A stretch of DNA of 64,000 nucleotides, taken from Zea mays (lineage: Eukaryota; Streptophyta; Magnoliopsida; Poales; Poaceae). Positions 1 through 64,000 of the stretch are shown one piece after another; the stretch's first letter is position 1; each line of letters opens with the position of its first letter. The stretch is taken from the NCBI RefSeq assembly GCF_902167145.1, contig NC_050098.1, positions 81,446,207 through 81,510,206 on the forward strand, given 5' to 3'. Below the pieces are notes generated by a model. It saw only the letters and a program-made list of their open reading frames with translations, ran no database searches and was not told where the DNA came from. Made by a program: the position numbers and the translations under genes.

Positions 1-304
1 CGTCCCACAGTCGAGTATATAAGGCCTAGGGGGCACCCCATCAAAAGACTGGTCACTCATTAGCCATCTACTTTGTTCTCTAGCATCCTTCATACTAGAG
101 AATCCCCTTGTAAACTAGCCACATAAAGATCCACACCTGGAAGTAGGGTGTTACGCCTCTCTAAGCGGCCTGAACCTGAATAAATTGTCTATCGTCTCTC
201 GTGCGCCTAGCACGAACCATCGAGCTACATTCGGTAACACCGTCCTACCCAAAAGCACCTCGAGGGGTAACCCTGGGTGCACGGTCGGGTCCCAAACGCC
301 GACA
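1..304 (+). repeat. 3' part of an LTR, Tat/RIRE2-like gypsy retrotransposon, plus orientation
   Basis: This stretch enters from outside the window. It reads as the R-U5 end of an LTR: a TATA-like tatataag at 16-23, a GC-rich leader, and an end in ...gccgaca at about 304. The sequence switches there to another LTR family whose homology starts within a few bases, as expected at an insertion boundary. The family is inferred from remembered similarity to RIRE2/Xilon-type grass LTRs. The short ORFs on both strands are not conserved elsewhere in the window and look like chance. Confidence 0.55.
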
Positions 305-1131
305 GGTTCCTCGGTTAATTTTACTGCGATGGCGGTCAAACGGGGGATTCTTGCAAGTGCTCTTCCCATAAACTGTAGCGGGTTTTCGGAAGCTAGTGGA
401 ACTTTGTAAAGGCCTCATAGTGAATCCCTAGCCATTCACCTTGGTAGTGTCTAAGGGATTTGCAAACCCTAGTGACATGGGATACACAACTTGTGGGTAA
501 AGGGTACAACCTCTGCAGAGTGTAAAACTGATATACTAGCCGAGCTCACGGTGATGAGCAGCTCAGGACTCTCGCATGATTAAATTATGGAACCTAAACT
601 CAACTTGTCATTTGCATTTGCATGGGTTTATTATTAATTTTGTTCTATTATGTTTATTATGGTTTGGTATTTACTTATACTAAGTAATTGCTAATAAAAT
701 TTGACCAACTTATTAAAAGCAATGCTCAACTTTAAACCCCTAATGTTGATCAGCTTTACAAATCACATGAACTCCCATCTTTGGTGAGTTCATGCCACAT
801 TATTCCCCACAACTTGTTGAGTGATGAACATGTGTGAGCTCACCCTTGGTGTCTCACACCCTCCACAAGAGAAGAACAGGTGGTTCAAGTAGAGCCAAGT
901 ATCGAGGAGTTTGATTCGATCTAGGTGGCGTCTCCCAGTTGACTTGCGCCAAGGATGATCCTTAGTTCATTTTATATTTATATTTCATTTTGTAAGACTT
1001 CCGCTATGTAATAAATACTCTGATTATATTGTGACATTTATCTCTATACACTCTGTTATTATATATGTTGTCTTCTTTGGCGCATGTATGAGATGCACCT
1101 AGCTTTGTCCCTTAAAGCCCGGGGTGTGACA
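305..1131 (+). repeat. LTR fragment D, same superfamily as the array A LTRs, plus orientation
   Basis: The reverse complement aligns with the left parts of the LTRs at 3435, 55093 and 63464, including the motif around ttggtcaaattttattag and the block ending ggggtgtgaca at 1131. Only the last ~830 bp of an LTR are present; the upstream part was cut by the element ending at about 304. A frame at about 871-924 ending in TAG matches the second exon of the LTR ORF in array A (codons for E-E-Q-V-V visible, ending F-D-S-I). The corresponding first exon would lie in the missing part. D is inverted relative to all the large elements here. Confidence 0.75.
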
Positions 1132-1490
1132 CGACCCCCAGGGCCTAAAGCGTTCAGGGAAAAGTGACGTTGATGCTGCCGCCACCATCCACCAGCACCT
1201 TCTTGACCCGGCTTTCCCGGATCACTGGATCGATGAGTAGCGGATATTTACCGGGGTGATCGAAGTTAAGCCACTCATCAGCTCGATTGAAGGATATTGT
1301 GTGCTCCGACCATTGGTAAGGAGCCGGAACATTGTTTGTGGCCACTAGAACTTGTCGATCGTTAAGTTTTTTTGCCTTCTATTTTCTTGTGCCCCATGGT
1401 CTCCGAATGTGATGTTGACCACACAGTCAACGCGTGTGAAAGCTCTGCCTCTCCCCTCTTCCGGTTGCTGAGGCTGCCTAGGTTCATTAG
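1132..1490 (-). pseudogene. gypsy gag-pol fragment around the protease, decayed
   Basis: Read on the minus strand, this short piece encodes N-I-T-F-G-D, then a W-S-E-H...F-N-R-A-D-E-W segment and D-H-P-G-K-Y-P-L-L-I-D-P followed by V-L-V-D-G-G-G-S-I-N. That is the region leading into the aspartic protease of Tat/RIRE2-type gypsy polyproteins, where the usual active-site motif is D-G-G-S-S. Two frames are needed: 1490 to about 1348, then 1345 to 1154. The shift lies near a T7 run at 1366-1372. It is flanked by LTR fragments D and C of one superfamily in opposite orientation, so it is probably the remaining host sequence between two LTR insertions. It cannot be functional. Confidence 0.65.
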
Positions 1491-3434
1491 TGTCACACCC
1501 AGGTTTTAGGGGTCCAAAACCTGAGCGTGAAATAATCACCAGGTGTGTTGGGACCAAGTCTCACACATATGATGAATCATGGCACAGGATCGAATGTCAC
1601 ATCTTTACTATATAATAGGAGTTCTGTACAAAATAAATAAATAATTACATTATAAGGATAGTCACAGCATCCTTACAAACTCGTCACAGCATCCTTACTT
1701 ATAAAGATAGTCAAACAACGGTCCAGCAAACCAAAGCTCACTGGGAGACGATGGCCTAGATCTCTCACGAACTCGTCACAGCATCCTCCAAGCGCCTCAT
1801 CCTGCGATACATGTTCTTGACCTATGGGGGGTGTGAGACAGCAAGAGTGAGCTCACATACGTTCATAGCTCAACAAGTTGTGGGGAATAATGTGCATGAT
1901 CTCACCAAAGGTGGGAGCTCATGTGAAGTGTAAGGCTTACCAAAGAGGATGGTTGAAGCTGAGCATTGCTTTTAAAGTTGGTCAAAATTTTATTAGCAAT
2001 TACTAAGTATAAGTAAATACCAACCAAATTAAGTAGTAGAACAAAAGTAACAACAACACCTGCGATGCAATGCATATGACAAATTGAATTTAAGTTCCAT
2101 AAATTAATCATGTGAGGGTCCGAGATGCTCATGACCATGAGCACGACTAGTATACTAGTTTTACACTCTACAGAGGTTGTGCATCTTTACCCAAAAGTCA
2201 TGTTACCCATCTGCCACGGGGTTGTACCGGCCCCATACACCTCTACCAAGGAAGCGAGGCAGGGTAACACTACGAGGCCTTTACAAAGTTCCACTAGCTT
2301 CAAAAAACCCGCTACAGTTTATAGGAAGCTCTAATGCAGGGATCTCTCACCTGACCGCCATCGCAGCAAAATCAACCTAAGGACCTCCCTACACTGACCA
2401 CTCCCCTACTGCCCTTGCCCTTTCTGGTAAGGTAGTCATCCACTAGCTTTCCTAGTTAATCAGCCAAGGGCATCCCATACTACCCTTGTGGTAGCACTGT
2501 TTTCCCGGGTGGTCGCTCCATGTTCCAATTAACATAATGATCTTATCATGAATAGTAAGTAACAACTGATAATAAAGTATGATCATGAATAATGTATACC
2601 TCTATACCCAAAACCACATAAAGCAATAGCAGGTACTACCTAAGAATTCAGTGGTAAACAAGGTATAAAGATAGTCAAACTAGGGTAACTTATTGGGTCC
2701 CATCAAAATTAATCTATGTAGATCATTATGAATAATCAGAACATGACTGGGTAAAAATAAGTGATCAAGGGCACAACTTGCCTTGGACTTGAGATTCTAG
2801 GTACCAACTTGCTCTTCAGATGACACGTGTCCTCACTGCTAAACGTAGCAATACAGACATACATGAAATAGGCAAAATTAACATCTCACTAAACATAAAA
2901 ACAAAATACATATTAATAATCTACATATTAAAATAAGATTCTAGGAACAGAATCATTAATTTTGGAGTTATAGATTTTAAGTTATGAATTTCTGAAGGTT
3001 TTATGTGTTTTGTACAAGATTAAATAGGATATAAATTTTATTGTGATAATCATGTCAAAACAATGGTACAAATGATATACAATAATATTACAAAATTATA
3101 GGAATTGGAATGGATTAATTTGGAGTTAGAATGAATTAAAAATGAATTAAACAAGTTTATGGATTTATTTTTGTACTAAAAATCAATTTCCCTAATTATT
3201 TCTCTAATTTTATCTCCCTCTGGACTGCGCGTCAAATTCCAGAAAGATCAGGGGCTAACTAGCATTTTTTTCCCAGACTCAGAATTCCATGCGCTGAACC
3301 GCAGGTTGATAAACTAGAACTAGAGGGGCTCTTAAGCAAAAAGAGTCTACGAAGGGGTACACATGAATCTCGGCCGTCCAATCAGACACTGGCGGCCTAG
3401 ATTAGACACACACCATAATTCACCAGGGCGCGAT
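1491..3434 (-). repeat. LTR fragment C, relative of the array A LTR, cut by array A
   Basis: It starts with tgtcacaccc like the A LTRs and follows them through the conserved blocks at 1845-2060, 2145-2500 and 2560-2790. The first ~70 bp and several internal stretches differ, so it is an older or different subfamily. It stops abruptly at 3434, where LTR-1 of array A begins. The missing right part should lie beyond the far end of array A, outside the window. The left flank is attag (1486-1490). A GCAAG donor-like site is conserved near 2783, but I could not establish an open frame there. Confidence 0.75.
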
Positions 3435-6400
3435 TGTCACAACCGGATTTAAGGAACAAAGCCGAGTGCATCTCATATATGCGCTAGAGAAGACAACACA
3501 TATAATAACAGAGTGCATAGAGATAAATGTCATAAATATCATAAATGTACTTATTACATAGAGGAAGTCTTACAAAAATACATGATAAAATAAAGCGAAC
3601 TAAATATTATTCCCTGGCACCACAAAGCTGACTGGGAGACGCCACCTAGATCAAGTCGAAAGCCTTAGTGTTAGGCGGCTCCTCTTCGACCACCTGTTCT
3701 TCTACTGTGGGGGGTGTGAGACAGCAAGAGTGAGCTCACATACGATCATAGCTCAACAAGTTGTGGGGAATAATGTGCATGAACTCACCAAAGGTGGGAG
3801 TTCATGTGAAGTGTAAGGCTGATCAACAAAATAAAGGCTGAAGTTTAGCATTGCTTTTATAAGTTGGTCAAAATTTTATTAGCAGTTACTAAGTGTAAGT
3901 GAATACCGAACCATAGTAATAATAAATAAAGTAATAAATAAATAATCCCAATGCGATGCAAATGACAAATTGAGTTTTAATTCCATAGATTAATCATGTG
4001 AGGGTTCGAGCTGCTCAAGACCGTGAGCAGGGCTAGTATACCAGTTTTACACTCTGCAGAGGTTGCGCATCTTTACCCACAAGTCATGTTACCCATATGC
4101 CAAGAGACGACCAATCCCATACACCTCTATCGAGGAGGCGAGGCAGGGTAACACTACAAGGCCTTTACAAAGTTCCACTATCTTCAGAAAACCCGCTACA
4201 GTTTATAGGAAGCTCCAGTGCAGGAATCCCACGCCTGACCGCCATCGCAGCAAAATCAACCGAAGGACCTCCCTACACTGACCACTCCCCTACTGCCCTT
4301 GCCCCTTTTGGGTAAGGTAGTCATCCACTAGCTTTCCTAGTTAATCAGCCAAGGGCATCCAATACTACCCTTGTGGTAGCACTGTTTTCCCGGTTGGTTG
4401 CTCCATGTTCCCATTAACATAATGATCTTAACATGAACAGTAATAATAAACAAAGAATAAAGGTGTAATCAAGAATAATATATCTCCATACCCAAATCCA
4501 CGTAAAGCAATAGCAAGTACTACCCAAAAATATTTCAGTGGTAAAACAAGGTATAAAGATAATCAAAACTGGGGTAATCTATTGGATCCCATCAAAGTTA
4601 ACCTATGCAGATCATTATGAATAATAAGAACATGGCTGGGTAAAAATAAGTGACCAAGGGCACAACTTGCCTTCAATGAGCTCCTGCTCAGCAACTTCTA
4701 CCTGCTGAACCTTAGGATTCACAGTGGCTTGCTCGTCTACTCGCATCAACACAATACATACACAGTATAGAAAAAATTAACATCACACCAAACATGTAAA
4801 TAAAATACACAATAATAATCAACACATTAAAACAAGATTATAGGAACTAAAATCATTACATTTGGAGTTATAGATTTTAAGTTATGAATTTTCAAAGGTA
4901 TTATGTATTTAATACAAGGTTAAGTGAGAGATAAATTTTAATGTGTCTTTCATGTCAAAACAGTGGCACTAATGGATAAACAATAATATTATAAAATTAT
5001 AGAAATTGAAATGGGTTAATTTGGACTAAGTATGCATTTTATATGAATTAAACAAATTCTAGCCAATATTTTCATATTAAAAATCCATTTTCTACTTCAT
5101 TTAATCAATTGAAATAAGCTCTGGATTTAGCCTCAATTTCGTAAAAGGTCAGGGGCCTCGGTGTAAGATCCCCGAGACACAGTGAATAGTCCCTGTGGAC
5201 TGCGTATTGTTTCCAAAGTTTGGCAGGGTCTCTTTAGCAAAAATCCCTGGCCGAAGGGGTATGTTTCGATCAGGGCCGAACGATCCTACATCTACGGCTA
5301 GGATTAGATCTACCTGCCCATCAACCGGTAAGCGCTAGCTCCCGTCCAATTGATGATCAACGCACCAGATTTTAAAGTGCTCAACCCAACAGCCGGGGCG
5401 TCTGATCAAAATCTAAGGGCACATATACACTTGACCAAAGGGGTAAGATGGACTTAATCCTAACCGTCCATTCACGGATCCACAGCCGACGACTTGTCTT
5501 ACCCCCCACGGTTCTTCCGACGGCGGCGCATACCTCCCCACACGGCGGAGCATCGCAGGAGGAACACCCAATTGCGGTCCAGAGCCCAAATTCCTACCCC
5601 CAGCTCGAGATCTAGGAAGCGGAGCCTCTAGCAAATCACATAGAGCCGTCGCTTAAAGGGGTCGGATGTGCATGGATTTTGCTCACGCTATGGAGCGGCT
5701 CCGCGGTGACGGCTCGCGACAGCGAGCAATCGCTCTCCCACAACTACGCTAACCACTACGATTCTAGGTGTACTGTATTCACAAAGGTAACCGAAGGCTT
5801 TGGCGAGGGTCCTCACCTTAGTTTGGCAACCACAGGCGCGTCGTCGACGGCGGTGTGCAGATTGCACGGCGAGGATGGCACCCCGGCGAGGAATCCTCTG
5901 CGCGCAGGCCGTATACCGCCCTGTAATTCCACTCGGCGACACCCGCCAACCCAAGCCGAGCTTCCTCGAGTGCACGGTTTGCTCAGGATCGACGACCATC
6001 GCTGGTGCGCAACAACGGAGGCCGAGCACGGCTTTCTCTCTCCCTTCCACAGCTTCTCACGGGGTGACCTAGAAATCTACTGACGGGGAGAACAGAAGGT
6101 TGTGTCGCGATTGTTTTATGGCCTCGGAACTACGCACTCCGCCGGGATGCAGTCGCCCACCTCCGCGGTTGATGGCACGAGCGTGACATGCGCGGAGTTC
6201 GTTGCGGAGGGGACGGTTCTGCCACTTGGGGCCCAGAGGTCAGCGAAAGAATGCTTGGGGATGACTGTGCGGCTGACGTAGCGGCCCCACCAGCAGTGGG
6301 TGACTGCGGGATGAAGGCGCGCGTGAGCGGTGGCTGATCGAGCGGGCCCGCAGGGCAGTCACAGGTTGATGCGGCGCCGCGCTGTGCGGGGTAGATAGGC

Positions 6401-6890
6401 CGGTGGGCCGAATGGGTGGCAGCCGGCCCATTGGAGCACATCACTGTTTTCCTTTTATATTTTCTTTTTCCTGTTTTGTCTACTTTTTATTTTGGAATTA
6501 CAAATTCAAAACCTCAATTTAAGTTCAACTTTGTGGCACATTTGTACTCAGACTAATTATTAATTTGATCATACAAAATGTGGTGAAGTCATTTAAGTTT
6601 TATTTTATATTGTATAATATTTATTTCTTTCCTCTTTTGCCCACTTTCCAAATTCTTCTAAATTTCAATTTGGGGTTCATTCCAAATCCTCATTATATTT
6701 ATTAACTTCATAGTTATTATTTTCAAATGCACAATCAATAAACTCCAACATGATGCACAATTTAGTGGTGTCCTTTGTTGGTTATTTATTTAAGTGAGGT
6801 GTTGACATGAAATGGCAATTAGAGATAACACAAATATATATAAAGGAATATAATTATATATATATATATTCTTACAAACTGGGTATTACA
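3435..6890 (-). repeat. LTR-1 of array A (3' LTR of A1)
   Basis: A 3456-bp LTR. On the minus strand it runs from TGTAATACCC (right end, 6890) to TTGTGACA (left end, 3435), giving TG...CA termini. Its right end abuts a polypurine tract, and the same LTR recurs at 55093 and 63464. The left 5-bp flank is gcgat; the matching target duplication is outside the window. The first ~300 bp differ from LTR-2 at roughly 6-7% of positions by hand count. The GC-rich 5200-6440 part contains several long random ORFs on both strands that are not preserved in LTR-2. Confidence 0.9.
3646..4746 (-). CDS. candidate two-exon ORF inside LTR-1 (A-type)
   Basis: Exon 1 runs 4746 to 4671 (76 nt) from an ATG through an acidic, Gln/Glu-rich peptide (V-Q-Q-V-E-V-A-E-Q-E-L-I-E) to AAG|GCAAGTTG, a strong GC-type donor. 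Exon 2 runs 3704 to 3646 (59 nt) after the acceptor CCCCCCACAG and ends in TAG. Donor and acceptor phases match, giving 44 codons plus stop. The intron would be 966 nt. LTR-2 has the same exon lengths and sites. The elements B and F have a related design at the same LTR location. Splicing is inferred from sequence only, and no domain is recognised. It would be transcribed with the retrotransposon leader. Confidence 0.35.
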
Positions 6891-6910
6891 AATACTACCC
6901 CCCTTAACAA
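6891..6910 (-). promoter_or_regulatory. polypurine tract of A1
   Basis: The minus strand reads AAGGGGGGTAGTATT directly against the LTR-1 terminus TGTAATACCC. This is the expected primer for plus-strand DNA synthesis. Confidence 0.85.
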
Positions 6911-6928
6911 GAATCTCGTCCTCGAGAT

Positions 6929-8353
6929 TTAGGAAGGACTAGAGAAAAGATGAGGAAAATCTATACGAAGCTCTTCTTCTCTCTCCCAAGTAGCTTCATC
7001 TTCTCCATGATGACTCCAATGTACTTTGCACATTTTAATTACTTTGCTTCTTGTGAAACGAGTTAGTGTATCAAGAATCTTGATGGGATACTCAGCATAA
7101 GTCAGGTCATGTTGAACACTAAGGCCCTCCATTGGTAGCTGCTCTTCAGGTACCCTGAGACACTTCTTCAGTTGTGACACATGAAAGACATCATGTACAT
7201 CCGCAAGATGATTAGGTAATTCCAGTTGATATGCAACCTCTCCCACTCGCTTTAGGATTAAGAAGGGTCCAATGAAGCGAGGAGACAACTTTCCTTTGAC
7301 TTTAAATCTTCGCATACCCCAAAGTGGTGACACCTTCAAATAGACATGATCACCCTCCTTAAACTCTAGCAGTCTTCTCCGGGTATCAGCATAGCTTTTC
7401 TGCCTTGACTGTGCAGTTCTCAAATTCTCCCTTATTTGATGGACTTGTTCATCTGCCTCTTGTATAATTTCAGGTCCAAAGAACTGCCTTTCACCAGTTT
7501 GATCCCGATAAAGTGGAGTCCTGCACTTTCTGCCATACAAAGCCTCAAACAGGGACATCTTCAAACTAGCCTGATAACTATTATTGTAGGAGAACTCCGC
7601 ATAAGGCAAACTCTTATCCCAACTACCACCATGCTTAAGAGCACAAGGTATTAACATATCCTCTAGTACTTGGTTGGTTCTCTCGGTCCGCCCATCAGTT
7701 TGAGGATGGTAGGCCGAACTAAAATTCAATCTTGTATCCAAGGACTCGTGCAACTTCTTCCAGTACCGAGAAGTAAACTGTGATCCCCAGTCTGACACAA
7801 TCTTCTTTGGCACCCCATGTAAGCATACAATATGTGCCATGTACAACTCTGCTAGCTTGGCTCCTGAATACGTGGTCTTCACTGGATAAAAGTGGGCTAC
7901 TTTAGTTAGCCTGTCCACAATCACCCATATAGAGTCATACCCAGCAGATGTGCGGGGTAATCCCACAATGAAGTCCATGACAATCTCTTACCATTTCCAC
8001 TCAGGTATCTTAAGCGGGTGCAGTAAACCAGCAGGTCTTTGATGTTCCGCTTTCACCCTCTGGCAAACATCACATAGTGCAACATGTGAAGCCACATCCT
8101 TCTTTAGTCCATACCACCAATACTTCTGCTTCAAGTCCTAGTACATCTTAGTACTACCAGGTTGGATGGAGTCAACTGAGTCATGTGCCTCCTTCAATAT
8201 GGTTTCATGAAGACTTTCAATATCAGGAACATAAATCCGATTCTTGAACCATATCGTGCCCTGCTCATCCTTCGTGAAATCTGGGCCTCTATCTTCTGTT
8301 ATCAGATCCTTGATCTCCTAAATTTTGGTATCACCGATCTGACCCTTTCATAT
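6929..8353 (-). pseudogene. pol: A1 pol: integrase with chromodomain (decayed)
   Basis: The largest open part (6929-7978, 349 codons) starts at M-D-F-I-V-G-L-P and contains the integrase core: D-R-L-T-K, S-D-W-G-S-Q-F, Y-H-P-Q-T-D-G and E-R-T-N-Q. The GPY-like region G-P-F-L-I-L-K-R-V follows. A C-terminal chromodomain has Y-P-I-K-I-L-D and W-S-H-H-G-E-D-E-A-T-W-E. Upstream, the zinc-binding part lies at about 7985-8353 but has in-frame stops, including TAG at 8138-8140 where A2 has CAG. The chromodomain places the element in the Tekay/Del chromovirus group. It is homologous to 58423-59507 in A2. Confidence 0.85.
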
Positions 8354-9861
8354 TTATTTCTCTAAAGTAGGTTCTAATTCGATGGTAATTCCTTCAGTAT
8401 GAGCAACTATTCCCAGATTGAGCCTCTCAAAATCTTCTGCTAACTCATCGGGTAACTGGGTGACAATAGCTGCATGGACCTGCCCCTTCCGACTCAAAGC
8501 ATCTGCCACCAGATTCGCCTTGCCCAGATGATAGTGAATTTCCAGATCATAATCCTTGATGAGCTCCAACCATCGGCGTTGCCTAAGGTTAAGATCCTTC
8601 TGAGTGAAAATGTATTTTAAGCTCTTGTGATCAGTGTAGATTCGACACTTGGTCCCCATAATATAGTGTCTCCAGATCTTGAGAGCATGCTCAACTGCTG
8701 CCAGTTCTAAGTCATGAGTGGGGTAGTTCAACTCTTGTTTCCACAACTGGCGAGACACGTAGGCAATGACGTGTCCTTCCAGCATAAGCACACATCCCAG
8801 GCCCTGGCGACTTGCATCACAATATACATCAAAATTCTTCTGTAAATTTGGCATAATCAGTACTGGAGTAGCCATCAGCTTAGATCCCAATTGATCGAAA
8901 CTTCCTTGGCATTCATCAGTCCACTTAAACTCCTTGCCCATCTCCAACAATGAGGTCATAGGCTTAGCAATCTTGGAGAACCCTTCAATGAATCGCCGGT
9001 AATAGCCTGCGAGTCCCAAGAAACTCCGGATCTTCAAAACTGTACTTGGTGTCTTCCAATCCATTATTGCTGTTACTTTAGCCGAATCAACAGCAATTCC
9101 TCCTTTGGAGATGATATGTCCGAGAAAATGTACTTCATCAAGCCAGAAGTCACATTTGGTAAATTTGGCATAAAGTTGATTATCCCGTAACTTATGTGGC
9201 ACCATCCGCAAATGCTCCTCATGCTCACTATCATTCTTGGAATAAATAAGAATGTCATTGATGAATACCACGACGAATTTATCGAGATACTCCATGAACA
9301 CCTTGTTCATCAAATTCATGAAGTGGGCTGGTGCATTGGTTAAGTCAAACGACATGAATGCAAATTCATATAGACCATATCGGGTAGAAAAAGCCGTCTT
9401 GGGAATATCAGATGGCCGAATCTTCATTTGATGGTGCCCGACCTAAGGTCAATCTTAGAGAACACCCTAGCACCTCTCATCTGATCAAATAAGTCATTAA
9501 TACGAGGTAACGGGAACTTGTTCTTAATGGTGACATCATTAAGTGATCTATAGTCCACACACATCCGTTGCGAACCATCCTTCTTCTGTACAAACAGTAC
9601 CAGTGCTCCCCAAGGTGAGGAACTCGGACGAATGTACCCCGCCTCCTGCAACTCTGTTAACTGCTTCTTAAGTTCTTGTAACTCTTCTACGAACATTCTG
9701 TAGGGGTGTTTAGAAATAGGAGCAATCCCAGGTAAGAGATCAATGACAAACTCAACTTCCCTCTCTGGTGGCATCCCTGGTAACTCCTCTGGAAAGACAT
9801 CTGGAAAATCCCTAACCACACGGATGTTGTCACCAACAAACTCCTCAGCTATAAAGAACAT
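8354..9861 (-). pseudogene. pol: A1 pol: reverse transcriptase and RNase H (decayed)
   Basis: Two overlapping frames (9861-9424 and 9427-8354) give the [35 protein letters not shown], then T-A-F-S-T-R-Y-G. The catalytic box reads V-V-F-I-N-D-I-L, where A2, B and F have F-I-D-D, so one of the paired catalytic aspartates is lost by a GAT to AAT change. RNase H follows with [16 protein letters not shown] and Y-T-D-H-K-S-L. The frame change near 9424-9427 and the lost aspartate make it inactive. Confidence 0.85.
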
Positions 9862-9913
9862 CGCACGTTTGGAAGAGGTGGTTACTGCAATTTGAACTTG
9901 AAATCTTTCTCCT

Positions 9914-11363
9914 TTAGGTGAGTTCTATAGTACCCCTACCACATTGTATAATGGCCTTTGCCTTCCTTAACCATGACATACCGAGGATCAGATCTATACT
10001 GCTTTCCTCTAATACTATAGTGGTAGCCCAGAAGTCTCTTCCCATAATTGTTAATGTCAATTTATGTGTCATATGATTTGCCTCAACAGGCCCTTTAGGT
10101 GTGATTACTATCATTGGTTTTCTCATATGTTGCAGTGGTATCTCATTTGTATTGGCATATCGAGCAGACATAAATGAATGTGTAGCACCAGAATCGAATA
10201 ATATTGTTGCAGGAATTGCATTAATATAAAACATACCAAGTGCGATGTCAGCACCATCAGGAGTAGCATCAGCGATGACTTGATTAACCTTGGCAATAGA
10301 GTATCCCTTGCTAGAAGTGTGTTGCTTGTTCTGAGCTGGTGTACCAGAATTCCCCACCGGACAAGCATTAGCATAGTGCCCAATCTGACTGCACTTGAAG
10401 CATGTAGGGCCAGTATTCTGTCCAATAGGTCTCGCCGGGGTGCCAGTGGGGGCAGCCTGATGAGTGAGAGGTGTATGTGGTGACCCTTGTGGAGCGTACT
10501 GAGCTGGGTGTGGTTCTCCTCCTGGACGAGCTGGGGTACCCTGAGGCAGAACATAGCGAGGACGAACACTGCTGCTACCCTGCCCCTGGGTAATGGCCTT
10601 CCTCTTTGAGTCACCTAGTTGAACACGCTTGTGTTCAATAGCAAGAGTCTTATCCATCAGTATCTGAAATGATGGAAATGTGTGGGCAACCAATGCTTAT
10701 TGTAGGGGGCCAATGAGTCCTTCTGTGAAGTGCTCTTGCTTCCTTTCATCATCTACCACCTCATCAGAAGCATATCTGGACAACTGAATGAATTTATCTT
10801 TGTACTAGCTGACAAACATGTTGCCTTGCTTCAATGACAGAAACTCCTTCTTCTTGATCTTCATCAAACCAGCAGGAATGTGGTAGTTTCTTCACTGAGT
10901 TGTGAATTCCACCCAATTAATAGTGTCAGCAGCATCATGGGCAGCAACATAAGAAGTACACCAGTCAGCAGCATGACCTGTCAGACGACCAGAAGCATAA
11001 AGAACCTTCTCCCGGTCAGAGCATTGGGCGATGTTGAGCATCTTCTCAATTGACTTCAACCAATCATCAGCATCTAGTGGATCTGGCGAGCTAGCGAAGG
11101 TAGGCGGCTTGTGACTCATAAATTCCCGGTGCTTGTCCCGGGGTGGAACTAGTGGTAAAGGTGGAGGCAGTGGTGCTTGTTGATGTTGCTATTGCTGTTG
11201 CAGCTGCGCCCTTCTGTCCTGGCGTATCTCCTCTCGCTCCTGGCGCATTTCCGGACGTATATCCTCTCTCTCTTGGCGCATCTCTTGGTGTTCCTGCCGC
11301 ATCTATGCATGCATGTCCGCCATTGTATATGCCATCTGCTGCATTATCTGCATCTGGGTAGTA
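9914..11363 (-). pseudogene. gag: A1 gag capsid, zinc knuckle and protease (decayed)
   Basis: The capsid part is 11119-10892 (P-L-D-A-D-D-W-L-K-S-I-E and C-S-D-R-E-K-V). A stop-laden stretch follows, then 10693-9914 with the zinc knuckle C-F-K-C-S-Q-I-G-H-Y-A-N-A-C and the protease D-S-G-A-T-H-S-F and I-L-G-M-S-W-L. Compared with A2, five bases are missing near 9917 (A2 has an extra gctag at about 61372), which shifts the frame between protease and RT. The start of this gag is 43 kb away at 54465-54599, because element B was inserted after codon ~45. Confidence 0.85.
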
Positions 11364-11368
11364 ACTGT
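11364..11368. repeat. left target-site duplication of element B
   Basis: The bases actgt directly precede the B LTR start tgtggcgg. The right copy at 54460-54464 reads actgc, a single transition. In the homologous A2 site the uninterrupted sequence is similar (near 62824-62832), which supports this as the insertion point. Confidence 0.7.
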
Positions 11369-11682
11369 TGTGGCGGAACCGCCCGAATTATTCCAACTTA
11401 AGTGTCCAAGTCGCACCCTTAAGGGCAGCAACACACTTAAACAGGAATAACCCGTCAGTCCCTTAGATCTAGTCCGACAAGGCCACTAACAGGATCAAGT
11501 ACAACGTACTCACTCGAAGGTGAGGTACAGAGCAAATACAATAAAGCATAAAACCATACATTAAGGAGTACTTAAATTTATTACAACATCATCGAAGTTT
11601 ATCAAAAGTAGTGATAATTGTTCGGAATGCAGCGGAATATAACTAACAATAAATAAACGGAGGGATGGGGAAACCTGACCCA

Positions 11683-12922
11683 TCACTCCTCATGCTCCTC
11701 CTCTGCTGAGGTAGGGTCCCACTCCACTGTCCAACCCGGTAGCAAGATGGACGGCCAAGTCACTCCAGCAACCATATCCTCCAGAGAACCTGTAAAAAAT
11801 TATGCCACAAGCAAGGCTGAGTATACTAATACTCAGCTAGACTTACCCGGTGTGAGGAGTCTACTCCTCTACCTCTAGACATGCAGCTGTTTGGCTGAGG
11901 GGTTTGGTTTGCCAAAAGCACTAGCTGAGTCTAAAATCAAGTTTTAGCTTTTCAAGTTTTAGTGTGACTCTCTTAAGACTAAATGTGTACCTAGCTAATC
12001 ATAGATGGTATCAAACATTTAGCAATCAACATCTTTTGCCAAATCAACACATTTCCACTTGTTACTCAATGTAGCAGCATGGATCAAGCAGTCTCATTAG
12101 CTGCGAGAAGCAGACGATTCGAATCGAGTTTATATCCTTGCAAGGTAAACCTAAACACACGACGTGGCGAGGCACTCCGTCCCCACACATATCAACCGTC
12201 CCCATCGATTCCCCATCAACAGATCAGGGCTCACCACCTTGGCGTACAATGCCTCACTGACCCCGACTGCCGTCGTGCAGTGACCACACTTGTACCCACC
12301 ATAACCGGAATAGGAGACCACGTCTCAGGTTGCGTGAGGAATAAAGTCTGCTGCCAGGTTTACTCAGGTACTAGGCTTACCGATTTACCATATTTCTCGG
12401 CATGTGCTTAGTACGTTCAAACGCTTGACATACGGTACCACACCTTAATCCTTATTCAAATTTCCGTCTCGTAGACAATGCATCCCCGTGGACCATTGTC
12501 CACAGACCATCATCATTTCGATATACAAATGGATACAACCAATTCCTAACCTCGCGTGAGTGCTAGAAAAATAACTCGACTTCTACCGAGATCCCTAATC
12601 AGTAAAGCAGCTACTCGACCTAGCATACTAGTATCCATCTCAAAAAGAATCCTTAGTTCATGCAACTAGGGTTTCAGTCAGCTCCTACACTTAAGTGCAC
12701 AACACAAGCCTACAATCATTAAGTGCAGTAAAATAGCATATAAAATTGGTTATGCATAAAACTGGGCTTGCCTTCCAAAGCTGGGGCAGGCAGATCCTCG
12801 ATGGCAGGCTCTGGTGCTGGCTCCTGGGCTACCTCCTGAGCAACTCCTTGCTCCGGAACGAGGATGTACTCTCCGTAAGCGAGATTACAGTCTATCGAAT
12901 GCAATGAATAAGATATATGCAT
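11683..12922 (-). CDS. candidate two-exon ORF inside the B 3' LTR
   Basis: Exon 1 is 12922-12772 (151 nt), from ATG (M-H-I-S-Y-S-L-H-S) through D-C-N-L-A and a Pro/Glu/Gln-rich segment to E-D-L-P-A-P-A-L-E-G, ending at AAG|GCAAGC. Exon 2 is 11789-11683 (107 nt) after the acceptor TTTTTTACAG; it encodes G-V-T-W-P, then P-G-W-T-V-E-W-D and ends E-E-H-E-E and TGA. Phases match (donor phase 1), and the intron is 982 nt. The product would be 85 aa, acidic, without membrane segments or a known domain. The F LTR has the same exon layout with a conserved protein. Whether it is translated is unknown. Confidence 0.45.
11816..11837. repeat. perfect 9-bp inverted repeat upstream of the LTR exon 2 acceptor
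   Basis: GCTGAGTAT-ACTA-ATACTCAGC, a 9-bp stem and 4-nt loop. The same palindrome is unchanged at 29788-29809, 40579-40600 and 50584-50605. On the minus strand it lies about 25 nt upstream of the predicted 3' splice site, where a branch point would be expected. Confidence 0.8.
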
Positions 12923-14834
12923 ATTAATTATACGGCAATTTGTAAATGCTATGTAAGGTGAACAATATTAAAAATAGTGAGTATACTAGGGGTTTCCTTT
13001 ATCGGCCTTAAGGTTTTCATACACTTATTTTATGGTCTTGAATGAACTTAATATTTTAGTTATCCGTTGGATGTTTTCTTTGGTCCCTTGGAGGATTTAA
13101 TTTGTATACCACTATTTTCCCCCATAATTCTCTTTTTACTTTCTATTGTTCTCCTTATCGAGTGCTTTTGAACTACCATGGCAATTAGAATTTTCCAAAA
13201 ATGTTACAAAAATTACAGTGCGTAAATATTGACCTCTATGGTTTATTCTAAAAATTTGAGGTTGAAATTAATTCAGATACTCCTTGTGCAAAAATAACAA
13301 AAGTAAGGGTAAAAGGACACTTTACACTATAGCTCTGATTTAGGTGAGATTTCTGGACTAAAATTTATTTTTGCTTAGATCCATAGATGATTATAGGTAT
13401 CTGTGCTAAAAATTACAGAAAAAGACCAACTGGGTATTTAGTTATGATTTTCTAAAGTTTAATGTCAAAAAGGCACTTATAACTAACTTGTTATTTGAAA
13501 AATGTCAAACAACAGAACTTATATTTTTCCTAGATTAATATCAGCATAATATTAGTTATCCCAAGGATTGGGGTGGGTTCTCCTTGGGGTTAATTTTCTA
13601 ATAGTTTTCTAAGTTTCCATGGGTTTCATAAATAACATGTGGTGCATTTCTTTTGTACCAACAGAGGGCTCAACAGAATTTTCTAGTGAACTATGATACT
13701 AAAGTAAGCTAGCAAAAATGTGGTTGGCCTCTAGTCCTTATTTTAAACTCCCTTTTTCATTTTCTTTAAGTTTGAATCAAAACAAGTTTTAAAGGTAAAC
13801 CTCCCCCTAGTTTGGTGTACTGAGGGATTTATTATTTTCAAACAAGATAGTTAGTGGTTAAGTATCTCTCTAATTTTTATTGACCTCAGTCTAACCGTGT
13901 AGCTATTTTTCCCTTCTTTATTTAGCTTTTGGCCAGTTTACTATTTAAATTGAAACTTTAAAATTTCTTGCAGTACTTAGGGTGTTTGGTATTTTTCCTA
14001 AGTAGTTTATATTATTCAGAACCTAGCAAAATTTGTTTGACCAAATTTGGTTGGATAAAACTGGAGTTATGAATTTTGTGAGCTCTGCCTGTATTTAAAT
14101 GAATAATGTTTAAATGGTTTAATGAAAAACCAGTTTACACCGAGACCCCTGGGCTTTCCCTTAACTAAGCCTTTAAGCCATACCCCTGTGGAACTATTCA
14201 TCTGAGTCACTGACTATTCAAAACCCCCTCGGCTTCTTCTTCTTTTCCCCTAAGCTCCCTCCCCCCTTGAAACAGTAACCGCGGGGAATAAACAGGGTGG
14301 CGCGGCTTACCGGCGGCGAGGAAGGTCCAGCGAAGGGCGGGGTTAGATCCGGGAGGTCCTGGCGGTCACGTCGAGGTGCGACTCGTCGACGGTGATGGCC
14401 GGAATCGGTCGGGCCACATGCGCAGGCGGTCCGGCTCGTCGGCGGCGTACGCTCCGGCCTGTTCACGGCGGTATTGCTCAATCCAGTGGCACATGAAGCT
14501 TCACGGGGTGCTAAGGATGCTACCAGCACAAGGAATCAACGGAAAGCTTACCGTGGAGCTCGGTCTACGTGCGCCGGCGGTCGGGTGAAGTCCGGCGACG
14601 TCGATCTGGTGTCTCCGCTGAGGTAGAGTTCAATCCCCGGCCCTGGGAGCTTCACCGAGGTCCGTAGAGGCTATCCCGAGGGTCGGACGGGGCGGGGAGT
14701 GGCTAGGTTGGCCAGTCTACGGTGATCGTGGCTTGCGCGGCCGTTGGAACCTCGCTCGCGGGGCAAACTCCGGCGAAACTCGAGCTCGGGCTGGGTCAGT
14801 AGCGCTCGGGGGTGTACGGTCGAGGCCAGGATGG

Positions 14835-14842
14835 CTTTTATA
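14835..14842 (-). promoter_or_regulatory. TATA box of the B 3' LTR
   Basis: TATAAAAG on the element sense strand within a GC-rich U3. The partner LTR has the same box at 53598-53605, and F has TATAAAG at the matching place. Confidence 0.6.
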
Positions 14843-15697
14843 GGCACGGGCGTGGACGCGGGGTTGGCGCGGCGTGGGGCTGTGCGCGTGGGCGGAGCGC
14901 CGAGGGCGTGCTCTGGCATGCCAGAACGCGTCGAACACGTGGGCGTTTGATTCTGCCTTTGTTCAAGCGCCTGCAGGGATCACAAACGTGCGAATCTCAC
15001 CAAGGATCTTGTGCAAATCTCTTCCTGGCACCTAGGGCTAGCTAGTTTGTGTAAGTTCCAATGGGAGATATGCCCTAGCTTGTGAGATATGCGGGCGCCA
15101 AGTCAAGTCTGTCGGCACTGTTCACTAGTGACAAAACCGATGTCAAACCATGTCAAACGACCTCGGTTTGAATTCAAATTTTTCAAAGAGGTGCCTTGGG
15201 TGATTTGGATACTTTTTGCTATTTGGTCCAAGTGGTTTTGGTGCCAGCAAAAAGGTGAACACCTTTGATCTTTGGGCTAGGGTGGTTTTGGGGAATTAGA
15301 GAAATTTTGATGGCTCTAGTGTGCTTTCCTCTTGATGTACTAATTTGAGGTTTTTGTTGGGCCTTTTTGCAATATTTCTCTTACTAAATTTTGTAGCTTT
15401 ACTAATACACTTCATCTTTAGTCAAGGTTCCTGTTTATGCTTTGATCATTTGCCCACTCTTTCCCCTTTAATCCCTTGGTTAGGGTGTAAGGGCTTAAGA
15501 AGGAATTAGGGTTTTAGAATCTTGTCTGTGGGTGAACATTGTATGAAGGATATAATTTCTTTCTTGTTATGGTTAATGCTTATCTTAACCATGCCTCTAA
15601 ACTTTGAGTCCTTTCACTTTCCATTTTAGCATAAAGTTTGAGTAGGACCCAATGTGCTTCTTTGGCCAGGGCTTTGGGTAACACCAGGGGTGTTACA

Positions 15698-15712
15698 GCC
15701 CTCCCCCCTTAA
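15698..15712 (-). promoter_or_regulatory. polypurine tract of element B
   Basis: The minus strand reads TAAGGGGGGAGGGC immediately before the LTR start TGTAACACCC. The 240 bp from here to the end of pol at 15954 hold no other signal. Confidence 0.85.
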
Positions 15713-15953
15713 GGGAATCTCATCCCAAGATTAGGTAGGGATCCTGTAGTGGGGGTACCAAAAAGGTTTGTGTTGGTGTGTTGTAGTTTCCTTTAATCAA
15801 GTTTCTCTAGTTAACTGCTCTTCGAATGTCATTCTCTTTGCAACTTCAGAAGGAAGTCCTTCTAGATTTATTTTCACAACTTACTCTACTCTTATCAACT
15901 AGGTTTCTCTTATATTTAGATTCAAAGGGCAGGTGGGGGGTGGTTGTTTTGGG

Positions 15954-16948
15954 TTACGTACCGATTCCTTTAGGTAGAAAGTCGGGGAAGCGAGAACATA
16001 GAAAATCCTCAGTCTCCCACGTAGCCTCTTCTTCTGAATGGTTGCTCCACTGAACCTTATACATTTGGATTGACCTTGCTCGAGTTGATCTTTCCTTTTG
16101 GTCCAATACCTTGACGGGGTGCTCTTGGTAAGACAAGTCTGGTTCTATCTCCAATTCTGGTTCAGGTAGCACTTCCGTGGGTAAGCAGACACACTTCCGT
16201 AGATGAGATACGTGGAACACATCATGAATTGCTGACATATGAGATGGCAACTTCAATTGGTATGCTACAGGTCCACAAGTCTCTTTGATCTCATAGGGCC
16301 CAATATTGCGAGGAGCTAACTTGCCCTTGATTCCAAACCTCTGAACACCTTTGGTGGGTGACACCTTAAGATATACATGGTCCCCCACTTCGAATTGTAG
16401 AGACTTCCTTCTTTTATCATGATAGCTCTTCTGTTTGGCCTGAGCAGCTTCCATGTTCTTCTTAATGACTCTGACTTTCTCCTCGACTTCAAGTACTAAG
16501 TTAGGTCCAAAAATTTCTCTTTCTCCGGCTTGTGACCAATTTAGCGGTGTTCTACACCTTCTCCCACACAAGGCCTCGAACGGTGCCATCTTTAGGCTGG
16601 ACTGGTAGTTGTTATTGTAAGAGAATTCAGCCAAGGAAAGGCACTTATCCCAATTCTTCCCATAGTGCAACACACATGCCCTCAACATGTCTTCCAAAAT
16701 CTGATTTACTCTTTCTATCTGACCATCTGTTTGAGGGTGGTATGCTGAGCTTCTTATCACATGGGTTCCAAGTGACTCTTGCAGCTGCTCCCAGAACGTG
16801 CTACGAACGGTGCTCCTCTGTCTGACACGATAGTCCTTGGTATTCCATGCAAACGCACTATTTGGTCAATATAGATTTCTGCATACTTTTCTGCCCTATG
16901 GGTGGTATGTACTGGCAAGAAATGAGCATTCTTAGTTAGCCTGTCCAC
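15954..16948 (-). pseudogene. pol: B pol: integrase core and chromodomain (frameshifted)
   Basis: The segment 16948-16757 carries the integrase start (M-D-R-L-T-K, R-L-H-G-I-P-R-T-I-V-S-D-R-G). The segment 16760-15954 (268 codons) continues with Y-H-P-Q-T-D-G, E-F-S-Y-N-N, R-C-R-T-P-L, then the chromodomain Y-Q-E-H-P-V-K-V-L-D ... W-S-N-H-S-E-E-E-A-T-W-E-T-E. The two parts are in different frames, with the shift near 16790-16810 compared with F. It is homologous to 34197-35200 in F. The chromodomain is the histone-mark-reading tail expected to direct such elements to heterochromatin. Confidence 0.88.
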
Positions 16949-16972
16949 AATGACCCAAATAGAATCGTGGTG

Positions 16973-18733
16973 TCAGGATGTGTTGGGTAAACCCACAATA
17001 AAATCCATGCTGAGGTCCTCCCATTTCCAAGATTGTATGGGAAGAGGCTGTAAGGTACCCGCTACCTTCAAATGACAAGCCTTTATTCTTTGGCAAGTGT
17101 CACATTCAGATACATACTTAGCAATTTCCCTCTTCATTGGGGTCCACCAATACAAAGATTTGAGATCATGATACATCTTGTTACTGCTGGGGTGCATGGA
17201 AAATTTGGAAAGATGAGCTTCATCCAATATTTTCTGCCTGAGTTCTGGATTCTTAGGAACAACCAATCGGTCTCCAAACCATAGAACTCCCTTGCTGTCC
17301 TGACGAAAGCATTTGTACTTATCCACCTTTTGTTCGAGCATCTCCTTAATAACTTGAACACCCTTGTCACCAATCTGTGCCCGGACTATTTACTCATGTA
17401 GAGTGGGCTCTACTGAGATATAATTCAAGGTACCTGGGGAAATAACTTCCACGTTCGGCTTGCGCAACTCGTCACATAGAGTGGCGATCTTAGAGTCCAT
17501 AGTTACACAGTTACACTGGGCTTTTCGACTTAGGGCATCTGCCACAACATTGGCCTTGTCCGGATGGTAATGCACTTCCGAATCATAGTCCTTGATCAAT
17601 TCCAACGATCTTCTCTACCTCATATTAAGATCAACCTGAGTGAAAATATACTTGAGACTCTTGTGATCAATATAAATATTATAATGAGCTCCCATTAGAT
17701 AATTTCTCCATATCTTTAGAGCATGAACTACTGGTGCTAACTCTAGATCATGTGTGGGGTAGTTCTGCTCATGAGGCCTGAGTGCTCTGGATGCATAGGA
17801 AATAACTCTATTGTCTTGCATCAAGACACATCCCAATCCAGTGCCTGAAGCATCGCAATAAACATCGAAAGATTTGGTGTTGTCAGGCTGTGCTAGCACG
17901 GGTGCTGTCGTCAGATGCTGCCTCAATGTATGAAAGGCATCCTCACATTTCTGACTCCATTCATACTTTACTCCTTTCTTCAACAATTCAGTCATTAGCT
18001 TTGCAATCCTAGAGAAATCCAGAATGAATCACCGATAATATCCTGCCAATCCTAGAAAACTCTGAATCTGCCGTACGGTGGTAGGAGGCTTCCAATCCAT
18101 CACTTATTGAACTTTCTCAGGATCAACTGATATCCCATCTTGAGAAATGGTGTGACCCAAACATTTAATTTCCCTCAGCCAGAAATCACATTTTGACAAC
18201 TTAGCATATAAGCGGTGATCGCGCAGTTGCTGAAGTACGATGTGTAAATGCTCAGTATGCTCGTCTTCATTCTTTGAATAGACCAAGATATCATCAATGA
18301 AGACCACCACAAACTGTCTAGCTCTGGCATAAACACTGAGTTCATCAAATACATGAAATATGTCGGGGCATTGGTCAACCCGAATGACATTACCAAGTAC
18401 TCATAAAGTCCATATCTGGTAGAGAAAGCCGTCTTCGGAATATCGCTGGCCCTGATCTTGATCTGATGATAGCCAGAGCGAAGGTCTATGTTGGAAAACA
18501 CCTTGGCTCCCACCAACTGATCAAACAATACATCAATGCGGGGCAACAGATACTTATTTTTGATTGCTACCGCATTGAGAGGGCGGTAATCCACACACAA
18601 TCTCAGACTCTCATCCTTCTTCTTCACGAACAATGCTGGACATCCCCATGGTGAAGTACTTGGGCAAATGAATCCCTTGTCCAACAACTCTTGTAACTCC
18701 TTCTTCAGTTCTGCTAACTCTGCTGGAGGCATC
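16973..18733 (-). pseudogene. pol: B pol: reverse transcriptase, RNase H and integrase zinc finger (multiple stops)
   Basis: The RT from 18732 shows [23 protein letters not shown] and V-F-I-D-D-I-L-V-Y. RNase H shows Y-C-D-A-S-G-T and H-D-L-E-L. The integrase zinc finger shows C-D-T-C-Q-R. It is broken by a frameshift near 18320, TAA at 18104, TAG at 17615-17617 (F has CAG), TAA at 17390 and TGA at 16973. Element E cut the gene just upstream of codons M-P-P-A-E-L, so the remaining N-terminal part lies at 46903 onward. Confidence 0.88.
18729..18733. repeat. left target-site duplication of element E
   Basis: gcatc, repeated exactly at 46898-46902. This fixes the borders of E without ambiguity. 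Confidence 0.95.
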
Positions 18734-20207
18734 TGAAAGGATCACGATGCCCAAGAGGGGGGGTGAATTGGGCTTCTCTAAAAATCAACACTAATTAAAA
18801 CCTAAGCAAGAGCTAAACAAGAGCCCAACTTCACCCCAACAACTAGCACTAAGAATATAATACTAGAAATGTAACAAAGCTAAGATAATACTTCAAATAC
18901 TTGCTAAACAAATACACAATGTAAAGTGCTTGAATTAAGTGCGGAATGTAAAGCAAAGTTTAGAAGACTCCTCCAATTTTTCCCGAGGTATCGAAGAGTC
19001 GGCACTCTCCACTAGTCCTCGTTGGAGCACCCGCGCAAGGGTATCGCTCCCCCTTGGTCCTCGCAAGAACCAAGTGCTCACTACGAGATGATCCTTTGCC
19101 ACTCCGGCGCGGTGGATCCCTCGAGACCGCTTACAAACTTGAGTCGGGTCACCAACAAGATCTTCACGGTGATCACCGAGCTCCCAACGCCACCAAACCG
19201 TCTAGGTGATGCCGATCACCAAGAGTAACAAGCCGTAGACTTTCGCTTGACCAAGAGAAGCCTAATGCAAGTGGTGTGTGCTCTAGGTGGCTCTCACTAG
19301 CGCTAATGAGGAACAAGCGCGGATTATGATTCTCTAATCTCCTCACTAGGCTTTTGGTGCTTGCAATGCTCTAGCAATGTGCTGGAATAAATGTGGAGTG
19401 CAAGACATTGAATATGGTGGGTGGAGGGGGTATAAATAGCCCTCACCCACCAACTAGCCGTTGCAGGCAATTCACTGCGCGATGGCGCACCGGACAGTCC
19501 GGTGCGCCACCGGTGCGCCAACGGTCGTTTCCAACAGCTAGTTCTGACAGAGAGCCGTTGGACTCATGGCGCACCGGACAGTGAACAGTCCACTGTCCGG
19601 TGCACACCGGACAGTCCGGTGCGGTGTCCGGTGTGCCACTAAAATTCAACTCTGAAAACTGCGCTCTCGGGTTTCTGCGAAGGGAGAAGACTCTGTCGTG
19701 GACCAGCCTGGCCCCACCTGGCAGAGGGTGCACCGGACAGTCCGGTGCACACCGAACAGTCCGGTGCCCCAAAGCCAGAAACACTAACTCTTGTTTTTCA
19801 GCTGATTTTCAAATCGGTTTTCGCTCTAACTTGTGTGTGAGTTCTAGAGTGACACCTAGCACTGTATATGAGTGAGATTGTGCACCAACACTACACTAGA
19901 ACTCTCTTGGTCAAACTACTCATCGACAACCCCTCTTTATAGTACGGCTAAAAGAGAATAAAAGACCTAACTAAATCGCGAGTGTCCACATCTCCTTGAC
20001 ACTCGGACTCCGTAGACCTTCACTTTTTGTTCCGTCGTTTTAGCCGTCGCTTCGAGTTCTTATCTCCGGGATTGTTTTCACCGTTGTAGTACTTCTACCT
20101 GTCATGCGACCTAACTTACCATTTGTCTCTGCAAAACACACGTTAGTCACATATAATATTACGTTGTCATTAATCACTAAAACCAACCAGGGGCCTAGAT
20201 GCTTTCA
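18734..20207 (-). repeat. 3' LTR of element E
   Basis: A 1474-bp LTR from TGAAAGCATC (20207) to GATCCTTTCA (18734). It is 22 bp shorter than its partner because one tandem 22-bp unit is absent near 19510-19530. A TATA-type box lies at 19431-19439 (TATAAATAG on plus, TATTTATA in element sense). The TG...CA ends are intact. Confidence 0.95.
19488..19767. repeat. Sirevirus GC palindromes CACCGGACAGTCCGGTG
   Basis: Near-perfect palindromes occur at 19488-19504, 19605-19621, 19731-19747 and (one mismatch) near 19749-19765. They also recur in the 5' LTR (about 46156-46455) and, degenerate, at about 23806-23975. Conserved palindromes of this kind in U3 are a known Sirevirus trait and are presumed regulatory or chromatin signals. 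The CpG-rich core is unlike the AT-rich surroundings. Confidence 0.8.
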
Positions 20208-20645
20208 ATCTCCCCCTTTTTGGTGATTGATGACAACCCTACAAGTTTTGTGAGAGTAGTTTGTTTTGAAGATTCTGTCAATAGAAAGAATGGTTAGTTA
20301 TACTCAGTAATTTTTGACAGAAAGAATGTGTACCATAATAATAAGAGTGAGCGCATACACATCATAAGATTCTTGTTCATGTAAAAGTGAAGTTAAATTT
20401 ATGAAACAAGAGCTAGAAGACTGGTGATAAAATATAAGGTGAAAACATAATACACACAGTCAATCATATGCAACGAGAGTATATGACGAGTTTGTGAGCC
20501 AAAAACATCAAGCTAGTACAGAGAGTAGCAAGCACATATATTACATCAAAATGACTCTGACTCTCTACTAACTCTCTAACTCCCCCTAGCTCTCACAACT
20601 CATATCTCTCCCCCTTTGGCGTCAAACACCAAAAGGGACCTGAAC
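20208..20645 (-). promoter_or_regulatory. polypurine tract of E and following non-coding stretch
   Basis: The minus strand AAAAAGGGGGAGAT abuts the 3' LTR (20208-20222). Two further tracts on the same strand, at about 20580 (ctccccct) and 20602-20613 (ctctccccctt), sit before the stop of the env-position ORF. Another is at about 24213. Multiple polypurine tracts are typical of Sireviruses. The rest is AT-rich without coding signal. Confidence 0.75.
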
Positions 20646-22766
20646 CTAAACATCTGAAGTAGGAGGAGGCGGCGGGGGCGCATCCGGTCGTGGTCGAGGT
20701 AGCAGAGCAAACGCCGGCGGAGGGTCAGAGTCAGTCTCGGATCCAGGATCTGCGGTAGAAGCTGGAGCTGGTACTGACTCGGACAGAGGCCGCGCTGCAG
20801 GAGCTACCGGAACAGAAGCGGTCACAGATACTGCCACAGCTGTAGTGGTAACAGCAGATGCTGGTGGCACTGGCGGATGCGGACAGACAGAGCTGAGAAC
20901 CGGAGAGGTGAACGCCAAAGTGACCGGCCGGAGCGGAGAGGTACCGACAGGGGGTCCTGACAAAATCGATGGCACCACTGGAGCGTGAAGCGGAGGAGGT
21001 GGAGCAGACTGAACCGGAGGTGCTGAGATACCAGAATGCTGAAGCATAAGGGCCATGAATGCCCTACTCTCAGCCCGATCCTGAAGTAGCTGCTGCTGAA
21101 GTGCATCCTGCCTGTCCTGCATGCTCTGAAACATCGAGAGCATCGTCTCGGATAACCGGGCCTGCTCGGCTGCCAGGTTGGCCAGAATCGTCGCAAGAGC
21201 AGGGTCCATAGCCGGAGGAGGAGCAGGGGCAGCACGAGAACTCCCAGCCTCATGATCATGTGAGCGTGGAGGCATAGGAGGCGGAGGCGGAGGAGGAACC
21301 CCAAAATCATCATCATCATCATCATCATCAGCTGCTGTACCCTGAGTGTCAAACTGTCGAAGAGCTGCATCCTCGGCCTGAGAGTCAAACACAGAAGCAG
21401 AAGCTGGCACAGCAATCTCAGGAGCAGGACGATAGGATCCAAAAACAAGGCGAGAGGCCTCAAGGGTGCTCTGAAATCGAGGGGGCTGAATCAGCTGCGC
21501 AAAGATGTGGCACAAGTAGTGAGCATAAGGCAACTGCCGACGAGCACGAATCCCATCCAGAACGGTGTCCTCGATCTCACAAATCAGGAAGTCCACAATG
21601 TCAAACTCAGAGTGGGAGACCAGGGCACCAAGGAGCCAAAGCTGAATATGAGTGGTAGCCTCCCTGTATCCCATCCTCGGCAGAAGAGTCCGTCTGATGA
21701 GCTCATATAAGTACTTTGCTGCTGTAGTAAAGTCTGCTGGTGAACGTCGCGACCCATCTGTGAAAGGCGGGCGGAACAGAGCCGCGACGTGAGCTGTCCC
21801 TGGAGCCACACCGCCATGAGGGCGACGAGGAGGGTCAGAAGAGCCGTAGCAGAGGCTGTGAAGGCGAGTCGTCGACTCTGGGAATCCAAAGAGCTGACGG
21901 ATCTGACTGGCAGTAATTGTGACATCCTCTTGCTCAAAGCGGAACCTCATCCAGTGATGATCCGGGTCAATCCAAACAGAGGCGTAGAAGACTCGGACCC
22001 ACTCCTCAACATATCTGCCGCTGATAGTCAGAAGGGTCTGAAGGCCAGGCAGATAGGTGAGATGCGGCTCAGAGTCAGCACCGGCTGCAAGCAGAAAGGC
22101 TGGAAGATCCAAAAGCCGGTGCACTCGCAGAGCTATCTGAGCAGACATCTGAGCTCTGAAGAATGACTCCTGAATCCGTGTGCTGAAAAGATCACCTGCT
22201 GCAGGGTCTCTCTGAGCTGGTAGCCAAGACTCCACGGGTACATACCTGAACCGATGTACCCGTGCCGCAGTAGCACGCTGAAGATCAAACAGACGAGGAT
22301 CCGAAACCAGAGGACGGACCTCAATCTCATCACGCTCCCGGAATCGGGGTGGAGGGACAGGAGGAGCTGAAGCGGGAGCGGGAGCAGGGGAAGCAGTGGA
22401 AGCTGGCGTAGAGGAGGTAGTGGGTATGGCTGTGGAGGTGGATGGAGCAATAGGAGTGACGGGAGCAGGCAGAGTGGGTGGAGGAGTGGAAGCGGAGGTG
22501 TGAGAGGAGGAGCGAGGCCGGGAGGTGAGACGACGAGCACGGAATGCAATATGATCGGATGGAGTCTGCGGCTGATCTCCAAGTGCGGCCTGCGCAGCGG
22601 CTGCTGTAGCTGCTGCCGCTGCACGGGCTTCTCTGTCCGCACGCCTCTTCTTGCGGCCTTCCTGCTGCTCCAAGTAAACAGTCTTGCCCTTGACCTGCCT
22701 GAAGGGGCGACGAGGATCCTCATCATCGCCACCCCCTGGCGCCGACGCATTCTTCGTGCACGACAT
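20646..22766 (-). CDS. 706-codon ORF in the envelope-like position of Sirevirus E
   Basis: It is fully open from ATG at 22766 to the stop at 20646, downstream of pol in element order. Residues 1-75 are basic and Ala-rich (G-R-K-K-R-R-A-D-R). Residues 76-150 are Ser/Thr/Pro-rich. Residues ~150-430 form the only globular-looking part (W-L-P-A-Q-R-D, R-V-F-Y-A-S-V-W-I-D-P, I-R-Q-L-F-G-F-P). The remainder has an eight-Asp run from a (tca)n repeat, poly-Pro, a Gln-rich helical segment (~535-585) and a Pro/Val/Ala tail. I see no signal peptide or clear membrane helix, so 'envelope' describes position only. The globular part recalls the plant retrotransposon ORF-1/transposon-protein families found in Athila-like elements; this is a weak inference. 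Long overlapping ORFs in other frames reflect its GC bias. Confidence 0.75.
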   Translation of the reverse strand: MSCTKNASAPGGGDDEDPRRPFRQVKGKTVYLEQQEGRKKRRADREARAAAAATAAAAQAALGDQPQTPSDHIAFRARRLTSRPRSSSHTSASTPPPTLPAPVTPIAPSTSTAIPTTSSTPASTASPAPAPASAPPVPPPRFRERDEIEVRPLVSDPRLFDLQRATAARVHRFRYVPVESWLPAQRDPAAGDLFSTRIQESFFRAQMSAQIALRVHRLLDLPAFLLAAGADSEPHLTYLPGLQTLLTISGRYVEEWVRVFYASVWIDPDHHWMRFRFEQEDVTITASQIRQLFGFPESTTRLHSLCYGSSDPPRRPHGGVAPGTAHVAALFRPPFTDGSRRSPADFTTAAKYLYELIRRTLLPRMGYREATTHIQLWLLGALVSHSEFDIVDFLICEIEDTVLDGIRARRQLPYAHYLCHIFAQLIQPPRFQSTLEASRLVFGSYRPAPEIAVPASASVFDSQAEDAALRQFDTQGTAADDDDDDDDFGVPPPPPPPMPPRSHDHEAGSSRAAPAPPPAMDPALATILANLAAEQARLSETMLSMFQSMQDRQDALQQQLLQDRAESRAFMALMLQHSGISAPPVQSAPPPPLHAPVVPSILSGPPVGTSPLRPVTLAFTSPVLSSVCPHPPVPPASAVTTTAVAVSVTASVPVAPAARPLSESVPAPASTADPGSETDSDPPPAFALLPRPRPDAPPPPPPTSDV

Positions 22767-24437
22767 CCTGATCTGATGTCTGCAAATGAGAGAGAGTGAC
22801 TAAGCACAGAGCAAAAGTGACCGATAGATTTAGCAAAGAATGAGATGTCTACCTGGAAAGCTCACACGAGAGGTGACGATCCAGGCAGGATGGGAGACAG
22901 CACACGGTCAATCAAGGTCACTGAAATGACAGAAGAGGTGAGCACGTATTAGTCACATAGTCATAAGCATATGAAATGTGAATAAATACATACACAGAGA
23001 GATATGGCACAGAAAACACGAGACGAGACGATCGAGAAGTCAAACGACGTGAAAACGACGTTTGAAGGATAATTAGTGCCATAGGAGGTTTGGAATTCGA
23101 ATTGAGGCACGAAACGATATGGGAATGAGCCGATACTTCACGAATAGGTTTATATAGGTGAATATGAGTGAAGTGAGTGCTTGGTTTGAATTTAGGCAAA
23201 GAAAAAGGGATTTGGGCACTTGGCTCGGAAACGATCGCTCAAAACGGGAAATTTGGTGAAATTTAAGCCTGGAATCTCGGATTGGCGTGAAATTTGGCAA
23301 GTAGGTTACTGGAAGTGTTGTGAAGGTGCCTGAAAAATTTGGGTTCAATTGGAGCATTTTTTGCTGGTTTGGGCATTTCACCGAGCACGTGGCGTGCAGG
23401 GAATTAGGTTTTCGGTGAAACGACTATTTGAGGTTTGAAAAACCCTCCCGAAGGAGCTAAGAACCTGCAGGAGAGTTCAAGGAATACAGGGGAACACATT
23501 CCACAACAGGGATTCACCAGATTTCTCAGGATTTAGAGTTATTGCACAAAGGGGAGAAGTGGGAGCCTCTGCTCACCAGAACAGAGGGAGAGGAGAACTA
23601 AAGGAGTGTTCTGCTCACCGAGGAGGGAAGAAGAGGGAGACGAGGTCGCCGGAGCCCAGTCGGGAACGGTGGCCGTCGGTGGAGGGAGTTTGCCGGCGGG
23701 GGAGTAGAGAATCGCCAGGAACAGAGAGCAACGGGTGCTGGTGGGAAAAGAGTGAGCCTCTGGCTCGGATGCGGGCTGGAGGCCTTTTTTTTAAAACGCG
23801 ATATGGGCGCACCGGACAGTCTACAGTGCCTGTCCGGTGCACACCGGACAGTGCACAGTAGCTGTCCGATGAACCACCGGACAGCGCACAGGAAAATTGA
23901 ATTTTAGCGCGCGGCTGCCGGTGCACCGGACATTGCACAGTGCAGTGTCCGGTGCACACCGGACTGTCCGGTGAGCCCAGACAGAGGGAAGATTGGAAAA
24001 TTTTGAATTTTTCTATCTAACTCCCAACCAAACCAAATCCCAACTTATAATCACACAAAATAACACTTGTTGGGACAGGTATTGGCACCCTCATATATTT
24101 TTCAAAATATTTCGCCATAGGCTAGATAATTTTTAGAGAAAATAGGCAAATGGTGAAATTTGCATTTTGGTTTGCACTAATGGGTTTTCATGAGTGATTT
24201 GAGTTTTGAATACTCCCCCTAAGTGCAGTACCTCATGCATATTTCAAGAACCAATAATCGCATAAAAAGTAAGAATTTAAGTGCTAAAAGCTTAAAACTA
24301 AGACTTGTCAGGTTTGACCCGAGTTAAGCTTTTTCACTCGCTTTGTTGGCGGTTATCTCAACTAGGTTAGACAAGTCCTAGATGCAATACAAGGAATTTA
24401 AACATGCAATGCAAGCTTGACAACACCATTTGACATT
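22767..24437 (-). other. non-coding spacer of E between pol and the env-position ORF
   Basis: About 1.67 kb with no conserved frame. It contains degenerate CACCGGACAG-type palindromes at about 23806-23975 and a polypurine-like tract (tactccccct) near 24213. A spacer here could hold a splice acceptor for a subgenomic RNA of the downstream ORF, but none is obvious. Confidence 0.6.
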
Positions 24438-27400
24438 TTACATAAAATTTCTGAGATCAATAATATTTAGTTCATTTCTCAACATGCAAAAGCGGGTCTT
24501 ATCAAGTGGCTTAGTGAAAATATCCGCTAATTGATCTTCCGACCTCACTCCTTCTAAAATGATATCTCCTTTAGCAACATGATCTCTAAGGAAGTGATGA
24601 TGGATATCAATGTGCTTGGTGCGAGAGTGTTGTACAGGATTATTAGCAATTTTAACAGCACTCTCATTATCACACAACAAAGGTACCTTTTCTAGAACTA
24701 CGCCATAGTCTAGAAGAGTTTGTTTCATATATAAAATATGTGTGCAACAAGCACCTGCGGCAATGTATTCCGCTTCGGCAGTTGACAAGGCAACACTATT
24801 TTGCTTTTTGGATGTCCATGAAACTAGTGATCTACCAAGCAGATGGCATCCCCCAGAATTACTTTTCCTATCAATTTTGCAACCGGCATAATCCGAATCG
24901 GAATAGCCAATTAAATCAAAAGTAGCTCCTTTGGGATACCACAGACCAACGCTTGTGGTGTGCCTGAGATACCTAAGAATTCTCTTAACAGCGCGAAGAT
25001 GAGCTTTCTTAGGATTAGATTGAAATCTAGCACACATGCAGACACTGAACATAATATCGGGCCTAGATGCGGTAAGGTACAATAAACTACCAATCATAGA
25101 ACGGTAGAGAGTTTGATTAACCGGGTTACCTCCCTCATCTAAGTCGAGATGTCCATTTGTAGGCATGGGGGTCTTGATTGGTTTGCACTTCTCCATGTTG
25201 AATCTTTTCAACAAGTCTTTGGTATACTTCTCTTGTGAGAGAAAGTTACCATCTTTCATTTGCTTGACTTGAAAGTCGAGGAAGTATGTTAGCTCACCAA
25301 TCATTGACATCTCGAACTCCTTCGACATCAACTCACCAAATTCCTTGCAATGATAGTCATTTGTCGAGCCAAAGATTATATCATCAACATATACTTGACA
25401 AATGAAAATATCACCGTTATGTTTCTTTGTGAAGAGAGTTGTGTCGACCGTCCCGATCTTGAAGCCCTTTTCGATGAGGAAGTCGCGAAGACGCTCATAC
25501 CAAGCCCTTGGAGCTTGCTTTAGCCCATAAAGCGCCTTGGACAACCTGTAAGCATGGTTAGGATATCTAGGGTCTTCAAATCCAGGCGGTTGCTCAACAT
25601 ATACAAGTTCATTTATGAAGCCATTTAAAAATGCACTTTTTACATCCATTTGATAAAGTTTTATATCATAGCATGATGCATATGCAAGTAGGATACGGAT
25701 GGCTTCCAGTCGAGCAACCGGTGCAAAGGTCTCTCCAAAATCTAAGCCTTCAACTTGAGAGAATCCCTTTGCGACAAGTCTTGCCTTGTTTCTTACAATC
25801 ACACCTTGATCATCTTGTTTGTTTCTGAACACCCACTTTGTTCCAATGATTCTTGCATCTTGCGGGGGCTTCTCCAGGGTCCAAACTTCGTTGCGGGTGA
25901 AGTTGTTAAGTTCTTCATGCATGGCATTCACCCAGTCCGGATCCTGTAGCGCCTCATCTATACAAGTAGGCTCAACACAAGAAACAAAAGAGTGATGTTC
26001 AATAAAAGTAGCATGTCTATGTGATCGAGTAATAACCCCTTGTGAAGGACTCCCGATGATTTGGTTTTGAGGATGAGCTTGAAGTAGTGATGAGTTTCTC
26101 CTGTCAACCACTTGGGAAGAAGATCCTGGAGCATCAACATCTTCGGCTTGTACCCTTGCTTGTTCATGAGAGACAAATGTATCTTCATTTGCATGCCTCT
26201 TATCTTTTTCATCATCTTGTGGTACATTTGATGAAGAAGGCCTGTCAATGATTTGCACCTCTTCTTCATCTTCTTTTGGTTTGATAGCTCCAATAGGCAT
26301 GTTCTTCATTGCTTCCCTAAGTGGCTCATCACCTACATCATCAAGATTTTCAAGTGCTCCTTGGGAGCCATTAGTCTCATCAAATTCCACATCATATGTT
26401 TCTTCTACCACGCCAGTGGCATGGTTGAATACTCGATATGCTTTGGACTTTAATGAATAACCCAAAAGAAAACCAATATCACAACGTCTTTGAAACTTCC
26501 CTAGGTGATGGCGTTTCTTGTAGATGTAGCATTTGCACCCAAATACCTGGAAGAAAGAGACGTCTGGCTTTTTCCCATTTAGCAGTTCATAAGGAGTCTT
26601 CGCAAGTAGCCTGTGAGGAAATAGCCTGTTTGATGCATAACAAGCAGTGTTGACAGCTTCGGCCCAAAACCTCTCCGGTGTGTTATACTCATCAATCATT
26701 GTTCTTGCAAGGGTGATCAAGGTCCTATTTTTCCTTTCAACAACTCCATTTTGTTGAGGTGTATATGTGGCAGATACTTCATGCTTGATCCCAATTTCAT
26801 CACAGTACTCATGAATGTTGGTGTTGTCAAATTCTTTGCCATTGTCACTTCTAATCTTCTTAATCTTGCAATCAAATTCATTTTGTGCTTTTTTGGCAAA
26901 CTTCTTGAATATAGATGCAACTTCAGATTTGTCATGGAGAAAGAACACCCAAGTGTATCTTGAGAAGTCATCAACAATCACTAGACAGTAGAGGTTGCCA
27001 CCGGCACTGACATAATTTGTAGGTCCAAATAAATCCATATGAAGTAGTTCTAGTGGCCTTGATGTTGACATGAAAGCTTTAGTGGGATGTGTATTAGCAA
27101 CTTGCTTTCCAGCTTGACATGCACTGCATGGCTTGTCTTTTTCAAACACCACATCCTTTAATCCTCTAACCATATCTTTCTTTAATACCTTCTTGAGTGT
27201 GCTCATTCCAACATGTGCAAGCCTCCTATGCCAAAGCCATCCAAGAGAAGCTTTGGTGAAGAGGCAAGTTCTTAAGTCTGCATCTTCTGAAGTGAAATCC
27301 ACTAAGTAGAGGTTGTTGTATCTAAATCCCTTGAATACCATTGATTCATCATCCATTTTTGTTACAATAACCTCTGATGGAGTGAATAAGCATTGAAGTC

Positions 27401-27659
27401 CAAGATCACAGAGTTGTCCCACTAATAATAAATTGAAGCTCAAGGGTGCAACTAAGAGAACATTTGATATTGATAAGTCATTTGAGATTGCCACCTTGCC
27501 AAGTCCTTGCACTTTTCCTTTTGAGTTGTCTCCAAATGTGATTTTATCTTGACCATCAACATTCTCATCTAGTGAGGTGAACATCCGTGGGTTGCCTGTC
27601 ATATGTTGTGTGCATCCACTGTCAATAACCCAATGGCTCCCACCGGTCTTGTAGTTCAC
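24438..27659 (-). CDS. pol: Sirevirus E pol polyprotein, intact (1073 codons)
   Basis: The domain order is copia type. Protease: D-S-G-C-T at residues 13-17. Integrase zinc finger: H-R-R-L-A-H (144-149) with C-S-A-C (178-181). Integrase core: D near 209 (H-M-D-L-F-G-P), R-S-D-N-G near 272, then N-G-V-V-E-R-K-N-R for the catalytic Glu. [18 protein letters not shown] and the catalytic Y-V-D-D-I. RNase H: S-D-S-D-Y-A-G and [11 protein letters not shown]. It ends with a D-I-F-T-K-P-L motif. The first in-frame codon is a GTG right after a TAG and in a different frame from gag, so expression would need frameshifting or a different start. Length and motifs look complete, and no stop interrupts it. 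Confidence 0.93.
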
Positions 27660-27676
27660 CTACATTCACAGACAAT

Positions 27677-29344
27677 TCAAGCTTGAGTTTTGAGGGCCCT
27701 ATATTGCATAGGACCAGTGACTCTCTCAATTAAGGACTTTGCCACCCAGATTTGTCTAGGTCTACTCTTATTTGGTGGACCTAGGAATGTAACCTTAATC
27801 TTTCCATTTGCAACCTTTCTTAGAACATAGTGAGCATTGAAAGCAAATGGTCTTGAGTGCTTAGGCAAGGGAGTTGGTAGTTTAGCTTTGCAGTTGTGGG
27901 CAAAATGACCTTCATTTCCACACTCAAAGCATTTGATAGGCTTGTGAGTCTGCTTTGGCTTGTATTGAGTGATAGCTTTCTTTTGCACAAAAGCATTGTA
28001 TCCAATACCACTCTTGTTATTTTTCATAACAGTGTTCATAAGCAGCTCATTTTGGAGGTATTGACCCTTGTTGAACTTTTGCACACTTGTTGCAAGATGT
28101 TCATTTTCACTTTTTAGTTTCTTGACCTCATTCTTAAGCCTTTGATTATCCACTGCCAACTCATTGTTGAAATCATTGTTCTCAATAGCAACTTTTCCTC
28201 TAGTAGTTGCATCAGTCAAGTAATTCTTCAATTTTTGGTTGTCTAAAGTCAGGACTTCAACTTTTTCAGTCAATTCAGCATGTAGACTAGTTTGCTCTTC
28301 TCGAATCAAATCATCACATGAGGTTGCTACATCAAGCTTAACAATAGGGTTAATAGCCTCATGTGTTTTGCAAGATAAAAGTTCATTTTCAACAAGAAGA
28401 TTGTCATGATCAAATTTAATTTGAGTATAGTCTTCCTTGATCTTTACTAGTCTATTTTGCAACTCCCTATTAGCTTCATTTAATTTGTCATATTTTTCCT
28501 TAGCATCTTTTAGGGAGTTTGTGAGCTCATTTACAGTTGATGACATAGTTTTATTTTCTTCTTTTATTTCATCACTAGCCTTTATAACTATGTCATACTT
28601 GGCATTTAAAGATTCATTTTCATTTTTCAACCTATCACATTTAGCTTTTGACTTTCTAATGATTTGAGTATATTCTTTAAGTAAGTCAGCTAACTCATCA
28701 TATGAAGGTGAAGCAAATTCTTCATCACTATCACTATCATCAGCAATATTAATATCATTTTGTACCTTTCGTTCACCCCTAGCCATGAGGCATAGGTGAG
28801 AAGTGGATGATGGCGATGGTGGTGGTGAAGAGAAGTCCCCGGCGATGGCCGCAACTTTTTCATCATTCTCTTCTTCACTTGAAGAAGACCCACTTGATGA
28901 TTCGATGTCGGTGAGCCAGTCGCCAACAATATATGCCTTTCCATTCTTCTTCTTGTGAAACCTCTTTTGCTTCCCATCCTTCCTCTTGAAGAATTTCTTT
29001 TCCTTCTTTTCATCATCGCTGTCATCTTCTTTCTTGCCCTTGAACTTATTCTTCTTGGGCTTGTTACATTGATGAGCAAGATGACCAAGCTCACCACAGT
29101 TGTAGCAGTCCATCTCAGAAATGGGCTTTCTTTTGTTGGAAAAAAACTTCTTCTTTCTTGAATCAAATTTGATGCCTTCTCTATTTAGCTTCTTCAACAT
29201 CTTGGTGGTCTTCCTTACCATCAAGGCAATGTTTGCATCAAGGTCATCATCACTTGAGGACTCTTCCTCAACTTGTATTTTTGCTTTTCCTTTTCTTTCA
29301 TGATTTGCTTTGAGAGCCAAATCCTTTCTTTTGGAAGATGATTC
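27677..29344 (-). CDS. gag: Sirevirus E gag, C-terminal part (split by element F)
   Basis: From the F insertion point down to TGA at 27677 the frame is open (about 555 codons). It shows a Ser/Asp/Glu-rich patch, the first zinc knuckle C-Y-N-C-G-E-L-G-H-L-A-H-Q-C, a Lys-rich stretch, a long coiled-coil-like region (about residues 210-430 from 29320) and a second knuckle C-F-E-C-G-N-E-G-H-F-A-H-N-C. Two knuckles and a coiled coil are usual for maize Sirevirus gag. The N-terminal half lies at 44738-45349. The reading frame would be continuous across the insertion site, so only F disrupts gag. Confidence 0.9.
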   Translation of the reverse strand, partial: ESSSKRKDLALKANHERKGKAKIQVEEESSSDDDLDANIALMVRKTTKMLKKLNREGIKFDSRKKKFFSNKRKPISEMDCYNCGELGHLAHQCNKPKKNKFKGKKEDDSDDEKKEKKFFKRKDGKQKRFHKKKNGKAYIVGDWLTDIESSSGSSSSEEENDEKVAAIAGDFSSPPPSPSSTSHLCLMARGERKVQNDINIADDSDSDEEFASPSYDELADLLKEYTQIIRKSKAKCDRLKNENESLNAKYDIVIKASDEIKEENKTMSSTVNELTNSLKDAKEKYDKLNEANRELQNRLVKIKEDYTQIKFDHDNLLVENELLSCKTHEAINPIVKLDVATSCDDLIREEQTSLHAELTEKVEVLTLDNQKLKNYLTDATTRGKVAIENNDFNNELAVDNQRLKNEVKKLKSENEHLATSVQKFNKGQYLQNELLMNTVMKNNKSGIGYNAFVQKKAITQYKPKQTHKPIKCFECGNEGHFAHNCKAKLPTPLPKHSRPFAFNAHYVLRKVANGKIKVTFLGPPNKSRPRQIWVAKSLIERVTGPMQYRALKTQA

Positions 29345-29655
29345 TGTGGCAGAACCGCCCGAATTATTCCAGCTTAAGTGCCTAAGTCACGCCTCAGGGG
29401 CCGTAACACACTTAAATCAGAATAACCCGTCAGTCCCTCAGATCTAGTCTGATGAAGCCACTTAACCAGGATCAAATCCCACAATCTCACTCGAAGGTGA
29501 GTCACAGAAGAAATACAATAAAACAGGAAACCTCAAATTAAGTACCGAGTTATTACATAAATCGGAGTTTTTGAGTAGCAAATAAAGTTCATAAATTAAA
29601 GTGCAGCGGATAATCGATATCGTCGGTAATGAGGAAATGGGCAAGGCCTAGCCCA

Positions 29656-30901
29656 CTACTCCTCATGCTCCTCTCCTGCCGGAGTAACATCCCACTCGAC
29701 CGTCCAACCTGGTGGCAGGGTGGTAGGCCAAGTCACACCATCAACCAATTCCTGCATGGTACCTGCAAAAATTGTGCCACAAGCAAGGCTGAGTATACTA
29801 ATACTCAGCTAGACTTAACCGGTGTGAGGAGTCTACTCCTCTACCTCTAGACTATGCAGCTGTTTGGCTGAGGGGTTTGGTTTGCCAAAAGCACTAGCTG
29901 TTTCTAAAATCAATTTTTAGCTTTTTAAGTTCTACCATCATTAACTTAGCTAGATTTGCTCCTTCTAAGCATACATGGTAACAAGCAATTAGCTCAATCA
30001 ACAAGTTATCTCATGTAATCCACATTTCACTTCTTACTCGATGCAGTACAAGGAATCAAGCAGTCTCATTAGCTGCGAGAAGCAGACGATTCGAATCGAG
30101 TTTTAAACCTTGCAAGGTAAACCTAAACACACGGCATGTCAGGGTACTCCGACCCCACACATGACAACCGTCCCCATCGATTCCCCGTTCGCGTCCAGGC
30201 CTCACCGCCTTGGCATACAATGCTCCACTGACCCCGGCTGCCACCGTGCAGTGACCGCACTTGTACCCACCATAGCTAGCATGGGAGACCCTGTCTCAGG
30301 TCACATGAGGGATAAAGTCCGCGCCCGGCTTCACTCAGGTACTAGGTTTACCGGTTACCATTTTTCCCGGCATGTGCTTAGTACGTTCAAAAGCTTGACT
30401 CAGGTATCCACACATTAATCCTTAATTCATTTTTCCTGTCTCCTGGACAAGGCATCCTCCCTGGATCCAAGTCCATAGACCAACATATATCCCATTATCA
30501 AGATGAATACAATCAATTCCTGACCTCGCGCGAGTGCTAGAAAAATCACTCGACTTCTACCGAGATCCTGATTAGCAAGCAGCTACTCGACCTAGCATAC
30601 TAGTATTCATCTCAAAAGGAATCCTAAGTTCATGCAACTAGAGGTTTCAAGCAACTCCTACACTTAAGTGCACATTACAGTCCTACAAGCATTGAGTGTA
30701 GTAAAGTAGCATATATTAACATGGTTATGCATAAAACCGGGGCTTGCCTTCAATTGCTGGGGCTGCGGGGAGATCCTCAATAGCAGCTTCTGAAGCCTGC
30801 TCCTGGTCCTCCTCTTGGACAGGTCCTTGCTCGGGGATGAGCACGTACTCTCCGTCGGCAAGATTACAATCTAATGAATGCAATGCGTAAGATATATGCA
30901 T
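29656..30901 (-). CDS. candidate two-exon ORF inside the F 3' LTR
   Basis: Exon 1 is 30901-30748 (154 nt): M-H-I-S-Y-A-L-H-S-L, then D-C-N-L-A-D-G-E-Y-V, an acidic Gln/Glu segment and I-E-D-L-P-A-A-P. It ends at GAAG|GCAAGC. Exon 2 is 29762-29656 (107 nt) after ATTTTTGCAG: M-Q-E-L-V-D-G-V-T-W-P, then P-P-G-W-T-V-E-W-D-V, ending G-E-E-H-E-E and TAG. Donor and acceptor phases agree. The 985-nt intron holds the conserved 22-bp palindrome just upstream of the acceptor. The predicted product is 86 aa, close to the 85 aa in B, with the same ends and stop position. No known domain is recognised. Confidence 0.45.
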
Positions 30902-33064
30902 GATATGATATGTGCTTTTAGAAATTACAACTTTAAAGGTGTATGATCTTTTGAGTTAAAACAAGTTAACTTTACTTATGTAAAACCTTTTAGTGGTATA
31001 CTTGGTAAATTGGGTTAGTCTTATTGGGATGAGGTTTATTCCTTCTTCTCTTTTCTTTTATTCTCTTTAATGTTTTGGAGTAGGTTTGAACTACAAGTTG
31101 CTTTTAGAAAATTCCAAAAATTCTGCAAAAATTACAGTGGCTTGTTACTGGTGTATGATTCTCTGTCACAAAATTTGGGGTTCAGAAAGTGATGGTTTTC
31201 TCTGGACAAAATTACCAAATTTTAGGGCAGAAGGGGTACTTTGAACTACAACTATTATTTAATAGTGGGTAATTCTCAAAAACTTATTTTTGCTGGCTTT
31301 TAGGTGTTATAACATGACTTGATACAAATTTCTAGTCATTAATACCCTTTAATTATTTTCCTATGGTTTTCTCAAGTTTCTAGCCAAATGGGTGCTTTCT
31401 ACTACCACTATATTTGAAAAACATCAAACAACAGAGTTCTTATTTTTCTTAGTTGGTATTTTGTGCAAGAGCAATTATTCTGAAGTTTGGCTTCTTTTTG
31501 CTTAAGGGAAGGGGTGGTTTGCATTATTTGAGCTAAATGGCCTTTCTCACAAATTACTAGCAAAAGGCATAGGTTCACCTCTTTTTCATGGGTTTGTATT
31601 TTTCTCTGGTGGTTTATCTCATCATGGACTTAGCAAATTTTTGGTTGCCCATTATCACATTATTTGGGGTTGCTCATGATTTAGTGGGAAAATGCCTTAT
31701 TATCATTCTGTATTTATTTTCCCTACTTAAAAAGTTAGGCTGGGGTGCTCTGTATTTTTGTAGTGGGGCTCTGGTGGTTATAAGTCCACTAGATTTTTAT
31801 TAATCATTTTGGTTATAGTTTTGTAACTCTAATAATTGATTTTCAGTCTATATGAGGCTAAACAAATCATCTTAATTTAAAACTGGTCCAAACTAAGGGT
31901 CTCTGTATTTTTCCTAGGTTCTCTGTTGCATAAGTAAACTAGGAAAAATATTATTAATCACTGTTCATTAATTTCTAAGGCCTTTCTGATTTTCTCTAAG
32001 TTTTGGACAAAATAGCTTTAAATGAAAAACTACATCATAATCTCTAATGCTGGGGCTCCTACTATTTTTAAACAGTGTCTAATTTAGGTATAAGCATCTG
32101 CAAATTTTCTTAAGCTCAGCACAAAAGAAAAACTAATTTTCCTTAATTAAACAAGGTTTAGGGGGTTTCTGTTTTTAATTTTAAACTCTAAAATTTAGAA
32201 CAGAAAGCATATGGTTCACTATTTTTAAATGATAGGTCATAATATTCCAGAGCTAGCAAAATTTGTTTGACAGCTTTTCATTAAGATTTCATCAAGTTAC
32301 GGATTTTCTAAGTTCTCTGGTCATTTTAAAAAGAATAGCAAAATTGATTAAATGGAAATCCACTTTGCACTGGGGTCCCTGGCGGTTTTCTAAGTTTTCC
32401 TCGCGAATCAGTCCTTAGGTTACTATTCACATGAGTCGCTGACATTACGGAAAACCCCTCGGGTTCTACAGAACCTAACCCGAGGTCCTTCTTCTACCTC
32501 AAACAGTAGCCGCAGCGAAGAAAAGGGCGGAGGGGCTTACCGGCGGCGAAACTGTTCCGGTGAAGTGGTCGAGGGTGAAGGGGAGGTCGCGGGGATCACA
32601 ACGGTGTGCGGAACGCCGTCGGAGATGGCCGGAGTTGGTCGGTCCACGCGCGCAGGCGGGGATGCTCGTCGGCGGCGAGGAGACCGGCCTGGTCACGGCG
32701 AGATAGTTCAATCAAATAGGTCAGGGAGGTCCACGGGATGCCAGAGAAGACATGAGCGACAGGAATCGGGCGGAGACTCACTGGATAGCTCGGTCCACGC
32801 GCGGCGGCGGAAGACCGAAGTCCGGTGAGGATGATCTCGGGCCTCCGGTGAAGTCCGGTCGGGTCCGAGGGCTTGGCAAGCTTCACGGGCTACTGGCGGA
32901 GCTAGCCGAAGCACTGGTTGGGCTGGAGGGTGGCTGGAGTGGGCTGGCCACGGCGGCCGAAGCTCTGGCGGCAATGGCGGGCGGAAATGAGCTCGCCGGA
33001 GCTAAGGAACGGTGGCTGGCCGGGGAGGGTGAGTGCGGGGCGAAGAGAGGTGCGCCCGGGGAGG

Positions 33065-33071
33065 CTTTATA
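33065..33071 (-). promoter_or_regulatory. TATA box of the F 3' LTR
   Basis: TATAAAG in element sense, embedded in CG-rich sequence. It is repeated at 43858-43864 in the 5' LTR and aligns with the box in B. Confidence 0.6.
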
Positions 33072-33946
33072 GGCGCGGGCGGGCACGGCCGAGGGCGTGG
33101 GCGCGCGGCGGACTTGACCGGACGCCAGGGCGAGCGCGCGCGCGGGTTGGGCGAGCTCTGGCGTGCCGACCAGGGTCGAACACGTGTGCCCGTGCGTTCT
33201 GCCCAAGTTCTGGCGCGTGTGGTCGCTCATCCGAGCCTGCTCTCGCCTTGGTCAGTGCACAAAACGTCTTCTCCTCCCTACAAGCTACCATTCTTGTGTG
33301 GGGGTCATAGGATTTTGCCTACTGGTTGCAGAGATATGGAGCCAGGAAATCTGGTCTGTCTCCCTGCCCAAACCCGAGGCAAATCCCAAGTTTTGTCGTG
33401 TCTAGGGCTCGCGTCCCAATGCCATCTTCTGGCACACGACAGAGGGGTTAGTTAGACACAATTTTGTCAATGGGGCCATTAGGATTCGAGTTAGGGATTA
33501 AGGTGAACATCCCTGATCTTTGGCTCAAGGTCTGAATTTCAGAATTCTGAAATTCAGAATTCCCAATGAGTCCCAACAAAAGAGGCTTGATTTGGGGTTT
33601 TATTTGGATTATTTTGGCTAAGCTTTCTCAATCTTTCTTGTTGCTTATCAAATATACTTTAACTTATATAATTGGCTCAACTCAAAATTTTAAACTTTTC
33701 ATTCCCTTTCTCTTATTTTCTTGAATTTTGTTCATGGGGCTCACTTAGGGTTTTTAATTAGGGTTGAAAAATTTTATCTTTCAAGAGACTCAATTGTTTT
33801 GATCATGACACTTTTAAGTATAAGCTTGGTGACTTCTTTATTACTTAAGTTATTTTGGTACTCATGCCTACTTTAGTTCACATAAAATAATGGTCCTTGG
33901 TTTGGCTTTTTTTAAGAGAAACCCTAGGTGACACTGGGGTGTCACA

Positions 33947-33964
33947 GCCTTCCCCCCTTAAAGG
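33947..33964 (-). promoter_or_regulatory. polypurine tract of element F
   Basis: Minus-strand CCTTTAAGGGGGGAAGGC directly precedes the LTR start TGTGACACC. The following 230 bp to 34197 show nothing further. Confidence 0.85.
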
Positions 33965-34196
33965 AATATCTTCCCGAGATTCGGGCCAGAGTCCTTCCGA
34001 GGTGAAGCGAAGGGTGAGACTGATAGGAAAAGGGTGGGGATTATTATTATTAGGGCAAAACTGCTCTTCGAATGTCATTCTCTTTGCAACTTCAGAAGGA
34101 AGTCCTTTTAAGTTTTACTTTATAGTCACTTCATTCTGAATTAAGATCATATTTTTGGAAATTAGATTCGAAAGGCAGGAGGAGGGGTTGGGGTGA

Positions 34197-37100
34197 TTAC
34201 ATACCAGCTTCCTTAGGTAGGCAATCGGGGAAGTTGGATCTTAAGAATTCCTCGGTTTCCCAAGTAGCTTCCTTCTCTGAGTGATTACTCCATTGGACCT
34301 TGAACATCTTGATTGACTTAGCCCGAGTTGATCTTTCCTTGCAATCCAGAATCTTGGAGGGGTACTCTTGGTACGAGAGATCTGGCTCTATCTCCAATTC
34401 TGGCTCTGCTATGATCTCAGTCGGCAACCGAACACACTTCTTCAGCTAAGATACATGGAATACACTGTGAATGGCAGACATCTTTGAAGGTAACTTCAAC
34501 TTGTATGTCACGGGTCCACATGCTTCTATGATCTCATAAGGTCCAATGTAACGAGGGGCTAGCTTGCCTTTGATCCCAAACCTCTGCACTCCCTTGGTGG
34601 GTGATACCTTGAGGTATACAAAACTTCCCACCTCGAACTGGAGAGGTTTCCTTCTTCTATCATGATAGCTCTTCTGCCTGGCCTGAGCAGCTTCTAGATT
34701 CTTCCTGATTAGCTTGACCTTCCTTTCGGCTTCAGTCACTAAGTCAGGTCCAAAAACTTCTCTTTCACCAGGCTGAGACCAATTGAGTGGTGTCCTGCAC
34801 CTTCTTCCATAGAGAGCTTCGAAAGGTGCCATCTTTAGGCTGGATTGATAACTATTGTTATAAGCAAACTCTGCCAAGGAGAGGTGCTTATCCCAGTTCT
34901 TGCCACAATCGATCGCACAAGCTCTCAGCATATCCTCCAGAATCTGGTTTACCCTTTCCGTCTGACCATCAGTCTGTGGGTGGTAAGCTGAACTCCTGAT
35001 TAGCTTGGTTCCCAAAGACTCTTGCAATTGTTCCCAAAATCTGGCAACAAATTGGGCTCCTCGGTCAGAAACGATGGTCCGAGGTAATCCATGCAAACAC
35101 ACGATTCGGTCAATATACAATTCTGCATACTTCTGAGCCTTATCAGTGGTGTGCACAGGAAGAAAATGTGCCACTTTCGTCAATCGGTCCACAATAACCC
35201 AAATTGAATCATGATGACGAGAGGTGTTGGGTAGACCCACAATGAAATCCATGCTGATGTCGTCCCACTTCCACGAAGGTACGGACAGTGGTTGCAAAGC
35301 TCCAGCGGACTTCAAGTGGCTTGCCTTTATCCTCTGACAGGTGTCACACTCTGATACATACTGGGCTATCTCCCTCTTCATTCTGGTCCACCAGTACAAA
35401 AGCTTCAAATCATGGTACATTTTGGTGCTTCCCGGATGCATAGAGAATTTGGAGAGATGAGCCTCATCCAAAATTTTCTTCTTGAGATCCTAGTCCTTAG
35501 GAATTACCAATCTGTTTTTGAACCATAACACACCTTTCTCATCCTGGCGGAAACAATTATACTTCTCAACCTTCTGATGGAGATTCTTCTTGATAATCTG
35601 CACTCCCTTGTCACTGAGCTGGGCCATGACAATCTGGTCTTGCAAAGCTGGCTCAACAGCAATTTGAGACAAAGAACCAGAAGGAATCACTTCAATTTGC
35701 ATATTGCTCAACTCATCACACAAGGTGTTAACACGAGAATCCATCAGAATACAGTTGCACTGCAACTTCCGACTCAAGGCATCTGCTACCACATTAGCTT
35801 TCCCTGGGTGATAATGTACCTCCAGGTCATAATCCTTGATCAGCTCTAGCCATCTTCTCTGCCTCATGTTGAGATCAGCCTGAGTAAAAATGTACTTAAG
35901 GCTCTTATGATCAGTGAAGATGTTGCAGTGAGTTCCCATTAGATAGTGCCTCCACATCTTCAATGCATGAACCACTGCTGCTAACTCAAGGTCATGAGTA
36001 GGATAATTTTGCTCATGAGGCCTGAGTGCTCTTGAGGCATAAGCAATGACTCGGTTGTCTTGCATCAAGACACAACCTAGCCCGGTGCCAGAGGCATCAC
36101 AATATACATCAAAAGGCTTGCTGCTGTCGGGTTGCGCCAATACTGGTGCTGTGGTCAGATGCTGCCTTAATGCATGGAAGGCATCTTCGCACTTCTGACT
36201 CCACACAAACTTGACTTCTTTCTTCAGCAACTCAGTAATAGGCTTCGCAATTCGAGAGAATCCCGGAATAAATCTTCGGTAATAACCAGCCAATCCCAGA
36301 AAACTCCGAATCTGGCGAACAGTCGTTGGTGGCCTCCAGTTCATCACTTCTTGCACTTTATCAGGATCAACAGCTATTCCATCCTGAGAGATAGTGTGAC
36401 CCAAGAATTTGATTTCCTTTAGCCAAAAATCACACTTGGATAACTTGGCATAAAGGTGGTGCTCTCGCAGACGTTGAAGCACTACATGCAAATGCCCGGC
36501 ATGTTCTTCTTCGTTCTTTGAGTACACCAGAATATCATCGATGAAAACCACCACGAACTTGTCCAATTCCGGCATGAAAACAGAATTCATCAGATACATG
36601 AAATATGCTGGTGCATTTGTCAGCCCGAATGACATCACCAAGAATTCATATGACCCATATCTGGTTGAGAATGCCGTCTTCGGAATATCACTTGCTCGTA
36701 TTTTGATCTGATGGTAGCCAGAGCGAAGGTCTATCTTGGAAAACACCTTGGCCCCGACCAACTGGTCAAAGAGAACATCAATACGAGGCAAAGGATACTT
36801 GTTCTTGATAGTTACCGCGTTAAGAGGGCGGTAATCTATACACAGCCTCAAGCTTTCATCCTTCTTCTTCACAAACAGTGCTGGACATCCCCAAGGCGAA
36901 GTGCTTGGGCGAATAAAACCCTTATCCAGCAACTCTTGCAACTGCTTCTTCAACTCTGCCAACTCAGCGGGTGGCATTTGGTAGGGCCTCTTGGAAATTG
37001 GGGCCGTTCCCGGTTGCAACTCGATGGCGAATTCAATATCCCGGTCCGGTGGCATTCCTGGCAATTCATCAGGAAAGACATCTGCATACTCACAGACCAC

Positions 37101-38627
37101 TGGGATCTTCTTCAGGGGTAACTTCGTCATAGAGAAAGCACATGACTGAGAAGAACCCTGACTAGGCAGAATTAAAGTGAAATTCCCGCAGAAGGGAGAA
37201 TTAACTTCCACGGTACGACTGGCTACATCAAGCACAACTTGGTGCAAGGTCATCCAATTTGCTCCTAGAATAATGTCCACATTTTCCAATCCCAATACAA
37301 GAAGAGTGGTTTTGATAATGTGGCTTCCCAGTTGAATAGGCACGCTTTGGTTTAATTGATTAGTTGCAATTTTACCCCCAGGTGTGACTATCATGAATGA
37401 CCCTTTTGAGTGAGAGAATGGCAGTTTGCAATTAGCACTGAACCTTTGGCTAATGAAACTATGAGATGCACCAGAATCAAACAGAATTAAAGCAGGTTGA
37501 TTATAAACTGAAAAGGTACCGGTCATGATAGGAGCTCCTTCTGGCACTTCCTCTAGAGCAGTGAAGTTGAGCTTCCCTTGCCTGACTTGCACCTTCTGCT
37601 TTCTTCCCTTGTCTTGATTTGGTGCTGGCATCTGCCTCTGCTGGTTCCTGGGACAATTCTTGGCATAGTGGCCCACGTTGCCACAAGTGAAACACTTGTT
37701 CCCATTGCCCTGGCGGAACTGCTGCTGCTGCGGAGGCTGATTGTTTCTTGGGGCGGGAGCTGGATAGCGGTTGGGTGCCGGCTGCTGCTGCTGCTGAGGT
37801 GGCCTGATCACCCATCTGCCTGCCTGCTGCTGAAAACCCCTGCTCTGGTTGTGAGAAACAATCTGGAACCTCTGAGCCTGAGCGGATGGTGCTGCCATTG
37901 GTGCCTTCCTCTTCTTTTCTGCCCGGTGAGCAACAATGCAATCCTCCTGAGAGATGGCCATGTTGACCAACTCATTAAAGCTATCAGCCCGGACAGTGTT
38001 GAGTCGTTCCCGCAGCTTGGTATTGAGACCCCTGCGGAAGCGATCCCTCTTCTTTTCATCAGAATCAGCATGATACCCTGCATACTGGCATAAATCGTTG
38101 AAGGCTTGCGCATACTGCAGTACCGTGCGGGTTCCTTGATTGAGGGCCAGGAATTCGTTCAACTTCCGATCAAGAATGCCAGCTGGAATGTGGTGTCCTC
38201 TGAAGGCAGTCTTGAATTCCTCCCAAGATACATCACGATCAGCGGGGAGCATAGCACGGAAGTGGTCCCACCAAGTCCGAGCAGGGCCGCGAAGCTGCTG
38301 TGCGGCGAAGCGAGCCTTGGCCTCATCAGGGCAGTCTCCCGTGAGGAGGGGAAACTTGGACTCAACGACGCGGAGCCACACGTCGGCGTCCAAAGGATCC
38401 TCTGCCTTGGTGAACAAGGGCGGCTGCGTGCTCAGAAACTCCTGGTATGTTGCCATAGCCGGAGGTCGCTGATGCTGGCCTCCACCATGATGCTGTTGGT
38501 GGGGCTGGCGCTGCAAGAGCTGTCGCAGAATTTCATTCTGCTAGGCCATCAGCTCCTGCACCGTGGGAGCTGGAGGAGGTGGTGGGGGAGCTTGCTCATT
38601 TTGCCCGCGACGCTGCCTCGCTGCCAT
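34197..38627 (-). pseudogene. pol: F gag-pol polyprotein, one frame with three TAG codons
   Basis: The ATG at 38627 is chosen because the next codons match the gag start of B (R-G-Q-N-E, then Q-E-L-M-A). A single frame of 1477 codons follows, stopped only by TAG at 38541-38543 (B has CAG), 35490-35492 and 34446-34448. Order: capsid ([12 protein letters not shown]), Gln/Pro-rich linker, knuckle [14 protein letters not shown], protease [10 protein letters not shown] with F-I-D-D, RNase H D-A-S-G-T, integrase H-L-S-K-F-S-M-H ... C-D-T-C-Q-R, D-R-G-A-Q-F, Y-H-P-Q-T-D-G, and chromodomain W-S-N-H-S-E-K-E-A-T-W-E. Gag and pol are fused without frameshift. The three stops make it non-autonomous unless read through. 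Confidence 0.92.
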
Positions 38628-38885
38628 CTGAAAACAGAGATTGTCGCCATTGTTATCCCAATTCACATTTCCGAACGACAAGATATCATCTCATATGGAA
38701 GGAAAATGCCATAATCATAATATTAGGTTCGAAATGAAGATAACATGGTGACAAAGATCCCACAGATATCAATAGTTTACAGGGTTACATTAATCAGGGG
38801 AAAGTACCCACAAGCCTAGTCCAAAATGTGATACTACTAAGCTCGCATAGGCTTCTATCCGCCTAAAAAATGTCAAAGCGACTGC

Positions 38886-39761
38886 TTAACCCTGAGCGGT
38901 GGAAGCGACACTGGATACGGGTGAAGGAGGCATCGCGGAGGTAGTCCCATTGGCACCAGGGGCTGGTCCTAGCTCCTCGGGAGCCTCTTCTCCCTCACTT
39001 CCTGCTTCATTGGCCTCCATCTCCAGGTGGTGCATGTCCAAGTGATCATTTGCTTCCTCGAGTTCCCTCTGCACGTCGTGAAGCTGGTTCTCCAAGACAT
39101 CAATAGTGTTATCTCGGATCTCCACTTGCTGCTCCAGGGTGGTAATACGCTGGTTCAGCCTCTCCACCTGCAGATCCTTCTCCACCAACTCTGTGGATAG
39201 GTCGACCACAAAATCTTCCCGACTATCGAGAGTGAGCTTGGCAGCTTGAGCGGTGTTAGCAAGAAGTGTCATAGCATCGCTCTGAAGGGCCTGAAGGCGG
39301 TACAGCGCACTCATGCACTGAACAGTGACCCTCCCAACCAAGTCAGGATACATTGCCCACACATCCTTCACATGGCTCACGCGGTTACACCACATGGGAT
39401 CATCCTTCTTCTCAGCAGGGAAGAGTCCCAAGGGGTGCATCACCATCTCCAGGGGATGGTAGCCACAGAAAGTCGTCAGGGTCTTCATGGCTGCTGCCTC
39501 AACGGTGTCATCCGTCCTGAGTCCAATCGTCTCAGAGTCAAGAGAACGCCAACCCGGTTGAAGGGGATGAGCCTCCAAAGTTAGCCAGACCCGACAACGA
39601 GGTACCCGATGCTCCTCATACAACTGCACTGTGTACAAAGGAGGCGTAGGGTAACCTGCGGAGTTAAGCACTTCCCACAAGATGGAAGGAAAACCATCGC
39701 GAGAGAGGAAGTCAGAACTGAAACGAGAGTCTCCTCCACTGGCGGGGGTGGGTGAATTCAT
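38886..39761 (-). CDS. F orf0: leader ORF between primer site and gag (291 codons, intact)
   Basis: An uninterrupted frame lies 360 nt after the primer site and 258 nt before gag. Residues 1-160 look globular: I-L-W-E-V-L, E-E-H-R-V-P-R-C-R-V, L-T-T-F-C-G-Y-H-P-L-E, L-F-P-A-E-K-K-D-D-P-M-W. Residues ~175-245 are heptad-rich and likely a coiled coil (V-E-K-D-L-Q-V-E-R-L, I-D-V-L-E-N-Q-L). The tail is acidic then Ser/Pro-rich. B has a clear homologue at the same place (48810-49694). Rice RIRE3 and RIRE8 are known to carry an 'orf0' of unknown function upstream of gag; I infer this is the same class. There is no catalytic motif. A dimerising or RNA-binding accessory role is only a guess. Confidence 0.85.
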   Translation of the reverse strand: MNSPTPASGGDSRFSSDFLSRDGFPSILWEVLNSAGYPTPPLYTVQLYEEHRVPRCRVWLTLEAHPLQPGWRSLDSETIGLRTDDTVEAAAMKTLTTFCGYHPLEMVMHPLGLFPAEKKDDPMWCNRVSHVKDVWAMYPDLVGRVTVQCMSALYRLQALQSDAMTLLANTAQAAKLTLDSREDFVVDLSTELVEKDLQVERLNQRITTLEQQVEIRDNTIDVLENQLHDVQRELEEANDHLDMHHLEMEANEAGSEGEEAPEELGPAPGANGTTSAMPPSPVSSVASTAQG

Positions 39762-40121
39762 CTGCGGAAGGGAATCAAGGATAAATATTATGGTGGAAGG
39801 AAAAAGAAAAAGAGAGCCGGATGGTTCGAAGAAAAGGGGTTAGCTCAAATTTTAATTCCTCCTTGTGTTTTATAATGCATGCATGCTGAAAGAAACGTTG
39901 CCTCTCAAAAGGAAATTAGGGTGCCTTTTTAGGGCATCCTAAAATATAAGTATTGGCCCACAGGGCCTAATTAGTTAGCCACCTATTTCTCCCTCTATGC
40001 CTAAGGCCTTTCGTCCTAGGACTAGTGGTCTAGTCCTGACGATCCGTAGTAGCTTCTAGGCAAGTTTTAGATTTTGAAAATTGGTATTCATGGTTTATTG
40101 CCCTTCTCTGTGGTGGAATTT
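39762..40121 (-). other. F untranslated leader between primer site and orf0
   Basis: 360 bp of AT-rich sequence (39780-40120) without conserved frame. It presumably carries packaging and dimerisation signals, none recognisable by eye. Confidence 0.5.
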
Positions 40122-40133
40122 GCTCCGATACCA
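40122..40133 (-). promoter_or_regulatory. primer binding site of F (initiator Met tRNA)
   Basis: Minus strand TGGTATCGGAGC, two bases after the LTR end. One mismatch from the canonical TGGTATCAGAGC. Confidence 0.85.
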
Positions 40134-40135
40134 GC

Positions 40136-43100
40136 TGTGGCAGAACCGCCCGAATTATTCCAGCTTAAGTGCCTAAGTCACGCCTCAGGGGCCGTAACAC
40201 ACTTGAATCGGAATAACCCGTCAGTCCCTCAGATCTAGTCTGATGAAGCCACTTAACCAGGATCAAATCCCACAATCTCACTCGAAGGTGAGTCACAGAA
40301 GAAATACAATAAAACAGGAAACCTCAAATTAAGTACCGAGTTATTACATAAATCGGAGTTTTTGAGTAGCGAATAAAGTTCATAAATTAAAGTGCAGCGG
40401 ATAATCGATATCGTCGGTAATGAGGAAATGGGCAAGGCCTAGCCCACTACTCCTCATGCTCCTCTCCTGCCGGAGTAACATCCCACTCGACCGTCCAACC
40501 CGGTGGCAGGGTGGTAGGCCAAGTCACACCATCAACCAATTCCTGCATGGTACCTGCAAAAATTGTGCCACAAGCAAGGCTGAGTATACTAATACTCAGC
40601 TATACTTAACCGGTGTGAGGAGTCTACTCCTCTACCTCTAGACTATGCAGCTGTTTGGCTGAGGGGTTTGGTTTGCCAAAAGCACTAGCTGTTTCTAAAA
40701 TCAATTTTTAGCTTTTTAAGTTCTACCATCATTAACTTAGCTAGATTTGCTCCTTCTAAGCATACATGGTAACAAGCAATTAGCTCAATCAACAAGTTAT
40801 CTCATGTAATCCACATTTCACTTCTTACTCGATGCAGTACAAGGAATCAAGCAGTCTCATTAGCTGCGAGAAGCAGACGATTCGAATCGAGTTTTAAACC
40901 TTGCAAGGTAAACCTAAACACACGGCATGTCAGGGTACTCCGACCCCACACATGACAACCGTCCCCATCGATTCCCCGTTCGCGTCCAGGCCTCACCGCC
41001 TTGGCATACAATGCTCCACTGACCCCGGCTGCCGCCGTGCAGTGACCGCACTTGTACCCACCATAGCTAGCATGGGAGACCCTGTCTCAGGTCGCATGAG
41101 GGATAAAGTCCGCGCCCGGCTTCACTCAGGTACTAGGTTTACCGGTTACCATTTTTCCCGGCATGTGCTTAGTACGTTCAAAAGCTTGACTCAGGTATCC
41201 ACACATTAATCCTTAATTCATTTTTCCCGTCTCCTGGACAAGGCATCCTCCCTGGATCCAAGTCCATAGACCAACATATATCCCATTATCAAGATGAATA
41301 CAATCAATTCCTGACCTCGCGCGAGTGCTAGAAAAAATCACTCGACTTCTACCGAGATCCTGATTAGCAAGCAGCTACTCGACCTAGCATACTAGTATTC
41401 ATCTCAAAAGGAATCCTAAGTTCATGCAACTAGAGGTTTCAAGCAACTCCTACACTTAAGTGCACATTACAGTCCTACAAGCATTAAGTGTAGTAAAGTA
41501 GCATATATTAACATGGTTATGCATAAAACCGGGGCTTGCCTTCAATTGCTGGGGCTGCGGGGAGATCCTCAATAGCAGCTTCTGAAGCCTGCTCCTGGTC
41601 CTCCTCTTGGACAGGTCCTTGCTCGGGGATGAGCACGTACTCTCCGTCGGCAAGATTACAATCTAATGAATGCAATGCGTAAGATATATGCATGATATGA
41701 TATGTGCTTTTAGAAATTACAACTTTAAAGGTGTATGATCTTTTGAGTTAAAACAAGTTAACTTTACTTATGTAAAACCTTTTAGTGGTATACTTGGTAA
41801 ATTGGGTTAGTCTTATTGGGATGAGGTTTATTCCTTCTTCTCTTTTCTTTTATTCTCTTTAATGTTTTGGAGTAGGTTTGAACTACAAGTTGCTTTTAGA
41901 AAATTCCACAAATTCTGCAAAAATTACAGTGGCTTGTTACTGGTGTATGATTCTCTGTCACAAAATTTGGGGTTCAGAAAGTCAATGGTTTTCTCTGGAC
42001 AAAATTACCAAATTTTAGGGCAGAAGGGGTACTTTGAACTACAACTATTATTTAATAGTGGGTAATTCTCAAAAACTTATTTTTGCTGGCTTTTAGGTGT
42101 TATAACATGACTTGATACAAATTTCTAGTCATTAATACCCTTTAATTATTTTCCTATGGTTTTCTCAAGTTTCTAGCCAAATGGGTGCTTTCTACTACCA
42201 CTATATTTGAAAAACATCAAACAACAGAGTTCTTATTTTTCTTAGTTGGTATTTTGTGCAAGAGCAATCATTCTGAAGTTTGGCTTCTTTTTGCTTAAGG
42301 GAAGGGGTGGTTTGCATTATTTGAGCTAAATGGCCTTTCTCACAAATTACTAGCAAAAGGCATAGGTTCACCTCTTTTTCATGGGTTTGTATTTTTCTCT
42401 GGTGGTTTATCTCATCATGGACTTAGCAAATTTTTCGTTGCCCATTATCACGTTATTTGGATTTGCTCATGATTTAGTGGGAAAATGCCTTATTATCATT
42501 CTGTATTTATTTTCCCTACTTAAAAAGTTAGGCTGGGGTGCTCTGTATTTTTGTAGTGGGGCTCTGGTGGTTATAAGTCCACTAGATTTTTATTAATCAT
42601 TTTGGTTATAGTTTTGTAACTCTAATAATTGATTTTCAGTCTATATGAGGCTAAACAAATCATCTTAATTTAAAACTGGTCCAAACTAAGGGTCTCTGTA
42701 TTTTTCCTAGGTTCTCTGTTGCATAAGTAAACTAGGAAAAATATTATTAATCACTGTTCATTAATTTCTAAGGCCTTTCTGATTTTCTCTAAGTTTTGGA
42801 CAAAATAGCTTTAAATGAAAAACTACATCATAATCTCTAATGCTGGGGCTCCTACTATTTTTAAACAGTGTCTAATTTAGGTATAAGCATCTGCAAATTT
42901 TCTTAAGCTCAGCACAAAAGAAAAACTAATTTTCCTTAATTAAACAAGGTTTAGGGGGTTTCTGTTTTTAATTTTAAACTCTAAAATTTAGAACAGAAAG
43001 CATATGGTTCACTATTTTTAAATGATAGGTCATAATATTCCAGAGCTAGCAAAATTTGTTTGACAGCTTTTCATTAAGATTTCATCAAGTTACGGATTTT

Positions 43101-44737
43101 CTAAGTTCTCTGGTCATTTTAAAAAGAATAGCAAAATTGATTAAATGGAAATCCACTTTGCACTGGGGTCCCTGGCGGTTTTCTAAGTTTTCCTCGCGAA
43201 TCAGTCCTTAGGTTACTATTCACATGAGTCGCTGACATTACGGAAAACCCCTCGGGTTCTACAGAACCTAACCCGAGGTCCTTCTTCTACCTCAAACAGT
43301 AGCCGCGGCGAAGAAAAGGGCGGAGGGGCATACCGGCGGCGAGACTGTTCCGGTGAAGTGGTCGAGGGTGAAGGGGAGGTCGCGGGGATCACAACGGTGT
43401 GCGGAACGCCGTCGGAGATGGCCGGAGTTGGTCGGTCCACGCGCGCAGGCGGGGATGCTCGTCGGCGGCGAGGAGACCGGCCTGGTCACGGCGAGATAGT
43501 TCAATCAAATAGGTCAGGGAGGTCCACGGGATGCCAGAGAAGACATGAGCGAAAGGAATCGGGCGGAGACTCACTGGATAGCTCGGTCCACGCGCGGCGG
43601 CGGAAGACCGAAGTCCGGTGAGGATGATCTCGGGCCTCCGGTGAAGTCCGGTCGGGTCCGAGGGCTTGGCAAGCTTCACGGGCTACTGGCGGAGCTAGGC
43701 GAAGCACTGGTTGGGCTGGAGGGTGGCTGGAGTGGGCTGGCCACGGCGGTCGAAGCTCTGGCGGCAATGGCGGGCGGAAATGAGCTCGCCGGAGCTAAGG
43801 AACGGTGGCTGGCCGGGGAGGGTGAGTGCGGGGCGAAGAGAGGTGCGCCCGGGGAGGCTTTATAGGCGCGGGCGGGCACGGCCGAGGGCGTGGGCGCGCG
43901 GCGGACTTGACCGGACGCCGGGGCGAGCGCGCGCGCGGGTTGGGCGAGCTCTGGCGTGCCGACCAGGGTCGAACACGTGTGCCCGTGCGTTCTGCCCAAG
44001 TTCTGGCGCGTGTGGTCGCTCATCCGAGCCTGCTCTCGCCTTGGTCAGTGCACAAAACCTCTTCTCCTCCCTACAAGCTACCATTCTTGTGTGGGGGTCA
44101 TAGGATTTTGCCTACTGGTTGCAGAGATATGGAGCCAGGAAATCTGGTCTGTCTCCCTGCCCAAACCCGAGGCAAATCCCAAGTTTTGTCGTGTCTAGGG
44201 CTCGCGTCCCAATGCCATCTTCTGGCACACGACAGAGGGGTTAGTTGGACACAATTTTGTCAATGGGGCCATTAGAATTCGAGTTAGGGATCAAGGTGAA
44301 CATCCCTGATCTTTGGCTCAAGGTCTGAATTTCAGAATTCTGAAATTCAGAATTCCCAATGAGTCCCAACAAAAGAGGCTTGATTTGGGGTTTTATTTGG
44401 ATTATTTTGGCTAAGCTTTCTCAATCTTTCTTGTTGCTTATCAAATATACTTTAACTTATATAATTGGCTCAACTCAAAATTTTAAACTTTTCATTCCCT
44501 TTTTCTTATTTTCTTGAATTTTGTTCATGGGGCTCACTTAGGGTTTTTAATTAGGGTTGAAAAATTTTATCTTTCAAGAGACTCAATTGTTTTGATCATG
44601 ACACTTTTAAGTATAAGCTTGGTGACTTCTTTATTACTTAAGTTATTTTGGTACTCATGCCTACTTTAGTTCACATAAAATAATGGTCCTTGGTTTGGCT
44701 TTTTTAAGAGAAACCCTAGGTGACACTGGGGTGTCAC
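40136..44737 (-). repeat. 5' LTR of element F
   Basis: It is nearly identical to 29345-33946 (about 30 differences by eye, mostly transitions). Its outer end reads ...ggggtgtcac followed by ttctttg. The last LTR base and the 5-bp duplication appear deleted. TATA box at 43858-43864. It contains the LTR two-exon ORF at 40447-41693. Confidence 0.95.
40447..41693 (-). CDS. candidate two-exon ORF inside the F 5' LTR
   Basis: It has the same structure as the 3' LTR copy: exon 1 41693-41540 (154 nt, GC donor), intron 986 nt, exon 2 40553-40447 (107 nt, TAG). Both exons stay open, with few substitutions between the copies. In the 5' LTR this frame lies in the RNA leader about 2.2 kb after the TATA box and upstream of orf0 and gag, so it would be the first conserved frame of the genomic transcript. 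Confidence 0.45.
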
Positions 44738-45349
44738 TTCTTTGTCGTTGATGTGCATGTACATTTCATGGGCATTGATCTTTCCCAAAATTTGTGTAGG
44801 TGTGGTAACTGAAAGATCCATTTGATGTAGCACAGTGACAATGTGTCCATATTTGTCTATTGGGAGGACACTGAGAATCTTCCTCACAACATCCGGTTGT
44901 GAGATTTGAGTAAGCCCCAATCCATTGACTTCCTCTACAAGAATATTAAGTCGTGAGTACATAGCGTTTGCATTTTCATTAGTAAGCATTTCAAACGAAT
45001 TTAACTTTCGCATGGCTATGTGATATCTTTCCTCACGTTCACTTCTAGTTCCTTCGTGTAGAGCACAAATGTCCATCCACAAATCATGAGCATTTTTATG
45101 ATTCTGTACTCTATTGAACACATCTTTGCAAAGGCCTCTAAAAAGGGTGTTTTTGGCCTTCGCATTCCATTTCTCATAATTGAACTCATCACCTATAAGA
45201 TTTGTGGGATCTCTAGGTTCGGGGAACCCTTGTGTGGCGGCTTTATAGACACCAATGTCTATAGCCTCTAAGTATGCTTCCATACGAATTTTCCAATAAG
45301 GAAAATCGTCACCATCAAAAACGGGAGGAGGTCCATCCCCACCGGACAT
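44738..45349 (-). CDS. gag: Sirevirus E gag, N-terminal part
   Basis: It starts at ATG 45349 (M-S-G-G-D-G-P-P-P-V-F), 38 nt after the primer site, the short leader usual for Sireviruses. It continues through F-P-Y-W-K-I-R-M-E-A-Y-L and D-L-W-M-D-I-C-A-L-H-E-G-T to H-E-M-Y-M-H-I-N-D-K-E, where element F interrupts. This is the UBN2-type gag domain of Ty1/copia elements. The remaining ~555 codons are at 27677-29344. Residues read past 44738 belong to the LTR of F. Confidence 0.92.
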
Positions 45350-45387
45350 CGTAACTCTAGCGGTTAAGCTAATCTATGAGCAACAAG

Positions 45388-45399
45388 GCTCTGATACCA
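45388..45399 (-). promoter_or_regulatory. primer binding site of E (initiator Met tRNA)
   Basis: Minus strand TGGTATCAGAGC, the exact complement of the plant initiator tRNA 3' end, two bases from the LTR. Confidence 0.93.
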
Positions 45400-45401
45400 A
45401 T

Positions 45402-46897
45402 TGAAAGGATCACGATGCCCAAGAGGGGGGGTGAATTGGGCTTCTCTAAAAATCAACACTAATTAAAACCTAAGCAAGAGCTAAACAAGTGCCCAACTTC
45501 ACCCCAACAACTAGCACTAAGAATATAATACTAGAAATGTAACAAAGCTAAGATAATACTTCAAATACTTGCTAAACAAATACACAATGTAAAGTGCTTG
45601 AATTAAGTGCAGAATGTAAAGCAAAGTTTAGAAGACTCCTCCAATTTTTCCCGAGGTATCGAAGAGTCGGCACTCTCCACTAGTCCTCGTTGGAGCACCC
45701 GCGCAAGGGTATCGCTCCCCCTTGGTCCTCGCAAGAACCAAGTGCTCACTACGAGATGATCCTTTGCCACTCCGGCGCGGTGGATCCCTAGAGACCGCTT
45801 ACAAACTTGAGTCGGGTCACCAACAAGATCTTCACGGTGATCACCGAGCTCCCAACGCCACCAAACCGTCTAGGTGATGCCGATCACCAAGAGTAACAAG
45901 CCGTAGACTTTCGCTTGACCAAGAGAAGCCTAATGCAAGTGGTGTGTGCTCTAGGTGGCTCTCACTAGCGCTAATGAGGAACAAGTGCGGATTATGATTC
46001 TTTAATCTCCTCACTAGGCTTTTGGTGCTTGCAATGCTCTAGCAATGTGCTGGAATAAATGTGGAGTGCAAGACATTGAATATGGTGGGTGGAGGGGGTA
46101 TAAATAGCCCTCACCCACCAACTAGCCGTTGCAGGCAATTCACTGCGCGATGGCGCACCGGACAGTCCGGTGCGCCACCGGTGCGCCAACGGTGCGCCAC
46201 CGGTGCGCCAACGGTCGTTTCCAACGGCTAGTTCTGACAGAGAGCCGTTGGACTCATGGCGCACCGGACAGTGAACAGTCCACTGTCCGGTGCACACCGG
46301 ACAGTCCGGTGCGGTGTCCGGTGTGCCACTAAAATTCAACTCTGAAAACTGCGCTCTCGGGTTTCTGTGAAGGGAGAAGACTCTGCCGTGGACCAGCCTG
46401 GCCCCACCTAGCAGAGGGTGCACCGGACAGTCCGGTGCACACCGGACAGTCCGGTGCCCCATAGCCAGAAACACTAACTCTTGTTTTTCAGCTGATTTTC
46501 AAATCGGTTTTCGCTCTAACTTGTGTGTGAGTTCTAGAGTGACACCTAGCACTGTATATGAGTGAGATTGTGCACCAACACTACACTAGAACTCTCTTGG
46601 TCAAACTACTCATCGACAACCCCTCTTTATAGTACGGCTAAAAGAGAATAAAAGACCTAACTAAATCGCGAGTGTCCACATCTCCTTGACACTCGGACTC
46701 CGTAGACCTTCACTTTTTGTTTCGTCGTTTTAGCCGTCGCTTCGAGTTCTTATCTCCGGGATTGTTTTCACCGTTGTAGTACTTCTACCTGTCATGCGAC
46801 CTAACTTACCATTTGTCTCTGCAAAACACACGTTAGTCACATATAATATTACGTTGTCATTAATCACTAAAACCAACCAGGGGCCTAGATGCTTTCA
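45402..46897 (-). repeat. 5' LTR of element E
   Basis: A 1496-bp partner of 18734-20207. Twelve or so substitutions and one extra 22-bp tandem unit (ggtgcgccacc-type, about 46170-46215) distinguish it. TATA-type box at 46099-46107; palindromes about 46156-46455. Confidence 0.95.
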
Positions 46898-46902
46898 GCA
46901 TC
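46898..46902. repeat. right target-site duplication of element E
   Basis: gcatc, identical to 18729-18733. The pol reading of B resumes here at P-Y-R-M. Confidence 0.95.
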
Positions 46903-47516
46903 CTATAGGGTCTCTTGGATATAGGGGCAGTTCCATGTTGTAGCTCAATGGCAAACTCTATGTCTCTGTCGGGTGGCATCCCTGGCAATTCATCTGGAAA
47001 AACATCGGGGTACTCACAGACCACTGGAATACTTTCGACTGGCGACTCTATCCAGGCGAAGGCACAGGAACGGGTACAACCCTGGTTAGGCAAATATAAC
47101 GTGCTTTCACCACCAGTAGTTTAGTGTATCTTAATGGCCCTTGCTGCAATATCAATCACTTCCTGATGTCTTGATAACCAGTCAGTTCCTAAGATGATAT
47201 CCACACTATCCAACCCCAAGATAAGGAGGGTGGTTTTAATTATAAGATTACCAAATTTTATAGGAACCTGCCTATTGATTTGATAGGTGGCAACCCTGCC
47301 TCCTAGTGTTGAAATGGTAATGCCCCCATTTGTGTGATGAAAAGGTAACTGGCATTTGACACTAAATTTTGCACTGATAAAACTGTGTGATGCACCTGAA
47401 TCAAAAAGAATGACTGCAGGATAATTCAAAATGGAAAAGATACCAGTTATGATGGGTGCTCCCTCTAGAATATCAGCCAATGTGGTGAAGTTTAGCCTGC
47501 CTTGCCTCCCTTGCAC
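46903..47516 (-). pseudogene. pol: B protease and RT N-terminus
   Basis: 47516-47121 holds the protease ([22 protein letters not shown]). A TAA stop follows, then 47093-46903 leads into [20 protein letters not shown]. It ends exactly where E was inserted and continues at 18733. F keeps the intact equivalent. Confidence 0.88.
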
Positions 47517-48496
47517 CTTCTGCCTCTTGCCTTGGTTCTGATTTAAATTCTTCCCCTGCCTCTGCTGGTTCTTGGGGCAATTCTTGGCGTAGTGTCCAGT
47601 GCTACCACAAGTGAAACATCTATTGTCATTGGCCTGACAGTACTGCTACTGTGGCTGGTTGTTGTTCCCTTGAACTGGGGGTTGAGAGCGGTTGGGTGCC
47701 TACTGCTGCTGTTGTGGTTGGATCACCCACCGGCCTGGCTGCTGAGGTCCCCTACTCTGAGTGTCGGACACAATCCTGAAGCGTTGAGGCTGAGCTGAAG
47801 GTCCTGCCATAGGGGTCTTCCTCTTCTTTTCTGCCTGGCGGGCTGTGATGCAGTCTTCCTGAGAAATGGCCATGTTGACTAACTCATTGTAGCTGTTGGC
47901 CCTGACTGTGTTGAGATGGTCGTGGAGCTTAGTACTGAGGCCCCTCCTGAACCTGTCCCGCTTCTTCTCATCCGTGTCAGCGTGATAGCCTGCGTACTGA
48001 CACTATCATTGAAGGCTTGGGTGTACTGTAACACTATACGACTCCCCTGAGTAAGTGCCAGAAACTCATTAAGCTTGCGGTCCATGATGCCTGCTGGTAT
48101 GTGATGTCCTCTGAATGCTGCCTTGAACTCTCCCCATTCAACCACGTGGTCAACCGGCTGCATAGGGAGGAAATGATCCCACCATGTCCGTGCGGGTCCG
48201 CGAAGCTACTGGATGGCGAAACGGACTTTGGCCACATCTGAACAAACTCCATTAAGTAGTGGGAATTTGGATTCCACCACCCTGAGCCATACATCAGCAT
48301 CAAGTGGGTCCTCTGCCCGAGTGAACAACGGCGGCTGAGTGCTGAGGAATTCCTGATAGGTGGCCGCTGCTGGGGGACGCTGAGCTAACTGTCGTAGAAT
48401 CTCATTCTGCTGAGCCATCAGCTCTTGCATGGTAGGAGGCGACGGCGGTGGTGGAGGGATGCGCTCATTCTGCCCACGGCGCGCTCTTCCTGCCAT
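47517..48496 (-). pseudogene. gag: B gag: capsid and zinc knuckle (stop and frameshift)
   Basis: The ATG at 48496 (M-A-G-R-A-R-R-G-Q-N-E) matches the start inferred for F. Capsid motifs [12 protein letters not shown] and F-R-G-H-H-I-P-A-G are present. TAG at 48206-48208 replaces a CAG of F, and a one-base loss near 48003 shifts the frame after A-F-N-D. The knuckle C-F-T-C-G-S-T-G-H-Y-A-K-N-C is at about 47580-47625. Non-functional. Confidence 0.9.
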
Positions 48497-48809
48497 CTGA
48501 AATTTAGGCTGCCCTTAATATTATACTTTTGAAATCCGGGATTACACATAGTAAAAGATTTTTAAATGATAAGGTGGGTAAAAGGTCAAACATTTCCTTG
48601 CACTCTCACAAGAGGTATCACATGACATAATTTCCTTCATAATTTAAAATAGAAATCATCCATCATTCATCAAGCCAAAAGAGTTTTCTAACAGTTACAG
48701 TAGTGTTCAAAATACTCAACTCTCCCTAGCCTAGTACCCTAAAGGTGCAAAAGCTAAGCTAGTTTTGAGGAGTTCTACTGCCGCACACTTCTACCCCAAT
48801 CTCTGAAAC
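48497..48809 (-). other. spacer between orf0 and gag of B
   Basis: AT-rich, 313 bp, no conserved frame. It corresponds to the 258-bp spacer in F. Confidence 0.5.
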
Positions 48810-49694
48810 CTAATGGGCAAACGAGGCAACACTAGTCTCGGGGGAAGGTGATCTTCCTGTGCCAGCAGTGTCCAAGCTGGATGCAGGCTCCGGCTCCTCT
48901 CCTCCCTTGATGTCAACATCCTCGTCGGCCCCTTTTGCCTCCATGTCTTGAATTTCCTGATGGTGCATATCCAAGTGTTGGTTGGCTTCCTCAAGTTGTT
49001 GCTGCATGGTCAGGAGCTAATCCTCGAGAACCTCGATGGTGTTCTCCCTGGCCCCTACTTGCTCCTCAAGCTCTTGGATTTGGGTGGCCATCTACTCCAC
49101 CTGGAGGTCCTTCTCCACCACCTCAGTGGACAGATCTACCAAAAGGTCCTCCTTGTTATCTAGGGTGATCTTGGTAGACTCCACTATTCCCATCAATTGG
49201 GACATTGCCTCACCTCGCACTGCTTGCAAGCAATACAGGGCATTCATGCACCGCACCGTCAGGTGAGCAGTCTGCCCCGGGTAAAGAGCCCACACATCCT
49301 TGGCAGGCTCCACTCGATCCTTCCACATGGGGTCGTCCTCCTTCTCAGCGGGGAACAAGCCAATGGGATGAGTTGATAGCTCTAAGGGGTGACAACCACA
49401 AAAGGTCGTTAGTACGTGAAGAGCGATGGACTCAATAGTATCTTCAGCCCTGAATCCGAAAGACTCGGAATCCAACGAACGCCAGCCTAGCTGCAAGGGA
49501 TGAGGCTCCAAGGTCATCCTCACCGTACAGCGGGGTACCCGGTGCTCCTCGAACAACTGCATCGCATACTGGGGAGGCGTCGTATAACCAGCTCCCTGCA
49601 GCACTTCCCACAAAATGCGGGGAAAACCCTCTCGTGCAAGTCCGTCCGTGTGGGAATGTGTGTTCCCTCCTTCCGAGGATTCGTGAGAAGTCAT
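48810..49694 (-). pseudogene. B orf0, homologue of F orf0 with two TAG codons
   Basis: The same frame runs over 295 codons, interrupted at 49092-49094 and 49017-49019. The N-terminal 200 codons are intact and share with F: I-L-W-E-V-L, E-E-H-R-V-P-R-C, L-T-T-F-C-G, L-F-P-A-E-K and V-E-K-D-L-Q-V-E. The second stop lies where F has CAG. The coiled-coil region and acidic tail follow. B and F are clearly different families, so conservation of this protein argues that it was selected while the families were active. Confidence 0.85.
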
Positions 49695-50122
49695 CTGTGT
49701 AAGGGTAAGCGTAAGCGAAAAAGAATTACAAAAAAAATAAAAGGGAATTATTGCTTGGCTTTCCCAGAGTTACGTTGAGATCTTGGAGGTATACTAAATC
49801 TTTATTACGGTGCCTCTTGGATTACATAGCTTTTAAAATTTTTGACCACTTACTAAGTAGTTAGAACAAAATGATGCATGCATGCTCGCCCTAAGCGACC
49901 TCACATCAAATATATAGGGATAGAGAAACCTCCATCCATTATTATAGTAGCCTGTAGGGTATATTTAATTAGCCACCTAGCTACCCATCTAGTATCGTAA
50001 GGCTTCACGTTCTATGTCCATCCTTATCGTCTTACCAATCTATCCAACATTTGTTTCTATCAAGTTTTACTCTTTGAAAAGGTTGGTAATTACAATTTAT
50101 TGATTTCTCTGTGGTGGTACAA
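49695..50122 (-). other. B untranslated leader
   Basis: 428 bp between primer site and orf0, AT-rich. Nothing recognisable. Confidence 0.5.
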
Positions 50123-50134
50123 GCTCCAATACCA
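50123..50134 (-). promoter_or_regulatory. primer binding site of B (initiator Met tRNA, diverged)
   Basis: Minus strand TGGTATTGGAGC, two mismatches from the canonical site, next to the LTR end at 50137. Confidence 0.8.
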
Positions 50135-50450
50135 GTTGTGGCGGAATCGCCCGAATTATTCCAGCTTAAGTGTCCAAGTCGCACCCTTAAGGGCAGCAAC
50201 ACACTTAAACAGGAATAACCCGTCAGTCCCTCGGATCTAGTTCGACAAGGCCACTAACAAGATCAAGTACCACGTACTCACTCGAAGGTGAGGCATAGAG
50301 CAAATACAATAAAGCATAAAACCATACATTAAGGAGTACTTAAATTTATTACAACATCATTGGAGTTTATCAAAAGTAGTGATCATTGTTCGGAATGCAG
50401 CGGAATATAACTAACGATAAATAAACGGAGGGATGGGGGAGCCTGGCCCA

Positions 50451-51691
50451 TCACTCCTCATGCTCCTCCTCTGCTAAGGTAGGGTCCCACTCGACTGTCC
50501 AACCTGGTGGCAAGATGGACGGCCAAGTCACTCCAACAACCATATCCTCCAGAGAACCTTTAAAAAATTATGCCACAAGCAAGGCTGAGTATACTAATAC
50601 TCAGCTAGACTTACCCGGTGTGAGGAGTCTACTCCTCTACCTCTAGACATGCAGCTGTTTGGCTGAGGGGTTTGGTTTGCCAAAAGCACTAGCTGAGTCT
50701 AAAATCAAGTTTTAGCTTTTCAAGTTTTAGTGTGACTCTCTTAAGACTAAATGTGTACCTAGCTAATCATACATGGTATCAAACATTTAGCAATCAACAT
50801 CTTTTGCCAAATCAACACATTTCCACTTGTTACTCAATGTAGCAGCATGGATCAAGCAGTCTCATTAGCTGTGAGAAGCAGACGATTCGAATCGAGTTTT
50901 TATCCTTGCAAGGTAAACCTAAACACACGATGTGGCGAGGCACTCCGTCCCCACACATATCAACCGTCCCCATCGATTCCCCGTAAACAGATCAGGGCTC
51001 ACCGCCTTGGCATACAATGCCTCACTGACCCCGACTACCGTCGTGCAGTGACCGCACTTGTACCCACCATAACCGGAATGGGAGACCATGTCTCAGGTCG
51101 TGTGAGGAGTAAAGTCTGCTGCTAGGTTCACTCAGGTACTAGGCTTACCGATTTACCATATTTCTCGGCATGTGCTTAGTACGTTCAAACGCTTGACACA
51201 CGCTACCACACCTTAATTCTTATTCCAATTTCCATCTCATAGACAACGCATCCCCATGGACCGTTGTCCACAGACCTTCGTCATTACGATATACAAATGG
51301 ATACAACCAATTCCTGACCTCACGCGAGTGCTTGAAACATCACTCGACTTCTACCGAGATCCCTAATCAGTAAAGCAGCTACTCGACCTAGCATACTAGT
51401 ATCCATCTCAAAAGGAATCTTGAGTTCATGCAACTAGGGTTTCAGTCAACTCCTACACTTAAGTGCACAACACAAGCCTACAATCATTAAGTGCAATAAA
51501 ATAGCATATAGAATTGGTTATGTATAAAATCGGGGCTTGCCTTCCAAAGCTAGGGCAGGCAGATCCTCGATGGCAGGCTCTGGTGTTGGCTCCTGGGCTA
51601 CCTCCTGAGCAACTCCTTGCTCCGGAACGAGGATGTACTCTCCGTCAGCGAGATTACAGTCTATAGAATGCAATGAATAAGATATGTGCAT
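50451..51691 (-). CDS. candidate two-exon ORF inside the B 5' LTR
   Basis: Exon 1 is 51691-51541 (151 nt), exon 2 is 50557-50451 (107 nt, TGA), intron 983 nt. Both exons remain open even though the two B LTRs differ by about 5%, with no frame-disrupting indel in either exon. The acceptor is TTTTTTAAAG here instead of TTTTTTACAG, still AG but weaker. The GC donor AAG|GCAAGC is unchanged. Confidence 0.42.
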
Positions 51692-53597
51692 ATTAATGAT
51701 ATGGCAATTTGTAAATGCTATGTAAGGTGAACAATATTAAAAATAGTGAGTATACTAGGGGTTTCCTTTGTCGGCCTTAAGGTTTTCATACACTTATTTT
51801 ATAGTCTTGAATGAACTTAACATTTTAGTTATCCTTTGTATGTTTGCTTTGGGCCCTTGGAGGATTTAATTTGTACACCACTATTTTCCCCCAAATTCTC
51901 TTTTTACTTTCTATTGTGCTCCTTATCGAGTGCTTTTGAACTACCATGGCAATTTAGAATTTTCCAAAAATGTTTCAAAAATTACAGTGGGCAAATATTG
52001 ACCTCTGTGGTTTATTCTAAAAATTTAAGGTTGAAATTAATTCAGATACTCCTTGTGCAAAAATAACAAAAGTAAGGGTAAAAGAGCACTTTACACTATA
52101 GCTCTGATTTAGGTGAGGTTTCTGGACTAAAATTTATTTTTGCTAAGATCCATAGATGATAATAGGTCTCTGTGCTAAAAATTACAGAAAAAGACCCACT
52201 TGGTATTTAGTTGTGATTTTCTAAAGTTTAATGACAAAAAGGCACTTATAACTAACTTGTTATTTGAAAAATGTCAAACAACAGAACTTATATTTTTCCT
52301 AGATTCATATCAGCATAATATTAGTTATCCCAATGATTGGGGTGGTTCTCCTTGAGGTTAATTTTTTAGGAGTTTTCTAAGTTTCCATGGGTTTCATAAA
52401 ATAACATGTGGTGCAGTTCTTTTGTACTAATAGAGGGCTCAACAGAATTTTCTAGTGAACTATGCTACTAAAGTAAGCTAGCAAAAATGTGGTTGGCCTC
52501 TGGTCACTCCCTTTTTCATTTTCTTTATGTTTGAATCAAAACAAGTTTTAATGGTAAACCTCCCCCTAATTTGGTGTACTGAGTGGTTTATTATTTTTAA
52601 ACAAGATAGTTAGTGGTTAAGTATCTCTCTAATATTTCTTGACCTCAGTCTAACAGTGTAGCTATTTTTCCCTTCTTTATTTAGCTTTTGGCCAGTTTAC
52701 TATTTAAATCAAAACTTTAAAATTTCTTGCAGTACTTAGGGTGTTTGGTATTTTTCCTAAGTAGTTTATATTATTCAGAACCTAGCAAAATTTGTTTGAC
52801 CAAATTTGGTTGGATAAAACTGGAGTTATGAATTTTGTAAGCTCTGCCTGTATTTAAATGAATAATGTTTAAAATGTTTAATGAAAAAATAGTTTACACC
52901 AAGACCCTGGGCTTTCCCTTAACTAAGCCTTTAAACCATACCCCTGCGGAACTATTCACCTGAGTCACTGACTATTCAAACCCCCCCCCCCCCAGCTTCT
53001 TCTTCTTCTTTTCCCCTAAGCTCCCCCCCCTTGAAATAGTAACCGCGGGGAATAAACAGGGTGGCGCGGCTTACCGGCGGTGAGGAAGGTCCAACGAAGG
53101 GCGGGGTTAGATCCGGGAGGTCCTGGCGGTCACGTCGAGATGCGACTCGTCGACGGTGATGGCCGGAATCGGTCGGGCCACGTGCGCAGGCGGTCGTGCT
53201 CGTCGGTGGCGTACGCTCCGGCCTGCTCACGACGGTATTGCTCAATACAGTGGCACAGGAAACTTCACGGGGTGCTAAGGACACTACCAGCACAAGGAAT
53301 CGACGGAAGGCTTACCGCGGAGCTCGGTCTACGTGCGCCGGCGGTCGGGTGAAGTCCGACGATGTCGATCCGGTGTCTCCGGTGAGGTAGAGTTCAATCC
53401 CTGGTCCTGGGAGCTTCACCGAGGTCCGTAGAGGCTATCCCGAGGGTCGGACGGGGCGGGGAGTGGCTAGGTTGGCCGGTCTACGGTGGCCGTGGCATGC
53501 GCGGCCGCTGGCACCTCGCTTGCGGGGCAAACTCCGGCGAACTCAAGCTCGGGCTGGGTCAGTGGCGCGCGGGGGTGTACGGTCGAGGCCGGGATGG

Positions 53598-53605
53598 CTT
53601 TTATA
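53598..53605 (-). promoter_or_regulatory. TATA box of the B 5' LTR
   Basis: TATAAAAG in element sense, identical to the 3' LTR copy. This would be the active promoter copy for the B genomic RNA. Confidence 0.6.
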
Positions 53606-54459
53606 GGCGCGGGCGTGGATGCGGGGTTGGCGCGGCTCGGGGCTATGCGCGTGGGTGGAGCGCCAAGGGCATGCTCTGGCGCGCCAGAACGCGTCGAACA
53701 TGTGGGCGTTTGTTTCTGCCTTTGTTCAAACGCCTGCAGGGATCACAAACTTGCGAGTCTCGCTAAGGGTCTTGTGCAAATCTCTTCCTGGCACCTAGGG
53801 CTAGCTAGTTTGTGTAAGTTCCAATGGGAGATATGCCCTAGCTTGTGAGATATGCGGGCGCCAAGTCAAGTCTATCGGCACTGTTCACCAGTGACAAAAC
53901 CGATGTCAAACCATGTCAAACGACCTCGGTTTGAATTCAAATTTTTCAGAGAGGTGCCTTGGGTGATTTGGGTACTTTTTGTTATTTGGTCCAAGTGGTT
54001 TTGGTGCCAGCACAAAGGTGAACACCTTTGATCTTTGGGCTAGGGTGGTTTTGGGGACTTAGAGAAATTTTGATGGCTCTAGTGTGCTTTCCTCTTGATG
54101 TACTAATTTGAGGTTTTTGTTGGGCCTTTTTGCAATATTTCTCTTACTAAATTTTTTATCTTTACTAATACACTTCATCTTTAGTCAAGGTTCCTGTTTA
54201 TGCTTTGATCATTTGCCCACTCTTTCCCCTTTAATCCCTTGGTTAGGGTGTAAGGGCTTAAGAAGGAATTAGGTTTTAGAATCTTGTCTGTGGGTGAACA
54301 TTATATGAAGGATAGAATTTCTTTCTTGTTATGGTTAATGCTTATCTTAACCATGCCTCTAAACTTTGAGTCCTTTCACTTTCCATTTTAGCATAAAGTT
54401 TGAGTAGGACCCAATGTGCTTCTTTGGCCAGGGCTTTGGGTAACACCAGGGGTGTTAGA

Positions 54460-54464
54460 ACTGC
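54460..54464. repeat. right target-site duplication of element B
   Basis: actgc, against actgt at 11364-11368. A1 gag resumes immediately. Confidence 0.7.
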
Positions 54465-54599
54465 GGGATCAACTCCAACTGGTGGAGGCGGTGGTGGAAG
54501 ATCCATCTCTGCTGGTTGTGGTTGGGGTTGTCTAAATATCCTCCGAGTGTGTCGATTGGGAGGTATATCAATTCCACCACCCTTCCTGGTATTGACCAT
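54465..54599 (-). pseudogene. gag: A1 gag N-terminus (cut off by element B)
   Basis: From ATG 54599 the frame gives M-V-N-T-R-K-G-G-G-I-D, then H-T-R-R-I-F-R-Q-P-Q-P-Q-P-A-E-M, matching A2 from 62965. After ~45 codons it runs into the 5' LTR of B. The continuation is at 11363 downward. 54600-55076 is the untranslated leader, similar to A2 and without further signal. Confidence 0.9.
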
Positions 54600-55076
54600 C
54601 TGAGTTAGAAACATATGGTAAGAAAGAATAGTAGACAAGGCAAGTGATTACGAATCATGTTACTTGGGGGATTCATTAGCTAAGTGTGTTGCCTACTAAA
54701 GCTAATTCATTACCTTATGGTGGTACATGCTAAGATGTCCATCTATACTATTTCAATCAATCAAAGAAGCAAATCAGGCATTGATCATCAGAACAATCAA
54801 CCAACATTTTTAATAGAGAAAATAATTTTAATTGTTTTGTCTTAGGTCTCCTATCCCTTAAAAAGGTCATAAATGTAGGATTCCAAGGAGTGAAATCCAT
54901 CTTGTCTTAGAGTAGAAAAGATAAGAATGATCAGAGTAGAACAGTAGGAGGTGAGACAGGATCAAGATAAGTATAGAGAGAATCAGAGTAAGGTAAGTAT
55001 AGAATGAATCAGAGTAAGATAAGTAGGTAAGGGTTTGTCCATTTCTAATCTAGGTTTCGTCCTACAGTCAACATTT

Positions 55077-55088
55077 CCTCTGATACCA
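55077..55088 (-). promoter_or_regulatory. primer binding site of A1 (initiator Met tRNA)
   Basis: Minus strand TGGTATCAGAGG, four bases from LTR-2. It shows that LTR-2 serves as the 5' LTR of A1. Confidence 0.9.
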
Positions 55089-55092
55089 CTTC

Positions 55093-58000
55093 TGTCACAC
55101 CCGGATTTAAGGAACAAAGCCGGGTGCATCTCATATATGCGCTAGAGAAGACAACACATATAATAACAGAGTGCATAGAGATAAATGTCATAAATATCAT
55201 AAATGTACTTATTACATAGCGGAAGTCTTACAAAGATAAATGATAAAATAAAGCAAACTAAATATTATTCTCTAGCGCCACAAATTCGATTGGGAGATGC
55301 TACCTAGATCAAGTCGAATGCCTCAGAGTTACGCGGCTCCTCTTCGACCACCTATTCTTCTTCTGTGGGGCGGGTGTGAGACAGCAAGAGTGAGCTCACA
55401 TACGTTCATAGCTCAACAAGTCGTGGGGAATAATATGCATGAACTCACCAAAGGTGGGAGTTCATGTGAAGTGTAAGGCTGATCAACAAAATAGAGGCTG
55501 AAGTTGAGCATTGCTTTTATAAGTTGGTCAAAATTTTATTAGCAGTTACTAAGTGTAATTAAATACCAAACCTTAATAATAATAAAGAAAAGCAATAATA
55601 AAATAATCCCAAATGCGATGCAAATGTAAAATTAAATTTAAGTTCCATAAATTAATCATGTGAGGGTCCGAGCTGCTCATGACTGTGAGCACGGCTAGTA
55701 TATCAGTTTTACACTCTGCAGAGGTTGCACATCTTTACCCACAAGTCATGTTACCCATCTGCCAAGAAATGGCCAATCCCATACACCTCTACCGAGGAGG
55801 CGAGGTAGGGTAACACTTCGAGGCCTTTACAAAGTTCCACTAGCTTCAGAAATCCCGCTACAGTTTATAGGAAGCTCCAGTGCAAGAATCCCTCACCTAA
55901 CCGCCATCACAGCAAAATCAATCCAAGGACCTCCCTACACTGACCACTCCCCTACTGCCCTTGCCCCTTTTTGGTAAGGAAGTCATCCACTAGCTTTCCT
56001 ATTTAATCAGCCAAGGGCGTCCCATTAAACCCTTGTGGTAGCACTGTTTTCCCGGGTGGTCGCTCCATGTTCCCATTAACATAGTGATCATAACATGAAC
56101 AGTAATAATAAAAAGATAATAAAAGAGTAATCATGAATAGTGTATCTCCATACCAAAATCCACATAAAGCAATAGCAGGTACTACCCAAAAATATTTCAG
56201 TGGTGAACAAGGTATAAAGATAACCAAAACTGGGGTGACCTAAAGGATCCCATCAAAATTAACCTATGCAGATCATTATAATTAATAAGAACATGGCTAG
56301 GAAAAAGTAAGTGATCAAGGGCACAACTTGCCTTCAATGAGCTCCTGCTCAGCTACTTCTACTTGCTGAACCTCAGAATCCACAGTGGCTTGCTCGTCTA
56401 CTCGCATCAACACAATACATACATAGTATAGCAAAATATAATATTGCATCAAACATGTGAATAAAATACAAAATAAAAATCTATGCATTAAAATAAGAAC
56501 CTAGGAACAGGAATCGTTAATTTTGGAGTTATAGATTTTGAATTGTGAATTTCCAAAGGTTTAATGTGCTTGAAATGGAATTACATGAGAAATAAATTTT
56601 CTTTCTGTTTTCATGTCAAAACAGACACTCTAGGTGATAGATATTAATATTACAAAATTTTAGAAATTAAAATGGATCGATTTGGATTAAAAATGAATTT
56701 TCTATGCATTTTAAAAGTTTATAGATTTGTTTTTGTATTAAAAACGAATTTCTATAATTATTTCTCTGTTTTTAATCATCTCTAGACTGGGCCTTGATTT
56801 CTAAAAAGGTCAGGGGCCTTAGCGCAAGATTTCTAAGACTCTACGAACAGGTAGCGTGGACGGTGGGTTAATTCATAAATAACAGAAGGTCTCATGTGTA
56901 AAACGACACGGCCGAAGCGGTATCAGCCGCGTTGGGCCGTCCGATCGACTGCGAGCGGCCACGATTATATCAAACCATATTAAACCCTTGCTCTCACCAG
57001 ACACCATCGGATCCCTAATGTACGGCCCAGATTTAATGAAGCTAGTCCTAACCTGAACCGCAGGATCACGGATCTACGACGTTTGCTCAATCGCGCGAAC
57101 GGGTACGCGGTCACCTAATCTCGATCGCACACACCTGATCCAACGGCGCAAGCCACTTCGTCCTATTCGAGTCATGGACGGCGACGCCCCCCCCCCACGG
57201 CGGCGCCATCACCGGCGGATGAACATACGACGTACCAACAGCCCAAACACAAATACGGGTGGTGCAGAACGAAGCTAGGGGCCTAAGGAATTCAGCAAGA
57301 TCATCATACCAAAGGATTGTGCAGCGCAGAGAGCCCAGCCCCGACGTGTTGCGGCTCCGCGACGGATGGAGAACTCCGGCCAACAATTCAAGTCGCCCTG
57401 AGGTTCCGCAGTTCGAATTGAGGGCTCCAGCAGCTTCACTGGTTCCCGGCGTGCACCCTCGACCACACGCGCGGACCCAAGTGCAGGCACAGAGGAGAAT
57501 CACCGGTGGCAGACATCCGCGATCTCTTCTCTGGTGGCGGCGGAAAGCAAAAGGCACGGGTTGGAGTCGAAGGGATAGGGGACGGGCAGGGTACTGCGGC
57601 GCTAGGTCTTATAGCCCCCCTTGGACTCCGTCAGACCCGCACCGGCCCACCGCGATCGTGCCCGTAAGCTTCGCCGGGGTGTTGGCGAGACCGTTGAGGA
57701 CGAAGCTGGTAGAGGTGGCCCACACGCCAGCGACACAGAGGGATAGGTGCAGTCAACCGATGGGCCTGTGGGTGAATGGCCCGCGGGCCCGTGATGTCGG
57801 CGCGAGTGTTGTTGTTGTGCGCGCACGATGAGAGGTTGACTGTCGGGCCCCGGGTGTCAGCAGGTGGGAGCGCGACTATGGATGTTAACTGGGCCCACGC
57901 GCTGTAATCAACAGATGGGCCGAAAGGTTAATCTGGGCCTAGTCCATGCACAGTTCACTTTCTTGATTTCCTTTCCTTATTCTTTTCTCTATTTCCAAGT

Positions 58001-58384
58001 TAAATTTGAACTTCGAATTTTGAATTCAAACTTGTGCCACATTAATCTCTATTACTTTGGTGAAGTTACAAATACCAATTTTTAGAAATATAATTATATT
58101 ATTTATATTTTTATATCATTTCTCATTTTCTTATTTTCAAAACCCTAATTTCAAATTTAGGGTTTAATTCAACTTCTAGTAATTATTATCTTATTATTAA
58201 TATCCTTATTATTTTATGTAATGCACAAACACATAAAACTCCAACAAGATGCACTTTATTTTATTTTAGAATCATTTGTTTTGATTAATCCCTCGTAATT
58301 ACATGTATGCTCTTTTCATGCAAATATGACACATAAAATAAGGATATCACCATATAATCCTTTTATAAAATTTTGAGTATTACA
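55093..58384 (-). repeat. LTR-2 of array A, shared by A1 and A2
   Basis: 3292 bp, TGTAATACTC (58384) to GGGTGTGACA (55093). Its left side abuts the primer site of A1 and its right side the polypurine tract of A2, so it is at once a 5' LTR and a 3' LTR. A possible TATA (TATAAG) lies at 57608-57613. The GC-rich 57100-57830 block carries random ORFs on both strands. Confidence 0.92.
55304..56407 (-). pseudogene. LTR-2 copy of the A-type two-exon ORF, with an early TAG
   Basis: Exon 1 56407-56332 (76 nt) and exon 2 55362-55304 (59 nt) match the LTR-1 copy in length, donor (AAG|GCAAG), phase and final stop. The intron is 969 nt. Exon 2 has TAG at 55352-55354 where LTR-1 has CAG. Exon 1 differs from LTR-1 at a few bases without frame damage. 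Confidence 0.4.
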
Positions 58385-58400
58385 AATCCTACCCCCCTTA
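58385..58400 (-). promoter_or_regulatory. polypurine tract of A2
   Basis: Minus strand TAAGGGGGGTAGGATT against the LTR-2 terminus. Confidence 0.85.
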
Positions 58401-58422
58401 CAAAGAATCTCGTCCTCGAGAT

Positions 58423-59507
58423 TTAGGAAGATCTAGGGAAAAGATGTGGAAAATCTATGAGAAGCTCTTCTTCTCTCTCCCAAGTAGCTTCATCTTCTCC
58501 ATGGTGACTCCATTGCACTTTGCACATCTTTATAACCTTATTCCTCGTGACACGAGTCAGTGTATCCAGAATCTTGATGGGGTACTCAGCATAGGTCAGA
58601 TCATCTTGAACACTAAGGTCATCCATTGGTAACTGCTCTTCAGGTACCCTGAGACACTTCTTCAGTTGTGACACATGAAAGACATCATGAACATCCGCAA
58701 GACGATCAAGAAGGGTCCAATAAAGCGAGGGGATAACTTTCCTTTGACTTTAAATCTTCTCATACCCCAGAGTGGTGACACTTTCAAATAGACATAATCA
58801 CCCTCCTTAAACACTAGTTGTCTTCTCCAGGTATCAGCATAGCTTTTCTGCCTTGACTGCGCAGTCCTCAAATTTTCCCTTATTTGCTAGACTTGTTCTT
58901 CAGCCTCTTGTATAATCTCAGGCCCAAACAACTGCCTTTCACCAGTTTGATCCCAATACAGTGGAGTCCTGCACTTTCTGCCATACAAAACCTCAAACGG
59001 TGACATCTTCAAACTGGCCTGATAGCTATTATTGTATGAGAACTCCACATAAGGCAAACTCTTATCCCAACTTCCACCATGTTTAAGAGCATAAGCTCTT
59101 AACATATCTTCTAGCACCTAGTTGGTCCTCTCAGTCTGCCCATCAGTCTGTGGATGGTAGGCCGAAGTAAAATTCAATCTTGTATCCAAGGACTCGTGCA
59201 ACTTCTTCCAATACCGAGAAGTAAACTGTGATCCCCAGTCTGACACAATCTTCTTAGGCACACCATGCAGGCATACAATCCGTGACATGTACAACTCTGC
59301 TAGCTTGGCTCGTGAATATGTGGTCTTCACTGGAATAAAGTGGGCTACTTTAGTTAGCCTGTCCACAATCACCCATATAGAATCATACCCAGCAGATGTG
59401 CGGGGTAATCCAACAATGAAGTCCATGTCAATCTCTTCCCATTTCCACTCAGGTATCTTAAGCGGGTGTAGTAAACTAGCAGGTCTTTGATGTTCCGCTA
59501 TCACCCT
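58423..59507 (-). pseudogene. pol: A2 pol: integrase and chromodomain (decayed)
   Basis: Segments 59504-59118, 59117-58887, 58871-58662 and 58674-58423 together cover the core (M-D-F-I-V-G-L-P, S-D-W-G-S-Q-F, Y-H-P-Q-T-D-G), E-F-S-Y-N-N-S, and a chromodomain with Y-P-I-K-I-L-D and W-S-H-H-G-E-D-E-A-T-W-E. Stops at 59118 and about 58889, and a deletion with frame change near 58700 relative to A1 (7210-7250), inactivate it. Confidence 0.85.
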
Positions 59508-61102
59508 CTAGCAAACATCACAAAGTGCAACATGTGAAGCAACATCCTTCTTTAGTCCATACCACCAATACTTCTGCTTTAGGTCCTGGTACATCTTAGT
59601 ACTCCCAGGGTGGATAGAATAAACTGAGTCATGTGCCTCCTTCAATATGGTTTCCCGAAGACTATCGATATCAGGAACACATATCCGATTCTTGAACCAT
59701 ACAGTGCCTTGCTCATCCTCCATGAATTCTGGACCTCTACCTTCCGTAATCAGATCCTTAATCTCTTGAATGTTAGCATCACCAACCTGACCATTACGAA
59801 TTTCTTGCTCCAAGGTAGGTTCCAATTCAATAGTAACTCCTTCCGTATGTATAACAATTCCTAGGTTGAGCCTCTCAAAATCTTTTGCTAATTCATCGGG
59901 TAGCTGGAGAACAATAGCGAAATGAACGTGCTCCTTCCGACTCAAGGCATCTGCAACCAAATTTGCCTTGCTTGGGTGATAGTGAATCTCCAAATCATAA
60001 TCCTTAATAAGCTCCAACCAACGTCGTTGCCTAAGGTTGAAATCCTTCTGAGTGAATATGTCCTTCAAACTCTTATGATCTGTGTATACTTGGCACTTAG
60101 TTCCCATAATGTAGTGTCTCCAAATCTTAAGTGCATCTGTGCTTGCACAACGGCTGTCAGTTCTAAGTCATGAGTGGGGTAGTTCAATTCATGTTTCCGC
60201 AACTGACAAGACGCATAGGTGATCACATGTCCTTCTTGCATGAGCACACATCCCAATCCTTGGCCACATGCATCACAATAAATGTCAAATCCCTTCTGTA
60301 GATCTGGCATAATCAACACTGGTGGTGACATCAATCTCTTCTTTAATTGATCAAAGCTTTCTTGGCACTTCTCATCCCACTTAAATTCTCTTCCTTTCTC
60401 CAGAAGCGAGGTCATAGGCTTGGCAATCTTAGAGAACCCTTCAACAAATCTCCGATAATATCCCACAAGCCCCAAGAAACTCCGAATCTCAATGACAGTA
60501 TTGGGAATGCTCCATTCCATTATCTCCTTCACTTTAGCAGGATCCACTGCTATTCCTCCATTAGAAACAATATGTCCAAGGAATGGCACCTTGTCAATCC
60601 AAAACTCGCACTTGCTAAACTTAGCGTAGAGTTGATTATCTCGTAGCTTCTGTAGCACCAACCTTAGATGTTCTTCATGATCATTTTCACTCTTAGAATA
60701 GATAAGAATATCATCGATGAACACCACGACGAATCTGTCCAAATACTCCATAAACACCTTATTCATCAAATTCATAAAATAAGCTGGTGCATTGGTTAAT
60801 CCGAACGACATAACAGTGAACTCATATAATCCATATCGGGTTGAGAAAGCCGTCTTAGGAATATCCGATGGCCTAATCTTCATTTGATGGTATCCCGATC
60901 AGAGATCAATCTTCGAGAATACCCTAGCACCTCTCATCTGATCGAATAAATCCTCAATACGGGGTAATGGATACTTGTTCTTCACAGTAACATCATTAAG
61001 TGATCTATAATCCACACACATCCGCTGTGATCCATCCTTCTTCTGGACAAACAGTAACAGTGCTCCCTAAGGTGAGGAACTCGGGCGAATGTACCCTGCC
61101 CC
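59508..61102 (-). pseudogene. pol: A2 pol: reverse transcriptase, RNase H, integrase zinc finger (decayed)
   Basis: RT 60883-60065 keeps T-A-F-S-T-R-Y-G and the catalytic F-I-D-D-I-L. RNase H has Y-C-D-A-C-G-Q and H-D-L-E-L. The frame changes near 60107-60140. The 60107-59508 part ends with the zinc finger up to C-D-V-C and TAG at 59508-59510, where A1 has CAG. Upstream, TGA at about 60899 and TAG at about 61068 interrupt the RT N-terminus. Confidence 0.85.
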
Positions 61103-62965
61103 CTATAACTCAGTTAACTGCTTCTTAAGTTCCTTTAATTCTTCTACAGACATCCTATAAGGACACTTAGAAATAGAAGCAGTCCCAGGTAAGAGATCAA
61201 TGACAAACTCAACTTCCCTATCCGGTGGCATCCCTGGTAACTCCTCTGGAAAGACATCTAGAAAATCTCTAACCACATGGATGTTGTCACCAACAAACTC
61301 CTCAGGTATATAGTATATAGCCCATTTGGAAGAGGTGGTTACTGCAATTTGAACTTGAAACGTTTCTCCTTTAGGGCTAGTGAGTTCTATAGTACCCCTA
61401 CCACATGCTATAATGGCCTTTGCCTTCCTTAACCATGACATACCAAGGATTAGATCTATACTGCTCGCCTCTAATATTATAGCAGTAACTCCAAATTCTC
61501 TTCCCATAATTGTTAATGTCAATCTACGTGTCATTTGATTTGCCTCAATATGCCCTTTAGGTGTGATTACTGTCATTGGTTTTCTCATATTTAGCAGTGG
61601 TATCTCATTTGTGTTGGCATACCAAGCAGACATGAATGAATGTGTAGCACCAGAATCAAATAATATGGTTGCAGGAATGGCATTAATGTACATACTGAGT
61701 ACGATGTCAGCACCATCAGGAGTAGCATCAACGCTGACTTGATTAAATCTGGCTATAGAATATCCCTTGTCGGGAGTCTGTTGCTTGTTCTTAGCTGGTG
61801 TACCAGAATTCCCCATCAGACAAGCATTAGCATAGTGCCCAATCTGACTGCACTTGAAGCATGTAGGGCCGGTCTTCTGTCCTGTAGGCCTCGTCGGGGT
61901 GCAAGTGGGAGTAGCCTGACGAGTAGGAGGTGTCCATGGAGACCCCTGTGGAGCGTACTGAGCTGGGCGTGGTCCTCCTCTTAGACGAGTAGGTGTACCC
62001 TGTGGTGAAACGTAGCAGGGACGAACACTGCTGCTACCCTACCCCTGTGAGATAGCCTTCCTCGTCAAGTCTCCTAGTTGAACACGCTTGTGTTCAATAG
62101 CAAGAGCCTTATCCAGCAGCCTCTGAAATGATGGAAATGTGTGTGCAACCAGTGCATACTGTAGGGGTCCATTAAGTCCTTCAATAAAGTGCTCCTACTT
62201 TCTCTCATCCTTAGCAACCTCATCCGGAGCATATCTCGATAGCTGAATGAATTTATCTCTGTACTTGCTGACAGACATGTTGCCTTGCTTCAATGACAGA
62301 AACTCCTTCTTCTTGATCTTCATCAATCCAGCTAGAATGTGGTAGTTTCTGAACGGTGTACTGAACTCTACCCAAGTAATAGTGTCGGCAGCATCATGGG
62401 CAGCAGTATAAGAATCCCACTAGTCAGCAGCAGGACATGTCAGACAACCAGAGGCATAGAGAACTTTTTCCCTGTCTGAGCATTGGGCAATGTTGAGAAT
62501 CTTCTCAATTGACTTCAACCAATCATCTGCATCAAGTGGATCTGGCAAACAGGCAAAGGTCGGTGGCTTATGGCTCATAAATTCTCGGTGCTTATCATGA
62601 GGCGGAACTGGTGGTGGTGGTGGAGGCAATGGTACTTGTTGTTGTTGAAATTGCTGCTGCAGCTGCTGTTGCGCCCTTCTCTCCTGGCGTATCTCTTCTC
62701 GCTCCTCGCGCAACTCCTGGCGTATCTCTTCTCATTCCTTGCGCATTTCCTGGCGTTCTTGCTGCATCTGAGCACACATATCTGCCATAGTGTCCGCCAT
62801 TCGTTGCATCATCCTCATCTGAGCTGCAACCAGTGGGTCAACTCCGCCTGGTGGAGGATTAGGAGGATTCATCTCTGCTGGTTGTGGCTGGGGTTGTCTA
62901 AATATCCTCCGAGTGTGTCGTCTGGGAGGTAAATCAATTCCACCACCCCTCCTAGTATTGACCAT
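61103..62965 (-). pseudogene. gag: A2 gag, zinc knuckle and protease (decayed)
   Basis: The ATG at 62965 (M-V-N-T-R-R-G-G-G) opens a gag with Gln-rich repeats and capsid motifs P-L-D-A-D-D-W-L-K-S-I-E (62713-62420). The middle has several stops. 61816-61103 carries the protease D-S-G-A-T-H-S-F, preceded by the knuckle C-F-K-C-S-Q-I-G-H-Y-A-N-A-C at about 61825-61865, then L-P-G-M-P-P into RT. 62966-63447 is the leader and holds nothing recognisable. Confidence 0.85.
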
Positions 62966-63447
62966 CTGAGTTAGATACATATGGTAAGAGAAAAGTAGAC
63001 AAGGTAGGTAGTTACGAATCATGTTACTTTGGAGGATTTATTAGCTAAGCAGATTAATGTTTTACCTACCATAGCTAATTCATTACCTTATGGCGGCACA
63101 TGCTAAGATGTCCATATATAATATTTCAATCAATCAAAGAAGCAAATCAGACATTTATCATCAGAACAATCAAACAACATTTTAAAATAGAGGAAATAGT
63201 TTTGATTTTGTCTTAGGCCTCCTATCTCCTAAGAAGGTCATAAACGTAGGATTCCAAGGTGTGAAATCCATCTTGTCTTAGAATAGAAAAGGTAAGAATG
63301 ATAAGAGTGGAACATTAGAAGGTGAGACAGGATCAAGATAAGTATAAAAAGAATCAGAGTAAGGTAAGTATAGAAGGAATTAGAATAAGGTAAGTAGGTA
63401 AGGGTTTTGTCCATTTCTATCTAGGTTTCGTCCTGCAGTCAACATTT

Positions 63448-63459
63448 CCTCTGATACCA
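63448..63459 (-). promoter_or_regulatory. primer binding site of A2 (initiator Met tRNA)
   Basis: Minus strand TGGTATCAGAGG, identical to that of A1 and four bases from LTR-3. Confidence 0.9.
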
Positions 63460-63463
63460 CTTC

Positions 63464-63877
63464 TGTCACACCCAGATTTAAGGAGCAAATCCGGGTGCAT
63501 CTCATATGTGCGCCAAGGAAGAACAACACACATAATAACAGAGTGCATAGAGATAAATGTCATAAATATCATAAATGCACTTATTACATAGCGGAAGTCT
63601 TAAAAAGATAAATGATAAAATAAAGCAAACTAAATATTATTCCCTGGCGCCACAAAGCTGACTGGGAGACGCCACCTAGATCAAGTCGAATGCCTCAGAG
63701 TTAGGTGGCTTCTCTTCGACCACTTGTTCTTCTCATGTGGGGGTGTGAGACAGCAAGAGTGAGCTCACATACATTCATAGCTCAACAAGTCGTGGGGAAT
63801 AATGTGCATGAACTCACCAAAGGTGGGAGTTCATGTGAAGTGTAAGGCTGATCAACAAAATAGAGGCTGAAGCTGAG
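63464..63877 (-). repeat. LTR-3 of array A (5' LTR of A2), cut at 63877
   Basis: It starts tgtcacaccc and matches LTR-2 with about 8% differences over 300 bp. It is interrupted after agctgag, where LTR-2 continues with cattgctttt. The exon-2 region of the LTR ORF is present (stop at 63676-63678), but its acceptor reads CACATG instead of CACAG. Confidence 0.88.
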
Positions 63878-64000
63878 TGTTGGGGACTTGTTCTCAAATG
63901 CTATGAATTAAGAATAAGGCAACACAAAATGTTAAATGTTAATGCTCTTCGTCCTTCGAAGCATTATTTCCCTTAGGATATAATGATCTTCAGACGAAGG
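63878..64000. mobile_element. start of another retrotransposon LTR, inserted in LTR-3
   Basis: The sequence tgttggggacttg begins abruptly inside LTR-3 and continues with complementary cttcg/cgaag-type motifs (63948-64000). TG start, sudden loss of homology and remembered resemblance to maize cinful/zeon-type LTRs support an insertion. Only 123 bp are visible, so orientation and family stay open. Confidence 0.6.

What the first reader, a model, noticed from the sequence alone, without database searches (positions are those of the whole stretch)
29656..30901. A conserved spliced reading frame hidden inside the long LTRs of elements B and F
All four LTRs of B and F (exons 11683-11789/12772-12922, 29656-29762/30748-30901, 40447-40553/41540-41693, 50451-50557/51541-51691) carry a sense frame of ATG...GAAG|GC(A)AG, an intron of 982-986 nt, an AG acceptor with a pyrimidine tract, and a second exon of exactly 107 nt with a stop at the same spot. 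The phases join in frame in every copy. B and F protein segments agree (M-H-I-S-Y, D-C-N-L-A, A-I-E-D-L-P-A, G-V-T-W-P, G-W-T-V-E-W-D, E-E-H-E-E), although the surrounding LTR has many indels. An 85-86 aa product encoded wholly within R-U5 is not a textbook LTR function. It could be a leader peptide, a regulator, a captured host exon pair, or an intron-controlled switch between genomic and subgenomic RNA.
Basis: partly seen in the sequence, partly recalled or inferred. Interest (0 to 1): 0.88.

Follow-up and report, generated by a model that had tools for sequence, protein, structure and literature searches.

The report
Pol tail exons inside maize LTRs
The long repeats at both ends of a very common maize jumping gene hide two small protein-coding exons that are probably spliced onto the end of the element's main enzyme, so a sequence thought to be purely regulatory also codes for protein and can also be spliced onto host genes.

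Summary
All four LTRs carry, on the minus strand, two short frames that join in phase across a 982-986 nt GC-AG intron. The joined frame is real coding sequence: dN/dS is about 0.2 between maize subfamilies, against pN/pS of 0.8-1.8 off frame, and maize database proteins use the same splice sites. The ATG is not conserved; the conserved exon starts 31 nt later, behind a 3' splice site (TAG|A). I found no usable conserved start codon in the LTR. Pol, however, ends in a phase-1 donor overlapping its own stop codon (G|GTAYGTA; GTAYGTA in 17 of 17 copies from three subfamily groups), right behind a chromodomain. Joined to the LTR acceptor it rebuilds the conserved D of DCNLADGEY. Best reading: the 3' LTR encodes a 75-76 residue acidic C-terminal tail of Pol, added by two splicing events. 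Pol-to-LTR splicing is inferred; no such transcript was seen, and two other phase-compatible sites inside pol are not excluded. The intron is unusually conserved between subfamilies and ends in a hairpin-rich, nearly invariant stretch.

The parts
30748..30870 (-). LTR exon B (first tail exon), F element, left = 3' LTR; 123 nt, phase 1 at both ends
   Evidence: acceptor TAG|A and phase match maize proteins P0121 and P0124
29763..30747 (-). Intron 2 (GC-AG, 985 nt), F 3' LTR
   Evidence: GC-AG junction spliced out in P0121, P0122, P0123 and P0124
29656..29762 (-). LTR exon C (second tail exon, ends in stop), F 3' LTR; 107 nt
   Evidence: acceptor also used alone in P0227
29763..29892 (-). Nearly invariant hairpin-rich 130 nt just before the exon C acceptor
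   Evidence: -40.1 kcal/mol, z -2.31
30871..34204 (-). Proposed intron from the pol-end donor to the 3' LTR exon B acceptor, F (3334 nt; removes the polypurine stretch before the LTR and U3)
   Evidence: inferred
34197..34205 (-). End of pol in F: G|GTATGTAA, phase-1 donor overlapping the stop codon
41540..41662 (-). Exon B copy in the F 5' LTR
40447..40553 (-). Exon C copy in the F 5' LTR
12772..12891 (-). Exon B, B element 3' LTR (120 nt)
11683..11789 (-). Exon C, B element 3' LTR
51541..51660 (-). Exon B copy, B element 5' LTR
50451..50557 (-). Exon C copy, B element 5' LTR
15954..15962 (-). End of pol in B: G|GTACGTAA, phase-1 donor overlapping the stop, 5 residues behind a Pfam chromodomain
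43329..43334 (-). Conserved upstream LTR donor (GTAAG in 14 of 15 LTRs; the F 5' LTR has GTATG); possible 5' leader donor
38886..39761 (-). ORF0 of F (291 aa); its ATG directly follows CAG, acceptor-like
38625..38627 (-). gag ATG of F, directly after TTTTCAG (acceptor-like)
29344..33945 (-). F element 3' LTR
40135..44737 (-). F element 5' LTR

Best explanation
The LTRs of this maize Ty3/gypsy chromodomain family carry two coding exons (B: 120-123 nt; C: 107 nt including the stop) that encode an acidic 75-76 residue C-terminal tail without lysine or arginine. In a transcript of the whole element, a donor overlapping pol's own stop codon (G|GTAYGTAA), just behind the chromodomain, is spliced to the TAG|A acceptor in the 3' LTR, and exon B is then spliced to exon C across a GC-AG intron. 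Unspliced RNA gives a Pol that ends behind the chromodomain and keeps the 3' end signals, U3 and the structured intron 2, so it can serve as genome; spliced RNA gives tailed Pol and cannot be replicated in full. The 5' LTR copies follow from LTR duplication. When an LTR lies downstream of another exon, the same acceptors trap it. Shown: purifying selection on the joined frame, conservation of the sites, and use of both LTR acceptors and of the GC-AG intron in database proteins. Inferred: that pol is the native upstream exon, and what the tail does (most likely binding a host or chromatin factor beside the chromodomain).
For: Coding: dN/dS 0.07-0.34 in 11 of 11 pairs. In exon B third codon positions diverge 0.44-0.52 between subfamily F and the three others, against 0.14-0.19 at positions 1 and 2; in exon C 0.32-0.35 against 0.23-0.26 and 0.13-0.16. 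Exon B is the top window of two scans. Splice sites over 56 rows: acceptor 1 TAG 55, donor 2 GCAAG 55, acceptor 2 AG 55. Splicing: P0121 and P0124 join two different N-termini to exon B exactly at TAG|A and cross the GC-AG junction; P0122 (jgi contig, 1685 bp) and P0123 also cross it; P0227 joins another N-terminus directly to exon C. In the genome the P0121 and P0124 upstream exons end in phase 1 at TCCA|GTAAGT and CAAG|GTAATC. Pol link: no usable conserved ATG in the LTR; the in-phase frame of the conserved upstream donor is closed without ATG in 15 of 15 LTRs; GTAYGTA at the pol stop in 17 of 17 copies, G before it in 16; G joined to AC or AT gives the D that is invariant in the tails; the chromodomain of B (29.0 bits, cut-off 25.1) ends at residue 296 of 303.
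Against: No transcript or protein joining pol to the LTR tail was seen; the two proteins that reveal acceptor 1 use other exons. The pol-end donor is not the only candidate: two more donor-like sites shared by F and B are phase 1 with G before them, 34966 (GTCAGA) and 34567 (GCAAGC, the same nine bases as the LTR donor in F), both within protein-conserved integrase motifs. The donor in B is weak by a recalled matrix (1.4, against 4.7 in F). The 17 copies fall into three groups (7 F-like, 8 of subfamily 3, 2 B-like), and 7 of the 18 bases before the site and 4 of 15 after it are invariant too. In intron 2, 37% of positions keep their dinucleotide in at least 55 of 56 rows, so the conservation of donor 2 and acceptor 2 alone is not exceptional. 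The dN/dS pairs are not independent; copies were chosen by similarity to exon B or by a motif in exon C; 8 of 60 loci were dropped, and L001 is the window's own B 5' LTR.
Confidence: 0.66

Rival explanations
1. Self-contained LTR gene: a leader peptide or regulator of 85-86 aa starting at the ATG in the LTR.
For: The ATG is in frame in the four window LTRs and in many F- and B-type copies.
Against: The ATG is ATA in one subfamily; another has indels and stops between any ATG and the conserved frame. Conservation starts at the acceptor. P0121 and P0124 skip the ATG.
Confidence: 0.07
2. The native upstream exon is another part of the element: a donor inside pol (for example 34966 or 34567 in F), in ORF0 or gag, or a short subfamily-specific exon in the LTR or leader. 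The tail would then end a shorter Pol form or a separate accessory protein, in the manner of retroviral second exons.
For: Sites 34966 and 34567 are phase 1 with G before them and are shared by F and B. A conserved donor lies upstream in the LTR, and ORF0 and gag ATGs sit behind acceptor-like AGs, so the element probably splices elsewhere too.
Against: Both pol sites lie in protein-conserved motifs (QTDGQTE, GIKGKL), which explains their conservation, and their use would remove part of the integrase and the chromodomain. The upstream LTR donor's in-phase frame is closed without ATG in 15 of 15 LTRs. No in-phase shared donor was found in ORF0 or gag.
Confidence: 0.22
3. Gene-trap by-product only: the LTR acceptors merely exonize into host transcripts, and the frame has no role for the element.
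For: Three maize proteins with three different N-termini use these exons; the N-terminus of the third was not traced.
Against: Fusions at single loci cannot keep dN/dS near 0.2 across subfamilies.
Confidence: 0.05

Closest known systems
Retrosat2 family (rice; maize ZMsat2, sorghum Sorsat2), PMC3485330
   Same: Ty3/gypsy with LTRs over 3 kb and an ORF0 before gag-pol, as in F.
   Different: In the parts read (abstract, two results sections) ORF0 is the only extra frame treated; no coding exon in the LTR is mentioned there.
Ogre elements (splicing between gag-prot and the rest of pol), passage in PMC6317226
   Same: Splicing of a plant Ty3/gypsy RNA controls polyprotein expression.
   Different: The Ogre intron is internal; here the proposed exons lie in the LTR and alter Pol's C-terminus.
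BARE of barley, abstract of PMC3735527
   Same: Separate RNA pools for translation and replication, with a spliced subgenomic RNA.
   Different: Its spliced RNA encodes Gag alone; the abstract mentions no coding exon in the LTR. BARE being Ty1/copia is recalled.
LTR-encoded retroviral proteins such as MMTV Sag (recalled, not read)
   Same: Protein coded inside a 3' LTR and reached by splicing.
   Different: Sag is a separate protein with its own start; here the LTR would code the C-terminus of Pol.
Maize Flip (passages in PMC2774510 and PMC3091746)
   Same: Mean full length 14,847 bp against 15,394 bp for F; 704 ESTs reported.
   Different: The name is suggested by length only; no Flip sequence was compared.

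Membership tests
Ty3/gypsy chromovirus, Tekay/Del-like | gag-protease-RT-RNaseH-integrase order with retropepsin and RT domains | tested here: met
   Pfam domains in window 34446-38540, minus strand
Ty3/gypsy chromovirus, Tekay/Del-like | Chromodomain at the pol C-terminus | tested here: met
   PF00385 at 29.0 bits (cut-off 25.1), residues 252-296 of the 303-aa frame at 15957-16865 in B; F has a similar stretch, not scanned
Ty3/gypsy chromovirus, Tekay/Del-like | Placement in the Tekay clade by an RT tree | not tested
   No reference RT sequences were aligned
Retrosat2-like elements | LTR over 3 kb and ORF0 upstream of gag-pol | tested here: met
   LTR 4.3-4.6 kb; ORF0 of 291 aa in F and a homologue with stops in B
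Maize Flip family | Sequence identity to the Flip exemplar | not testable with these tools
   Only the published mean length was compared
Retroviral LTR-encoded accessory gene (Sag-like) | Own start codon for the LTR protein | tested here: not met
   No conserved in-phase ATG

The most novel reading that the evidence does not exclude
The element uses splicing as a genome/mRNA switch built into its LTR. Pol exists with and without an acidic LTR-encoded tail, and the splicing that adds the tail also removes the 3' end signals, U3 and a structured intron 2 that acts as the packaging or nuclear-export signal, so only untailed, unspliced RNA can be replicated. More than ten thousand genomic matches to the last exon thereby carry ready-made terminal exons that host genes repeatedly acquire.
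Probability: 0.25. Interest if true: 0.88.

Novelty: new variant of a known kind. Interest (0 to 1): 0.74.

Why it matters
If true, part of the polyprotein of an abundant maize retrotransposon has been missed because it sits in the LTR, which is treated as non-coding. It would help explain very long LTRs in this group, make the split between genomic and messenger RNA testable in a plant chromovirus, give a candidate host-factor domain next to the chromodomain, and show how thousands of LTRs (14,468 motif matches with up to 2 mismatches in this genome, against 90 for the reversed control) can supply exons to host genes.

Tried and rejected
Rejected: the ATG start; a start behind the conserved upstream LTR donor (15 of 15 LTRs have an in-phase stop 10-50 codons upstream and no ATG between); ATGs conserved in one subfamily (none in phase). 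The codon scan is over-dispersed: GC-rich non-coding windows reach z 6.8 and intron 2 windows 6.5 without stops, against 8.8 for exon B, so I rely on dN/dS, stops and indels. Pfam found no family above its cut-off in the products. Rfam found nothing in 40000-44800 at E up to 0.1. The viral-contig scan gave no relative. Eight literature searches listed no title or abstract start describing coding exons in these LTRs; the library holds open-licence papers only, and I read parts of eight papers.

Not achieved: the LTR downstream of the P0121 and P0124 exons was not located (no LTR match within the 5.0 kb and 3.5 kb fetched); a genome search for intron-less exon B-C copies did not complete.

Two further phase-compatible sites in pol were found, so confidence in the pol-end model went from 0.70 to 0.66 and in the 'other part of the element' rival from 0.18 to 0.22.

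Full report
Place and anatomy. The window lies in a 2.18-Gb genome of maize type (G000:C3:81446207-81510206); exons of two database proteins labelled Zea mays are found in it at 94% and 100% identity. Two nested Ty3/gypsy elements on the minus strand have long LTRs: F (29344-33945 and 40135-44737, 99.3% identical) and B (11367-15695 and 50135-54457, 94.9%). F's internal region has gag, protease, RT, RNase H and integrase domains and, before gag, a 291-aa ORF0. B's pol ends with a Pfam chromodomain.

Checking the observation. In 4 of 4 LTRs the frame joins across a GC-AG intron as described.

Family sample. Of 60 genome loci 52 held the whole region and 8 were dropped; with the 4 window copies this makes 56 rows. 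L001 is the window's own B 5' LTR, so 55 rows are distinct places. L001-L030 were chosen by a protein match to exon B (24 kept) and L031-L060 by a 21-nt motif in exon C (28 kept), which inflates intactness of the exon used for choosing. 48 of 56 rows have an intact frame from the conserved D to the stop. The motif has 14,468 matches in the genome with up to 2 mismatches, against 90 for the reversed control.

Coding signal. In the scan of the whole LTR, six frames, exon B ranks first (z 6.7, no stops); exon C reaches 3.9 without stops, as do some non-coding windows. In a second set exon B reaches 8.8, but GC-rich non-coding windows 6.8 and intron 2 windows 6.5, so z is only a rank. Firmer are dN/dS (0.07-0.34 in 11 of 11 pairs; in three pairs pN/pS 0.77-1.81 off frame and 0.67-1.30 in the intron), codon positions and indels: exon B lengths are 119 (1), 120 (41) and 123 (14), exon C 107 (55) and 109 (1), while equal-sized intron windows average 24-26 rows of 56 with frame-breaking changes, with minima of 6 and 1.

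The 5' end of the model. Upstream of DCNLADGEY the subfamilies differ by single-base indels and stops, and one has ATA in place of the ATG. Divergence between F and the others falls from 46% to 17% between the 60-nt windows at F-LTR 3001 and 3061; exon B starts at 3076. The triplet before it is TAG in 55 of 56 rows. This reads as a 3' splice site with phase 1, the phase of the GC-AG intron too.

Independent splicing evidence. A profile search found 1726 proteins at E up to 1, of which 120 are listed. P0121 (LOC100278178) and P0124 (LOC100275057) carry different N-termini joined exactly at this acceptor and continue across the GC-AG junction; P0124 and its shorter form P0123 (B6SMY3_MAIZE) stop 10 residues into exon C; P0122, from a 1685-bp jgi contig, also crosses it. 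P0227 (A0A804NM22_MAIZE) joins another N-terminus directly to exon C. The upstream exons of P0121 and P0124 lie at C2:160212748-160212900 and C10:73792006-73792230 and end at GT donors in phase 1; the P0121 N-terminus did not match the LTR copies in hand. Whether these records rest on cDNA or on gene prediction was not checked. The other exon B hits that I read (27 of 27, 8 of 12) run on into intron 2, as expected of genomic DNA; most listed hits were not read.

Where the frame starts. Upstream of exon B only one ATG is shared by 7 or more of ten LTRs (F-LTR position 62), and none conserved in one subfamily opens a frame in phase. The one conserved upstream donor (GTAAG in 14 of 15 LTRs, GTATG in the other) has an in-phase stop 10-50 codons upstream and no ATG between in 15 of 15; in 13 it is a TGA at the same codon. 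Pol, however, ends G|GTATGTAA in F and G|GTACGTAA in B, the stop overlapping the donor. In 17 copies (2 window elements, 3 loci in hand, 12 fetched for this test; 7 F-like, 8 of subfamily 3, 2 B-like) GTAYGTA is intact in 17 and the preceding G in 16. Some neighbouring bases are invariant too (7 of 18 before, 4 of 15 after). The site is phase 1; with AC or AT from exon B it makes D, invariant in the tails. Among GTRAGT/GTAYGT sites it is the only phase-1 site with G before it that F and B share. A looser screen finds two more such sites, 34966 (GTCAGA) and 34567 (GCAAGC); both lie in protein-conserved integrase motifs, whereas the pol end lies at a stop codon where protein constraint does not readily explain GTAYGTA. 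I therefore propose that exons B and C encode a C-terminal tail of Pol read from the 3' LTR. This joins shown sites by inference; no such RNA was seen.

The tail. In the two products computed it has 75-76 residues, pI 4.05, 19-20 acidic and no basic residues. DCNLADGEY and LPPGWTVEWD are invariant in the six rows aligned (one row with a typed residue at a stop). Its function is unknown; a host- or chromatin-binding role beside the chromodomain is a guess.

The intron. Between F and B subfamilies intron 2 diverges 16%, less than exon B (25%), exon C (24%) or the stretch after the stop (28%); within subfamily B it diverges more than exon B (7.5% against 4.2%), a set chosen partly by exon B, and within subfamily 3 about equally. 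Its last 130 nt are nearly invariant and fold at -40.1 kcal/mol (z -2.31, 6 of 200 shuffles as good). With so little variation I did not test covariation. A role in splicing control or packaging is a hypothesis; exchange between subfamilies could also keep the intron alike.

Other splice-like sites. ORF0 begins directly after an acceptor-like AG in F, B and 4 of 12 fetched loci, found by a pattern that itself required AG; L067, with a primer-site-like stretch and about 550 nt beyond it, gave no match, and others were too short or lacked that stretch in place. gag begins after CAG in F and B. So ORF0, gag-pol and the tail may all sit behind 3' splice sites.

Literature. Seen: passages of PMC6317226, PMC2774510, PMC3091746, PMC5838962 and PMC2832683; a term search of PMC7264820 without hits; abstract and two sections of PMC3485330; abstract of PMC3735527. 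None of these parts describes coding exons in the LTR. MMTV Sag is recalled only.

Noticed in passing
29763-29892 and the other three LTRs: About 130 nt before the exon C acceptor are nearly invariant across 56 rows and hold two strong hairpins.
   Followed up: partly
39761 and 38627 (F); 49694 and 48496 (B), minus strand: ORF0 and gag start codons each follow an acceptor-like AG directly, suggesting that both are reached by splicing.
   Followed up: partly
32540, 43333, 14310, 53074: A conserved donor (CCG|GTAAG; GTATG in the F 5' LTR) in the GC-rich upstream part of the LTR, with a TGA at the same in-phase codon upstream in 13 of 15 LTRs.
   Followed up: partly
L073:1-210 and L086:1-60: Exons matching maize LOC100278178 and LOC100275057 end in phase-1 GT donors at the point where their proteins switch to LTR-encoded residues.
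   Followed up: yes
window 29344-44737 and 11367-54457: B and F LTRs are about 80% alike from exon B onward but only patchily alike upstream (two blocks of 66-69% and a short one).
   Followed up: no
34567, minus strand: The integrase motif GIKGKL in F holds the same nine bases, AAGGCAAGC, as the GC donor of the LTR intron.
   Followed up: partly
P0240: A 94-aa protein from a 588-bp ena contig fuses an unrelated N-terminus to exon C residues without using the acceptor; possibly a chimeric assembly.
   Followed up: no
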